Shown here in pieces: positions 1-64,000 of a stretch of 64,000 bases of DNA (position 1 is its first letter; the number at the start of each line of letters is the position of its first letter). The notes beneath the pieces are model-generated. The model did no database searches. It saw only the letters and a list, made by a program, of their open reading frames with translations, and was not told the origin of the DNA. Source of the stretch: Hyaloraphidium curvatum (Eukaryota; Monoblepharomycota; Hyaloraphidiomycetes; Hyaloraphidiales; Hyaloraphidiaceae); assembly GCA_025558095.1 (NCBI GenBank), contig JAIVFI010000009.1, positions 434,001-498,000 of the forward strand, read 5' to 3'. The position numbers and the translations under genes are program-made.

Positions 1-3000
1 CGGAGCTCACCGCGCTCTTGGGCGAAAGCTTCAATCGCGCGTACAAGTGGGTTGCTTCTTTTCCTTCTGAGGAGACGTCATGTTGTAATGATCTTCCCGT
101 TTGCAGCGTGGTGGTCCGCATTCAAATGCTCGCCGAGTTGGAAGAAATCATACTGTACAAGCAGATCTATGACCAGCCGGAAAGACAAGCAGTCATCCGC
201 CGCATGTGGACAACAAGGTGGAAGCTCTCGATCTGAACTGCTAGGAATACTCTGACGTCGGGTTGCAGGCTTAGCGGTTGCCAACGGAATGTGGACGTCT
301 GGCAGCGCATCCTTCGGGTCCGTTCCCTCGTTATGTCGCCCAAAGACGACATGGACCCCTGGATCAAGTTCGCCAACCTCTGCCGCAAGAGCGGCAGGCT
401 TAACCTGTGCCAGAAGACGTTGATCGGACTCATGCCTTCGGGTCTTTTGCGTGGTGAAGCTCAGGTACGTTTAAGCCGCTGCCGCTCGTACAGCCCCCAT
501 GTGAACCGGTGCCTCCTAGGCCCTTGCCACGTGCCCCCCACGTGTTGCGTATGCGTACATCAAGTACATGTGGGCCAGCCGTGCCCGAGAGCAAGCTGTG
601 GTCCGCATGGACGGTCTCTTGGTGCAGCTCATGGAGGCCACTGGTGCTTCGAGCACCGCCGATTCTTCTGCTTTGGACAAGACGGACCCGCCGCCGAGGC
701 AGGACCTATTCCGCTTGCTGGCCAGATGCAATCTCAAGCTTGGCCAATGGCAAGCGACGTTGCTGGAGGAGCAGGATCCCGTAAGACCGAGCCCCCGCCT
801 TAGGGTCGAACTGTTCCGATCGCGTGCCAACGGCAGGATAATGTCCCGGACGTACTAAGGTATTATCTAGCGGCAACGCACTTCGACAAAACGTGGTACA
901 AGGCGTGGCATGCTTGGGCCCTTGCCAATTTCGAAGCGACGACTCACTATGAGCGGACCAATGAGAGTGTGCCGTCTCGCACCCTACTTGGCCACGTTGT
1001 GCCCGCTGTTCAAGGCGAGTGATCTTGAGATGGCACCTCTCATTTTCGCTCAGTGTCTCTCGCAGGCTTTTTCCGCTCCATCGCTCTCTCAAAAGGCAAC
1101 TCGTTGCAGGATGCGCTCAGGCTACTCACGCTGTGGTTCAAGTACGGGTTCCAACAGGAGGTCAACAACGCGGTCGCCGAAGGTTTTGAGGGCGTAACGA
1201 TCGATACTTGGCTTCAAGTCATTCCCCAGGTGAGCGACTCGTTACACTTTCTGAATCACGGCGTGTTCTCACACACCCGTCATTCAGCTCATTGCTCGAA
1301 TCCACACCCAAAGTCCGCACGTGCGGCGGTTGATTCACCAGTTGCTGAGCGACATCGGGAGGGAACATCCACAAGCCCTGATCTATCCTCTGACGGTTGC
1401 TTCGAAGTCAGTAAACCTGGCCAGAAAGAAAGCCGCTCTGTCCATAATGGACAAGATGCGAACGCACAGCGCCACGCTCGTCGATCAGGTGGGCTCGCCA
1501 CTTGTGCACCTCCGTATGCGAGCTAATCGCGCGACCAGGCTCTTCTTGTAAGCCAGGAGCTCATTCGCGTCGCCATATTGTGGCACGAGATGTGGCACGA
1601 GGGTCTCGAAGAAGCATCACGGCTCTACTTTGGCGACCACAATGTGGAGGGCATGTTTGCAACTCTTGAGCCTCTGCATCAGATGCTCGACAGGGGCCCG
1701 GAGACTTTACGGGAGGTGTCTTTCAACCAGGCGTTTGGCAGGGACCTGGCAGAGGCGTTGGACTGGTGCAAGAAGTACAAGCGCACCCAGAATGTCACGG
1801 ACTTGAATCAGGCTTGGGATCTCTACTACCACGTGCGGCACGTGTGCCGCATAGGCGTCGTACAAGCGTGGCTGACGTCATCCTTCTTACTGCCACAGGT
1901 CTTCCGACGTATAAACAAGCAGCTCCCTCAGCTCACAACGCTGGAGCTCCAATACGTGTCCCCGAAGTTGCTGGCTGCCAACGAGCTCGAGCTCGCAGTG
2001 CCAGGTTTGTTCAAACCGTGCGCGAAAGGCTGGGGCACCCGCTTAAGCCGCCTTATAGGAACGTACAAGAGCAATGAACCGATCGTGCGCATTGCCTCCT
2101 TTGCGCCGACACTGACCGTCATCACGTCGAAACAACGACCCAGGAAGCTGACCATCAAGGGCAGCGATGGCAAGGATTACCAGTTCCTCCTCAAAGGTTG
2201 GTCACGAACGAAGTTGCCGTCGCTTTAAATACTGATGCGTTGTCGTTAGGGCACGAGGATATACGTCAGGACGAGCGGGTCATGCAGCTTTTTGGGCTCG
2301 TCAACACGCTTCTCATGGCCGATTCCGAGACATTCAAGAGACATCTCAACATTCAGCGTTACTCCGTGATACCCTTGTCGCCTAACTCCGGTCTGATCGG
2401 ATGGGTGCCGCACTCCGACACTCTGCACGCTCTTATCCGAGACTACCGTGAATCTCGCAAGATTCTGCTGAACATAGAGCATCGGCTCATGCTTCACGTT
2501 GGTGCCGCAGCTCAAATGCGGATGATGCAATCGTAACTCGCGCTGATGTTGCAGATGGCCCCCGACTACGACAACTTGGTCTTGCTTCAGAAGGTGGAGG
2601 TGTTCCAGCATGCACTGGAGAACACAACAGGCCAGGATTTGTACAAAGTCCTCTGGCTCAAGAGCAGAAACTCTGAGGTTCGTTTCCGCGCTTCGATGTG
2701 CTGGACATTATGCTGACTACTTCAAAAGGCGTGGCTCGATCGCCGCACGAACTACACAAGATCCCTCGCGGTCATGTCTATGGTCGGCTACGTGCTGGGG
2801 CTCGGAGATCGCCATCCATCGAATCTCATGCTCCACCGGTACTCGGGCAAAGTTATTCATATTGATTTTGGAGACTGCTTCGAGGTGCGCGAGCATCAAG
2901 TGCGGTTTGCTGCATGCTCTAATTCGCCCATGCAGGTTGCCATGCACAGGGAAAAGTTCCCCGAAAAGATCCCTTTCCGGTTGACCCGGATGTTGATCAA

Positions 3001-3774
3001 CGCCATGGAGGTTGGTTGCTCGTTGGAGTGATGCCTTTTGTGCTCAGTAGCACTGATTGTCCCCCAGGTCAGCGGTATTGAAGGCAACTTCCGCATCACG
3101 TGTGAACATGTGATGAGGGTGCTACGCGACAACAAGGACAGCGTAATGGCTGTCTTGGAGGCCTTTGTCTACGATCCGTTGATCAACTGGCGGCTCATGG
3201 CCAACCTGAGTCCAAAGCATGGTAAGTCGGGTTCTGTTCGTTGCGTGATGCGTCACCACTAACTCCGTCCTGATGTTGATGTTGACAGCAGAGAAGCCTA
3301 TTCGAAAGCAGTCGACTATCGAACCAGGGGTACAGCAAATGGAGGATGTTGCATCAGCCAAACCGTATTCCACAAGCCGCCGCGTCATGAAAGGGGAGAC
3401 TGAAGTACCATCAGGTACGTGCCTTCAGGGTAAGGCACACACAGGTGCTAACCATGGAACCTACGCAAGACGACCCATCAAAAGTTGACGGCCTGAACAC
3501 CAGGGCACTGGCTGTCATAAATCGCGTTTCAAACAAGCTGACCGGTGGGTCATTTGCCTTTTCTCACGTGCATGTGGCTTACTTGGGAACAAAAGGGCGT
3601 GACTTCAAGCCAAACGTTCTGCTTGATGTGCCTGCTCAAGTCGAAAAGCTCATTCTCCAGGCTACCTCAATCGAGAATCTCTGTCAATGTTACATTGGAT
3701 GGTGTGTTCCCACGCATTTGGCCCTACGTGGTCTTGTTATTGACATTGTGAACTTTAGGTGTGCATTTTGGTGA
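1..3774 (+). CDS. TOR: Target of rapamycin (TOR) PIKK-family kinase, 3' part
   Basis: Ser/Thr kinase of the PI3K-like family and the catalytic core of TORC1/TORC2, controlling growth. The 5' end lies outside the window. Exons in order give the end of the FAT domain (LAELEEI and [11 protein letters not shown]-like blocks, nt 1-1550), the FRB domain ([17 protein letters not shown], about nt 1578-1640, ending QAWDLYYHV), the kinase domain ([15 protein letters not shown] about 2253; catalytic loop GDRHPSN about 2804; IDFGDCFEV about 2860) and FATC. About ten short introns interrupt it, for example 47-106 and 2195-2247. The last one splits the FATC tail so that the spliced end is IGWCAFW-stop, the family's usual terminus; this fixes the stop at 3772-3774. 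The FRB residues that contact rapamycin in other TORs (Ser in EEASR, Phe in YFG, Trp in QAWD) are kept. Identification is very secure; individual exon edges are my reading. Confidence 0.96.
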
Positions 3775-4075
3775 TCCATGGTGGTCAACCAGATTCTGTC
3801 TGTGGCAAGGTGATGCGTTCCATGATGTGCTGATTTGAATTGATGATGGCTGTGTTGTTCTATGAGCTTTGCAGTAGATTAGACATGATAAACGGCTTGC
3901 CCACCAGATCATGCCCCCAAATGTGGAGATAGACTTGGGGGCATTAGTGTTTTCTGTGGTGCTGGGAAGGCGGCAAAGACGCCAGTGCAGGGCAAGATCA
4001 GGGAAATCAATGCCCAAAAGTTCAAGGATCCGGCGAACGTGACAAACTGCACTTCTGGAGGATGTGTGACATGGA
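3775..4075. other. TOR 3' flank with a LINE 3' fragment
   Basis: No gene is seen. From about 3990 the sequence matches the 3' coding part of the LINE copy near 7950-8010 (shared stretch encoding REINAQK followed by a Lys-Leu-His-Phe-Trp-like segment), with small indels. This is a short LINE relic just downstream of TOR. Confidence 0.6.
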
Positions 4076-4116
4076 CCTTTGGCCACATTTGCACCACATG
4101 GCTCTGATGAGCATGA
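4075..4116 (+). repeat. 42-bp direct repeat, left copy (right copy 6345-6386)
   Basis: Positions 4075-4116 and 6345-6386 are identical by eye and bracket the copia fragment and its 3' LTR. At 42 bp this is far longer than a normal LTR-retrotransposon target-site duplication. Parts of it resemble LINE coding sequence, so it probably marks a recombination or template-switch junction, not a simple insertion. Confidence 0.7.
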
Positions 4117-6073
4117 GTCGCAACTTTCTGGTGATCGTGCGGCTAGGGAAGCCACAGACCAACGTGGGGAGCCTGGAGGAGCATCTTCATCAAGCAGCGG
4201 AGCTCAGGGAGGCGCTGGGGCGGCTGGAACAGGCTCTAAGATACCTTTACCTACAAGGTCATCCAGCAGAGCTCCAAGACCTCCTGGGGAGTGGTGGAAA
4301 GCCCCCAACACGAGCAACGAGAAGGAGATCAACGTGATCACGCTGGAATCGATCAATTTCCTGATGGAGGAGGTCCAGGACCACCTGGACTGGCAGGGAC
4401 ACCTACCAACTTGGGAGGACATGGCACACATGGATGGAATCTTTGCTGCAAGCACTGGAGCACGTGTACCACGGAACTATGCAGAGGCAATGCGTTCAGA
4501 GGATCGTGAGATGTGGGCCAAGGCAATGGAACGTGAGATTGGCAACTTCAAGAGCAGAGATGCGTACAACATCATGGGCTTGCCTGAGGGCAAGGAAAAA
4601 TTCGCGGTTGGAAGCCAATTTGTATTTGACCTCAAACCTGGAGCTGATGGCAGCATTGTGGGGGAGGAAAACTACAAGGCTCGATGGGTGGCAAGGGGTG
4701 ATTGGCAGGATCCATCTTCTTTTGGTCAATCCTTTGCACCTGTACCTTCTGCTGCTGCTGTACGGCTTTTCTTTTGGATATCTGCTCAGAACAACATGAT
4801 TGTACATCAGGCTGATGCAAATGCTGCATTTCTACAGGCTAAGCTCCAGGAGAACGAGGAAGTTTACTTGTATCCAGCTCAAGGGATGGATTTACCTGAG
4901 TTTACTGATGGAAGACCTACTGTAATTCGACCTGGAGTCGCGGTTTATGGACTTGTGCAAGCTGCACGTGCTTGGCACAGACACCTGCACGAGATACTCA
5001 CGGAGATGGGGCTTATACGTTGCTCAAAGGAGTACTGCATCTACTTTCTGCGGCAAGATGATTGGTTTCTTTTGATGATTATTCATGTGGACGACTTTGG
5101 ATGTAGCTCAACGGACGAAAACCGGACGATTGCATTTCTTGAGGAGCTGGGAAAGCGGATTAAGATACGTTACATGGGTCGCATGAAAAAGTTCCTGGCT
5201 TTGGAAATCAAGCAAGACGAGAAGGCTGGAACAATCACAATCAAGCAGTCCAACTACATCAATAAGGCTTTGGAGGATTTCGGAATGGACACTTGCAATG
5301 CAGTTTCTGTACCTATGGACGTTGGGGTGAAGCTCAGGAAACGGAAGACGGAGTTGTCTGCTGCTGAGGAGCAGGAAATCGGACGTTTTCCGTTCAGATC
5401 AATGGTGGGAAGCTGGATGTATGCCATGAACTTCACCAGGCCGGACATTGCCTTACCTATTATCACGGAGAGCCGTCATGGGATGGCACCTACTCGTGAA
5501 GCAGTGGAGCAAGTCAAGAAGACAACCAGATACTTGAAGGGAACAGCTGACTTTGGCTTGGTTTACAAGAGGGATCCGAATCTGGACATGACCAAAGCAT
5601 TGCATGGATATGCAGACGCCAGTTTTGCTGGGGATCTTGACACTGGGAAGTCAACAACTGGGGTTGTAGTGATGATGGGGAACGGTCTTATCATCTACAA
5701 GTCGCAACTGCAACCAGTGGTGGCTCTTTCAACAACAGAGGCCGAGTACATGGCTCTATCTTATGCTGGACGTCAAGTTGCGTGGCTAAGGAGTTTATTG
5801 GAGGAATTGGGATTTCCTCAGCAAGGGCCAACAGTCATCAAGGAGGACAATGAGGGGGCTATCAAGCTGGCGCAGAATCCTGTCTTTCATGAACGTACAA
5901 AGCACATCGGAGTGCAGTACCATTTTGTGAGGGAGAAAATTGATAGTGGAGAGATACAGCTGGAGTACATCAACACAGAGGACCAGCTTGCGGATCTGCT
6001 CACCAAACAGCTACCAAGGGAGAAGTTTCAACGTTTCAGGGCACTTATGGGAATTGTAGAGATTCGTGACTAA
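4079..6073 (+). CDS. Ty1/copia pol fragment (reverse transcriptase and RNase H)
   Basis: Open frame of 664 codons. The N-terminal 60 or so residues are low-complexity and overlap the 42-bp repeat, so the true start is unknown. Then come the pre-RT motif PRNYAEAM...W..AM..EI, the copia RT (WVARGDWQDP, HQADANAAFLQA, catalytic box IHVDDF) and RNase H (GYADASFAGD, STTEAEYMAL, KEDNEGAIKLAQNP, RTKHIGVQYHFVRE). The catalytic aspartates of both enzymes appear present. Gag, protease and integrase are missing, so the element is 5'-truncated and not autonomous. A purine-rich tract (about 6110-6121) and an LTR follow directly, as expected for the 3' end of a copia element. The long undamaged frame suggests recent arrival. 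Confidence 0.93.
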   Translation: MATFAPHGSDEHESQLSGDRAAREATDQRGEPGGASSSSSGAQGGAGAAGTGSKIPLPTRSSSRAPRPPGEWWKAPNTSNEKEINVITLESINFLMEEVQDHLDWQGHLPTWEDMAHMDGIFAASTGARVPRNYAEAMRSEDREMWAKAMEREIGNFKSRDAYNIMGLPEGKEKFAVGSQFVFDLKPGADGSIVGEENYKARWVARGDWQDPSSFGQSFAPVPSAAAVRLFFWISAQNNMIVHQADANAAFLQAKLQENEEVYLYPAQGMDLPEFTDGRPTVIRPGVAVYGLVQAARAWHRHLHEILTEMGLIRCSKEYCIYFLRQDDWFLLMIIHVDDFGCSSTDENRTIAFLEELGKRIKIRYMGRMKKFLALEIKQDEKAGTITIKQSNYINKALEDFGMDTCNAVSVPMDVGVKLRKRKTELSAAEEQEIGRFPFRSMVGSWMYAMNFTRPDIALPIITESRHGMAPTREAVEQVKKTTRYLKGTADFGLVYKRDPNLDMTKALHGYADASFAGDLDTGKSTTGVVVMMGNGLIIYKSQLQPVVALSTTEAEYMALSYAGRQVAWLRSLLEELGFPQQGPTVIKEDNEGAIKLAQNPVFHERTKHIGVQYHFVREKIDSGEIQLEYINTEDQLADLLTKQLPREKFQRFRALMGIVEIRD

Positions 6074-6121
6074 CTTTGGGGATTTCTGGACACTTCTTGG
6101 GAATCTTGCAACGAGGGGGAA

Positions 6122-6345
6122 TGTTGGAATGGATCGTTGCTACGATTCTGTATCAATAGGGAGTCTATTGGCGTGTGGGGATACTTGGGTACAACCGGAG
6201 GGGTCATCTAGGGACTTGTCATCGCAAGGGAATGGACAACGGGTCAACGTGAAACTGTCCCTCTCCCCATCCCGTCCATCTGAGTTCTGACCCGGTTCAG
6301 ACCACTGGGGCTACGTCTTCCCCACGCCCCATAGCCACTCCAACA
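6122..6345 (+). mobile_element. 3' LTR of the copia element
   Basis: The sequence begins TGTTGGAATGG and ends ACTCCAACA, giving the TG...CA ends with short inverted repeats usual for LTRs. It lies immediately after a GAGGGGGAA polypurine tract and 48 bp after the pol stop. About 150 bp of its left part recurs at 9520 and 11256 with few changes. Confidence 0.88.
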
Positions 6346-8471
6346 CCTTTGGCCACATTTGCACCACATGGCTCTGATGAGCATGACCATCAAAGCCAGC
6401 CTCAAGCGACCGCCGCGAAAGAGAACAAGTTGCGTGGCAAACACGTGCCCTGTTTCCTCCACTTCCTCGCACTCATGCAAAATCTCTGGGACGAGGCGTG
6501 GGTGAAGGAGTCCATGCAGGAGTACGTGCAGATGGAGGCTGGCTTGGACAAGTGCAATCAGCTGATTCACATCATGGTGGCGGTGAACAAGGTGGCATTC
6601 ATGGAGAAGGAGGAGTGGAAGAGGGAGTGCCAAGGGAAGGCACGAGAGCTGGAGAAGGAGAGGAATGAAGAAGCTGGAGAAGAAGATGCGGAAGGTCGTG
6701 GAGCACAAGAACTCTGAGCTGCTGGAACGACTCTTCAGGCGAGAGCCCAAGGGATACTACCAACTGCTTGGGAAGACTTACGGGAGGCGGAAGGGCAACC
6801 CTGTGCAAATTGCGGAGCTGGTACGCCACATGGAGATGGTGGCCAGCGCCGAATACGTGACCAAGATCGAGGAAGACCCCAGGCTCACGTTCCCACCGCT
6901 CCCCAAGGCCACGATCACGCCTCCTGGGAACCTGCTGCGCCCCATCACCCTCAAGGAGCTCGAGAAGGTCCTGAAGAAGGCTCCTAACGGCAGGGCAGCG
7001 GATGAGGATGGGATCAGGCTCGAGTTCGTCAAGTACGGGAGCACTGTGCTGAAGCAAGCTGTTGTCGATCTGCTCAACGACGTACTCAATCGGGTCGACG
7101 TGCAAGACTGGGGCCAGACACTGCTGGTGATGCTGCACAAGAAGGGGCCCAAGAACGTGGCTGGCAACTATCGGGGCATCATCAGCATAGAGAGGACACT
7201 GGAGAAGGTCTTCTCCCTGGTCTGGAACGCTCGGCTAGCTCCCTGGGCTGAGTGCAACAAGCTGCTGGAAGGCTCGCAGTTTGCATTCCGGGCACGGAGG
7301 TCGAGCGTAGCCTTCATGCAGTATTCCTCCCTAAGGCGCTCTTCTCCTTGGCCAAGGCACGTACGTAAGGAGAAGCTGATCATGGTGTTTGTAGATTTCA
7401 TAAAGGCTTTTGACACGGTGGAGCACCCGAGGCTGTGGAGGAAGCTGGAGGAGATGGTTGTACCCAAACAGGTTGTTGATATGTTCGAGATGGCGTTTGG
7501 GCGGGTGTGAGGAAGGCTCCGGGATGAGGATGGCACCAAGTCGGACTTCATCAAGTTCCTAACTGGAGTGAAGCAGGGGGAACCCCCTCTCCGCGCTCTT
7601 CTTCACCTTGTTCATCAACGACATCACTGCTTTCATGGAGGCCAATGGTGCAAAAGGGATGGATCTGGGCATGGTGTTCGAGGACTGGCTTGTCTATATG
7701 CGATCCTCGCGAGAACCCTCTTGCAGTTCATGACCATGAGTCGGCTCTCAAGTTCCTTATGCGCATCAAACAGCTGCCCTGCATTGTACCTGCTCTACAA
7801 GGAGCTCAAGATCGAGGCACTGAAGGGGTGCTGGAACTGGGCCGCCTTCCTGAGGGAACTACTTGTAAACTATGGTGGAGAGGGGGGGAGGGAGATGTGG
7901 GAGAAAGACACTTTTTCATGGGCCAAGGAGACTGTGGAGAATCTTGTGAAGAGCAAGTTCAGGGAGATCAATGCCCAGAAGCTCAAGGACAACGACAAGC
8001 TGCACTTCTGGAGGACATGACCTTGGTCACATTGCACCGTCGCTGATCCGGGTGGAGAAGCACCGGAGGGACGTCCAGAAGCTGCTCTGCTCTACCCACG
8101 ACCTGGAGGTGGAAACAGGCAGGCACCAAGGACTTGAGGTGCAGCAGAGGATGTGCAAACACCACCTTGAGCACATTGGAGATGAACAGCATTTTCTGTT
8201 CCACTGTTCAGCAGATGCAGAGCGACGCCAGAAACTGCAGACCAGACTGGAAGCACTGGGCCGCGAGTGGAACATGGGGACCTGGCTCTGGGCTCTTAGC
8301 ATCAAGGAGTTCGAGCCCATGATCAAGGTGAGGCAGCAGAAGGAGAAGGCCGCGCCCTCAACTCCATTGCCAGCTTCATCTCAAAGTCCAATGCATGAAG
8401 GACAGAAAACGGGGAAAATGAAAAAGATGCACGACGACCAACTTCAAATTAGCAGCAAACTGATGGCGTAA
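6346..8471 (+). pseudogene. Decayed LINE (endonuclease/RT type), copy A
   Basis: Begins directly after the copia LTR, inside what is the C-terminal endonuclease/linker region in copy B. Reading frames change several times. RT motifs are visible in the 6665-7510 frame (KAPNGRAADEDG, LLVMLHKKGPKNVAGNYRGI, VFVDFIKAFDTVEHPRLW). A stop at 7508-7510 and frameshifts then break the GVKQG...PL block, and the expected YADD box reads YAIL-like near 7695. Near 8150-8220 a C-terminal zinc-knuckle-like segment (CKHHLEHIGDEQHFLFHC) is preserved in part. The copy cannot encode an active enzyme. No poly-A tail or target-site duplication was found. Confidence 0.85.
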
Positions 8472-8513
8472 CAGCGGCCAAGCCAGGGGCAGGTCCGGGT
8501 CACCAATACTATT

Positions 8514-8909
8514 CTATGTGTTGTAATCCCCAAATATCTCAACTTGCAAATCGGGCCTCTCGTGGGGTGGGGCCGGGCCGTCAGCAAAGAACCCGCTGAA
8601 GGTACTGTTTACCGCATAGGCTGCCGTGAGCTTCTGCAGGCACGCCGTGTGCAGCCCCGGGCCGAGACAGGAGAGGTCCAAGCGCCCTGCTCCCGGCTGC
8701 ATGAGCACAGCAACCTCCTTGGCGTCGACCTTGATAGAGTAATAGTCCTCGGGTGACTCGATTTCGGCGGCCAGGGACTCACCCTGGAAGCGGGATTCAA
8801 GTTAGACCCCCCGCATGCAAAGGCGAGGCCGCCCCAAGGTCTCCACGGTCCACCCTCCCACGTATGTGGGGAGCATCTCGGCCTGAGCAGACGCAGCCAG
8901 GGCCGCCAT
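8514..8909 (-). CDS. Small two-exon protein with an N-terminal Ala-rich, signal-like segment
   Basis: Exon 1 (8909-8862) encodes 16 residues, MAALAASAQAEMLPTY, with an AxA-type cleavage look. The intron is 8861-8784 (donor GTGGGA, acceptor CTTCCAG). Exon 2 (8783-8514) encodes 89 residues beginning GESLAAEIESPEDYYSIKV and ending VEIFGDYNT. Phase 0 is kept across the intron. The frame stays open upstream of the chosen ATG, so the N-terminus may be longer. An Ala-rich stretch before AQA-E could be an export or thylakoid-lumen type signal, but this is a guess. I do not recognise the family. The gene sits alone among retroelements. Confidence 0.45.
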
Positions 8910-9034
8910 CGACAGCGCAGGGCCACCATCGACAGCGCCAGGCTGATCAACGAATGCATCCGTCGTAGTGACAACGTTTTGTAAATCTTGGGACGGAGCA
9001 GGGACGCGCGAGAGTCATCAGGTCGGGCCGCCAA

Positions 9035-9514
9035 CCCCTACTGTTGACCCCCATTGAATCACCCTTGCAGCGCGGTCTATGGAAACTGAACCCACAGTTG
9101 GAACACTGGCCGTCAAAGTATGGCGAGACGCGTCTTTCACTTTGCTGTTGTGACGGACGGCTCGTCTGGTCTCTAGTTGGACTGGACGTGAGGATGCCGT
9201 GGCCCTGGTGTGGGAAATTCCGTCACGTTGTGATTGGTGTCGGGACCGCTTCCCTACGAGCTGCTGGCTAAAGCAGCCCCGTCACAACAGAAACTCATCA
9301 AAGCGGTTCATCAGTGACAGCATCATCGTGAGCTCGAGGAGCGCCGCAGCTCTGTGTTTCGAAAACTAGAATCCGCTCCTCCAGGTATGGTGGAGGCGGC
9401 GTTGCGTCCCATCCGTGACTGAGCGGCCGGCCCAATAATTGCATCAGCTGCTCCCTCAACCCCACTAATCCCAGTCCAGGCAGCTCAGAGAACGTCCACC
9501 ATTGTTGCCGCCGG
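9035..9514. other. No recognisable gene
   Basis: Only short frames without known motifs are present between the small minus-strand gene and the solo LTR. Confidence 0.5.
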
Positions 9515-9519
9515 CTGCC

Positions 9520-9790
9520 TGTTGGAATGGATTGTTGCTACGATTCTATCTCAATAGGGAGTCTATTGGCGTGTGGGGATACTTGGGTACGACCGGAGGG
9601 GTCATCTAGGGACTTGTCATCACAAGGAAATGGACAACGGGTCAACGTGAAACTGTCCCTCTCCCCATCCCGTCCATCTGATCTTCGAGTTTCCACGGTC
9701 GATTGTGCTCCCTGGCACTCCTCATTGGCGTTCCGTCCGGCCGTGCCGTCAGACATATCCCAACAACGTAGCAATGCATAGGTTCCAACA
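9520..9790 (+). mobile_element. Solo LTR with 5-bp target-site duplication
   Basis: A 271-bp unit starts TGTTGGAATGG and ends GGTTCCAACA. CTGCC occurs directly before it (9515-9519) and directly after it (9791-9795), the 5-bp duplication expected for copia integration. No internal region is attached, so this is a solo LTR left by recombination. Its left 150 bp match the LTR at 6122, while its right 110 bp differ, marking a different subfamily. Confidence 0.88.
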
Positions 9791-9795
9791 CTGCC

Positions 9796-11255
9796 ACCAT
9801 GTTTAGTTGGCCCGTGTGTGCGGATCGACAGTATCAGTTGCACGGGTGCACACACGGCCGCCCTTGAGAGCCCCATGCTGGTGAATGAGGTATTCAGTGA
9901 CAAAACTAACACTCGTGAATCGGTTGGGTAGCAACGCAGTGAATGCATAGATACGGGTCGGCCAGGTGCCGGATCGTTGGCTGGCCCAACATCCCTTTTG
10001 ACAACATAACGAGTGTAACGGAGTTATGGTCAAAAGGTTAGTGGAAATTATACCGGGGCCAAAATCTCTCAGAATGAGGACACTTTGAGGAAAACCGCCG
10101 TTTCTCGTCGAGCTTTGCCAAACGGCGCCCGGCCCCCGTTCCAACTGCCATTTTATTGTCACGGCATGGCTCTCTGGGGTCGCTTTTGGGGGCGCGGGCC
10201 CGTAGGGGGGCGAAGGACTATGGGGCCTCGGTCCGCCAGCGTCGCCGACCCTCGAATTCCGTCGAATCGCGGCCGGAGTCCCTTCGAATCGCTTTTTTGA
10301 TGTGCAATCGTGGTTGTTGTGGGTTGCTTTGGGCTCCGCGATGGCATGGTGTGGTTGGTGGACGGGCGAGGGAGCCACGCGTTCGCGCGGCGCCGCGGTT
10401 GCACTTGCCGCCTTCCTAGACACCTGGTCACGGGCAGTTCGCTGCTTCTGCTATAGAACCACGTCTTGGAGAAGCGGGAATCGTGCCCCGAAGGAATTGA
10501 GGGCGGGAGAACGCGCCGGAGATGCGCGGGGACCCCGGTCCCGAAGACATCGCCGCGTTCCCCGCGCACCACAGAGATGGCCTTCTATTCGCGCGGGCTG
10601 GCGCATGCAAATGAGAGAAGTGCATTCACCTTGTGGTCGTGGCGCTCACAAGGCCGGGAGGCCGTTCTTCCGGTCCCCGTTTGCGGCCGGACCATGCATG
10701 CCAAGGGGCCCATACCCTTGCTGGCCGGTCCGCCGGCCACTCTCCTGCCACCGCGATGCTTCCATGGCTCAATTACCTATTGAATAAAGCGCGGCCAGTG
10801 CGCAAACAGCAAGCTCGAATGGCAAAATGGAAACCCTGGCACAATTTGGCCGGTCAACTCTGCCCGCCCCCACCTTCCCCGCTTTGCACTGGGACAAACG
10901 CCGCCTCGCGATAAAAGCTTGCCCTGACTGCCTGCAATGATTGATGTGGGCCGTGATTCGAGACGTGTTGGAGAGGGGCAGTTTCCGGCAGCAGGGACAG
11001 TATGAGCCGGGCCTAGGGCTTTAAATCGCCGCACAAGTGGTTCAATCTCACAGGACTCGGAAGGCCCGAAGTAGAGTTAGTTGTAGCCGGGGTTTGACTT
11101 GGAGATTCGCTTGAGGAAGACTTGTCTCCCGAGGGGGACATCTCAGAAGGATCAGACTTGATGGATTCGGACCGTGCCGAAGATAAAAACCGCACGGCGA
11201 GGACGAATGTAAACACTGACGAACTGTGGTGAAACCACTTGGCAGTACATTTGGT
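9796..11255. other. No recognisable gene
   Basis: GC-rich sequence with overlapping short frames on both strands, none with a recognisable domain, conserved splice pattern or transit peptide. It is probably intergenic or decayed repeat sequence. Confidence 0.5.
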
Positions 11256-11467
11256 TGTTGGAATGGATTGTTGCTACGATTCTGTATCAATAGGGAGTCT
11301 ATTGGCGTGTGGGGATACTTGGGTACGACCGGAGGGGTCATCTAGGGACTTGTCATCACAAGGGAATGGACAACGGGTCAACGTGAAACTGTCCCTCTCC
11401 CCATCCCGTCCATCTGAGTTCAGACCCGGTTCAGACCACTGGGGCTACGTCTTCCCCACGCCCCATA
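11256..11467 (+). mobile_element. LTR fragment of the same copia family, truncated at the right end
   Basis: It begins TGTTGGAATGG and matches 6122-6333 almost throughout, then stops at CCCCATAGC, losing the terminal CACTCCAACA. LINE endonuclease sequence follows almost at once, so here too an LTR abuts a LINE. Confidence 0.85.
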
Positions 11468-13545
11468 GCGCGGCTAGGAAAGCGAGACTCGGACATGCCT
11501 CAAGATACTGTACCAAAACGTCGAGCGGAAGCTCGAGAAGAGCCTCTTTATACGTGAGCTGCTGCTACACATTGTAGAGTACGATATCGTCGTTTTCGCT
11601 GAAGCAAGGTGGACGGGCAAAGGCGAGAAGCGGACTTGGGAGGAGCATATGAGCAACAACGACATCCGCGCAGAGGTTGCCGCGGTACTGGAAACGTTCG
11701 AGGTTTATGAGAAGAGCTGCTCGGAGCATGGTGGAGGAGGGTTGACGGTCTTTGTGCGAAAGGAGCTACCGCACACCGTACGGACAGACTTGGACCCGAT
11801 CCTGGACGTCGTACAGATCCAAATCGGCGGAGTGAACGTGCTGGGGGCGTACATACCGCCGACGCCAACGCAGGACATAGTCACGCAGGACGAGATGTGG
11901 TCGAGGTTCTCAGGGATTGTGGCTGGGTGCGACATGCCGATCGTGATCGGGGACCTGAACGCACAATTGGGGATAAGCGAGGCAAACAGCGACGTGCGTG
12001 GCACGAGCTTCGGAAAGCGTGTAATCCGGTCGGAGCAGCGCACGGATCAGAGGGGGAAACAGCTACTTGCACTGTGCCACGAGGAGGAGCTGGTGATCCT
12101 GAATGGGCGCCTCGAGCCGGGGGCAACAACTCGCGCAGGAAAGGATGGCGAGCGGGACAGCACCTTGGACTACGCAATCGTGCCGCAGAGCTGCTACGGG
12201 ACGGTCACCCAGCTTACATTTGTGAAGGAAGGCTGGGTCGTCACCTCAGACCACATGGCCCTGAGCCTGACCATCAAGGCCAACCTCGTGCGACCAGCTG
12301 CGAAGGAGAACAAGCCGCACTGCAAGCCCGTGCCGTGCGACTTCCACTTCCTCGCAATAATGCGAAACCTCTACGACGAGCCCTGGGTCAAGGAGGCAAT
12401 GCAAGAGTACGAGCAACTTCAAGCTGGATCCGACAAGTGCAACCGGCTCATCCAGATCATGGCAGCGGTGAACAAGGTCGCGAAGAAGAAGTACGACAAG
12501 GTCAGCGTACACGAAGAGGCGGACAAGTTCCTCAACGGCTTTGCGGACTCGGCAGAGAGGGCCGAGATCGATCGGAAGCTGTCACGCACGCCTTCTTGAG
12601 CTGCGATCCCTCATGGAGAAGGACGAGTGGAAGAAGGAGTACCAGGGGAAGACGCGGGAGCTGGAGAAGGAGCGGAAGAAGTTGGAGAAGAGGATGCGGA
12701 GGGTTGCTGAGCGAGAGAACTCCAAGCTGCTAGAGCGACTCTTCAGGCGAGAGCCTAAGGGGTACTACCAGCTGCTTGGAAAGGCTCACGCAAGGCGCAA
12801 GGGCAACCCCGTGCCCTTTGCAGAGCTGGTGCGCCACATGGAGATGGTCGCCAGCGCCGAGTACGTGACCAAGATCGAGGAGGATCCAAGGCTCACGTTT
12901 CCACCACTTCCCAAGGCTACGATCACGCCTTCTGGAGACCTGCTGCGCCCCATCACCCTCAAGGAGCTGGAGAGGGTCTTGAAGAAGGCCCCCAACGGCA
13001 AGGCAAAGGACGAGGATGGGATCCGGCTCGAGTTCGTCAAGTACGGGACTGCAGTACTGAAGCAAGCTGTTGTCAACCTCCTCAACGACGTGCTCAATGG
13101 CGTCAAGATGGATGACTGGGGCCAGACACTGCTGGTGATGCTGCACAAGAAGGGGCCCAAGAACGTGGCTGGCAACTACCGAGGCATCAGCATAGAGAGG
13201 ATGCTGGAGAAGGTCTTCTCCCTGGTCTGGAACGCTCCGCTAGCTCCCTGGGCTGAGTGCAACAAGCTGTTGGAAGGCTCGCAGTTTGGATTCCGTGCAC
13301 GGAGATCGAACCTTCATGCAGTGTTCCTTGCCGAGGCACTCTTCTCCCTGGCCAAGGCACGCAAGGAGAAGCTGATCATGGTCTTTGTAGATTTCACAAA
13401 GGCTTTTGACACGGTGGAGCGCCCCAGGTTATGGCAGAAGCTGGAGGAGATGGGTGTACCCAAACAGGTTGTTGACATGTTCGAGATGGCGTTCGGGCGC
13501 GTGTGGGGACGGCTCCGGGATGAAGACGGGCTAGCAATTACCTAG
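11468..13545 (+). pseudogene. LINE copy B: apurinic-type endonuclease and partial RT
   Basis: The endonuclease reads from about 11490 (YQNV near the start, EYDIVVFAEARW, GDLNAQLG, STLDYAIV, TSDHMALS) to a stop at 12599; these are the N, E, D and SDH motifs of the exonuclease-endonuclease-phosphatase fold. The RT follows in another frame (12541-13545): coiled EKDEWKKEYQG region, LLVMLHKKGPKNVAGNYRGIS, GSQFGFRARRS, MVFVDFTKAFDTVERPRLW. It ends within the RT palm, before the YxDD box, where unrelated sequence begins. It is better preserved than copy A but is 3'-truncated and frameshifted. Confidence 0.88.
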
Positions 13546-14554
13546 GGAAGCGGGTCTTAGAAGGGGGGAATAACACAACAAACACCAGGAACGCCACTGC
13601 CTCATCCGCACCTGTCTCTGGGCGCCTGTGACCAGGGGTCTTTCATTTCTTCCTCTGTGAAACATGTGGAAATAGATGGTGGACCCGGGACCCGCATCTC
13701 ATCTCAAAAGTGTCAGAGTGCAGGGATTGACTGTGGACTGCATAGGCGCCTCTTCGTTCGGTTGCGGCCACCCGGGCCGCCGATCCTTGCCGCCCAGCAC
13801 TGCGCGAAAATTCGCATGACCGTGGCCAATGGGATACGCTGCATGACTTCCACATGAGTGCATGACTATCGAGCTGTCACACGCGGCAAAGCAGGCAGGG
13901 CGCCCGAGGGCGGCAATCAGCAGCCAAACCGGTGCTGCCCGCCGGCGTTTCGGGTTGCGCGTCGGGAAGCTTGTCAGCTGTCGCGCTGTGCAGGCGCAGA
14001 CACGATCAAAGCTTGTGCTGGTCCTCCCATCTCCTCACGGCTATGCAATGCATGAAGAATGAGCCCGTTCTCGGCAACCTGAGCATAGCTCTTCAGATAT
14101 CCCTTGAGCACTCGGGCAGGACGTTGGCTATGGGTGACACTGGCTCTTGCGACCACCCCCGTAGCATTGCCATCTGGCCTTGCGGGAAAGCCGGTTGAGG
14201 GCAATGATCGTTGTGGGCCTGATTTGCTCCGAGAACCGTCGACGTAATGGACTTTTGGACACCGGCCATCTCAGACGTTCTGGTGTGACGTCAGAAACCT
14301 AGCAGACATCCTGCACTCGGGGGCTTGGAAGGGGATCAGAACCCACGTCGGCGAACAGAAAAGTGCATAAAGCGGTCCGCTGGGGTGTTGTGCACCGGGA
14401 CAGGATGAGATCCAGGCTGACCGTGAACACCGTGGGATCCGGAGCTTGGCCGTCCCCATACTGTGTAAGGCCATGCTCGTGGAGCAAGACGGAGATCAGA
14501 CAAGGGAGTATCGGTGGACTTCAAATCCTCCGCCGGACTGTCCGAGACCCTTGA
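13546..14554. other. No recognisable gene
   Basis: Short frames only, without recognisable motifs, between the LINE and the tandem repeat. Confidence 0.5.
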
Positions 14555-14977
14555 ATCATCGCGTCGTGCCGGAGGAGCGCCGATCTGGGCGGCGGTGCGG
14601 GGAGCGGGGGCCGGGCGCCCGGAGGGCGGCCGCAGGGGCCACATGGTGCGCAGACCGGCGTCTAAGGAATCTCTGAATGCCCTTTGGCGAAGTGGATCAT
14701 CGCGTCGTGCCGGAGGAGCGCCGATCTGGGCGGCGGTGCGGGGAGCGGGGGCCGGGCGCCCGGAGGGCGGCCGCAGGGGCCACATGGTGCGCAGACCGGC
14801 GTCTAAGGAATCTCTGAATGCCCTTTGGCGAAGTGGATCATCGCGTCGTGCCGGAGGAGCGCCGATCTGGGCGGCGGTGCGGGGAGCGGGGGCCGGGCGC
14901 CCGGAGGGCGGCCGCAGGGGCGACATGGTGCACAGACCGGCGTCTAAGGAATCTTACTGAAAGCCCTTTGGCGAAGT
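14555..14977 (+). repeat. 141-bp tandem repeat, three copies
   Basis: Units start at 14555, 14696 and 14837 (period 141 bp), nearly identical through ATCATCGCGTCGTGCCGG ... CTTTGGCGAAGTGG. Because 141 is a multiple of three, frames stay open across all units on both strands, giving 47-residue repeats that need not be protein. The end of each unit (CCCTTTGGCGAAGTGGAT) matches the 5' part of the adjacent tRNA-Arg-like sequence, so the repeat seems tRNA-derived. Confidence 0.9.
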
Positions 14978-15034
14978 GGATATCGCGTCTGCCTCCGGAG
15001 CAGAAGGTCCCAGGTTCGACCCCTGGATGGGTCG
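14962..15034 (+). tRNA. tRNA-Arg(CCG)-like sequence, imperfect acceptor stem
   Basis: D stem GCGA/TCGC, anticodon stem TCTGC/GCAGA with loop CTCCGGA (anticodon CCG), T stem CCAGG/CCTGG with loop TTCGACC and 3' acceptor strand ATGGGTC all fold. The 5' acceptor strand AGCCCTT pairs poorly: one A-C and one T-T mismatch plus a G-T pair. Since the 5' half is shared with the 141-bp repeat, it may be a tRNA whose head was copied into, or replaced by, the repeat. Functionality is uncertain. Confidence 0.6.
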
Positions 15035-15349
15035 GCGGACATTTTGCTGCGGTGGGTGACTGGCAGATCGCGGCGGGGCGGCTCGACGCCGCCCGCCGCC
15101 CCACCCCTCCCCAGCCCGCCGCCGCGCGCCAGACGTGCGCGCTTCGGTGCCGGAGCATCCAGGCCTGGTTTACTTCGTGGCGAAGAGTTTGTGCTTGCGG
15201 GGAAACCAATCAACCAGTCCTCGGCTCTTCCTGTCTCCCGAGCCGGCTTGCCATCCCCTGTCTAGCCGCCTCAGAGACATCTGTCAGATAGTTCCTTCCT
15301 TTCGCATTACACGCAAATAAGCTGGAGCTCCACCTAGCACCGTTCCTGC

Positions 15350-16690
15350 TCGGGGTGTGATCGAGATCGAAACCGTCGGGTACGCTAGCTCGCGACGCAA
15401 CTCCGGACGTTGCATTGCGAGCGCGTCTCCCGGGCCGTCACAAAATCCAATCTCTGCACCGGTGCTGCGCCCCCCACGGACCAATGAAATGTCCAGAAGC
15501 GCGTTGGAGTGGTCACTTGCACCTCCGGAGCAGGATTTGCTATCCCAGCCCCCCAGGGGGCGGGGCACCGCGGAACCGCCCGACGCAACCCGCAAGGGGC
15601 AGAGCGTCGAATGCCGACGAAACCACGACTCAACTATGTCTTAATCCTCGCTGATGAGACCGAAATTGTGATGGAACTTCCCGATTCATTCATGTTGCGT
15701 CTTTGGAGGGAGCTTTGGCGGAACCGAACCGCAGTGCCAAGTCGGGTCCGGGGAGCCCGTGGAGCCTCGGCCAACGACACCACAGCACTCATGCAATGTG
15801 TCTTGACCAAAAAATGGGCCTTCCAGAGGTGCATCGGATGCCCGGCACCCGTCCAACGGTTTCCGGATTCCCGTTGTCGAAGGACGCCATTCGCGCCCAT
15901 GCGCGTCGGGAAAGCTCCTCCATCGCCAGCAGTATCTTCATAAGCACCGAATCAAACAGTCTCGCGCAACGGGAGCCACCTCCTGGCGGCGGGAATGCCA
16001 TCCACCTCGGGCCCGCGATGACTGTGCGGGTGGCGCCGGAGCAACTCGGCCAGCGACGCGGTCGGACGCAAACGGAGCACTCGGCGACGGCGACGGCACA
16101 TGATGCTGTCGTTTCCGCGCCCCGCCCGGGCCCCGTCGCTCTCCGTGGGCGGCGCAGCAGGGCCGCGAATTGGGTCGCCCCGAAGGCCCCGGGGCCCGGC
16201 CCCCGGCGGCGAACTCGGCGCCTCCCGCCGGCCAGGGGCGTTTTGAGCACCCAGAATCACCATTGCGGCAGGGAGGCACGGCGGCACCGCCCTCGCGTGT
16301 GTGGAGTATGACTTGTGCTACGATCGCGATCGTCGCACGCATACACTTCGAAGACTGGCGCTACACCGGTCCCGGGGCGACCTGCTGGCCGCCGCTCTGC
16401 GGCTCTGAAAATCCCCGCGGACGCGCATCTCGAGGCGGCGGCCCTTTTCCCGGCCCTCGCTCGGCCCCGCTCGAGCTTTTCGGCGCCCCAGCGGCGACCT
16501 GGACCTGGGTCTCGCAGCGCGCTGGCCGCGGCCTCCTGCGCGCGTTGGGCGGTGCCAAAAGCACTTTAGAAGTCGGGAAGACGATGCGGGCGTCGGGAGG
16601 TGGCGCCGGCCCACCCGGCGGAGGCGTTCCCCCGCGGAAGGCCCCCATGTTCAGTGGGTGCCCTTGCTCCCTCGTCCTGCCGAATCCCTG
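15350..16690 (+). repeat. Upstream block of the SIM/PIP gene, copy 1 (second copy 20280-21605)
   Basis: Homologous to 20280-21605. The outer part (15350-15870) is diverged, while about 15880-16600 is almost identical to 20790-21520, with only scattered single-base changes. Both copies directly precede the first recognisable exon of the repeated gene, so the block probably carries its promoter and 5' exon. It contains open frames but no known domain. Confidence 0.85.
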
Positions 16691-16694
16691 ACGC

Positions 16695-19600
16695 AGTGCG
16701 GCCCATTCAAGCCATTGATTTGACTCTGGACAGCGACGAGGACGGAGAGGCCGTCTCCGCGCCGGGATCTGCTCAAGTCGGTCCGTCGTTCAACGACGCC
16801 GTCGATCCTCGTCCCACGGTTCGTCTTCGTGCCCTCGCCGGTAGGATTGCGTCGCTGACAACTCGTTTCCAAAGGCCCGGCCTGTGCAGGAGGTCGTCTC
16901 GGCCCCAGCAAAGCGCATGCACGAGAATGCGTCATCAGGTTGGGCGGCCGGACCGCCGTGATCTTTCCCCGCTGACCATTCCACGCAGAAGCGATCAACC
17001 ACAAGATCTCGAAGTCCGTGCCGGATGTCCAGCTGGGAGCCACCTCTCCCAAGTCGAAAAAGGTTGGTCGAGGAACGCCTCCACTTTGCCTCCCCACCCG
17101 AGCTCATCGCTGTCCCTCTCCAGCCGCGGACTGATACCGCGCGTCTTCCTTCTTACGGCTCGACTTCTTTGTCCAAGGATCTCTTTGGATCCGGCAACAA
17201 GTCCGGCTCAAGTGCGTGTTTGCCGCGATCGGCGCTCTCGGACGCATCTGACGCCTCCATGTATTGCAGCCGATCTTCCGATCAACATCTACCAGTATTT
17301 CCTCGCGACGATGGAGCAGTACGCCAAGGAGGCAGCGATCCCCTACGAACGGCTGCAGGCCGGCATCTGCGTCCTCGCACAGCTCGGCGCGATCAAGCAC
17401 ATCGACCTCACCCCCGGCAAGGAGCACCTCGTCCTGGACCGGGCCAAGGTCCACGAGGCGGGCGCGCATTGCCTCGATTGCCTCTACGCAAAAGATTTCT
17501 TTGAGCACGGGGTCAAGTTTGCGCTGGTGAAACCGTCCGGGGACGACCTCAAGTTCCCATCCGACGTCCGCCTTCACCCGTACATGGGGACCGCCGAGGA
17601 TCTGGTGCAACGGAACAAGGACGCCCTCCACGGAAAGCTCAAGCTGTACGGCGAGATGGCGGAGTGCCATTGCCTCGGGCACGGCATCGGCTCGCCCGCG
17701 CTGAACAACCCCGCGGAAGAGGCGCTCATCTTCATCGTCAAACTCGCTGTGGGATCCCACGCCGGGAACTCCAGCCCGTACTCCAAGATTCCGTTTTTTC
17801 CGCGCCCGGCGAAGAATGCCGAACTGGACATTCTGCGGACGATGCGTGCCAAGCTCTTTGTATCCGCATACAACTCCCCGCCTTTTCTCGCGCTCAACAG
17901 CGGCGCCGACTGCTCGGCCGTGCGAAACCCCGGACAGCCTCACGAGGGCTACCTGAGTCGTTCCTTCGCCACGAACAATGAGCTCATGGGGCACCAGCCT
18001 CCGCTCGCTCTGAACGAGTACCCTAAGATTCCCTGCCCCCAGCTCCCAACGGCGCATATCTCCATTGCCGACCAGAAAGCCGCGAAGCGCGACTTTTTCG
18101 CCAAGCTCGAGCCGTACCCGGACGTTCTGGGCCTCCTCTTCTTCGGCGACCGCCCGACCGAGATCGTTTCAATCGTCTCGGCTCCAGGGTGGGGCAACGA
18201 GACCTGGATGGGCAAGCCCCGGTTCGCCACCGTGACGCTGGATGAGCTGCGGAGTCGCTCCTTCTTTGCCGCCGCTTTTCTCGACACAGCGATCGTCGGC
18301 TACGCCCAAGGCGCGGCTCGCGTCCTTGCGCTTGGTTACTTCTTCGAGTTGGACAGGTGCACGATCGAGCTCACGGACTACATCCTGCGCATGCGGAAGC
18401 TCTTCGGCGTCCAAGAGGTGCTCAATAAGGCCCGCACGATGTGGGACGAGTCGCTCGGGCCCCGGATGCTCCAGCGCGCCGAGGCCCTCAGGCCTGTGTG
18501 GAACGTTCCCAAGGGAGGCGGTGCCGGTGAGCACATCGCGATCGATGCCTCGAGGGTCTCGGCTGATCGCCGCGCCATTCGCAGAGCTCCACCAAGGCTT
18601 GTCGGCAGACGAGTCCGTCGCTCCCAACGGCCTGCCGGACTACAAGGTCGACCTCTCCTCGCTGCGCCCGGACTTCGAAGCTACCTTCGCGGACTGGAAG
18701 CAGTATCACGGCTGCGATGCGAACGTGGCAGTCGACCAAAGCTCGCTCCGGATCGACGACGAGGCGGACGAAGATCTGAGCAACGCTGAGCGTCTCGATC
18801 GGGAGGCGTCGCTGAGAGCTGCGGAACTCCTCACGGACTTGACTTTCTCGGATGCCGAGGTCGTCAGGAAGGCTGTGCTGGTGCAGAGCACGGGGATCGC
18901 CCGTGCCGCGAAGGAGAAGGCTGCCGATCGTGCGGAGCGGTCTTCCCGCACGGAGCTGCGCCACATGGCGTTCCAGACAGTCGAGGACTACGACAACCTT
19001 CCCGAGGCGGAACAGGAGGCCGTCTTGGGGCGGATGAAGGCAACGAGAGGCATGGAGCGGCTGCGGAGGCTCGAGGTTGGCATAGTCAAGTTTGCTGCGG
19101 AGCTCGGCCTATTGCCCGAGAAGCTGCCCGATCTGGCCAAGCTCGACGAGCCCACTCTCCGGAAGCTGATCGACATTGCGACCATGAAGCTTAATCGGTA
19201 CCGCCAGCTGAAGCCGTACTCGGACTTTGCGATCCTTGCGCACTGTCTCGTCTGCCGCAAAGACTACTGCAAAGAGTTTCGCCGCAACGTCGAGGACTCC
19301 GAGGAGAACGAGAAAACGCCGCATCCGAAAGCAGGCGGCTGCACTGCGAAGAAGCTCACGATGGGATGGACTGCTCTTCCTTCCTACCCCGGCATCGAAA
19401 GCCTCGAACCCCTCATCAACGTCTTCATCGCGTTCATGGATGCCGAGGCCCTGAAGCGCCCCGATCGGATCCTTGTGATCAACCTCGCGCAGGTCGCCAC
19501 CAGCTTCGCTATGCTGGTACGCGACTACGAGGCTCAGGGCCATGCTCAGGCCGTCTACCTCGCCGACAAGTACAAGCTCATCATGGAGTTCTATGTCAAG

Positions 19601-19963
19601 CAGCAGTCGCTTGTCGACTGGCTCGGGGACTCGGACGAGGCCGTGGCGCAGAAGAAGGCGCTCAAGAACGGCTTCATCGAGGGGCTGAAGGAAGGCCTCG
19701 ACCGTGCGGGCCGCTGCGCCGTTGCGAGCCGCGTGCCGCAGCCTCTTGAGAGCGACTCCAAGTCGCTTTCTATTTATGCGTTCGGCTCCCTGAAGACGCA
19801 GCGTTCGGCGGCGCAGTACGAGGAGCTCGAGGACCGCACCTACTTGAACTATGCCGCAGTGGTCAACGCGCGCAAGATGACGGATAACGCCGTGAGCAAG
19901 AAGCGGGGCGAGCGGCGCAAGGCGGGCAACCAGGCCATCGACCGCTTCCTGGTCAAGAAGTAG
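16695..19963 (+). CDS. Repeated gene of unknown family with SIM-like N-terminus and PIP-like C-terminus, copy 1
   Basis: Exons: SIM exon to 16818, 16875-16938, 16989-17062, 17124-17211, 17270-18526 and 18585-19963. Introns are 56, 50, 61, 58 and 58 nt with GT...AG ends, several with CTGAC or CTGAT before the acceptor. The frame continues over all of them to about 1,000 codons; the first exon's start is unresolved. Seen: IDLTLDSDEDGE at 16714-16749, which resembles PIAS-type SUMO-interacting motifs; a basic AKR segment; SPKSKK; a long conserved central region (NIYQYFLATMEQYAKEA to NVPKGGGAG); CX2CX4C followed by PHP and GGC near 19240-19350, a possible zinc site; and the C-terminus NQAIDRFLVKK, a weak PIP-box-like motif. 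Copy 2 (61103-64000) shares the visible splice sites. I recognise no transposase, polymerase or nuclease domain. It could be a mobile-element gene or a host multigene family; nuclear action is inferred from the motifs. Confidence 0.75.
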
Positions 19964-20062
19964 AATCGGTGCGGAGACTTAGAGTTCTATGCAACGGGAT
20001 GTTTGATGTATCGATCTGTATCTGTGTTGGTATACGGTCATTTGCATGCGCGTTGGCGACGA

Positions 20063-20132
20063 TTTTTGCTGCAGCCGTGGTGGGGGTCGATCTGGACATT
20101 TTGCTGCAGCCGTGGTGGGGGTCGATCTGGGC
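20063..20132 (+). repeat. 35-bp tandem duplication
   Basis: Two copies of a 35-bp unit (TTTTGCTGCAGCCGTGGTGG...) lie about 100 bp past the stop of the repeated gene, between it and the second upstream block. Confidence 0.85.
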
Positions 20133-20279
20133 ACAGCCGGCCGGAGGCGGCGCTACCGCCGCTCGCGCGCACGTCCGCAGGGCAAAGTTGAAAATCCAGG
20201 ATTTCAAATCTGCGGAATACCATCCCGTTGCTAGTCCCTGCGTGCGATTGTGCGGACGGGATCTGGAACTGCTTTTACG

Positions 20280-21605
20280 CTCGTGAGGCAACCTACGACA
20301 GTGCCTCTCGAGCGTCTCTCCGCCCCCCCCCCCCGTTCGCAAACTCCATCTCTGCACCGCAGCTCCGCCGAGGACACTTCCCACGGACCAATGAAATGCC
20401 CAGAAGCACGTTGGAAGCTCCACTCGCACATCCGGGGCAGGATGCGGTCTGCCCGCCGCCTCGTTGGAAAGGAGCGCGGAACCGCCCAACGTGGACGAGG
20501 CCGGGACCCGCTGAGCGGTCGATCGACGAACGCCGACCTGAATCGCGATCAATCGCCTCTTCTTCGCTCGCTGACGCCCTCGGAGACGCGCTGGAGGGAC
20601 CCGATTCGTTCTGTTCCGCCTTTGAGGGAGCGTGTGCTGGACCCCGATGGTAACTCGTCCGGCGAGCCATCAGAGCCTCAATGAGCGACCTTCCAGCGCT
20701 CATGAAATGTGCCTCGAAACCAGAAATGAGCTCCCAGAGATGCTTCGCGCTTCATGAGCCCGGCCATAGGTTTCCGGATTCCCCTTGTCGAAGGACGCCC
20801 TTCGCGCCCATGCGCGTCGGGAAAGCTCCTCCATCGCCAGCAGCATATTCATAAGCACCGAATCAAACGGTCTCGCGCGACGGGAGCCACCTCCTGGCGG
20901 CGGGAATGCCATCCACCTCGGGCCCGCGATGACTGTGCGGGTGGCGCCGGAGCAACTCGGCCAGCGACGCGGTCGGACGCAAACGGAGCACTCGGCGACG
21001 GCGACGGCACATGATGCTGTCGTTTCCGCGCCCCGCCCGGGCCCCGTCGCTCTCCGTGGGCGGCGCAGCAGGGCCGCGAATTGGGTCGCCCCGAAGGCCC
21101 CGGGGCCCGGCCCCCGGCGGCGAACTCGGCGCCTCCCGCCGGCCAGGGGCGTTTTGAGCACCCAGAATCACCATTGCGGCAGGGAGGCACGGCGGCACCG
21201 CCCTCGCGTGTGTGGACTATGACTTGTGCTACGATCGCGATCGTCGCACGCAGACACTTCGAAGACTGGCGCTACACCGGTCCCGGGGCGACCTGCTGGC
21301 CGCCGCTCTGCGGCTCTGAAAATCCCCGTGGACGCGCATCTCGAGGCGGCGGCCCTTTTCCCGGCCCTCGCTCGGCCCCGCTCAGGCTTTTCGGCGCCCC
21401 AGCGGCGACCTGGACCTGGGTCTCGCAGCGCGCTGGCCGCGGCCTCCTGCGCGCGTTGGGCGGTGCCAAAAGCACTTTAGAAGTCGGGAAGACTATGCGG
21501 GCGTCGGGAGATGGCGCCGGGCCGCCCGGCGGAGGCGTCCCACCGCGGAAGGTCCCCATGTTCAGTAGGTGCCCTTGCTCCCTCTTCCCGGACGAATCCC
21601 TGACG
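20280..21605 (+). repeat. Upstream block of the SIM/PIP gene, copy 2
   Basis: Second copy of the block at 15350-16690, in the same orientation and about 4.9 kb downstream. It leads into the truncated gene copy at 21219-22090. The nearly identical core (20790-21520) sits between more diverged edges, suggesting sequence exchange between the copies. Confidence 0.85.
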
Positions 21606-22090
21606 CGATGCGGCTCTCTTCAAGCCATCGATCTCAGCCTGGACAGCGACGACGACGGGGAGGCCGTCACCGCGCCGGGATCTGGTCAAGTCGGTCGGTC
21701 CTCCAACGACCCCGTCGATCCTCGCCCTGCGGTTCGTTTTCCTGCCCGCGCCGGTCGAGCTGCGTTGCTGACAGCTTCTTTCTTCATGTTCAGGCTGCCC
21801 AGAATGACGTCTCGGCCCCCGCAAAGCGGAAGAGCGAAAACGCCTTGGCTGGTGGGTGGCCCGCCGTCGCGCTCTTAACACGCTGATCACCCAACGCAGA
21901 AACGAGCAACGGCAGGATTTCGAAGTCATCGCCGGATGTCCAGCTGGGAGGCAGCTCTCCCAACTCGAAAAAGGTTGGTCGAGGAACGCCTCCACTTTAT
22001 TTGCCTCCGCAGCCCGAGCTGATCGCTGTCTCTCTCCAGCCGCGGACGGACCGGCCCTTTTTTTGGCTCGGCGGAGCTGATGCGGGGTGA
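21219..22090 (+). pseudogene. Truncated 5' copy of the SIM/PIP gene (still splice-competent)
   Basis: Carries the SIM-like segment IDLSLDSDDDGE (21627-21662). The introns sit at the same sites as in copy 1: 21732-21793, 21852-21899 and 21974-22039, all GT...AG. The third coding exon (21900-21973) is 74 nt, exactly as in copy 1. Homology is lost shortly after the last of these introns, and the frame ends at 22088-22090. The upstream frame is open from at least 21219. If transcribed it would make a short SIM-bearing protein lacking the central and C-terminal regions. It is either a pseudogene or a truncated variant. Confidence 0.65.
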
Positions 22091-22243
22091 AGGCCTCGGA
22101 GGCGGCGACTCGCGGCTGGCGCCGTCCGAACGCCAAGCGCCAGAGTTTGTGGCCCGGATCCCGGAGGGCGAGGATCAGCCTTGCGGGAAGATTTGCGGGC
22201 TGCCGAACTGGGTATAGTAACGCAACGGTAAACATGACCACTA

Positions 22244-23653
22244 TCAGAGAAAGTACTCTATCGGCGGCTTCTTGGCCGGCAGACCCCGCGCCTCCTGCCG
22301 GTGGAAAGCAGTAGTGCATTAGGGGGCGCACGAAGGTCCACATGGACACACGACCGACCTGTGGGGCTGCGTCAAAGGTTATGTAGTTCGTCTTGAGGTT
22401 CTCGTCAAGCTGGAGGATGGCCGCGACGTTACCGCACCTGATCGCGCCGGCCAACGTCAGCAATCGAAGACGATACCACCGACGAAGATCGTCCACCTGT
22501 AGCAATAGTTTGGTGCCGACCAGACCGTCACGATCGTGTCGTTGAACATGGTCTTGTAGCCCTCCATCACCAGCTGGTGAGCGCGAGCGATCAAGTCCAG
22601 GTTGTTCTGCTGCGTGAACTGCAGCGGCCGCGACAGGCAGGTGAGATGGTCAAGTCTCACCACTCGGGCGTCAAGTCGACCCACTGCAGCTACCACGTCG
22701 CCGCCAAACAGGTACCCCGCACCGCGCGGGCTCAGGCCCCACCCTTCAATCTCTGCGGATATCGTCCCGATGAGATTCCGCGGGCAATACAGAATGGCAA
22801 ACCAGCCTGCCCACCGTCGGGGTCCGACCAAAGCAAGTCGCACATGGCGCCGTCGTGCGGCACCTCCTGCTTTCTGTCGATGGTGCGGATCTGGTTGCGA
22901 CCGATGCCTTTGCGTCAGCCCGCTCCGCGGGACGCAACGTGCAAGACGCGATGCCTGCCTGATCCAGGGTGTTGATGGAAGGCGACAGCCCGCCGTGGAC
23001 ACAGAACACGCGGTCGTCCACGATGGCCGACAAGCTCAGGTAGTCGAAGATCTCGCAGCAGTACCGCCACACATTGACCGAGCCGTACTTCCTCAAGCAC
23101 TCGTCGTAGAAACCGTAGACCTGGGTGATTTGCCTGCTCTCGTGGTTCCCTCGGACCAAGGTGATGCGGTCCGGATACCGGACCTGGGCAATGAGGAGCC
23201 GTCAGACCGAGGTCTGGACGGCCAAAAGTGAGGCGCCCACTTTCAATGCCAGCAGGAGCAGAAAGGTCTCGACGCTGTAGAAGCCGCGATCCACAAAGTC
23301 GCCTACCCCGGAAGCGGGACGGTCAGGTCTGTGGACCAAAGGCCCCGTGCCACGCCATGACAATCACCCATGAACAGGTAGTTGGTGTCGGGGCACTGAC
23401 CGCCGACCTTGAACAGTTCCTTCAGGTCGTAGAACTGTCCATGAATGTCCCCGCAGATCTGCAAGGCCCCAGCTTAGCCTAGTCCGCCTCCCAGCTCCTT
23501 GGGCCGTACGGTGACGGGAGCATCGACTCGCTGGACGTTGCTCTCCTCCAGAAGGATCTCTCGGGCCTTATGGCAAAGCTCCTTGACCTCGGCCTCCTTT
23601 ATGATTTCGCAGCGGAAGAGCTGCTCGATGATCTGGTCCAGGTCGCCCCCCAT
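22244..23653 (-). CDS. PPP4C: Protein phosphatase 4 catalytic subunit (PPP family)
   Basis: Metal-dependent Ser/Thr phosphatase of the PP2A/PP4/PP6 group. The start is ATG at 23653, giving [20 protein letters not shown] as in other PP4c proteins. Seen across short exons: [34 protein letters not shown] (phosphatase signature), [57 protein letters not shown]. Joining the last intron (acceptor CCACCGGCAG) gives [20 protein letters not shown]-stop; the YFL end is where PP2A-type enzymes are carboxymethylated. The PP4-like N-terminus and tail favour PP4 over PP2A. Exon edges in the middle were not all resolved. Confidence 0.92.
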
Positions 23654-23838
23654 GGCCGCGGCACGATGCGGCCGCTCCCGGGAGCAGCGATGCCGCTCGG
23701 TAGCTGGGCGATGCGCCTCGCGCGGTGTGAGGGCGCAGGTCCAGTGGGTCGAGAGTGAAAGTCGTCGTCTGTCCGCAGTCGTCACGACAGCCGCCCGCGC
23801 GCGGCAAACCCGATCCAGCTCATGTTGGGGGCCGAACA

Positions 23839-25085
23839 ATGTTGGCTCCGCCGCCAAAAGTGCTCTCTTCCACCGATGCCTTTGCCGGCTGCCTCGCCCT
23901 GGGGCTGAGCTTCGTCGGTTCCCTCTACGTGGGACGCCCGTCGGTTGGGCGGGCTCCGCTCCCCCGGAGCCACCCCAGCGTGATCAGACACCGCATCAAG
24001 GCGGTCATCTGCGTCTCTTTTGTTGCGCCTGCTGTACCGCTCGGCCTGCTGTATGTGCGGGGCGCGTTCGCCAATGCGAGGGTGGGAACGACAGCGCCGT
24101 CTCCGCGACGAGGGCTAAGGGCTGCTTGAGGACAGACCGCCGAGGAAGCGCTGAGGATGGCATTGCCGTGGTTTGGGTTGGCAAGAAGTAACGCGTCTAT
24201 CTGGATTGTTGCGGCCCCGGTGGCGAAAGCCGCATCGCTGTACTTGGGACCCCTGGTCGAGGCGTTACTGGACTCCTCCAGAGGGGTGTTGAGCGTGCTG
24301 CCGCGCGAGCTGCTGCCGAGCAAGGCCCCAGACCTGTTGTTCGTGAGGAACTGCGTCGTGGTCAGTGATGTGTCTTGGCAGACCGTCGGAGCCCGGCCAA
24401 TACGGTACCTCCGTGCCCGTTCCCGCCACCTTCAAGGCTCCGATTGCCGAGGAATGGGTGTTCCGCGCAAACATTATTCCGCTGTTCCTGGCCGCGGGCT
24501 TCTCGCGAGCCGCCATCGTGGCGATTGTGCCGCTGTTCTTTGGCATCGGTGAGCGAGGAAAGAACACTCCCACAAGTGATCGATCGAGCTAGTACTTGTA
24601 CAGCACATCTACATCACCTCTTGGAAGCTTTTCGAGCCCAATCCGTCACTGGGGAACGAACCAGCGTCATTCTCGCGCAGACAGGTAACTGCGTACGAGT
24701 TGGCGCGATCGATACCTTACTCATCGGCGCATCGACGCACCGTACTCATACTTGCGCGATCCAGGATTCCAGTTTGGGTACACCACCGTTTTCGGGTGCT
24801 GGTCGACGTATTGGCTGCTTCGCACCGGTACGCGGTTCGCCGTAGGCTCGGCAGCGCTTTCGACCGAGCAGTTCGCTTCCTAGGGAACATAGGCGCCATC
24901 ATCTGCTGCCACGCGATCTGCAACTACATGGGATTCCCGCAGGTCGCGATTTCCGGAACGGAAACACCCTTGTGGAAGAAGGGTACGCATGCGTCGCTGG
25001 GCTTGGCTGATGAGTCTCACCGTGATCTGCAGCCCTCTTGGCAGCTTCGTACCTCGTTGGTATGGTGTCGTTCTTCAGCGCCTGA
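23839..25085 (+). CDS. RCE1: CAAX prenyl protease 2 (RCE1/CPBP family)
   Basis: ER-membrane glutamate protease that removes the -AAX tripeptide from prenylated proteins. The exon near 24430 encodes [21 protein letters not shown], containing the catalytic EExxxR motif. A short intron (donor GTGAGC near 24549) leads to [16 protein letters not shown] with the conserved His, and a later exon gives [21 protein letters not shown], the third motif. Removing an intron that starts GTACGC (about 24985) gives a final hydrophobic [17 protein letters not shown] and a stop at 25083-25085. Several membrane segments are seen. The start was chosen at MLAPPPK (23839), 60 bases before a hydrophobic stretch. ELP4 starts only 61 bp downstream. 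Confidence 0.87.
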
Positions 25086-25146
25086 GTCCCAAGGGATGGT
25101 CGGGACTCGCGGTGACACTGCCGCTCTCTGCCGCCGCCGGCGAAAC

Positions 25147-26656
25147 ATGTCCTCGTTCAAGCGCCGCGTCCAGCCCGGTTCCGGGGGCGATGTACCCCGT
25201 GCACCGCCGGGATCGCGCGTTCTGCCGCATACGGGCCAGGTAGTGGTGTCGAGCGGAGTCGATGCGCTCGACGACGTCGCCGGCGGCGGGTTCCCGCTAG
25301 GGTCGCTCGTCCTCCTGAAGCAAGACCGCGGAACTGGCTATGCCAACCTCGTTCTGCGGTACTTTGCAGCGCAAGGCCTTGTAGACCGTCATGCTATTGT
25401 GGCGGCAGCTCCGGAAGCCGTTCCTGGCGCGTTTTGTCGGTCCTTGCCGAAGCCCGTCGACGGGCAACGGGGGACTGGAACTGGCGATGAAGATGGAGGC
25501 TCGTACAATTCGCCCGGCCACGGACCGGCTGGAGCATCGGACGCGAATGGCGAGGACGCGGACAACCTCAGGATCGCGTGGCGTTACAAACCCGTGGCAC
25601 GGTTCTCGACCGAGGCAGTGGCCGACGGTTCCGGAAAGGTCGCATCCCGCGCCAAGACAGGTACATGCGCGTTCCCAGTTGCCCATTCCCCCGCATGACG
25701 CCTGCTGCGCAGTGTCCTTTGGAGCGACTGCCTCGGAACCATCACCCGCGCGATCGGCTGCCGTCTTCGACGTTACAAAGACGTGGAGCGATGCCGTGGA
25801 ATCCTACCCGGACGATCTCATCCACAGCATCGGGCTCCATTGCAGCACCCTGGATGAGGATTCAAAGGAGTTTCCCGGTCCGTGGGCCGCCGCTCTGCGC
25901 GACATCGCGAGTACACTGGAACGCCTCCGGTGAGAGCGCGAAGGGGCATTCTCTTCCAACGGCACCGACACGCCGCCGGACCAGAGAAACACATCCGCAC
26001 AGAGTTATCCGAGTTTGTCTGCCGGACTTGGGCGCGCCGTCTTCTCGTCTGCGGCTGAGAAGCCCTACAGACGTGGGGGTTATCGGAGCCATCCGCTGCT
26101 CGCATCTCAATTCCCTGTGCAGTTCACCATGGCGGTCCGTTTTCTGGTATCCTTGAAGCATAATATTCGCCGCAGCTCGGCAGTTTGTGTCGTCACCATG
26201 GACACGCACGCGTTTGGCGGCGTGCACGGCAGGGGAGACAATAGTTCCGTCCAGCGGCTTGCGAGGTGTTGTGACGCGGTTTTCGAGCTCGAGTCTTTCG
26301 CGGGTGAGGTGGAACAGCTGTACCGGCGAGCAGCATGTCTAATGCGTCGTTCATTGCCAGGATCGGTCATGGGAAGCAAATCTCCGTATGCCGAGGAGTT
26401 TCACGGACTTTTCCTTGTCGAGCGCATGTTCCGAAACGAGCTCCTGGCACACACGTCCCGAATATCCGAGGCGGGCCTCGCAAGCCTCGGGTTCAAGGCC
26501 AGGCGCAAGGCTTTCTCCATTCTCTCGGTCCACCTCCCTCCGGAGTCCGCCGGGACTGGTGCGGGTGAGGGCGGGGAGCCGCCTAGAGCATCGCGGGTGC
26601 CAAAGCATGAGAACCAGCCCTTGAGCACAGCAAAGATACATGACATCGACTTCTGA
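25147..26656 (+). CDS. ELP4: Elongator complex subunit 4
   Basis: RecA-like fold subunit of the Elp4-6 ring of Elongator, acting in tRNA wobble-uridine modification. It begins MSSFKRRVQPG; then VVVSSGVDALDDVAGGGFPL and GSLVLLKQDRGTGYANLVLR correspond to the family's ISSGI..LD..LGGG...GSL..L.ED block (the P-loop is degenerate, as usual), followed by NLRIAWRYKP. Later exons give FDVTKTWSDAVESYP, VIRVCLPDLGAPS, SSAVCVVTMDTHAF, CCDAVFELESFAG, YAEEFHGLFLVER and the end HDIDF. Frame changes between these blocks are explained by short introns. Order and content match ELP4. Confidence 0.9.
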
Positions 26657-26704
26657 GCGAGAGCGTTGGTATCGTAAGGGTATAAGGCCTAGTTCGGCCG
26701 CCGG

Positions 26705-27549
26705 CTATTCGTCCAGCACGAACTGTGAAGCCCATTGCCCGATGTACGGTATCTCGTACTGGTGTAGATCTGGCGTGTTTGCCCCAAGAAAGGCCTGGTA
26801 GCTGCGGCAGGGAACGTGTCGACTCGCGTCCCGAGGGGGCTCACAACATGGCACCCACGATAGGAAGGCGATGCAGATGAGATCAAAAGCAAACAGCATC
26901 CACGACAAGACGCTGGAGATGAATTGCAGGACTGTGGGAACGTCTTGTCAGGCGAGACGCCGAGGTACCGGGCATCACGAACCAAAGTGCAGGAGAACAA
27001 GCCCCAGGAAGAAGATTGAAGATTGGTAGGCATGAAACCTCACGTAGTTTGATCGTGTCTCGCTTTTGCCAGAGTTCCGGTTCCAATGAGCGAGCAGGCG
27101 ATTGCGCGATTCGAAGCAGGGTTCCGTCCCGGGCACAATCCGTCAGCATCGTGCGGACGGGAGCTGGCCGAAAAGGCACGCACAACATCAGGAAGAAGAC
27201 GCCAGAGACGCAACCGAGGACATAGCAGAGAGCTGTAGGCCGTGAGGTCGCGTGAGCCTCCAACAGGCGGTCCAACGCATGCTGCGCCGCACCTGCTTCG
27301 ATGTCAAGGCGAATGGGCAGGGACGTCTCGAATCTTCGTCGTCCAAGGAAGAGTGAGAAGGTTGCTTCTCAATTGGGCCCGGTCTTCCCACCGGGCCGGG
27401 TCCAGGGCGGCCCCCGGTATGGGCACCGAGACGATTCTGTCCTCCTCGAAGGAGCTTTGCGAGGCTGACGGCCCGGGCCGCAGCAAAGAAGGCTCATCGT
27501 CCTGATACGGCGCGAATGCCCCGGCGTACGCCGAACTGGAAGATGCCAT
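26705..27549 (-). CDS. Small multi-span membrane protein, UPF0132/DUF4870-like
   Basis: The start MASSSSAYAGAFAPYQDD is followed by a soluble N-terminus. After an intron with donor GTGGGA (phase 2) come RFETSLPIRLDIEAG, a helix CYVLGCVSGVFFLMLC, then YVRFHAYQSSIFFLGLVLL and SWMLFAFDLICIAFLSW, and a final exon ending YEIPYIGQWASQFVLDE. The YVLG...GVxFL helix followed by YVRFHAYQS is the hallmark of UPF0132-type membrane proteins, whose function is unknown. At least three introns are required to join the blocks. Family assignment rests on memory of the motif. Confidence 0.65.
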
Positions 27550-27621
27550 CGCGTCGCCGGGTCGTGATGTCTTGCTTCAGTCGACCACACCCGCCGTTGC
27601 AAAAACCGCTACTCGAGGGAA

Positions 27622-28993
<1,372 letters not shown>

Positions 28994-29049
28994 ATGTCTT
29001 TGCATACCACCGGGCACTTGTATCACAAGAATACACGTCAACGGCACGA

Positions 29050-30324
29050 CTAGACCGCCATGGGGCGGCGATGGTGCGCCTCGACCATCCGCCGCAGCCT
29101 CCACGCCGCCTCGTCCAAGTTTCGCCCGTATTTTGACGACACGGGAATCACCTCGCAACCTGCCACCCGGAACAGCTCCTCGAAGTTCGCCTTTGCAATG
29201 GGCACCACGTCCGCCTTGTTGGCAATCACCAGGCTCGGCCGCGAGACCATGTCGCGGTCGTAGGACCGGAGCTCGTCCCGGAGGAGGGCGAGGTCATCCC
29301 AGGGCCTGGCACCCGAGACGTCGACGACAAAGGCGAGGATGCTGGCCCGCTCGAGGTGCTTGAGGAACGTTCGCCCCAGCCCCACCCCGCGGTGCGCGCC
29401 CCGGATCAGGCCCGGGATGTCCACGATCTTGACCTGCGCGCTGTCCGGGTAGTCGATCGCGGCAATGTAGGGCGTGAGCGTGGTGAACGGGTAGGCAGCG
29501 ACCTTTGATTTCGCGTTGGTAACGGCGCAGATGAAGCTCGACTTGCCGGCGTTGGGCAGGCCGACGAGGCCGACGTCCGAGATGGTCTTGAAGTCCATCT
29601 CGAGCACGAACGCGTCCCCCGGATAGCCCCGTTCGCAGAACCGCGGACCGGGTATGTCCTTGGACGCGAAAAAGGTGTTGCCCCGGCCTCCGGCGCCCCC
29701 GCGCGCCGCCAGGACCGGCTCGCCTGGACGGAGGATGTCGACCGCCGTCCACTCGGTCTCGAGCCTCGCGTTTTCCTCTCGTATACGGCCCCTGACCTTG
29801 TCCCACAGCATTTTCTTCCTGTCCTCGCGCGGGAAGTAGCCTCCCGAGAGCCGCAGCCGCTCCGCCAGCCGCTCGTCGAGCTCGTCCTCGGACAGCTCGC
29901 GGAACGCGGGGGCGTCCATGGCGGGAAAGTCGGGGTCCGGCCGCCGGCGCACGGACGTGCCCAGGGGCACGGGGACGTAGACCGGACGCGGCACGGTGCC
30001 GTGCTTGTGCTGGCCCTGGCCGGCGCTGCCGGGTGCGCCGCGGTAGACGGGGCTCAGGTGGCGGAGGCACGACTCCTCGGCGGTGCCCACGAGGTACACG
30101 TGGCCGCCCACGCCGCCGCTGCCGCCGTCCGGCGGGCCCATCGGCACGCCGCGGTCCCTGTGGAAGCTCGCGCAGCCGTCGCCGCCGCGGCCGCCGAAGA
30201 CGTGCACGCGCAGCGCGTCGACGAAGCCGCGGGTCTGCTGCCGGCCCCGGCACGACAGCACCCGAGGGCGCACGATCGCGGCCCCGAGGTTTGGCAGTGC
30301 TCCGGGCGCGCCCAGCCGCAGCAT
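29050..30324 (-). CDS. Obg-family GTPase, probably mitochondrial (MTG2-like)
   Basis: Single exon of 424 residues, a ribosome-assembly GTPase. The first 35 residues ([20 protein letters not shown]...) are basic and Ala/Leu-rich, like a mitochondrial presequence. Then comes the Gly-rich Obg fold ([33 protein letters not shown]), followed by the G domain: [10 protein letters not shown] (G1), a PFTT switch (G2), [14 protein letters not shown] (G3), IANKADVV (G4) and VSSKYG (G5). It is convergent with Ran (56 bp apart) and head-to-head with KARI. Confidence 0.93.
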
Positions 30325-30421
30325 TTGAACGGAGTTGATGACTCGGTCTGCCAGCTGCCCAAGTCAACCCCTTGGCATTTGTTTACCCCTGCCTCGACGC
30401 CTGCTTTTGTCGTCTGCCACC
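30325..30421. promoter_or_regulatory. 97-bp divergent promoter region (Obg / KARI)
   Basis: Only 97 bp separate the two divergent start codons. Both products have mitochondrial-type presequences, so a shared bidirectional promoter is likely. No specific element was recognised. Confidence 0.5.
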
Positions 30422-31867
30422 ATGTCGTCGACCCGCGCCGCCCGCATCGTCCGCGTGCTCAATGCCGCCGCGCCCGCGCGCACGGCGCCCGCGCAGGCCG
30501 CGCGCATGTCGACCGCCGCGGTGATGCCGCGCCCGGCCCGCGCCACCCGCGCTGCACCCGCGCCGGCCCTCAGCGTGCGTGGCCGCTGAGCCCGCCCGTA
30601 CAACGCCTCACCCCCCCGCAGCTCGTGCAGGCGCGCGGCGTCAAGTACCTCGACTTCGGCGGCACCAAGGAGGTCGTGTACGAGCGCGCAGACTTCCCCA
30701 AGGCCAAGCTGCAGGAGATGTTCGGCAAGGACACCTTCGGCGTGATCGGCTACGGCACCCAGGGCCGCGCACAGGCCCTCAACCTCCGCGACAACGGCAT
30801 GAAGATCATCGTCGGCCTGCGCGAGGGCGGCTCGTCGTGGGAAAAGGCCATCAGCGACGGCTTCGTGCCCGGCGAGACGCTCTTCTCCATCCCCTCGGCC
30901 GCCGAGAAGGCCAGCATCGTCATGTACCTGCTGTCGGACGCCGGCCAGAAGGAGAACTGGAACACCATCAAGCCGTTCGTGACCAAGGGCAAGACCCTGT
31001 ACTTCTCGCACGGCTTCTCGATCGTCTTCTCGGACCAGACCGGCATCGTGCCCCCCAAGTGCGTTCCCGTTTCGTGCGGCCGCGTTTCCTGGCGCTGACG
31101 ATGCCCCGCAGGGACGTGGACGTCGTTCTTGCCGCCCCCAAGGGCTCCGGCACCACCGTCCGCCGTCTGTTCCTCGAGGGCCGCGGCATCAACTCGTCGG
31201 TGGCCGTCTGGCAGGACTTTTCGGGCAACGCCAAGGAGAGGGCGTTCGGCATCGGTGTCGCCATCGGCTCCGGCTACCTGTACGAGGTGGGATCGGCCGC
31301 ATCCTAGGCCCGCGGAAGCCGGCTCACGCCTGATCCCCCCCCCCCGCAGACCACCTTCCAGAAGGAGGTCTACTCCGACCTGACGGGCGAGCGCGGCATC
31401 CTCATGGGCGCCATCCAGGGCTTCTTCCGCGCGCAGTACGACGTGCTCCGCGCCAAGGGCCACTCGCCCTCGGAGGCCTTCAACGAGACCGTGGAGGAGG
31501 CCACCCAGTCCCTGTACCCGCTCATCGGCGAGAACGGCATGGACTGGATGTACGCCAACTGCTCGACCACCGCGCAGAGGGGTGCCCTCGACTGGTGGAA
31601 GAAGTTCTACGACTGCAGCAAGCCCGTGTTCCAGGAGCTGTACAACGAGGTCGAGAACGGGAACGAGACCCGCAGGACCCTGACCGTCAACTCCAAGCCC
31701 GACTACAAGCAGTCGCTCGAGAACGAGCTGCGCCAGATTCGCGAGAGCGAGATGTGGCGGTGGGTTTCGCGCGCCGGCGTCGCGCCTCGGTCGGCTTCTG
31801 ACTACATCCTCCCACCAGTGCGGGCGTCACCGTGCGGAGCCTGCGTCCCGAGCGTGCCGGGAAGTAA
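30422..31867 (+). CDS. ILV5: Ketol-acid reductoisomerase, fungal-type class I, mitochondrial
   Basis: Catalyses the second common step of valine, leucine and isoleucine synthesis. MSSTRAARIVRVLNAAAPAR begins a long Arg/Ala presequence. The exons joined over introns of about 50-70 nt give VKYLDFGGTKEVVYERADF, GVIGYGTQGRAQALNLRDNG (NADPH-binding Rossmann), GKTLYFSHGFSIVF, KDVDVVLAAPKGSGTTVRR, RGINSSVAVWQD, then in the KARI C-domain GERGILMGAIQGFFRAQYD, SEAFNETVEEATQSLYPLIG and STTAQRGALDW. The last exon ends VRSLRPERAGK-stop, resembling the fungal Ilv5 end. Length and motifs fit the short class I fungal enzyme and not the long plant form. Confidence 0.95.
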
Positions 31868-32040
31868 GGGACCCTCTTTCCGAAATTCGCCTCTTAGATT
31901 GCTGGGTGGAGCAAACAGCTTGGACGGCATCTGTACCGCATGAACACGATGGCTGGTGTATGTAAAGAGCTTTGTGGTATCGTCACGATCCGCGCTCAGC
32001 TGTAGCGTTTAAATCCGTCTCGTCCGTCCGCACCCTCGCC

Positions 32041-34245
32041 TCAGGAAGATTTTCCGTGGAAAGTATCGACCACCGCCAGACTCTGCTCGCCCGACTGCAC
32101 CGCACCCAGCACGCCGACCAGCATGGCAAACAGAAGCAGCCCAGTCGCCCCACTGCTGACTATCTTCTCCACCCTGCGCTTCTTCGCCTCCACCGCTGCG
32201 TTCGTCCCCAGCGGGGACGTCGAGGGCCAAATAAGGTCCATGAAGCACGAAAAGGCGTGCGCACCGTCCAGCCGGTACGCGGGTATCATGTTGAGGAAGG
32301 TAAGCGCGGCAGATAGCGAGATGAGGTGGCTGAGGGAGCGGTTCGTCGGTCAGCGACGAGCTCAACAAGAGAGCAGCACCCTGGCCGAAACTCACTGGAG
32401 GAACATCTCGATCGCCGCCGGCAAGGTGACCGGGAGGACGGCGTACTTGGGAAACAGCGTGCCGACGGACACCGCCTCCCAAACCTCCCGCGGGTCCCCC
32501 AGGAACATCACCTCGCGCAGCGGCGGCTCGTGCTCCGAGTGCCGCACCTTGGCGGCGGGCTTCGCGTTCACCCCGACCAGCTTATCCTTGACCCACAGGC
32601 TGATCAGCCTCACGTGTGGGTTGGGGATGAAGGGGGTCATGCACTGGCCCCCGCCAAACGCCGTGCAGTTGGTCTTGCCGTCCGTGCACGTCACGGCGAG
32701 GGACCGCAGGTTGTGCAGCGACGAGCAGGCGGCCTGGCCGGCGGGCAGCCGCACCAGCTCCGCGTTGTCGGTCCTGTCGACCGAGCCCATCGCGTTGACG
32801 AGCATCGATGTCCGTTCGAACCACGAAGCGGTCCGGTTGCCCAGCCCCTTGTGGCTGAGCTCAGAGTGCACCGCCGTGTAGGGATGGTCGGCCTCCCACT
32901 TCAGGAGCAGTTCCCGGTTCCAGAAGCACTGGAACTGGGTATCGGAGAGCGGGTGTTCGTACGAGATGTTGCAGCAGTCGAGCGGGTTCCCTGCCGACAC
33001 GTCAGCGCGGGGACCTAAAACCCAGTATCAATTGGTTTACCTTCGATCTCGCTCCTGGGCACGCAGTAGGACGTTTCTATCGACGTCCTGTTCTTCAAGC
33101 TTTGCCTCAGCGCGTTCTCCCAAGTCTCCTCGTCGTAGACCTTCGTGTCCCCTATGCGCGCCACCACGCTTCCGGGAAGGACGTGCCCATGAAGCGGGGA
33201 GCCTTCCTCGACCTGCATGACCACCAGGCCGTCCGCCACCTCTCCGACGGTTGTGTAGCCCCACTTCATGGTGACTGGCAGCGAGTTGAGCAGGAGGAAT
33301 CCAAAGGCAAAGAGCACGATGTTGTGCCACGCGCCGGCGCAGATGACGCGCAGTTGCCGGAAGGGGTGAAGGAGGTGGAGGGTGTGGGAATCGAGGTTGA
33401 CGTAGGCTCCCGGGTACATGAGAAAGACAAAGAATCCAAAGGAGTGGAGAGGAATCCGTTCGATGGCCGCGGCGACCGCGTGTCCCGCCTCATGGACGAG
33501 CGCTGCAATGAAAACGGCGATGAGGTAGTACCAAATCTGCGAGAGAGGGAGGTTGACGCCCGGAATCTGCGAGCAGCGAACGTTGAGACTCCCAAATCTC
33601 CCCGGGGCAGCGGCGCGCGGGATAGCCCACCACCGTGACCAGAAACTGCCCCTTTCTCCCGGCCCATTCGGCAAAGTCCATATCGTACTCGTCCGCCGCG
33701 TGCCCGGCCTTGGCGCTTTCTGCGGCGGCGTCCCCGAGGAACATGCTTTGGACGATCCGTATGCTGCCGAGCAGTAGCAGCGGGCCCGAGAGCAGCATCG
33801 TGAGGATTCCAAAGAGCACGCCCACGGAGAACCATATCTGGCGACGTTTTCAGGGTGAGCGGTTGGTGGGACGGTCCCAACGGGTGTCGCACGGACCTGC
33901 AGGAACCGGGTGTACTTGCTCCCGAGCGAGAGAAACGTCTCGTTGAGCGACGTCGTCGTGTAGCGCAGGTGGCCGAACGACAGCTCGGTGTAGTGCGTGG
34001 TCCCTGGCACCGTCGCTCCGGGGGCAATGACGCCGACGGGCGACGCCGTCGCCTTCCCGAAGAGGTACTCGTACTGTGCGGGCTGCCACCGACCGTTAGC
34101 TCCGCAGGCCCAACCTCGGGCGGGCAAACGCGATCCGTACCGCCAGGTGCCTGTAGAGCCACGAGACGGCGTACACGAAGCCCCAAGTTATCGCGACTCC
34201 CACAGCCAGGCGGCCGACCGGCGCGAGAACGTGCCACGGGAACAT
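32041..34245 (-). CDS. Site-2 protease (MBTPS2-like intramembrane zinc protease)
   Basis: Cleaves membrane-bound transcription factors within the bilayer. Start MFPWHVLAPVGRLAVGVAIT is a first membrane segment. Later exons give VGVLFGILTMLLSGPLLLLG, then IAALVHEAGHAVAAAIERIP with the HExxH zinc motif, and FGFFVFLMYPGAYVNL. A PDZ-like region follows (DGLVVMQVEEGSPLHG...VLPGSVVARIGD), then a Cys-rich lumenal segment (PLDCCNISYEHP, RSLAVTCTDGKTNC). The last exon has LTFLNMIPAYRLDGAHA, carrying the second zinc-ligand motif (LDG). A 50-nt intron (GTAAAC...CTGAC...GGCAG) joins SEIEG to NPLDCC. Targets in this organism are unknown. Confidence 0.92.
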
Positions 34246-34506
34246 GGCTCCGCTCCTTTAGCCCAGTCCTCCAGGGACCGCAGACACAGAGTCCTCAGGC
34301 GGCCGAACGAACCGAAATGACCCGCAGCTGTTGATCCGCGCCCCGCAGGGCCGGACTGGTCCTCGCTCTTCAGCGAACACTCGGGACTCAAGCTAGTTTT
34401 GCTCGCGTGTCCTCGTCCCCGATCAGCGGTCGCGCGCGGGCTCGGGGCCCCACCGATCACGCACATCCCACCGATCTGCAGACCCCTGCTCGCCGATTCC
34501 CCGGAG

Positions 34507-35925
34507 ATGGCGGCCAACGGTGCTGTTGCGGCACCCGGCGTGCTTTCCGCCGCCAGGAACGCGGTCGTGTCGACGGCGGCCTTCTACCGGCTGCTGGCAT
34601 TCTACCTCGCCGGGGGCGCATACGGATCGGCATCGCGCGCCGCCGGCCTCCTCCTGCCGGCTCGGATCGCCTCCGACAAGCGCGCCCGCGTGCAGATATT
34701 CTCGCTGGCCCTCATCTTCCGGCTGTGGTCCAAGCCGCACTACCGGAACCCTTCCTTCCAGGTGGACCTGCTCCGCAACCTGCGCAACGTCGCCGTGCCC
34801 GGCACCGGCGTCCCGCTGTCGCTGTTCTGCCACACCAAGGCAACGGCGCTGCTGTACGTGCTCTTTGCGCTCCCGACCGTGTGCTTCTTTGGCGCCTGGA
34901 ACACCGCCGTCGCCGAACGCCGGCGGAGGAAGTCGTCCCTGCTGTCCCCTGGCCTCGTGGCCGAGGCGCTGGCCACCTACGTCGAGTACCTGCTGCACCC
35001 ACCGGACTGGTTCTCGTTCTGGCAGCTCAACTGCCGCCTGGCCACCTTCCACTCGTACAAGACCCGCTCGCCGGGCTACGCGCTCGAGGATAAGTGGACT
35101 TTCCTGAAGCGCGGGGACGAATTGGGGGTCCCGGTGTCGCCGTTCCTCAAGATGCCATCGCTGGTGATCAAGGACACGAACGAGGAGGGCGGAATGGGCA
35201 TTTATTTCTACAGAAACGCCGTCCACGGCGGGAACTGGATCATCCAGGAGCGTTTGGAAAACTCGGACGAGCTCAAGGCTCTGCTCCCGCCCAATCCCCC
35301 GTTGTCCACGGTGCGGGTCATCACCACGTCGACCTGGTCGCGCGATCATCCTTGGGATCTGCCGAGGTTGGTCTCCGCCTTCCCCAATTCGATACCATCC
35401 CTGATCCCGGTGCAATGCAGCGAGTTCCACGCGGAAGATGCCCACAAGTACATCAAGGCGGTCTCGTGCGTGTTCCGCGCGGGCCGCAAGGGCGCTTCGA
35501 CGGACCACTCGTCCGTGCTCTTCGACGTCGACAAGGCAACGGGAACCATCCTGCGGGGCACGACCAACGCGCACTGGTACCACCTGGGCCCCAAGGGCCT
35601 GACGACGCCGTGGCGCTCGACGCACGACCTCACGGACCACCCCGACGTGCCCGGGCTGCGGCTCACGGGCAAGTCCCTGCCGGACGTACCGGGGATGCTG
35701 GACCTCGTGGTCCGGTCCCACTTCAAGATGCTCCCGGACGTGACCATTGTCGGCTGGGACGTTGCCTACACCACGCGCGGCATCTTCTTCCTCGAGGTGA
35801 ACCTGTCGTGCAACTTTTTCCGCGGCACCTTCGACGTCCCGGCCTATTTTGACTGGGTGGACAGCCAGTTTGCGGCGCTCGACAAACTGGGAGATCCGCC
35901 GGCGAACCGCGTGAAGAGCTTGTGA
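34507..35925 (+). CDS. ATP-grasp_ST-like protein (sugar-transfer-associated / glutamate-ligase-related)
   Basis: One exon of 472 residues from the ATG at 34507; the frame is open further upstream, with another ATG at 34399. A hydrophobic segment (ATALLYVLFALPTVCFFG) lies near residue 115. Then come WQLNCRLATFHSYKT, EDKWTFLKRGDELGVPVSPF, a Gly-containing loop (NEEGGMGIYFY), NWIIQERLEN, STVRVITTSTW and the C-terminal VGWDVAYTTRGIFFLEVNLS. The glutamate/asparagine end of this block is the usual ATP/Mg site of ATP-grasp enzymes. The family occurs in bacteria and algae; the substrate is unknown. Divergent from S2P, with about 260 bp between the starts. Confidence 0.75.
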   Translation: MAANGAVAAPGVLSAARNAVVSTAAFYRLLAFYLAGGAYGSASRAAGLLLPARIASDKRARVQIFSLALIFRLWSKPHYRNPSFQVDLLRNLRNVAVPGTGVPLSLFCHTKATALLYVLFALPTVCFFGAWNTAVAERRRRKSSLLSPGLVAEALATYVEYLLHPPDWFSFWQLNCRLATFHSYKTRSPGYALEDKWTFLKRGDELGVPVSPFLKMPSLVIKDTNEEGGMGIYFYRNAVHGGNWIIQERLENSDELKALLPPNPPLSTVRVITTSTWSRDHPWDLPRLVSAFPNSIPSLIPVQCSEFHAEDAHKYIKAVSCVFRAGRKGASTDHSSVLFDVDKATGTILRGTTNAHWYHLGPKGLTTPWRSTHDLTDHPDVPGLRLTGKSLPDVPGMLDLVVRSHFKMLPDVTIVGWDVAYTTRGIFFLEVNLSCNFFRGTFDVPAYFDWVDSQFAALDKLGDPPANRVKSL

Positions 35926-36072
35926 GCTGGGCCAGGAGGAGGCAATGAGGCTCAACGGCAGAGAAGGGGCTTCGATTCCTGGTATAGATGAGTCACGTCA
36001 CACCTTTGCCATCACGCAAAGTGCGACCCCTGGACGGAGGTGTTGGCTTTGCGAAGCGCCCCGAGTCGCGTC

Positions 36073-36501
36073 TCACCCACCGGCGAGCACGAGCGCGAAG
36101 CCTGCCCAGGTCTGCGGGTCCCCGACGTCCTCGCCCAGCAGGTAGCCCGCGAGGAAGGTGAATGCAAACGTCAGGGTGTTTGCGATCGGGACGGCCAAGG
36201 TGAGGTCGGCTTCGGCGTGTCAAGATCGGACGCTTCGGCGGGCCCAGGGGAGCCCACCTGCGTCCGCGAGGGTCCGGTAGAAGGAAATAGTGCCCAACAG
36301 GTTGACCAGGCTCGGCACCACAAACTGCCAGCGCGTCACGAGCCACCAGGCCTCGAGGAGCGCGCGCACCGGCCACGGCCTGCCCGCGATGGAGGCCTGG
36401 TACGCATCGAGGCCGCGCGTCCCGCGTTTCACGAAAGGGTTGGTTCCGCCCCACAGTGCTGCGGTCAGGAGGAAGCCGAGCGCCTGCGAGGAGGCACCCA
36501 T
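36073..36501 (-). CDS. TMEM234-family membrane protein
   Basis: Exon 1 (36501-36258) begins MGASSQALGFLLTAALWGGT and continues NPFVKRGTRG, WQFVVPSLVNLLGTISFYRT. A 48-nt intron (36257-36210) joins LADA to DLTLAVPIANTLTFAFTF, LAGYLLGEDVGD, and the gene stops at 36073. WGGTNPF.KRG and the PIAN.LTF..T...GE motif are typical of TMEM234, a small EamA/drug-metabolite-transporter-like family. Four membrane helices are likely. Convergent with the ATP-grasp gene and divergent from ESS2 (108 bp). Confidence 0.85.
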
Positions 36502-36609
36502 CGGCGTCCACGATGGTTCCGTCTGTGATCATCGGAAGGGTGCGAGAACGATCAACTCCACCTGCGCAGACACCGCCCAACCCCGCCTCGGGCCCCGCGG
36601 CAGCCAAAG

Positions 36610-38082
36610 ATGCCGTCGGGAGAGGGGCAGCGAGAGGGCGAGGGGCCACGAGGGAGGCAGCGAGGGGGCGCCGGCCGGCAGGCGCTCGACGAGGACCTCT
36701 ACGCCGACGCGGTGGCCGACATCATCCGCCGCGACTTCTTCCCCGACCTCGACGCGCTGCGCTTCAAGAACGCGTACCTCGACGCCGCGGCCGCGGGCGA
36801 CGTGGCGAAGCTGCGCGACGCGACGTTCGGCCTCGCGCAGCTGACCGCGCAGGGCGCCCGCACGCCGCTGGCCCCCGAGATGCTGCGCGGAATGGCCGCG
36901 CCGTCGCCGCACTCGAACCCCGAGCCGCCGGACGACGACGCCTCACTGGCAGGTGCCGAGGTCATTGACACGGACCTGCGGTTGGACGGCTTCCTGGGCC
37001 GCTACACCTCGGAGGACAACGCCTCATTCGGCGCGGTGCTGGACCGCCAGAATGAGAAGCGCCGCGAAAAGTACAGCTGGGCGTTTGACCCGGAGAAAAA
37101 AACGCTGCTGCTCCAGGACGATGGCGACCGGCCGAAGCTCATCACGGGCCCGCCGAGGCCGCAGGACGCCAACGCGGGGGCTCTGGTGTTGGCCTCGGCT
37201 GCCACGGAGGACCCGAAAGCACGGGAGTACTGGAGCTACAAAGCCAAGAACGAGCTCTTTTACTACCCGCCCGGCATTGAGGGCCAGTCGCTGCTGTCGG
37301 ACCGCGGGCCCGAGAAAGAGATCTCGCTGGCCAACACGCGGTTTCCGAAGAACGTCGAGACCCTCGAGGCCGAGGCACTGGAGCGCGAAAAGACGCAGGA
37401 GGTGTGGCGGGCAATGGCAGCCGCCACACCGGGGCTGTTTGCGGGCGGAGGTTTGTCTCTCTTGCTCTTCTGGCACAAACGGTGGAACTCTGCTGATCCC
37501 AGACCCCCAGCCACTCCTTCCTCCGGCGCAACGCCCAGCATCAACGGCCACTCCTTCGTGCCTTCGACCCCGACCCTGGCTCCCGGCGTAGACGTGGACC
37601 CCATCATGACGTGGGGCATGGTCGAGTCGACGCCGCTCCTCATCAGCGGCGCCGGCGATGACCCGGAAAAGGGACCCTCGTTCAAGCTCCCTCCGACCCC
37701 CAGGCGCGACGTGCTGGCGCACGAGATGGGCCGCTCTGCAGCCAAGTCCCTGCGTCAGCGCGCGGCGGCGCACAGCCCTGCCAACGTGATCCGGAAAACG
37801 ACCCCGGCGGGAACCACGCCTTCGGACCGGGCGCGGCTGCTCAGTCCCGCGGCGAGGCAATTCCTGCAAAAGAACAGGCTGGCCACGCCGCTGCAGTCGC
37901 CGTTGCAGACTCCGCTGCGGTCCCCTGCGGTGCGGACGCCGAGCGCCGCGAGGCAGCACACGCCGCAGATCCGGCGGCCCGGGGACCGGGACCGGCCCGC
38001 AGCACCGCCGGTCAAGGCGGCCGGGGAAGCAGAACACTCGGACATTACGGAGAATCTCCTGGATCTTGGCGGTAGCCGCTGA
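36610..38082 (+). CDS. ESS-2/DGCR14 family nuclear protein
   Basis: One exon of 490 residues. Family members are spliceosome-associated (human DGCR14/ESS2, fission yeast Bis1). Seen: LDEDLYADAVADIIRRDFFP near residue 30, DLDALRFKNAYLDAA, then LDGFLGRYTSEDNASFGAVL and NEKRREKYSWAF, followed by YWSYKAKNELFYYPPGIEG and the C-terminal PPTPRRDVLAHEMGR. The C-terminal 100 residues are a basic Ser/Pro/Gln-rich tail with TPLQSPLQTPLRSP repeats. The start is ATG 36610; the frame is intact. Confidence 0.92.
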   Translation: MPSGEGQREGEGPRGRQRGGAGRQALDEDLYADAVADIIRRDFFPDLDALRFKNAYLDAAAAGDVAKLRDATFGLAQLTAQGARTPLAPEMLRGMAAPSPHSNPEPPDDDASLAGAEVIDTDLRLDGFLGRYTSEDNASFGAVLDRQNEKRREKYSWAFDPEKKTLLLQDDGDRPKLITGPPRPQDANAGALVLASAATEDPKAREYWSYKAKNELFYYPPGIEGQSLLSDRGPEKEISLANTRFPKNVETLEAEALEREKTQEVWRAMAAATPGLFAGGGLSLLLFWHKRWNSADPRPPATPSSGATPSINGHSFVPSTPTLAPGVDVDPIMTWGMVESTPLLISGAGDDPEKGPSFKLPPTPRRDVLAHEMGRSAAKSLRQRAAAHSPANVIRKTTPAGTTPSDRARLLSPAARQFLQKNRLATPLQSPLQTPLRSPAVRTPSAARQHTPQIRRPGDRDRPAAPPVKAAGEAEHSDITENLLDLGGSR

Positions 38083-38186
38083 TTTGTTGACTCTGTCTGA
38101 CAACTGAAGCTGATCATTGAAATACAACTTAATGTTTCTCCTTCCCCAGCAATCCACCTGCAGCGTCGGCCGGCTCGACGCTTTCG

Positions 38187-39359
38187 TCAGAGCTTCGAAC
38201 CAGCCGCGTCTTTTTCCCAGAACTCGGCCTGTCCGTCCCGCACGACCACCGACTCCTTGCCCTTGCCCACGATCGCCGCCTCGAACACGACGATCCGCAC
38301 GCTCTCGCCGGTCTTCGGGATAGTGCGCCGGAACTGCTTCGCGCCTGGCTTGTACGACGACACCCCGCCGGCGCCCTTTGCGCCCCCCGCGGCGCCGAGC
38401 GGATCCCAGATCCGGACCTCCAGCTCGTCCCCCGGGATAACGGGGCCCGTGAACCGCACGTTGAGCGACCTCAACCGCGCGCCGTCGCCGTCGGCGCACG
38501 CGTCCGTGACGATCTTGCCCACGATCCCGAAGGTCGCGAGGCCGTGCAGGATCGGGCCTGGGAAGCCCGCCGCGATCGCGCCCTCGGGGCTGATGTGGAT
38601 CGGGTTGTCGTCGTGCGCGACCATCCGGTGGAGGGCGGCCTGCATCCGGTGGGTCTTGAACCAGACCGTGGTGGTGGGCGCCTCCCCGGCCGGGATGCCC
38701 AGGAGCACGTAGCCTTCGAGATCCGGGTCCGCCAGGCGGGAGAGCGGGTCCGCCGCACCCGCGGCGGGGGGGAGGCGCCGGCCGATCCCGCCCAGGCCGG
38801 GGGCGCCGATCAGCCCGGTGGTGTAGTTGGTGCAGAGCGGGCCCCCGATCTCGGTGCCGTCGGACCGGGCCTCGAACGTGTCGGATTTGGTGACCGTGAG
38901 CAGGCCCTTGTCGCCGTCGCGCTCGACCACGTCCGCCAGCGTGGCCACCGTCTTGAACGAGTTGAGCGCGGGGAAGGGGTGGGCGCCGCCGTCGTTGGGC
39001 CGCTTGGCGGACATGGTGGGAGACGGCAGCTTGCGGTGGATCACGAGCCTGTGCGAGAGGTGCACCAGGACCGGCGTGCCCGTGGGGGCCCGGGGCAGCT
39101 TGAAGGTGGACTTGCGCCAGGTCGTCCTGAACGACGGCGTCGTGAAGAAGGTCGGCAAGATCGCGAATCCCGTTCCCTGGGAGGCCGGCATCTCCTCCCA
39201 CACGAACTTGAGGTCCTTGGCGTCCTTCCGGATCACGTCCTCAGCTCCGACCGAGAGCGCGTACAGCACGATATCCATCGGCGAGAAGGCGATCGTTTCC
39301 GAAATCACGATGCCGCCGAGCTTGGCCGAGATGGCGGCCGCCGTGACGAGCTCGGCCAT
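38187..39359 (-). CDS. Peroxisomal enoyl-CoA hydratase 2 (MaoC-like hot-dog protein)
   Basis: About 390 residues from MAELVTAAAISAKLGG. It has a double hot-dog layout as in the hydratase-2 part of peroxisomal multifunctional enzyme: an N-terminal half with YALSVGAEDVIRKDAKDLKF, and a C-terminal half with the hydratase-2 motif AHDDNPIHISPEGAIAAGFP then ILHGLATFG (catalytic Asp and His). The protein ends GSKL-stop, a classic PTS1 peroxisomal signal, so it most likely hydrates trans-2-enoyl-CoA in beta-oxidation. The frame is open upstream to 39779, but that part looks like untranslated sequence. Confidence 0.9.
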   Translation of the reverse strand: MAELVTAAAISAKLGGIVISETIAFSPMDIVLYALSVGAEDVIRKDAKDLKFVWEEMPASQGTGFAILPTFFTTPSFRTTWRKSTFKLPRAPTGTPVLVHLSHRLVIHRKLPSPTMSAKRPNDGGAHPFPALNSFKTVATLADVVERDGDKGLLTVTKSDTFEARSDGTEIGGPLCTNYTTGLIGAPGLGGIGRRLPPAAGAADPLSRLADPDLEGYVLLGIPAGEAPTTTVWFKTHRMQAALHRMVAHDDNPIHISPEGAIAAGFPGPILHGLATFGIVGKIVTDACADGDGARLRSLNVRFTGPVIPGDELEVRIWDPLGAAGGAKGAGGVSSYKPGAKQFRRTIPKTGESVRIVVFEAAIVGKGKESVVVRDGQAEFWEKDAAGSKL

Positions 39360-39802
39360 TGCTGCTGCTGCCGTGAGCGAACCGCGCGTGGGAGACTCCG
39401 GTGGGGGACGACCGGAACCGCGTGATCGAGCACTCCATGCGACAACTAGTCTCGCCAGAAGTCGACCTACAATGCTCAAAAGCTTCCCCTGCTCTGGATG
39501 CGATAAGAGGCGCTTCGGTTTCTCCGCCAGGCCGTGCTCGTCGCGATCTGCAACCGCTCCAAGAGAAGACGCACGGAAAACACCGGGTAGAGAGTCATTG
39601 GAGGCCAAATAAGAGTTTTGCAAGTCAATAGGGAGCACATCCAGGCCTAAAAGTGGTGGGGAGAGAGAAAAAGGAAAAAACGGTTGCTCACGGCCGGCTT
39701 CGGGTGGGACCGGATGATCAGCCGGCCGTGCGCCGTTTTGTAGGCCGCTCCGCGAAAAGATACACGCAACAGCACGCAACCTCCTCCCTCGGTCTGCTTT
39801 GA

Positions 39803-40589
39803 CGATGCGAGTCTACTCCTCTCGCGAGCACTTCTATTCGCCCTGGTATCAAGTGAGCTGCCGCCCTCGGAACGCCGGGGATCTTCGCCCGCTCACCGTT
39901 CCTCCTCCTTCCTCTTCCAGGTCACTGCGGCGACTTTTCGCAAATATCCAAATCCGTTCTCGCCTCATGTAAGCTCTGTAGTTTGCCTCGCGGAACCTCT
40001 CGAACTCGCCTGCGCTCAGGTCATCGCTGTGGACACCCTCGACCGCCATGTCACGCCAGAGGGGATCCTCGTCACCGAGCGGCTCCTCACCTGCAAACAG
40101 AGCGTGCCTGCGCTCCTCCGACGGTGGTTTGGCTCGAAGCAGGACGACTCGGACGTCGCCTATGCTCTTGAGATCTCGGAGCTCGACTTGAACAAGCGGA
40201 CCTACACGGCGAGGTCCGTCAACCTCAACTTCCGCCATCTGATGGTGGGATCCGTCGCTGCGGCTTTCTGTGTCCGACATCTGACACCCTATTCTTCTTC
40301 TCAGAAAGTGGACGAGGAGATTGTCTTTGAGGAGGATCCGACGGACGTCTACCACACGAAAATGAGCCAGCGCGTGGAGGTGACGGCCCTTGGATCGATG
40401 GCCAAGGTCGGAAAGCTTGTGGAGGATTCGCTTGGTGAGCGTGCTCGCTGCATTGACCGTGATCGATCTAAGCGACTTTTCTTGGCAGTTGGCCGATACC
40501 AGAGCAACGCTTCGAACGGGAAGCGAGGCTTGGAGCACGTGCTGGACATTCTGTTCAAGGAATCGCGAGCTCCGGCAGAGGCAGCTTGA
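39803..40589 (+). CDS. PRELI/MSF1-domain phospholipid transfer protein
   Basis: Spliced start MRVYSSREHFYSPW, then VTAATFRKYPNPFSPHV and VDTLDRHVTPEGILVTERLL, CKQSVPALLRRWFGSKQDD. This order (short N-terminal beta strand, KYPNP, VxxVDxLxR) is diagnostic of PRELI/Slowmo/Ups proteins, which move phosphatidic acid or phosphatidylserine across the mitochondrial intermembrane space. The rest continues over introns near 40240-40300 and 40435-40485 to a stop at 40589 (KRGLEHVLDILFKESRAPAE). Subtype not decided. Confidence 0.88.
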
Positions 40590-40939
40590 TTCTTCTTCTT
40601 GGTGGACTCTACTCTTCTTACGTCGCGGCGGACGCTACCGATAATGTTGTGCTCGATCATGGAGACTGGAGACGTGGATTTCTGCGGCACGGTCACGGAT
40701 GGATACCCAGAGTTTTGATTTACACATGATTTAGACCAGATCCGCATGTAGCGGGAACGAGAGCTGCTAGATCTCTTCGACATCCTCATTCGTGCGATGA
40801 CCAGGCCACTTCAGTGCCGGATGCCCAATCGCTTCTCCATTGCCTCGCGATCGGCTATCCGCACGGTCAACGGCCTGTCGAAAGCAATCGATCGCTTGCC
40901 CTCGGTCCGGATGACCGTTCCAATACTGCCGTCCGTGTG

Positions 40940-41359
40940 TCAACTACTGTCGCGACTGTAGACGAGGAACCAGACCCACCCCATGAAGAAACCGAATGAC
41001 GCGGCCGACGAGAACATGTACTTGCCGATGCTGCGAATGTAGCCATTCGGCCCCGGGCCGTAGCTGCGGTCCAGGCGGGGCGCCTTAGCCTTCGATGCCC
41101 ATCGACCGCCGACACCCGGAAACCGACCGCAGAACCGCGTAGCTGCCAAAGAGGAAACCGATGCACATCCCAACAGTGCCGCCCATGAGTGCCCCCATCT
41201 TCCATTTGTCGAACCTATGAAATAGGGAGCGATGGTGTGAGGGAAGGTCGGGAACGATGAATCGCTCCACGGGGTCCAACCACGTAGGCTACGTGCGGAG
41301 CGTCAGGATGAGAGTCAGAGAGCCGCAGTCAAAGAACTCACTTCTCGGTACGGGTTCAT
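40940..41359 (-). CDS. ROMO1/Mgr2-like inner mitochondrial membrane protein
   Basis: The core reads DKWKMGALMGGTVGMCIGFL, FGSYAVLR, then after a short intron (GTCGGT...GCTAAG) APRLDRSYGPGPNGYIRSIG, KYMFSSAASFGFFMGWVWFL and a short tail, stop at 40940. KMG.MMGGTVG.C.GFLFG and GPGP.G..R..G.YM..S..TF.FFMG are the ROMO1/Mgr2 signature; Mgr2 is a TIM23-associated subunit. The N-terminus (MNPYREPTWLDPVERF, start 41359) depends on one inferred intron. Confidence 0.85.
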
Positions 41360-41892
41360 CTTGGGACTCGGGCGAGATGGTGAGAAGAGATGGGCGGAGG
41401 CCCGATCACTCACACCTCCGCGCTCGTACCGAACTTCGGCTGTCCCCCGCCGGCGACATGACTTTCGCGTTGAGAGCTCCGCATTCTTCATGGCGTAGGC
41501 TGGACGCTATTGCCGACCATCTGAGTTCTGCTGGGACGGACAGGCCGCGGCAGGAGGGGACCGGGCACGATCCGGTTTCGCTGGACCGACGCGACCCGGC
41601 GAGCTCCCTGGCGTCCTCTGCGGACGATGCCCGGCCCATTAGCCTGCTAGGATCGAAGAAATTTCCAGCGGAGCCCGCGACGAACGTGGACCTGGACTTT
41701 ACCGTCATGGTGGAGATCAATGACCCAGACTCGAAGCCCTTCGGAAGCACTGGAAAGCGGCCACGTCTCCGCGGCCGTCTTTGACCTTGAATGGTGGTTG
41801 ATGCTTCATGTGCGGCCGAGGACCTCGGGTTGCAATGAGTTGGACGGCGCGTGAAAGGACACCGGGCTTGCAGCGCGTTGCAGCGCGATCAG
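41360..41892. other. Intergenic or unassigned sequence
   Basis: A plus-strand frame ending at 41784 (tail DLDFTVMVEINDPD and a basic end) could be a small gene, but no family is recognised and no splice pattern supports it. Confidence 0.4.
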
Positions 41893-43577
41893 TTACCACA
41901 GCGATACAGTGTAGACGCCCGAAGGGCCCGCAGCCACGTCGGAAAGCTGAACGGGAGATACTACATCGGCAGCCGATTCTCTCGGTGGCGAAGACGACAG
42001 CGTCTCATCTCCCGCCCAAGTGCCTCCTCTCGCTGACGCCTCGTCCAAAAGCTCCACTAGCTCAGCTGGCGTTTGGCCGGGAAGAAGGCCCAGGGGGGTC
42101 GGCGTGGCGTACATGTCGGCAGGCAGGAGCCTCCAACCAGTTGGAGCAAGGCCCTCTTCTCCACAGTTCCCTTCGGCAAGCTCGGGCTGGGATGGGTCCT
42201 TTGCGTCCAATATGCGCTGATTCAGCAATCGTTGGAGCTCCGCTAGGTCGCCCAATTGCTTCGATCCGCTGATGTTCGAGCCATGGTCCCTAGTTTGGTC
42301 CACGGAAGAAAGGTGCGGCCGCAAGCTCTCAAGAACCGCGTTGTGCTCGGGAAAACGAGCGCCCAAAGCCGACAAGCATGGAACGCACTCGTGCGCCGGG
42401 GTCTCCAGAAGCCCACGAATCAACACACGAGCTGAATCTGCCCTTAATGGTAGAACATCAATCATCAGAGATACGTGAGCAGGTGCTGTCCGAACGGAGT
42501 ATGTCTGAGATTGCTGCATCGATCCTCAACGAGCTTTACCTAGAACCGGCTGACCGGTTGCGACCCGCTTCCCCCAAACAATGTCCGCAGCATCAGCTAT
42601 CAAGTTTGCCGAGAAGTGAGGCCACACCTCGTTGAGCCTTTTGACGAGAGTAGCCCACAAAGAAAGCCGCGCATGAACCGCCTCCCGTGGCGCCCTTCTG
42701 GCAGCGAGCAGTAAGCGGGCAAGGAATCGATGCGCTTGACGACCTACGCTACCTTTTTGGAGGCAAGAGGCGCCCGGGCCGCAATGTTCCCGACACGATG
42801 TGCCGGCGCCAGCCACCTAGAGAAAGCAGTTTCGAGGCCACAGCTTTCGTCGAACCGGGCTCCCCGGCCACTTTGCCTTCATCCAGCATGGCGTTCACCG
42901 CTGCACTAAACTCCTCCAGCAGGTCCTCCACCTCGGCCATGGCCCGGGACTCCTCGTCGGCCCGCACTCTCCAGTAAAACGAATTGAGCCAGTCTAACGC
43001 TTGCCGACAACCACTTCTCAACAGGGGGAGGCTGGGCAGCTTGTCGTGCGTGCCAGCATGGCGTAAATCCACGAACCACGCGGGAAGATTCAGCTGCTCC
43101 GCGATGCTTGCAACGGAACGAGCGTACTGGGACTTTTGCTCGGGATCGACGAGCCCGTTGACGAATCTGAGGCATGCGCTCAGCCTCCCGACATCGCAGG
43201 TTGACGATTAAAGTCCCGACAGTACCGGATAAAGACCATCGTGTACATGAGACGCAGCTCATGGTCCGTGACGGCGCTGCGTTCGCCCACAGAGCCCTTG
43301 AGGTCCTCATTCCGCTCATCCCGGAGCTGGACCTCGACAAATGATGCCGTCACATCAGCGGCATGTGGTACTTTTCCACGGCTCCTCCAGGTCTTGACCT
43401 GGCAATGCCATTGCGAAATGTCAAACTGACGCTTCGTTGTCAAAGTTCTCTGAATCCAACCCTCTGGACGCCCCGCTGTCGCCTAATCGTGCCATCGGCA
43501 GGGGCATAGAGATCCGCATACACGTTTCGCCACTCTTTCTCGTCCGCCCAGGGAACGGGACGGAGAGAAGACGGCAT
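41893..43577 (-). CDS. LAS1: LAS1 family pre-rRNA endonuclease
   Basis: HEPN-type RNase that cuts ITS2 during 60S ribosome assembly. The start near 43577 gives MPSSLRPVPWADEKEWRNVY, resembling the conserved VPW....E...V Las1 start. Further exons give ELRLMYTMVFIRYCRDFNR and a segment with VNGLVDPEQKSQYARSVASI, then WFVDLRHAGTHDKLPSLPLL, where RHAGTH is the HEPN RNase motif, and RQALDWLNSFYWRV. The C-terminal part (41893-42519 frame) has weaker Leu-rich similarity and ends GVYTVSLW. Several introns are needed. Confidence 0.85.
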
Positions 43578-43885
43578 CACGTGCGGTAAGGGATCGGGGC
43601 GTTCCCCGGCTTGTTCCCCGCCCGTGAACCCAAACAACGCCAGTTGCGACGGTTGCTCTGACCCTGGTGGAGAACCACGCCTTGCCGCAACGATGGGGCA
43701 GCCTGCTGAGCGTGCTACGGCCGCCGACCACCCAGCATCGACAGGGTACGAAGCGCCCTGGCCTGCTCGGCCCGCATCTCATCGCTCGTCGCTCACGCTT
43801 TGCATTCGTCCCCTAAAGCGCGGCGGCTGGGTCGTCAGCATCGAACGATGCTACGGCAAGCACTCCTAGCCGGCAGTTTGGCAAG

Positions 43886-44660
43886 GAGACGCTTGTTATC
43901 TTCGTTCTCGGAGGTGCGCTCTGCCAATTAGCCTTTCTCGGAACACCGTTGACCAGGCCGCGACGACGCCCATATGCCCTGCCCTTTCGTTCCACCGTGA
44001 TGCAGGCCCCGGAGCAGGCAAGGGGACTCAGTGCGAGCGTCTGGTCCGGGACTACGACTTTAGCCATCTCTCTGGTACGTGGCGCGCCCGACACCTAGAG
44101 CCGGGAACCAACGGACGCTGGCATCGACAGCCGGGGATCTCTTGCGGGAGGAGCGGAATCGGGAAGGGAGCGAGTACGGGGATCTGATCAACGACTACAT
44201 CAAGAACGGGCTCATCGTGCCCATGGAGATCACTATTGCCCTGCTCTCGAACGCCATGGCGAAGGCGAAAACGAAACGCTTCCTCATCGACGGCTTCCCG
44301 CGCAAAATCGACCAGGCCGAGAAGTTCGAGGAGACGGTGGCCGAGGCATCGCTCGTGCTGTACTTTGAATGCTCCGAGGACGAGATGCTGCGGCGACTGA
44401 CGGTCCGCGGCGAAACCTCGGGACGGGTGGACGACAACATCGACAGCATCAAGAAGCGCTTTGTCACTTTCCGGGAGACTTCGTTCCCGGTCATTGAAGG
44501 TAAGAGTCTCTCCCTTGAAGCCCTCACTGTACTGACGCCTTTCCGCGCAGCCTACGAGGCACAAGGCAAGGTCCGCACCGTCTCTGCGATGGACACGATA
44601 GACAACGTCTACGCCGCCACGCGCGGGATCATAGATGAGCTGGTGGCTAAGTCCGAGTAG
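43886..44660 (+). CDS. UMP/CMP kinase-type nucleoside monophosphate kinase, 5' end unresolved
   Basis: Transfers phosphate from ATP to UMP/CMP. Exons: ETLVIFVLG joined over an intron to GPGAGKGTQCERLVRDYDFS (P-loop) and HLSAGDLLREERN, then YIKNGLIVPMEITIALL and KRFLIDGFPRKIDQAEKFEE (NMP kinase signature DGFPR). VLYFECSEDEMLRRL and RGETSGRVDDNIDSIKKRF (lid) follow, and after an intron at about 44500-44550 the last exon ends at 44660 (stop). The short lid and NGLIVP favour UMP/CMP kinase over adenylate kinase 2. The first coding exon was not found. Confidence 0.88.
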
Positions 44661-44737
44661 CTAACATGGGTATAGACTGAGATATTCGATCGACGATTAC
44701 ATGCTTCCGTTCACTCGACGTGGGTATCGAACCAGCA

Positions 44738-46453
44738 TCATCCTTGCGCCGAGAGGGCGCCGATATCCAGATCCAGAACGGCGCGCTCCTCCAGTGGGGA
44801 ATTGGATGCGACGATGGCGGCAGAGTGGCCGGGCCCACCGACCGAGACCTCGAAGCAGCCGAAACCCTGCGCCCGTATTTCCGCCATGACCTTGTCAACA
44901 AGGTCTTGCGGCGTGCCTGTGAATGGAGGAGCACTGACTGAGCACGAACGGTGCCCGATCTGCGCAAGTGCGACCACGCACCATCGGGTACCAATGTAAG
45001 TGCACATCCTCCGCCGCCGCCTCCGGTCAGCTTGGAAGCTAATCCGTGCCTTGCGGTGATGGAGCGCACGGATTCGAGCGTCGGATGGCTCGTCCCTAGC
45101 GCGGACAGAAGCGAGTGGTTCATGTCGACGAGCAGCTGATGTGTTGGGAGAGTGAACTCGATGCGCTAGGCGTAGTCCATCGGAAGCCCTCCTACCTGAA
45201 GCCGCCCCTGAATTTCCTCTCTGGAAGCTGCGTGCCAAGAGGCGACAGGAATTACTCAACCGCCGTGCGGGCCTTCACGTAGCCATACATGTCAACACCA
45301 ACCTCCCGACACAAACAGGGATTTGCACGTCGTGCTCACGGCACCAATGGCCTCGATGATGGGGTCGACAAGATCCGGCAGCTGATCCAACGGGTCACTC
45401 GTTGGCCCATTGCTTGAAAACCGACTGTACCTCGTCCCGCCGTTTCCGCACGTTCGCCACCTGCAGCATGGTGTTTTTCGGCACGTTGGTGTTTGTTATC
45501 AAGAAGGTTGAGGCCTCGAACCCGGGGACGTCGTCCACTTGCGCCTTGCCCCGCGTGAACATTTTGGCTCCACCTTGCAGAGGAGGTTAGACGATCGGCG
45601 AGGGCAAGACTGACGTGCGTGACCCAAACCGTAGGTGCAAAGAGTGTTGTCGATGCCGGAAGGGTTGCCGTGGATGACCTTTTCCGCCATGAAAGCCCAA
45701 CCGTTGATAGTGGCAGGGTCTGGCTGGGCAATGTCGGGGCCTTGCGCTGAGCCCAAAGCACCAAAGAGACAAAGGAGTCCCGCCGAGATCACGACACTGT
45801 ACGAGGCAGAAGAACCCAGCCCTGCGCCCACAGGCAGAGCGGACCTGACTACCACCGACACGCTCGTGTTGTCGCTGGGGTGCGAAAGAAGCGATTGGCC
45901 GACAATCAGGATCCAGATGAGGGTACAAGAAGGGAAAGTAGGCGCACCGATGTGTAGACAGCGAGCAGTAGAGGTAGAGGAAGGCGACTGCGGCGGGGAG
46001 CTGGTTCGCGCCCCGGAGTGGTTCCGGCACGAGGGCCTGCAACTGGGCTGCCATCTCATCCGAGACGGGTTGCGGGTCGGAAGATGAGGTCTCTGTGTCA
46101 AAGGCATCGCAGCAATGAGCTGGAGACCCAATTTGAGGTTGACAAGTGGCCCGCACCTCCCGACCGAGGTGCGGCCGAAGCCAACGACGCGGTGTCCCAC
46201 GTGGCATCGAATCCAATATCCGGCAGCTGCAGCCGCACTACGGGCGTCGTCGTGCTTTCGGAACTCTCAAAGAGGCCGTACGTTCGGAGGTCAATGCTGA
46301 CCGCGATGGCGGGCTAGAGAGGGGTGGGAGAGGGGAAAAGGTCCACCGCTGCTACGAAGGTAATCGCGCCCGCGAGAAGCCGACCTTGCCGTAGACGACC
46401 CCATGCTCGCCAAAGAGAATGACTTTGCCCGGCGCGGAGGCCAGGACCTTCAT
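44738..46453 (-). CDS. MVK: Mevalonate kinase (GHMP family)
   Basis: Start MKVLASAPGKVILFGEHGVV at 46453; an intron (donor GTCGGC) leads to PAIAVSIDLRTYGLFE. After further introns come SVSVVVRSALPVGAGLGSSA (GHMP ATP loop), WAFMAEKVIHGNPSGIDNT (active-site segment with the catalytic Asp region), IDMNHSLLSALGTSHPTLES and GLASKLTGGGGGGCALTL (GHMP motif 3). A last exon has EIRAQGFGCFEVSVGGPG and ends at 44738. The normal motif 3 is GAGGGG; here it reads GGGGGG, which may alter or merely vary the loop. First committed kinase of the mevalonate pathway. Its first two exons are duplicated at 48757-49130. Confidence 0.92.
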
Positions 46454-47880
46454 TCTTTCTAGGGTTGCGCGTATTGGCGGCGACGGCGGGGATTTCGGTC
46501 CCCACACACAACAACACGACACCATGGGGGCATCCACGTCTTCAGTAGTCCAGCGGACCTGCCACACGTTTCTCTGTACGTTTCTTCACCAATACGTCCA
46601 GTGGACGTTCACTGATGCGATTTGGGTTTGGACGTCAGGTGATGCCTTCCCAACTCGCTGTGACTCCCCGGAATCGTCCCTACCCGTCCAAAACGCTCCA
46701 TTGGCTGCCAAACTCCTGCCGTACCCTTGAGCAAGGTTACATGCATCTGTTTCGGAGTCATTAGGAAAGATATTGATTGCACATTTTGGTTTCTCCGCTG
46801 AGGAGGGAAACTGCTAGAGGCGCCCATTGCAACTGCCACACGGTGGTCTCCAAACACTCCAGGTGTCTCTAGGCACGGGACATGGCAATCAGGTAGCGGA
46901 GAAAGAGCGTCCTTGCTCTTAGACATGCTAAGCCCTAGACGTTCGTCGCCCTCCCCCGACCTCCCTCGGCCAATCTCGCCTTGGTGCCATTCAAAACCCT
47001 GGGCGCTCCATTATCCAGTCCGCGGAGAGCTGCTGTCCCGGGGTTTGGTGACAATCAAGCGCCAGTCCTCGCCGCGCTCGTTTGCAGGCGCTTTCGCCCC
47101 GTTCTCGTCGACCAATCGACGGTCAAGATTCGGACCAGCGCAACCCTGGGAGGGAACATTGATATTCATGTGCTTCTCAAGTCTCCCCCTTGATGCAGGT
47201 TGTTGCCGACCACGATGACACCGGTGCCAGTGACCAGTTTCCGTGCCCGGCGAACCGCCTCGAAGCTCCCCCGGGCACCAATGCTGGGTCGTGGCACACG
47301 CGGGATTCAACCAGACAACTTTGGTTCATCGTTGGCTGGCCTTGGCGACGGGGATTCGCTACGGTTGAAGGTGGCCCCCCCCCTCGGCCCAGCCAGGTGG
47401 TGACGGTGCGCTTGGTTTCGGCCTCCCGGCGATCCACAATCGCTGAGGAAGGCATCGACGAGGCCGTATCCATCGGGGAACGGGATATTGCCCTTGGAGA
47501 TGGTTTCCGGGTGCCGAGCCACGGGCGAAGCCGTCATCTGGCACGGGACGTCGCGTCGCACGAAGGCATCCGGGCCAGGCGCGACGGCGTCGAATCCCGC
47601 GGCCAGGCGCCGCTGGGAAACGCGCTGAGCGGGCTCCGGCGGATATTTTTGGCCAAGCACGAGTGGAGCTGCGGGGACCACGGATTCGCTGATGGGGAGT
47701 GATTGGACGAAATGGAGATTGGCATGACGAACACGGACCTTGAAACCGTCGACTCTCGTCGCGGCACCCACACCGCGCGCGTGGTGCCGGCTCCTGCACC
47801 CCCTCGCGCACGCGCATTCCGCGCCGCACCGCGTTTTGCCAGCGTCGGCGCGGCCGGACTTGGCTCGCGGACGCCCGGCG
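46080..47880 (-). repeat. Duplicated block, copy 1 (includes MVK exons 1-2)
   Basis: 46080-47701 matches 48757-50379 almost base for base (offset 2677-2678, one 1-bp indel near 46470). Similarity continues more loosely to about 47880/50560. The block holds the first two exons of MVK, about 700 bp of upstream sequence, and frames 47177-48064 on the minus strand, Ser/Ala/Arg-rich at the start and without a recognised domain. Whether these frames are a gene is unclear. Confidence 0.9.
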
Positions 47881-48239
47881 GGGCTTGGGGCCGCAAGAAG
47901 GCCGCGACCGGTGCGGCGATTGCGGGCGAGGAACGGGGCACGGCCGAGGCGGATGGTGACGACGACGAGATGGAGGAGGAGGGCGAGGAATAGAAGGGTC
48001 CCATTGGGGGTGGGGAACCCTGGGACAGCTGAAGGTGAAAGAGACCACACCCGCGTTCGTGCACGCCTGGGGCCTCTGTGCCGACGGCTTTTAAGGGTGG
48101 GGACGCAGTGGATTTCGACCTCCCTGTTCCTGCCTACGTGGCGCGCCTCGCAGACGACGGCGGCCGGACTGGGAGTACTTGGAGGGACGGACCGCAGTCA
48201 GGTTTAGAAGTACGAATATATATGTCACGATTTCCCGAC

Positions 48240-48750
48240 TCTGTCGCTCCGAACGCTCCATTGGCTGCCAAACTCCTGCCGTATCCTTGAGCAAGATTAC
48301 ATGCATGTTTCGGAGTCATTAGGGAAGATATTGATTGCACAATTCAGTTCTCCGCTGAGGAGGGTAATGCTAGAGGCGCCAATGGACTTTGCAACTGCCT
48401 CGGTGGTCTCCAAACACTCCAGGTGTCTCTAGGCACGGGACATGGCAATTAGGTAGCGGACAAAGAGCGTCCTGCTCTTAGACAGGCTAAGCCCTAGACG
48501 TTCGTCGCCCTCCCCCGACTTCCCTCGGCCAATCTCGCCTTGGTGCCCTCCAAAACCCTGGGCGCTCCTTTATCCAGTCCGCGGAGAGCTGCTGTCCCGG
48601 GGCACGGTGACAATTGATCGCCAGTCCTCGCCGCGCTGGTTTCCAGGCGCTTGCGCTCCTTTCCCGTCGACCAATCGACGGTCAAGATTCGGATCAGCGC
48701 ATCTTTGGGAGGCAACATTGATCACGTGCTTCTCAAAGTCCGCTTGATGC
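48240..48750 (-). repeat. Third, more diverged copy of part of the block
   Basis: Matches 46680-47190 and 49366-49868 (shared AACGCTCCATTGGCTGCC at the edge) with several indels and substitutions. It lies between the two long copies, so at least two duplication events of different age happened here. Confidence 0.85.
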
Positions 48751-48756
48751 AGATCA

Positions 48757-49130
48757 GAAGATGAGGTCTCTGTGTCAAAGGCATCGCAGCAATGAGCTGG
48801 AGACCCAATTTGAGGTTGACAAGTGGCCCGCACCTCCCGACCGAGGTGCGGCCGAAGCCAACGACGCGGTGTCCCACGTGGCATCGAATCCAATATCCGG
48901 CAGCTGCAGCCGCACTACGGGCGTCGTCGTGCTTTCGGAACTCTCGAAGAGGCCGTACGTTCGGAGGTCAATGCTGACCGCGATGGCGGGCTAGAGAGGG
49001 GTGGGAGAGGGGAAAAGGTCCACCGCTGCTACGAAGGTAATCGCCCCCGCGAGAAGCCGACCTTGCCGTAGACGACCCCATGCTCGCCAAAGAGAATGAC
49101 TTTGCCCGGCGCGGAGGCCAGGACCTTCAT
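48757..49130 (-). pseudogene. Partial copy of MVK exons 1-2
   Basis: Repeats the MVK start (MKVLASAPGKVILFGEHGVV, ATG at 49130), its first intron and most of exon 2, then breaks off at 48757 into the older repeat. No kinase body follows, so it cannot make a working enzyme. Confidence 0.88.
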
Positions 49131-50560
49131 TCTTTCTAGGGTTGCGCGGTATTGGCGGCGACGGCGGGGATTTCGGTCCCCACACACAACAACACGACAC
49201 CTTGGGGGCATCCACGTCTTCAGTAGTCCAGCGGACCTGCCACACGTTTCTCTGTACGTTTCTTCACCAATACGTCCAGTGGACGTTCACTGATGCGATT
49301 TGGGTTTGGACGTCAGGTGATGCCTTCCCAACTCGCTGTGACTCCCCGGAATCGTCCGTACCCGTCCAAAACGCTCCATTGGCTGCCAAACTCCTGCCGT
49401 ACCCTTGAGCAAGGTTACATGCATCTGTTTCGGAGTCATTAGGAAAGATATTGATTGCACATTTTGGTTTCTCCGCTGAGGAGGGAAACTGCTAGAGGCG
49501 CCCATTGCAACTGCCACACGGTGGTCTCCAAACACTCCAGGTGTCTCTAGGCACGGGACATGGCAATCAGGTAGCGGAGAAAGAGCGTCCTTGCTCTTAG
49601 ACATGCTAAGCCCTAGACGTTCGTCGCCCTCCCCCGACCTCCCTCGGCCAATCTCGCCTTGGTGCCATTCAAAACCCTGGGCGCTCCATTATCCAGTCCG
49701 CGGAGAGCTGCTGTCCCGGGGTTTGGTGACAATCAAGCGCCAGTCCTCGCCGCGCTCGTTTGCAGGCGCTTTCGCCCCGTTCTCGTCGACCAATCGACGG
49801 TCAAGATTCGGACCAGCGCAACCCTAGGAGGGAACATTGATATTCATGTGCTTCTCAAGTCTCCCCCTTGATGCAGGTTGTTGCCGACCACGATGACACC
49901 GGTGCCAGTGACCAGTTTCCGTGCCCGGCGAACCGCCTCGAAGCTCCCCCGGGCACCAATGCTGGGTCGTGGCACACGCGGGATTCAACCAGACAACTTT
50001 GGTTCATCGTTGGCTGGCCTTGGCGACGGGGATTCGCTACGGTTGAAGGTGGCCCCCCCCCTCGGCCCAGCCAGGTGGTGACGGTGCGCTTGGTTTCGGC
50101 CTCCCGGCGATCCACAATCGCTGAGGAAGGCATCGACGAGGCCGTATCCATCGGGGAACGGGATATTGCCCTTGGAGATGGTTTCCGGGTGCCGAGCCAC
50201 GGGCGAAGCCGTCATCTGGCACGGGACGTCGCGTCGCACGAAGGCATCCGGGCCAGGCGCGACGGCGTCGAATCCCGCGGCCAGGCGCCGCTGGGAAACG
50301 CGCTGAGCGGGCTCCGGCGGATATTTTTGGCCAAGCACGAGTGGAGCTGCGGGGACCACGGATTCGCTGATGGGGAGTGATTGGACGAAATGGAGTTTGG
50401 CATCACCGACGTTGAAACCGTCGACTCTCGTCGCGGCACCCACACCGCGAGCGTGCTGCCGGCTCCGTGCAACCCCTCGCGCACGCGCATTCCGCGCCGT
50501 ACCGCGTTTTGCCAGCGTCGGCGCGGCCGGACTTGGCTCGCGGACGCCCGGCAGCGGCCG
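48757..50560 (-). repeat. Duplicated block, copy 2
   Basis: Second copy of 46080-47880. The right edge differs: past about 50560 the sequence is unrelated to copy 1. The minus-strand frame 50212-50874 is Arg/Ser-rich with no recognised domain. Confidence 0.9.
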
Positions 50561-51167
50561 CCGGACCGCGGGACCTTGGTACCAAGAGGACCACTCCGGC
50601 CGGCTCCCGGCTCTTCAACACGAAATGACGTACTACGGGGCCTTTCCTCCCACCCCCTCGTCTCGGATCTCCCCCCAGGAGGAGGCGCACGGCCCGACCT
50701 CCATCGCACAAGACTCGCAGGCGCTCGAAGTGGGGAGTGCGCCGGCCGTTCATGCAGATCACGGTCTGTGTCGTTGCTCGCCCTTTGCTGTTGTTGTGCT
50801 TGATCCGACTCTATCGTTGCAGTGCTCATGATGGACACTTCGCACAGCACGAAGCCGGTGGTGCCGCCCAACAAGACCAGTTCAGCTCCTGCGTCAAGCG
50901 CACTCGAAAGAGTTCGTTTTCGCCGCAGTGGACAACGTGCTCGTGTTTATCATTGCGCTGTTTCAGCTTATGCAGAAAGCGAGGGCCGAGAGCGAAGCCG
51001 ATCTCGCCAACAGGCGAGCCAAACGTGAGTTTACCGACTTGATCGGAGCATGAACCTGATATTTGCTTTGCGCGTTTGCATCCAGGGCTCAAGAGTTCTG
51101 AATCGAGCTCAAGTGGAGCGTCACCGGGACCAGAACCCAAGCAGGTAGATGTTGTACATCGCTTTCG

Positions 51168-53744
51168 TTGTCGTTCATCGCCGACAAGGTCTTCCTCAAC
51201 AGAACCCGACTCAAGGTCTCAACTTCTTCCAATCGAAGAACCAGGAAACGCATGGAGACGGCCTACCGTGTTGGTTTTGTCGGCTGCCTGCATTTGTGTC
51301 CCGCGCTCACCTTCTTCCCAGCGGATGCTGCTTTTGCTACGTTCAAGCTCCTCGGCGGCAACAAGATCAAGGTCCTGACAATCGTTGACGGCGAGGAAGA
51401 AGCTCAGCTCAGGCAGGCTTTTGATCGGGCCAGGCTTCGGTGCAAGCAGCGGCTCGACCCCGAATCGGCAGAGGGTCGCTCTCGGAAGGACCTCGTTGCT
51501 GCCTACGAGGTGGAGTCCCTCCGCTACTCTCATTTGCAACGTGGTGTGCTGATTGCGCAGGGCAGCTCGAGGTTGACAACAAGATGAACCTTCCCGAGAC
51601 GGCAAATATCCGCAGGGGCAAGGTCGTCCGTGCGGCTCCGACCGGCGGTGACATATTCTCGAACACCACCATTGTCGGCGTTTACCCCCGGACCGGCCAC
51701 CTGGACGACATCGAAAAGCTGAACCTCGAGGTTGGTCAATCCAGATGTCGGACTTCACCACTCCTAACCCTGGGTTCCCAAGCGGGGGTGCCTGCAGACA
51801 CCGTGCACCACCAAGGGCTTCATGGAAGCCGCCCTCGCCTCCATGGGCCTCGGTTCGGCGAAGGACGTGCTCTGTGCGGACAAAGTGCCCACGTGCCCCG
51901 AGCCCAACAAGCTGCTGGACGGCGTCGCTCGGACGGCCTTCAAGGGCCGGGAGCACCTCTTCGACCTCTTCTCGCCCGGGACCCATGACTTTGTCGCAAA
52001 GACCAGCTCGTCACTCAAGGTCATGTTCCAGCCCGAGATCGTCGCGGAACACATCACGGTGGGTTCTCTCGCCGTGCAGGGTTTGGAGCTCAGTCTTGAT
52101 GTTCTTTATGGCAGCGCTTCTCCCCCTACAAGGACTACTTTGTGGTCTTTGACAAGTCGCGGCCGCTCACCGGCGCTGTGCACCTCGGGGATGCTACCGT
52201 TCTCGAGGTCCTGCGGGGGACGGGAGCAGGAGCCAACAAGTTCGGCACCGAGCCGTCGCTCATGCTGCCTTTCAAGGAGCATCCATCGTCGGCGGGGGCT
52301 CGGAATGTCCCGATTGAATACCGGATCCAGATGCTGAATCGCAACGATCGAGTTTTCACGTGAGTGTGCTGGGCTTCCGATGTTGGCGCTACTGACACCC
52401 CGTTTCTCGGCAGCCAAATCGGGGACGTGCTGCAGACCGGCACGTTCCGGACGGTACAGCCAGGTTCCTTCTTTCAGCTCGCCTTCCGCACCGACGGCTG
52501 GGAGAACATGGCCAAGATCGGGGAGCTCTCCGCCAAAACCGGCGGACTGGAACGGCTCATGAGTTTGCTCGACCGCACCTACCTGTTCCCCTCGAAGGAA
52601 CAGCTACCGGACATGCTGGTGGCCTTGCAAGAGCTTGGATTTGAAGATTCTGCGCGGATCGTCGAGAAATCATGGGACCTCCACTACGTTGGCAAGCCGA
52701 CCTTTCAGATTTTGGCCATGCTTCGCGTCCTCCAGTTCAACAAGGAGACCAACCAGGCCGGTCCGAGCGCGGGGGGGAAGAAGTCGGGGCCGAAGCTGTT
52801 TGCTGAGAAAGAAGGCATTTACAATCCAGTGAGCTATACTCGCTGTTGCGCGTTCATAGTGTCTCACTCTTTACGTGGCTACAGAAGTTTCTGGGCAAGA
52901 AGATCGAGTGGGTCACCGCCGGAGCCGAGAACCAAGGTATGCGGTGATCGAGAGCCTGGGCCGCCGCTGACGGGATCCTGGCCAGTCTTCGAGACGACGG
53001 AACTGATGCAGAATTTACTTGATTACGAGAGGTTGGATGAGGTGACCACCTGGGCATGTGGCAATTGCCCGGAGATGGGTGTCGTGCGATCGCACGCTGC
53101 ACCAAGGTCTGGGAGCAAATCCGAACAGCGGGTCACCGTTACACTGCTGATCACTTGCTTCACTCAGGTCTGCGAACGATCAAAAAGTCGGCAAGCTGTT
53201 GCACCGATGCCCATCCGTCTGCACACGTTTGGAGGAGATCTTCGAGGACAAGGGAGAAGCTTTTCCGGCCAAGCCGCTCATCTTCTGCATCCCGCGGAAG
53301 GAGATTTCGGGCAAGACCGGGGGCAAGCCTCCCAAACCTGCGGACGTTCCGATCTTCAAGTCCGCCGACGGAGGCGTCGAAATCTTCCGGCTCAAGGTTG
53401 GTTCTCACATGGACTCTGACGGTGGCGCTCTTGATGCCCTTCTTCTTCAGATGATGGTCAACAACCACAAGATGCTCAAGAAGGATGGCAAGGAGGTCAA
53501 GAACAAGATGTTCGACCCCACTGTCCTCACCAAGGCCGGTGATCCCGTCGCGTGGCGCGAGCTGTCCTGCGACTGCAGCTCCGGCTGCATCCTCTTCTTC
53601 ACGCCGACGCCAACCGGCCGTGACCAGTTTCTCGACCTCCTCGACCTCACGTACAAGGGTGGCGTCGCCGCAATAAGGCGGAAGGTAGCTGCCAGCCAGC
53701 AGCTGAAGCAAAAGCGCCCCGCCGAGGACGAGGAAGAAGAGTGA
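51168..53744 (+). CDS. Unrecognised multi-exon protein with acidic, basic-flanked tail
   Basis: At least seven coding blocks with plausible short introns: IADKVFLNRTRLK; ADAAFATFKLLGGNKIKVLT; LEVDNKMNLPETANIRRGKV with TIVGVYPRTGHLDDIEKLNL; GFMEAALASMGLGSAKDVLC; FVVFDKSRPLTGAVHLGDAT; IGDVLQTGTFRTVQPGSFFQ with ERLMSLLDRTYLFPSKEQLP; and the last block CTRLEEIFEDKGEAFPAKPL through ELSCDCSSGCILFFTPTPTG, ending KQKRPAEDEEEE. The tail suggests a nuclear protein. I do not recognise the family. The 5' end is unresolved: a frame near 50915-51030 with one hydrophobic helix (NVLVFIIALFQLM) may be a separate small gene. Two genes instead of one cannot be excluded. Confidence 0.5.
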
Positions 53745-54169
53745 CGTTCGTAGGACCGCGGCCAATGCTTTCCGCTTTTGCTAACATGTTGCTGGCAGGG
53801 CTATCACACATATGCACGCCTAATCTCGTTCTATGTTCGCTGCAAACGATCACCTTTGTATAACCAGATCGATTCCCTATGTCACCATCGCTAGTCATAA
53901 TGTTGAGTTCGATTCATTTGCTTTGCAATTTGATCAACAACCTGGTCCATCAACGATCTGGTCCGACACTATTGAACGGGCACATCTGCAGCTCGGTCGC
54001 CTGACCTTGGGGCAGGCCTGGAAAGGACTAAGGATCTGGCTGGCATCCCCGGCGGGGGCAGTGCTCAAGGTACCAGCCCGACATGGACCGAGCGCAGGAG
54101 GTTGTTGTAGCGGTAGGCGTGGTGACGACCCTTACTAGCGGACATCAGGGTCCGTAGCGATTTAAGAAA
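53745..54169. other. Intergenic sequence
   Basis: No recognisable gene or motif; locally more AT-rich than its surroundings. Confidence 0.5.
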
Positions 54170-54454
54170 GCAGCACGATGCACCGCGACGCACCAAAGTG
54201 GTTCGTGGGCTCGTCAAGGAGCAGGATGTCGGCTAAGGAGCACGGCCCTGGCAAGGGCGAGAGCGACGTGATGGCCGTCTTGAGTTCAACACGGCCGAAG
54301 GGGCACCAGTGCCGATACCGCCGATCTGGTACACATCCCGCATGGGCGGGCGGAGGGGCTTGTTGTCCGAGGGCTCGATCACGTTGTAGCCGTGCCAGCC
54401 CGAGATGGGGACGTAGGGGACGGCCTTGGGGCTGTAGTTGGCGGTCTGGAGCAT
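54170..54454 (-). pseudogene. EF-1alpha fragment fused to an ABC-F ATPase fragment
   Basis: The minus strand reads SPKAVPYVPISGWHGYNVIE, as in EF-1alpha domain 1, then jumps over about 25 residues to KPLRPPMRDVYQIGGIGT and, after a frame change, PFGRVELKT (domain 2 start). Within 30 bp it becomes VALALARAVLL, a frame change, and ADILLLDEPTNHFGA, the Walker B region of an ABC-F/EF-3-like ATPase. Two unrelated translation-factor fragments in one orientation, both frameshifted, mark a chimeric relic. Confidence 0.75.
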
Positions 54455-54879
54455 GCCCCGGACCGGCGGCCGACGAAGCTCGGCGGCCGAGAACCGCGGC
54501 AGAGGTGCAGCGGAGCCATATCGGAGTTTTTGACACCCCGCGGAGGGGGCCCGAGGGGAACACGAGGAGGTGTGAGCGCAGGAACAGCGCGCTCGTAGTG
54601 AGTGCAGGCCACGGCGCTCGCGGCGTACACAAGCGACGCTTCGCCGCGAGTGCTTTCAAGCAGACCAATTAGTCTGACCGCAGAAAATCCTTCACACAGC
54701 GCCCGCCTCGATTGCTTGCCCCCCGGTCCGCCTTCGAAAATCCCGCTGGGCCTCTTCTCTACTACCTAGGCCGCCTCGCAGCCGCGTTGCTCGCTTCCGC
54801 TGCCCAGATCGGGGCGCCGGAGATCGGACCGATCGCTCGGGGGCGGCCACGCGGCACCTTCGCGGCGGGTGCATCATCG

Positions 54880-55857
54880 GCTGTGGATCGAGATACGGAT
54901 GGCTCGAGTCTCCCAAAGTGTTCCAGGGCGATCATAAGCTGGCGGATTACCATGGATCCATGAATGCGAGGCAATTTGAAGAGTGGGCTCGGGGTGCATT
55001 TCGGAAGATGCGCGAAAAGGACCCGGAGGGCGAGATCCACGTACACATGGACAATGCTGCGTACCACATTGCACCTGTGGAGGGTCAGAAACGGATCTCG
55101 CAGCTGACCAAGAAGGCAGATCTCGCCAAGGCCATCGTGGACATGGGCACGACTCCGTACACAATGGAGCAGCTCACGGCGCGCAAAACGAAGACTGGAG
55201 GCGGCTTTACCGTCAAGGACCTTCGCAAGCTGCTGCAGGAGCTCGGATACCAGCCGGAACGCTTCATTGACAAGCTGGCACTCGAGTTCGACATCTACCT
55301 CCACTTCCTTCCCCCCGTACCACCCCAAACTGAACCCCATCGAGCTTGCGTGGGCCCGCGCAACGAACCATGTTGCTGAGAACAACGAGTCGCGCAAGTT
55401 TGCCGACGTCAAGGTCCTTCTGGAGGAGGGGTTTGCGCTGGTGGATGCTGCCGCATGGGAGAGGCTCGTCATTCATGCTGAGAAGGAAGGGGACGAGTAC
55501 CGCCGCCAGGATGCAATTATGGTCATCCACATTGACGATGACGATGAGGAGGAGGCAGCTCTGGTGCCGCCGGAGCCTCGCAGTCGCTCTTTTCGGACCG
55601 CAGAGATGGTCGTCGACAACGAGCTCGAGAGCGATGCGGACGATTCTGGGGACGCCGTCCAGCCCATTCCCGACGAGGACGATGAAGATGAAAGCGACGA
55701 ATTGGCTGTGACGGTCCAGGAAGCGCTGGACGAGGAGTTTGACGCGGAGGTCGCTCTAGCGTTGGCAATGAACGCCGACGCCTGGGCCGAAATCCAAGCC
55801 GGGCGAAACCCCAGCCCCACTGCCGTGCAGGCGGCTCTATTGGACGCGTCTCTGTAG
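54880..55857 (+). pseudogene. IS630/Tc1-mariner-type DDE transposase relic
   Basis: DYHGSMNARQFEEWARGAF, then HVHMDNAAYH (second catalytic Asp), then LHFLPP and, after a frameshift in a C-run near 55305-55315, PYHPKLNPIELAWARATNHV (catalytic Glu), followed by an acidic C-terminal tail of about 110 residues (HIDDDDEEEAALV, PDEDDEDESDELAV) to the stop at 55857. The N-terminal DNA-binding and first-Asp region is missing or decayed. No terminal inverted repeats were located. Confidence 0.85.
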
Positions 55858-55985
55858 ATTTTCTAGGCGAAAACGATGTAATTGGTGTGTGGGGAACGAG
55901 TCGAAGTTGTGTTTGGAAGTTTGCCGCTCAAGTACCCGGCACCGGACTGTATCGGTTCCCATTTTTCTTCCATTGCACTCGCAGT

Positions 55986-56090
55986 GCTCCATTGGCTCAG
56001 TCTGGTTAGAGCGTGTGGCTGTTAGCAGTCTCTTTAAAATCGAGATTCCTGGCTACCACAAGGTCAGTAGTTCGATCCTACTATGGAGCG
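55986..56090 (+). tRNA. tRNA-Asn(GTT) with a 30-nt intron
   Basis: Acceptor GCTCCAT/ATGGAGC, anticodon stem TGTGG/CCACA, T stem AGTAG/CTACT with loop TTCGATC. The anticodon GTT is at 56021-56023. The intron is 56025-56054, directly after position 37, the usual place; removing it gives the loop CTGTTAA. A T7 run at 56094-56100 is a Pol III terminator. Confidence 0.92.
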
Positions 56091-56177
56091 AGCTTTTTTT
56101 CGGCGTGAGGTATGTGAGGCCGCCGTGCCCTGGGACCCGCTTCCGACCCCGCAACAGCGCCGCCTCGCTGCTGCGAA

Positions 56178-57722
56178 TGGCGGGGAGCGGACCGCGATCC
56201 GCTCTGCTCGAGTGGCGTCGTCGAGCGGCTCGATCCTACGAGATTGACCACATCATCCTCGCGCTGACGGTGCTTCTCCTCTTTCTGCCCTCCCATTCCG
56301 CGCAATCGCGCCAGAACGCGCTGCTCCTGGTGCCGCTTGTGGTCGGCTACTGCCACCACCTCGCCGAAAACTCGCACGTGATACAAAGCCGCGTGAACAT
56401 TCTCGCCAACCCTCAAATCGTCTTCTCGATCCTCCTTCTCTTCCCGGCCGTCGTCCTCCAGGCGATGGTGGACCTCGACTTTTCGCAGCTCAACTTCCAA
56501 AATCGCTCCGATCTCCGCGCGTCACGCACAGCGCCACGGGGCGATCCACTCGGCCACGCGGGCGTGTACATCCTCCGGCCTTCGAACTCGGCGGTCTCGT
56601 GGCTTCCGGCGGCCTGGTGCGACGCCGTCAACGCTGTCATCGCCGTCACGCGCCGCCGGCTCGCATGTTGGCGGACAACTTCGGTTCTACATCGGCTCAA
56701 CGATGCGCAACATGGCCGTGCGGCTTCTAGAGCACGACGGGTTAAGCGGCGCCTCGCTGCGATGGCTTTATCGAATTGTTCCATGGACTCCCACCGTTTT
56801 TGCACTGCTTTCGATCGACGTGGCGAAGTTCAAGCGGGACTTTGAGTCCATCTTTCCAGGTATGGGGCGCTGTTTGCTCGCGCGGCACTTTGCCTGATCA
56901 ACTTCGCCTGTAGGGGTGATTGACGCGTTCTACGCGCATCGGCCCGACCAGCAACACCAGCTCCTGCTCGGACGTATTTTGCTCTACGCGGAGACCGTGG
57001 CGATCATCTGCTTCGTCATGGTTTCCTCTCGTGTGCTCGGCCTTGCCGCCTGGGAGGTCGGACTTGATCGTCACCACCGTGCAGCCATGCACGAGCCACA
57101 CGGGCTCAACATGACTGACAACGTGACGCAGCGAGGGCGACCAACCGCGGCCCACCAGCAGGAGCCATCGTTGGACCAGGAGCTAGATGCTCTGGAGGTC
57201 GACGTATCGCAACGTGCCCAACCCGGGCCATCTGGAACTACCGGCTGCGCCCCGCAGTCGAAATGCAAGGGGTTATGCTGCCGGTGCCTGGGAGTTGTGG
57301 GACGCGTTCTGCGATTCGATCTTGGGGTCATGGACCTCTGCCGGTCGTGCCATGCTCACGTTGTAGGGCAGTGCCACTGGCGAGAACGGGATGCACAGCG
57401 TCGCCTCAACGTCGAGGAGGTCGTGCTTTTCGAGGAGCGCCGGAGGATGCGTGCCCGCTTCCTTGCTGCGGCTGCTGCTGACCCTTCGAGGCCGGTGGGC
57501 AGCACACTGACCTTCTTCCATTGGAACGGCCATGGTGTGGAGCTTTACCCCTGTAGGGATGGGCCGGGGCGGTGCTGCCGGTGCCGTCGCAACCCGTCTG
57601 CAGGTTGGTGCTGGTACTGTCGAGAGGGAAAGAACGGTGAATGTAGTGGCCAGGGGCTGAAACGGCGGAGCGTGGACCTGGACTACGACTATGAGGAATC
57701 GGATCCGGATGGTCAGGAATAG
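56178..57722 (+). CDS. Membrane protein with possible Cys-rich C-terminal region
   Basis: A start near MAGSGPRSALLEWRRRAARS is followed by hydrophobic segments (HIILALTVLLLFLPS, NALLLVPLVVGYCHHLAEN, IVFSILLLFPAVVLQAMV). After introns come MRNMAVRLLEHDGLSGASLR, KFKRDFESIFPG, an intron (GTATGG...CTGTAG, 56861-56914), then VIDAFYAHRPDQQHQLLLGR and ILLYAETVAIICFVMVSSRV. The same frame runs on without a stop into a Cys-rich stretch (CKGLCCRCLG, CRSCHAHVVGQC, CRDGPGRCCRCRRN, CWYCREGKNGEC) ending DYDYEESDPDGQE at 57722. Whether the Cys-rich part is the true C-terminus or a second gene is open. Family not recognised. Confidence 0.5.
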
Positions 57723-57873
57723 ATCTTCTCTAGATGCGATAGCTGATGCCCCGATCCCCCTCGCCTCGAGCCACCGCCTCCGAATCGCCCTCCTGCACCG
57801 CCCCAACGTCGACCTCCTCGTCCGTCGAGCAAGTAGTCCGCGTCGACGGCCTCCCCAGCGTCAGGCGCCTCCA

Positions 57874-58106
57874 TCAAATTTCCGGGGGGTCGGGGGCTTC
57901 TTCATTTCCAGCTATGTTCGAGCGTTGACCCCAGTGCAGACGCAGCGCGTGCAAAAAGGCCGACAAGCCCTCCATCACAAGCAGGATGCCGACCGTGAGG
58001 GTGAACCACACAATCAGACCGACAAAGATACCAATCGTCCGCAGGGTCGGGCTTTCGATCGAAAAAACGGTGACCAGCGTCATCGAGTAAAGCACTTCGG
58101 ACAATT
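57874..58106 (-). pseudogene. V-ATPase subunit a, isolated 3' exon
   Basis: After an acceptor (TTCCACAG, 58107-58114) the exon encodes ELSEVLYSMTLVTVF, a membrane helix IGIFVGLIVWFTLTVGILLV and MEGLSAFLHALRLHW, the highly conserved C-terminus of the 100-kDa V-ATPase a subunit. The sequence then loses similarity, and the seven or so preceding membrane segments are absent from the strand upstream. It is either a relic or the last exon of a gene disrupted here. Confidence 0.8.
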
Positions 58107-58186
58107 CTGTGGAACGTGGGATGTCAGAGAAGACGACGCCAACTCCCGAGATGACGGACAAAGTCGACCACCCGGTCCGCGGCGGC

Positions 58187-58245
58187 GATGTCGGGAAAGT
58201 GCACGTCGACGACCGCTTGGGTCAGAAGACGCTGTGCATGTTGTG
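58187..58245 (+). repeat. Short duplicated segment (other copy 58549-58608)
   Basis: Both segments share ATGTCGGGAAAG, CACGT, and GGGTCAGAAGACGCTGTGCATGTT in the same order (about 55 bp). It links the orphan V-ATPase exon region with the uncharacterised gene on its right. Confidence 0.75.
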
Positions 58246-58278
58246 TTTGGGGCAGCCTGCATCTGCACCATGAGGTTC

Positions 58279-58303
58279 GATAGTTCGATCCTATCATGGA
58301 GCG
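58279..58303 (+). tRNA. Orphan tRNA-Asn 3' fragment
   Basis: T stem GATAG/CTATC with loop TTCGATC, followed by ATGGAGCG, the same acceptor 3' strand as tRNA-Asn at 55986. No 5' half is seen in front of it. Probably a tRNA relic or a tRNA-derived repeat end. Confidence 0.7.
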
Positions 58304-58594
58304 GAGGTTTTGTTTTGGTCGGGGATGGCAGGGGACGAGGTGTCGACGGGCGGCACCTGACCTGGTCCAACACTTTCGCGTTCTTTTGACTCCATCTGCG
58401 ATTGACGTGGGCAGCTTGAAGTCGGGCTTCAGGAAGCCGAGCTTCCTTGATGAGCGCATCGAGCACCCTACGCCAGCCAGGAACGCAGCGATCCGGCGAC
58501 TCGAACGCCGTGCGGATGTTGTGCTGCTGCTTCAGCAGCCACTCTTTCGTCATGTCGGGAAAGCGCACGTGGACGACGACTCTGGGTCAGAAGA

Positions 58595-59416
58595 CGCTGT
58601 GCATGTTCGGGCCAGAGCTGGGCCTCGTGAACGACATCGGCCGCCTGCATGTGCAGGTTCCTGGGCCAGGCGGATTCCGAGAACATCAGGGGCAGGAAGG
58701 CCTTGATGCAGAAGTCGTTGTAGGCCTCCAGCATTCTGAAGAAGAACGCAAGTGCCTCGTCGCGAGACATTGCGGCAGCCAAAGTGACGGCGGCAGAGGC
58801 CCGAAGGAGGCTTTCGATTTGCCATCCTCGTCCTGGGGACCCACATCCGAGTCCAAGAAGCACGCAGCAGCTAAACAGCCATCCGCGCTTGCCGCTGGGC
58901 CAGCGGCACAGCGCGAGCATGTCCAGGGCGGTTCCCTCGGGCATGATCTCCATCATCCCCTCGAAAATGCGGATCGCATCGTCCCTGCCATCGTTTTCCG
59001 GCTCCTCGCAATCCGCAAAGAATGCCGCCGAGTCGGCCGCCGTGATTTCCCGAAGTCCCGCTATGCACTTCCAACGGTACTCGTACCAGACATTCCGCGC
59101 GTTTTGGAGGGCCTCCTCCAGGTCTGCCGCGTCCAGTCCTGTACACCGGAGCATTTGCAAGCACCGGTCGTACTTGTCCAAATGGTTCCACAGCTCCAAG
59201 TGGTCCAAGAAGGCCGTAGAGAGCGGACCGACACCCCCAGCGCGCGGAGCGCGAGCCCGGCGTCCGCTCCGGTCTCGTACAGCTCGGCGAGGATCTTCTG
59301 GGCGGCGAAGGAGTTGCACGGAACGCCCGCGCGGCGGAGGAGGCTGCCGACGCCCTGCGGGCCGAGAGCCTGGTCCCCTCCGCGTGCGCGTCGCGATTCA
59401 TCCATGGCTGTCATGA
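58595..59416 (-). CDS. Uncharacterised protein
   Basis: Start near 59404-59416 (MDESRRARGGDQALGP), then CNSFAAQKILAELYETGADA, a short inferred intron, and DHLELWNHLDKYDRCLQMLR, DLEEALQNARNVWYEYRWKC, DDAIRIFEGMMEIMPEGTAL, a hydrophobic WLFSCCVLLGLGCG and FFFRMLEAYNDFCIKAFLPL. Mostly helical and Leu-rich. No family recognised and the 3' end is uncertain; it may run further left. Confidence 0.45.
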
Positions 59417-59666
59417 CATTGTGTGAAGCACCTGCAAGCTGCCAGGCTGCCCCGCGGTCGCCGCCGAGCCGAGCACATGCGATGGATTACATGTCTCTCC
59501 TTTTTCTTCTTCGGTCAAGTTCCACTCTCCTGCCGAGCCGAGTCGGACTGGCCAAATCGAGCGAATTGGTGGGCTGTGCTCCTGGCGGGCTGGGGGGGTC
59601 GACGTCCCCATTCCGCTCTTTTTCGCACAACGCCTTTGCGTCTCTCCGTCCGGCCCCGGCATCACG

Positions 59667-59831
59667 ATGGGCGGCAGCGTGCGCGGCGTGCGGGTTGCGG
59701 CGGTTGCGGCGGCGCTGCTTTCGGGGCTCGCGGCGGCGGCCGGCCAGCGCGCCGACTGCCCCGTGGCGCCGGGCACGTTCAGCGCGGACGCCGACTACTC
59801 TTCCGTGTTCAACACGTCTTTGTGGGATTGA
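59667..59831 (+). CDS. Signal-peptide-bearing first exon or short secreted protein
   Basis: MGGSVRGVRVAAVAAALLSG begins a clear signal peptide (cleavage likely after LAAAAG), followed by QRADCPVAPGTFSADADYSS and a stop after SLWD. The abrupt end suggests a first exon whose continuation was lost, or a short secreted peptide. Confidence 0.4.
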   Translation: MGGSVRGVRVAAVAAALLSGLAAAAGQRADCPVAPGTFSADADYSSVFNTSLWD

Positions 59832-61100
59832 AAACGGATGCCGGGGCGCGGTGGGCTCCAGAGCTGGGAGGTCTCGGTGGGGGACGTTTCAAGCCGGGCC
59901 ACCGGGAGACGACGCCGAACGCGGAGGATAAGCGGCCGTTGGAGCCAATTGTTGACCGGTTACGGAAAGCTCTGATTGAATTCGGCGAGGAATGGACCCC
60001 TGTTGCCCCCGATGACCGCGCTGTTCAGCTTGGGAACCAGTCCTGCTGCCGTCGCCGGAGCAGCTGTCTGCAACCTCTTCTTCGGGACCTGGGTGTAACG
60101 GTGCACTGGAGCCGGTGGCAGTGACGTATATCTTCCCTCCAGAGAGGTGTATTGCGTCATGCTGGCCACCGTTGGAACATTATGGCATTCGACATGTGTC
60201 GGCACTTTCGGACTTCTCATTGACGCTGCTGACTAGCTGGAAGACCGTTTGGACATTGTGAACTTCATTTGCCGAGTCAGACGGATGGATCGAGGCCTTG
60301 CATCGTCAACTTTCGCGGCCATCAATGTTGTAGGGCCGGAGGATCAAATCGTGGGCTCACTTCCTGGTGGCTGTTGGCCAGAAGCACTGCCTCGGCGTTC
60401 TTACGGTGATCTTGAGAACATGTACAGTCTCATGATCAACGTCTTCGCTTCGTTGCGGGCGAGTTCAATGCTAAGAAGCCCCGACGAAGCTTCCATGACG
60501 TTTCCTTGCTGGTTCGATCTGTTCCGACCCAGCGGAGGCACTGCTTGGTCCTTCACATCGCAGACATGAGCCACGCGTTTGGTCTTCTTCAGCTCCAAGA
60601 ACCGGGCCTCGAGATCGATCGTACAATCTGCTGATCTCGTTCTCGCATGGCAACCACAGCGATCCGACTCTCGTTGACGCTTAGAAGACAAAAGTAATTG
60701 CATGTAGCGGAAACCGATCGGCTCAGGGAGTTGCATTATAGATTTGTGCCTGTGCCAACTTTCGGGCGGCGGTGCCCGGTCGAATGGATCCCCTGCTCAT
60801 CCGACCCTCTTCAGCTCTTCTTCCATCATTTCTCTACTCTATTCCTTTCATTTCGGAAGCTTTGCGGCCTGGCGGCCGCCAGAGTTTTGAAAAACGCCGC
60901 TTCAGTTTTGAATACGGACATGGCATTAGTGCCCTCGCGAGGGCACGACCGTCGTCACAACCCCCGAATCTCGACCCCGCACGGTCCCCGCGAAAGGATC
61001 CGGGTATCTTTCGATCTGATTAACACGAACGCGGGTATCGTTTACAGTAGCCCGATGGGCATCCCATAGCATTCCGGCCATATTCTCTCCCCGATCCCCA
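59832..61100. other. No recognisable gene
   Basis: Short frames on both strands without recognised domains. Base composition is more AT-rich than the flanks in 60150-60900. Confidence 0.5.
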
Positions 61101-61102
61101 CC

Positions 61103-64000
61103 TCACGGCTTCTTCTGGAAGAAGTCGCTGACCGAGAGCTGCGAGGGGTCCTTCTTGCCTGCCGCTTTTTTCGCCTTGCCCTCGGCTTGCCTCTTGCGCG
61201 AGCGCTGCATGCTGATGGTTCCGTCCGCGACGGTGCGGGCGTCGACGATGGTCTGGTAGCCGAGGTAGTCGAGGTTCTCCAGCTCGAGGTACGTCTCCTC
61301 CCCGAGGTTGCGCGCGATCGACCCGAAGGCAAAGATGGTCAGAAAGTCTTTGTCCGCCTCGAAGCGTCGGGGCTTCCGCTTCGCGACGAAGCGCCCAGCC
61401 CGCGCGAGGCCTTCGACCATGCCCTTGCCGAAACCCGACTTGAGCGCGTGCTTGACCTCGACGACCTCGTCCGTGTCACCAATCTCGTCGGCGAGGCACT
61501 TGATTTTGATGAAGAAATCTATGACCGGCTCGTAGATGTCGACGAGGTAGAGGGCCTGGAGGTGGCCGGCGGCCTGCAGTTCGCGCAGAAGGGAGCCGAA
61601 AGTGCTCGCGACCTGCGCAAAGTTGATGACCAGGATGCCGTCGTGGTTCGCCTCGGCCTCGTCGTCCAGCGCGGCGGCGAGGAGGTCGGTGACTGGCACG
61701 AAGTCAAAGCGCACGCCGGGGATGGAAGGCAGGCACGTCCACCCCTTGGTGAACTTCTTGATCGCGCAATTGGACCCGCCGCCCTGCGGATGCGGCGAAT
61801 GGCCGTTCTCGAGCGAGCCCGGCTTGTCCTTGCGCATGGTCCGGCAGAAGTCCTTGTTGCACGTGAGGCACTGAACCAGCTCCGCCGTGGGCGAGTACGG
61901 CCGGAGCTGGTTGTGCCGATCGAGCTTCATGACGGCCGTCGAGACGATGCGCTGCGCCTCTGCTTCGTCGAGCGCGGTAAAGTCAGGCTCCGGCCCCGAC
62001 ATGAGACCGAGTCGGTACGCGGACGTCGCGGCGCCGATCTTGATCCGCCGCGCGAGGGTCGCGGAGAGCGCGGCCTTCATCTCCCGCAGGCGCGCCTCCT
62101 GAGCAGCTTCCGGCAGAGCGTCGTAGTCCGGGAAGGCCTCGAATGCCATGTACCGGAGACGTGTCCGCGACGCGCGCTCGGCCCGATCGGCGGCCTTTTC
62201 CACCGCCTCGCGCACCTCCTTTGCCTCGGCTTTCTTTTCTCCGACGAACGTCATCTTCTTGACCGCTTCTTTGTCGCCGAAACGAAGCTGGGTCAGGATC
62301 TCGGCGGCCTCGATCGCCGCCTCGATCTGTGCAGGCGAGGCGTCACCGAGATCGTCCTCCTCGCTCTCCGCCGTCCGGCTCGCGCTCTCGGCCTCGGCCG
62401 TGATCGCATCGCAGCGGTGGTACTGCTTCCAGTCCGCAAATGTCGACTCGAATTCCGGCCGCAGAGAGGAGAGGTTGACCTTGTAGTCGGGCAGGCCGTG
62501 GGGAGCGACGGACTCGTCGGCCGACAAGCCTTGGTGGAGCTCTGCGAATGGCGCGGCGATCAGCCGAGCTCCTCGAGGCATCGATCGCGATGTGCTCACC
62601 GGCACCGCCTCCCTTGGGAACGTTCCACCAGGGCCTGAGCTCCTCGGCGCGCTCGAGCATCCGGGGCCCAAGCGACTCGTCCCACATCGTGCGGGCCTTC
62701 TTGAGCACCTCTTCGATGCCGAGGAGCTTCCGCATGCGCAGGATGTAGTCCGTGAGCTCGATCGTGCACCTGTCCAACTCGAAGAAGTAATCAAGCGCAA
62801 GGACGCGAGCCGCGCCTTGGGCGTAGCCGACGATCGCCGTGTCGAGGAAAGCGGCGGCAAAGAACGAGCGATTCTGCAGCTCGTCCAGCGTCACGGTGGC
62901 GAACCGGGGCTTGCCCATCCAGCTCTCGTTGCCCCACCCCGGAGCCGAGACGATTGAAAAGATCTCGGTCGGGCGGTCGCCGTAGAAGAGGAGGCCCAAG
63001 ACGTCTGGGTACGGCTCGAGCTTGGCGAAAAAGTCGCGCTTCGCGGCTTTCTGGTCGGCAATGGAGATATGCGCCGTTGGGAGCTGGGGGCAGGGAATCT
63101 TAGGGTACTCGTCCAGCGCGAGCGGAGGCTGGTGCCCCATGAGCTCATTGTTCGTGGCGAAGGAACGGCTCAGGTAGCTCTCGTGAGGCTGTCCGGGGTT
63201 TCGCACGGCCGAGCAGTCGGCGCCGCTGTTGAGCGCGAGGAAAGGCGGGGAGTTGTACGCGGATACAAAGAGCTTGGCACGCATCGTCCGCAGAATGTCC
63301 AGTTCGGCATTCTTCGCCGGGCGCGGAAAAAACGGAATCTTGGAGTAGGGGCTGGAGTTGCCGGCGTGAGAACCGCCCATCAGCTTGACGATGAAGATGA
63401 GCGCCTCCTCGGCCGGGTTGCTGAGCGCGGGCGAGGCGATGCCGTGCCCGAGGCAGCGGCACTCGGCCATCTCGCCGTACATCTTGAGCTTGCCGTGAGG
63501 GGGGTACGCGTTGCGCCGCACAAGGTCGTCCGTGACCCCCATGTAGGGGTGCAGGCGGTCGTCCGAGGGGAAGCGGAGGTCGTCCCCGGACGGCTTCAGC
63601 ACCGCGAACTGCACGCCTTGATCGAAGAAGCTCTTGCCGTAGAGGCACATAACGCATTGGACACCGGCTTCGTGGACCTTGGCCCGGTCCAGGACGAGGT
63701 GCTCGTTCCCGGGCGTCAGGTCGACGTACTTGATGGCCCTGAGCTCGGCGAGAACGCAGATGCCGGCCTGCAGCCGCGCAAGAGGGATTGCTGCCTCCTT
63801 GGCGTACTGCTCCAGCTTCGCGAGGAAGTACTGGTAGATGTTGATCTCAAGACCGGCTGCAGTACGTGGTAGCGTCAGTTGCGGCCGAGAGCGCCGATCG
63901 CGGCAAACACGAACTGGGAGAGGAATCGTCGCCAGATCCAAAGAGATTCTTGGGCAAAGAACTCGAGCCGTAAGTAGGAAGACGCGCGGTATCAGTCCGC
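61103..64000 (-). CDS. Repeated gene of unknown family (SIM/PIP gene), copy 2, 5' end outside window
   Basis: Exons on the minus strand: 64000-63915 (incomplete), 63856-62600 and 62541-61103, with 58-nt introns 63914-63857 and 62599-62542 at exactly the sites used in copy 1. The large middle exon is 1,257 nt in both copies. The first intron has donor GTTCGT and CAACTGACG before the acceptor. The protein carries the same central region (NIYQYFLAKLEQYAKEA to NVPKGGGAG) and a Cys cluster QCLTCNKDFC...HPQGGGSNC. It ends KKDPSQLSVSDFFQKKP, in which Q-x-x-V-x-x-F-F fits the PIP-box consensus. The last exon is more diverged than the middle one and 60 nt longer than in copy 1. The SIM exon would lie beyond 64000. 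Confidence 0.78.

Follow-up and report, generated by a model that had tools for sequence, protein, structure and literature searches.

A repeated gene family of Hyaloraphidium curvatum with a SUMO-interacting-type start and a PCNA-interacting-type end

Introduction

Proteins that read SUMO and PCNA together are few, and those that are known decide, at stalled replication forks, whether recombination or damage bypass takes place. The SUMO-interacting motifs (SIMs) of the PIAS/Siz and RNF4 type have the form VIDLT with acidic residues after it. Optimal binding of Srs2 to SUMO-PCNA requires both its SIM and a degenerate PCNA-interacting motif (PMC9225081). PCNA-interacting (PIP) boxes occur also in pogo-type transposases and in LINE-1, and a coupling of movement to replication has been proposed for the pogo transposase and for LINE-1 ORF2p (PMC5371812).

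The gene family described here shares with Srs2 and human PARI the pairing of a SIM and a PCNA-interacting motif, one of the two degenerate in some members, from which recruitment to sumoylated PCNA might be supposed (PMC9225081). The parallel with Srs2 drawn in a preliminary description of this DNA holds for this recruitment logic and not for the architecture of the proteins. Srs2 and PARI possess a UvrD-type SF1 helicase domain and carry their two motifs adjacent to each other at the C-terminus, whereas in the present family no helicase domain was found, the core is unrelated to anything searched, and the motifs lie at opposite ends, the SIM-like one at residues 4-15 and the PIP-like one in the last 12 residues.

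Results and Discussion

The window analysed is a 64-kb stretch, bases 434001-498000 of contig C9; the genome searched comprises 31.9 Mb in 55 contigs. Self-comparison, with flanking DNA added, gives two DNA repeat pairs, 15388-19721 (+) with 65750-61384 (-) at 80% identity, and 20246-22050 (+) with 65783-63992 (-) at 95%. Predicted splice models yield gene A (16647-19963, +; 986 aa) and gene B (64484-61103, -; 1006 aa), the 5' end of the latter falling just beyond the window edge. Each has seven exons and six GT-AG introns of 48-71 nt at matching positions, and after predicted splicing neither contains an internal stop or a frameshift (Table 1). Both genes would be spliced in vivo as modelled. 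The start of A, earlier placed at 16695, is probably the ATG at 16647, spliced to the exon at 16712. Of the third copy, C3, only a 5' fragment is present, which is 96-100% identical to B and ends about 10 nt into exon 5; the earlier count of three copies in 64 kb, two of them intact once introns are removed, therefore stands, except that only two are full-length. C3 adjoins a multi-exon gene for the catalytic subunit of a PP2A/PP4-type phosphatase (window ~22450-23900, -; HGGLSPSI was read). Elsewhere in the window are an Obg-type GTPase (29053-30363, -) and an M50 protease that also matches PDZ weakly (33018-34187, -), with short introns and high GC.

Table 1. Positions, within the window, of the family genes and their parts
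Feature	Position	Strand	Basis or remark
Upstream module of A, ~750 bp, 95-100% identical in C3 and B	15860-16640	+	Identity comparison, genome search
A exon 1 (ATG TTC A)	16647-16653	+	Splice model; followed by 58-nt GT-AG intron; same exon in B
A exon 2, with SIM-like peptide TIDLTLDSDEDGE at 16714-16749	16712-16818	+	Splice model, SIM scan
A exon 3	16890-16938	+	Splice model
A exon 4	16989-17062	+	Splice model
A exon 5	17124-17211	+	Splice model
A exon 6: conserved core, first half, ~418 aa	17270-18526	+	Splice model, alignments
A/B high-identity tract, 91-99% within genes otherwise 53-91%	17793-18690	+	Gene conversion reading
A exon 7: second conserved half, Cys/His module, basic tail, stop	18585-19963	+	Splice model, alignments
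A candidate zinc-binding module C-x2-C-x4-C ... H-P-x4-C	19244-19342	+	Alignments
A PIP-like C-terminal motif NQAIDRFL	19928-19951	+	Splice model, shuffle test
C3: upstream module and exons 1-4 of a B-like gene	20246-22050	+	SIM-like peptide 21627-21662
B, in-window part	61103-64000	-	Exons 64002-63915 (2 bases past window), 63856-62600, 62541-61103
B canonical PIP-type motif QLSVSDFF	61118-61141	-	Splice model

Protein searches of the genome found relatives at C14:473738, C21:454693-457412 (C21a), C21:444258-445440 (C21b), C2:545160 (C2:545) and C2:618223 (C2:618), together with a short family fragment at C21:571083. Pairwise identity of these relatives with A or B is 22-31%, and that of C2:545 with C14 is 37%. 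The family loci number at least ten, are dispersed over four contigs, and are in many cases broken or truncated. C14 has an open frame of 1005 aa, with a frame change needed ahead of its C-terminal tail; C21a is interrupted by an in-frame TGA and shifts frame once; C21b has no N-terminal half; and C2:545 and its sister C2:618 are both broken within the core. Read from their sequences, only A, B and a duplicate of B look intact. The designation as a repeated gene is supported, and its two terminal motifs recur among paralogues with only ~22-31% core identity.

Some of these loci have repeats of other kinds beside them. A tandem array of 133-nt units lies directly upstream of C21a (L017:146-1366; C21:452645-453865), and an inverted repeat pair of nearly 400 nt, 82% identical, lies beside C2:618 (L053:3158-3550 and 5555-5925) and is a possible insertion. 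About 1 kb of DNA, 78-86% similar, is found 3' of both C21b (L016:1628-2639) and B (window 59818-60895); it runs opposite to the genes and is possibly a separate dispersed repeat.

The alignments are best explained by a modular protein, in which an N-terminal SIM-type motif and a poorly conserved linker precede a core of ~420 aa. After the core come a further conserved half of ~400 aa, where the candidate zinc site lies, and a basic tail that ends in a PIP-type motif. The conserved points of the family are HG-x2-K-x2-G...CLGH, GK...V-x-LDE, a CxxC with further Cys/His residues, and the C-terminal tail. In A and B the Cys/His residues take the form C-x2-C-x4-C...HP...C; the CxxC of this candidate zinc module is retained in B, C14 and C21a, and the other Cys/His residues are retained in part.

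The preliminary description had recognised no known family or catalytic domain, and profile searches agree: there was no significant match for A, B, C14 or C21a in Pfam, NCBIfam or PHROGs, nor among PDB sequences. GTDB-type prokaryotic genomes and IMG/VR viral contigs, queried with C14, A and A/B alignments, yielded no relative. Run on five family sequences, Pfam hmmscan returned fn1 alone (E 0.36-0.43). In the same aligned sequences it gave no helicase match, even at E 10, and no transposase domain; it found no SP-RING or RING either, and the CxxC...HP..C module was not recognised as a RING. AlphaFold predictions for exons 6 and 7 of A/B, from two-sequence alignments, reached pLDDT values of 34 and 43. 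The lack of a match is a statement about Pfam, NCBIfam, PHROGs, PDB sequences, prokaryotic genomes and viral contigs, and is not the same as an absence of relatives.

By the splice models, the proteins begin with MFTIDLTLDSDEDGE in A and MFTIDLSLDSDDDGD in B. A strict SIM pattern was scanned in six frames over 121.5 kb spanning all family loci, with the expectation taken from first-order simulations. Five matches were found against 0.2 expected, and all five lie on the coding strand at family 5' ends (A, C3, B and the B duplicate on C9, and C2:545). The match in the diverged C2:545 copy is FTVIDLTLNDDD / FTVIDLTLNDDDNDAAG, and C2:618 has a weakened form, VTVTDLTLDDDVDD; 5' of C14 and C21a no clear SIM was seen. 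In A, B, C3 and C2:545 the motif has [VI]DL[TS] with acidic or Ser flanks. As in the SIMs of PIAS/Siz and RNF4, a hydrophobic core, here IDLT or IDLS, is followed by D, S or E, near the N-terminus; unlike those ligases, the family has no detected SP-RING or RING, and we do not claim membership among them. An IDLT within the core of A (HIDLTPGKEH) was considered as a SIM and rejected, as PGK follows it and the paralogues have IDF, or IDL with basic residues.

At the other end, the proteins finish with NQAIDRFLVKK in A, QLSVSDFFQKKP in B and RGPLDNFIRR in C21a. The full consensus Q-x-x-[ILMV]-x-x-[FY]-[FY] is present at the C-terminus of B (QLSVSDFF), as had been reported for the second copy, and A (NQAIDRFL) and C21a (RGPLDNFI) are PIP-like with neither the glutamine nor the second aromatic residue. 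The tail of C14, QKTLSFGSEK, is weak and outside the PIP-like pattern, QKTLSFG not fitting it, and that of C21b, GPLDNVT, is broken. The end peptides, searched by themselves, had no match in the PDB. Only the C9 genes have both motifs in one gene. Since both recur in diverged paralogues, however (the SIM at C2:545 and, weakly, in C2:618; the PIP-like motif in C21a), the paralogues do not present the picture that would count against these motifs, that of relatives keeping neither.

Short motifs are weak evidence. Both ends are of disordered-type sequence and such motifs are common in proteomes, so that each could be a chance resemblance in the low-complexity ends of an uncharacterised family. 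We consider this very improbable, given that the SIM matches all have the correct place and strand, that shuffling the tails of A, B and C21a produces [ILVM][DST]xF[FLIY] within the final 12 residues with a probability of only ~0.001 per tail, and that the two motifs recur among diverged paralogues.

The two motifs might also have separate explanations. The SIM is better conserved than the PIP-like motif, the tails are rich in Lys and Arg, and A and C21a have lost the PIP glutamine. This would suit a host family with no link to replication, whose SIM targets SUMO-rich sites (silencing, STUbL bodies) and whose C-terminal motif is part of a basic NLS tail. Such a family would be less expected to retain hydrophobic-x-x-F-hydrophobic in A, B and C21a despite the divergence of the surrounding tail, or to have the full PIP consensus in B, and we regard this account as doubtful. 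Read instead as a pair, the SIM-type start and the PIP-type end suggest that the proteins may be sent to replication forks.

Because the genome encodes both PCNA and SUMO, both ligands implied by the motifs exist. PCNA is encoded at C13:232271-232670 and just downstream, and its C-terminal domain, aligned to yeast and human PCNA, places a lysine opposite K164 (VTKEGIKF, compared with ITKETIKF and CAKDGVKF in the yeast and human proteins). The SUMO gene lies in several exons on C24 near 175841, and contains KPIHINIKGG, FKIKRTTQLKKLM, RFLYEGQRLQPGQTPDE and MEDEDIIQTAVEQVGG; earlier ubiquitin-like matches were set aside as SUMO candidates, those inspected being ubiquitin and ubiquilin-like sequence.

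How have the copies on C9 evolved? Over their whole length A and B are 68% identical, with dN 0.24 and dS 0.49. Because the resulting dN/dS is 0.49, both genes are under purifying selection; the ratio is below 1 in all informative 50-codon windows, the last seven codons being the exception. Identity between them is a mosaic: 95-98% at 15860-16600, upstream of the genes, 74-91% at 16600-17790, 91-99% at 17793-18690 and 53-66% from 18693 to the stop. By codon, dS is ~0.1 in 301-550 and 0.5-2 across most of the C-terminal half. We infer gene conversion between A and B, which the mosaic indicates because two low-divergence tracts of ~0.8 kb sit in diverged surroundings. The upstream module common to A, B and C3 has no further copy anywhere in the genome, by genome search.

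B itself lies inside a tandem duplication of ~7.6 kb, in which 58552-67432 recurs as 66166-75046 (to C9:509046) at 99.99% identity. A fourth copy, near-identical to B, is thereby placed outside the window. This duplication could be very recent, or it could be an assembly artefact. Other tandem repeats in the window are three 141-nt units at 14552-15001, immediately 5' of the repeat region of A, and a 1.8-kb segment in tandem at 46071-50552 (98.7%), where a 250-nt piece occurs three times.

Do these genes belong to the host, or to a mobile element? The preliminary description allowed for both. If the proteins were transposases or other proteins of an unrecognised element, the PIP-type motif would couple its movement to replication and the SIM would hook host factors. 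The dispersal of at least ten loci over four contigs, with many broken or truncated copies, is in keeping with such an element, as is the precedent of PIP boxes in pogo-type transposases and LINE-1 (PMC5371812). Retroelements are also nearby in the window: a Copia-type reverse transcriptase frame lies at 4070-6070 (RVT_2, E 5.7e-40), and broken copies of a non-LTR retroelement at 6122-13542 (RVT_1 at 6587-7507, endonuclease at 11478-12596, and repeats of 214 nt and 300 nt). Pogo/Tigger-type transposases offer a likeness, sharing a PIP-type motif within a repeated gene family that has broken copies, but in the present family neither a transposase domain nor terminal inverted repeats were detected, and no target duplication was found.

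Several observations weigh against the element. Self-comparison of the regions around A, B, C14, C21b and C2:545 found no terminal inverted repeats, and no target duplications were found there. A 113-nt inverted repeat at C21a was examined as a terminal inverted repeat and rejected, being an inverted copy of the 3' end of the gene with no target duplication. Duplicates carry flanking DNA of varying extent, the shared upstream flank being >2.3 kb on C2, ~1.3 kb on C9 and ~0.35 kb on C21, so that there is no constant element boundary. The A/B copies at the DNA level are on one contig only, and Pfam gives no transposase domain. The mobile-element option is thus weakened. With neither terminal inverted repeats or target duplications found in the regions compared, the L053 pair beside C2:618 aside, nor a constant boundary, a locally duplicating host family is preferred, and the sequences favour segmental duplication of such a family over a transposon, an unusual element being possible though in our judgement unlikely.

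Conclusions

We propose that these are nuclear genes of the host and form a small, fast-evolving family specific to the lineage, in which the SIM and PIP ends may recruit the core to replication forks. Our probability for this reading is roughly 0.4. What can be read directly in the DNA are open gene models, coding constraint and two motifs that recur in diverged paralogues; binding, a place in the nucleus and at forks, and any catalysis by the proteins are inferred. On the best reading, a family member would be a fork-recruited adaptor or enzyme that reads PCNA and SUMO. Its N-terminal SIM and C-terminal PIP-type motif would bind SUMO and PCNA together, the SUMO being attached either to PCNA itself or to a neighbouring protein, and this two-point binding would bring the core and candidate zinc module to forks that have sumoylated PCNA or a sumoylated neighbour.

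A bolder and rather improbable version would have a new-fold, lineage-specific family that reads SUMO-PCNA through one terminal motif at each end and brings to forks an enzymatic or remodelling activity not known before. It would do so under an evolutionary conflict whose visible signs would be fast divergence, gene conversion and recurrent pseudogenisation.

Finally, if family members do read SUMO and PCNA in this way, the same recognition logic would be found with a core that is unrelated, in a lineage distant from both yeast and animals. The reading of SUMO-PCNA would then have arisen more than once, or else selfish or defensive genes may exploit it.
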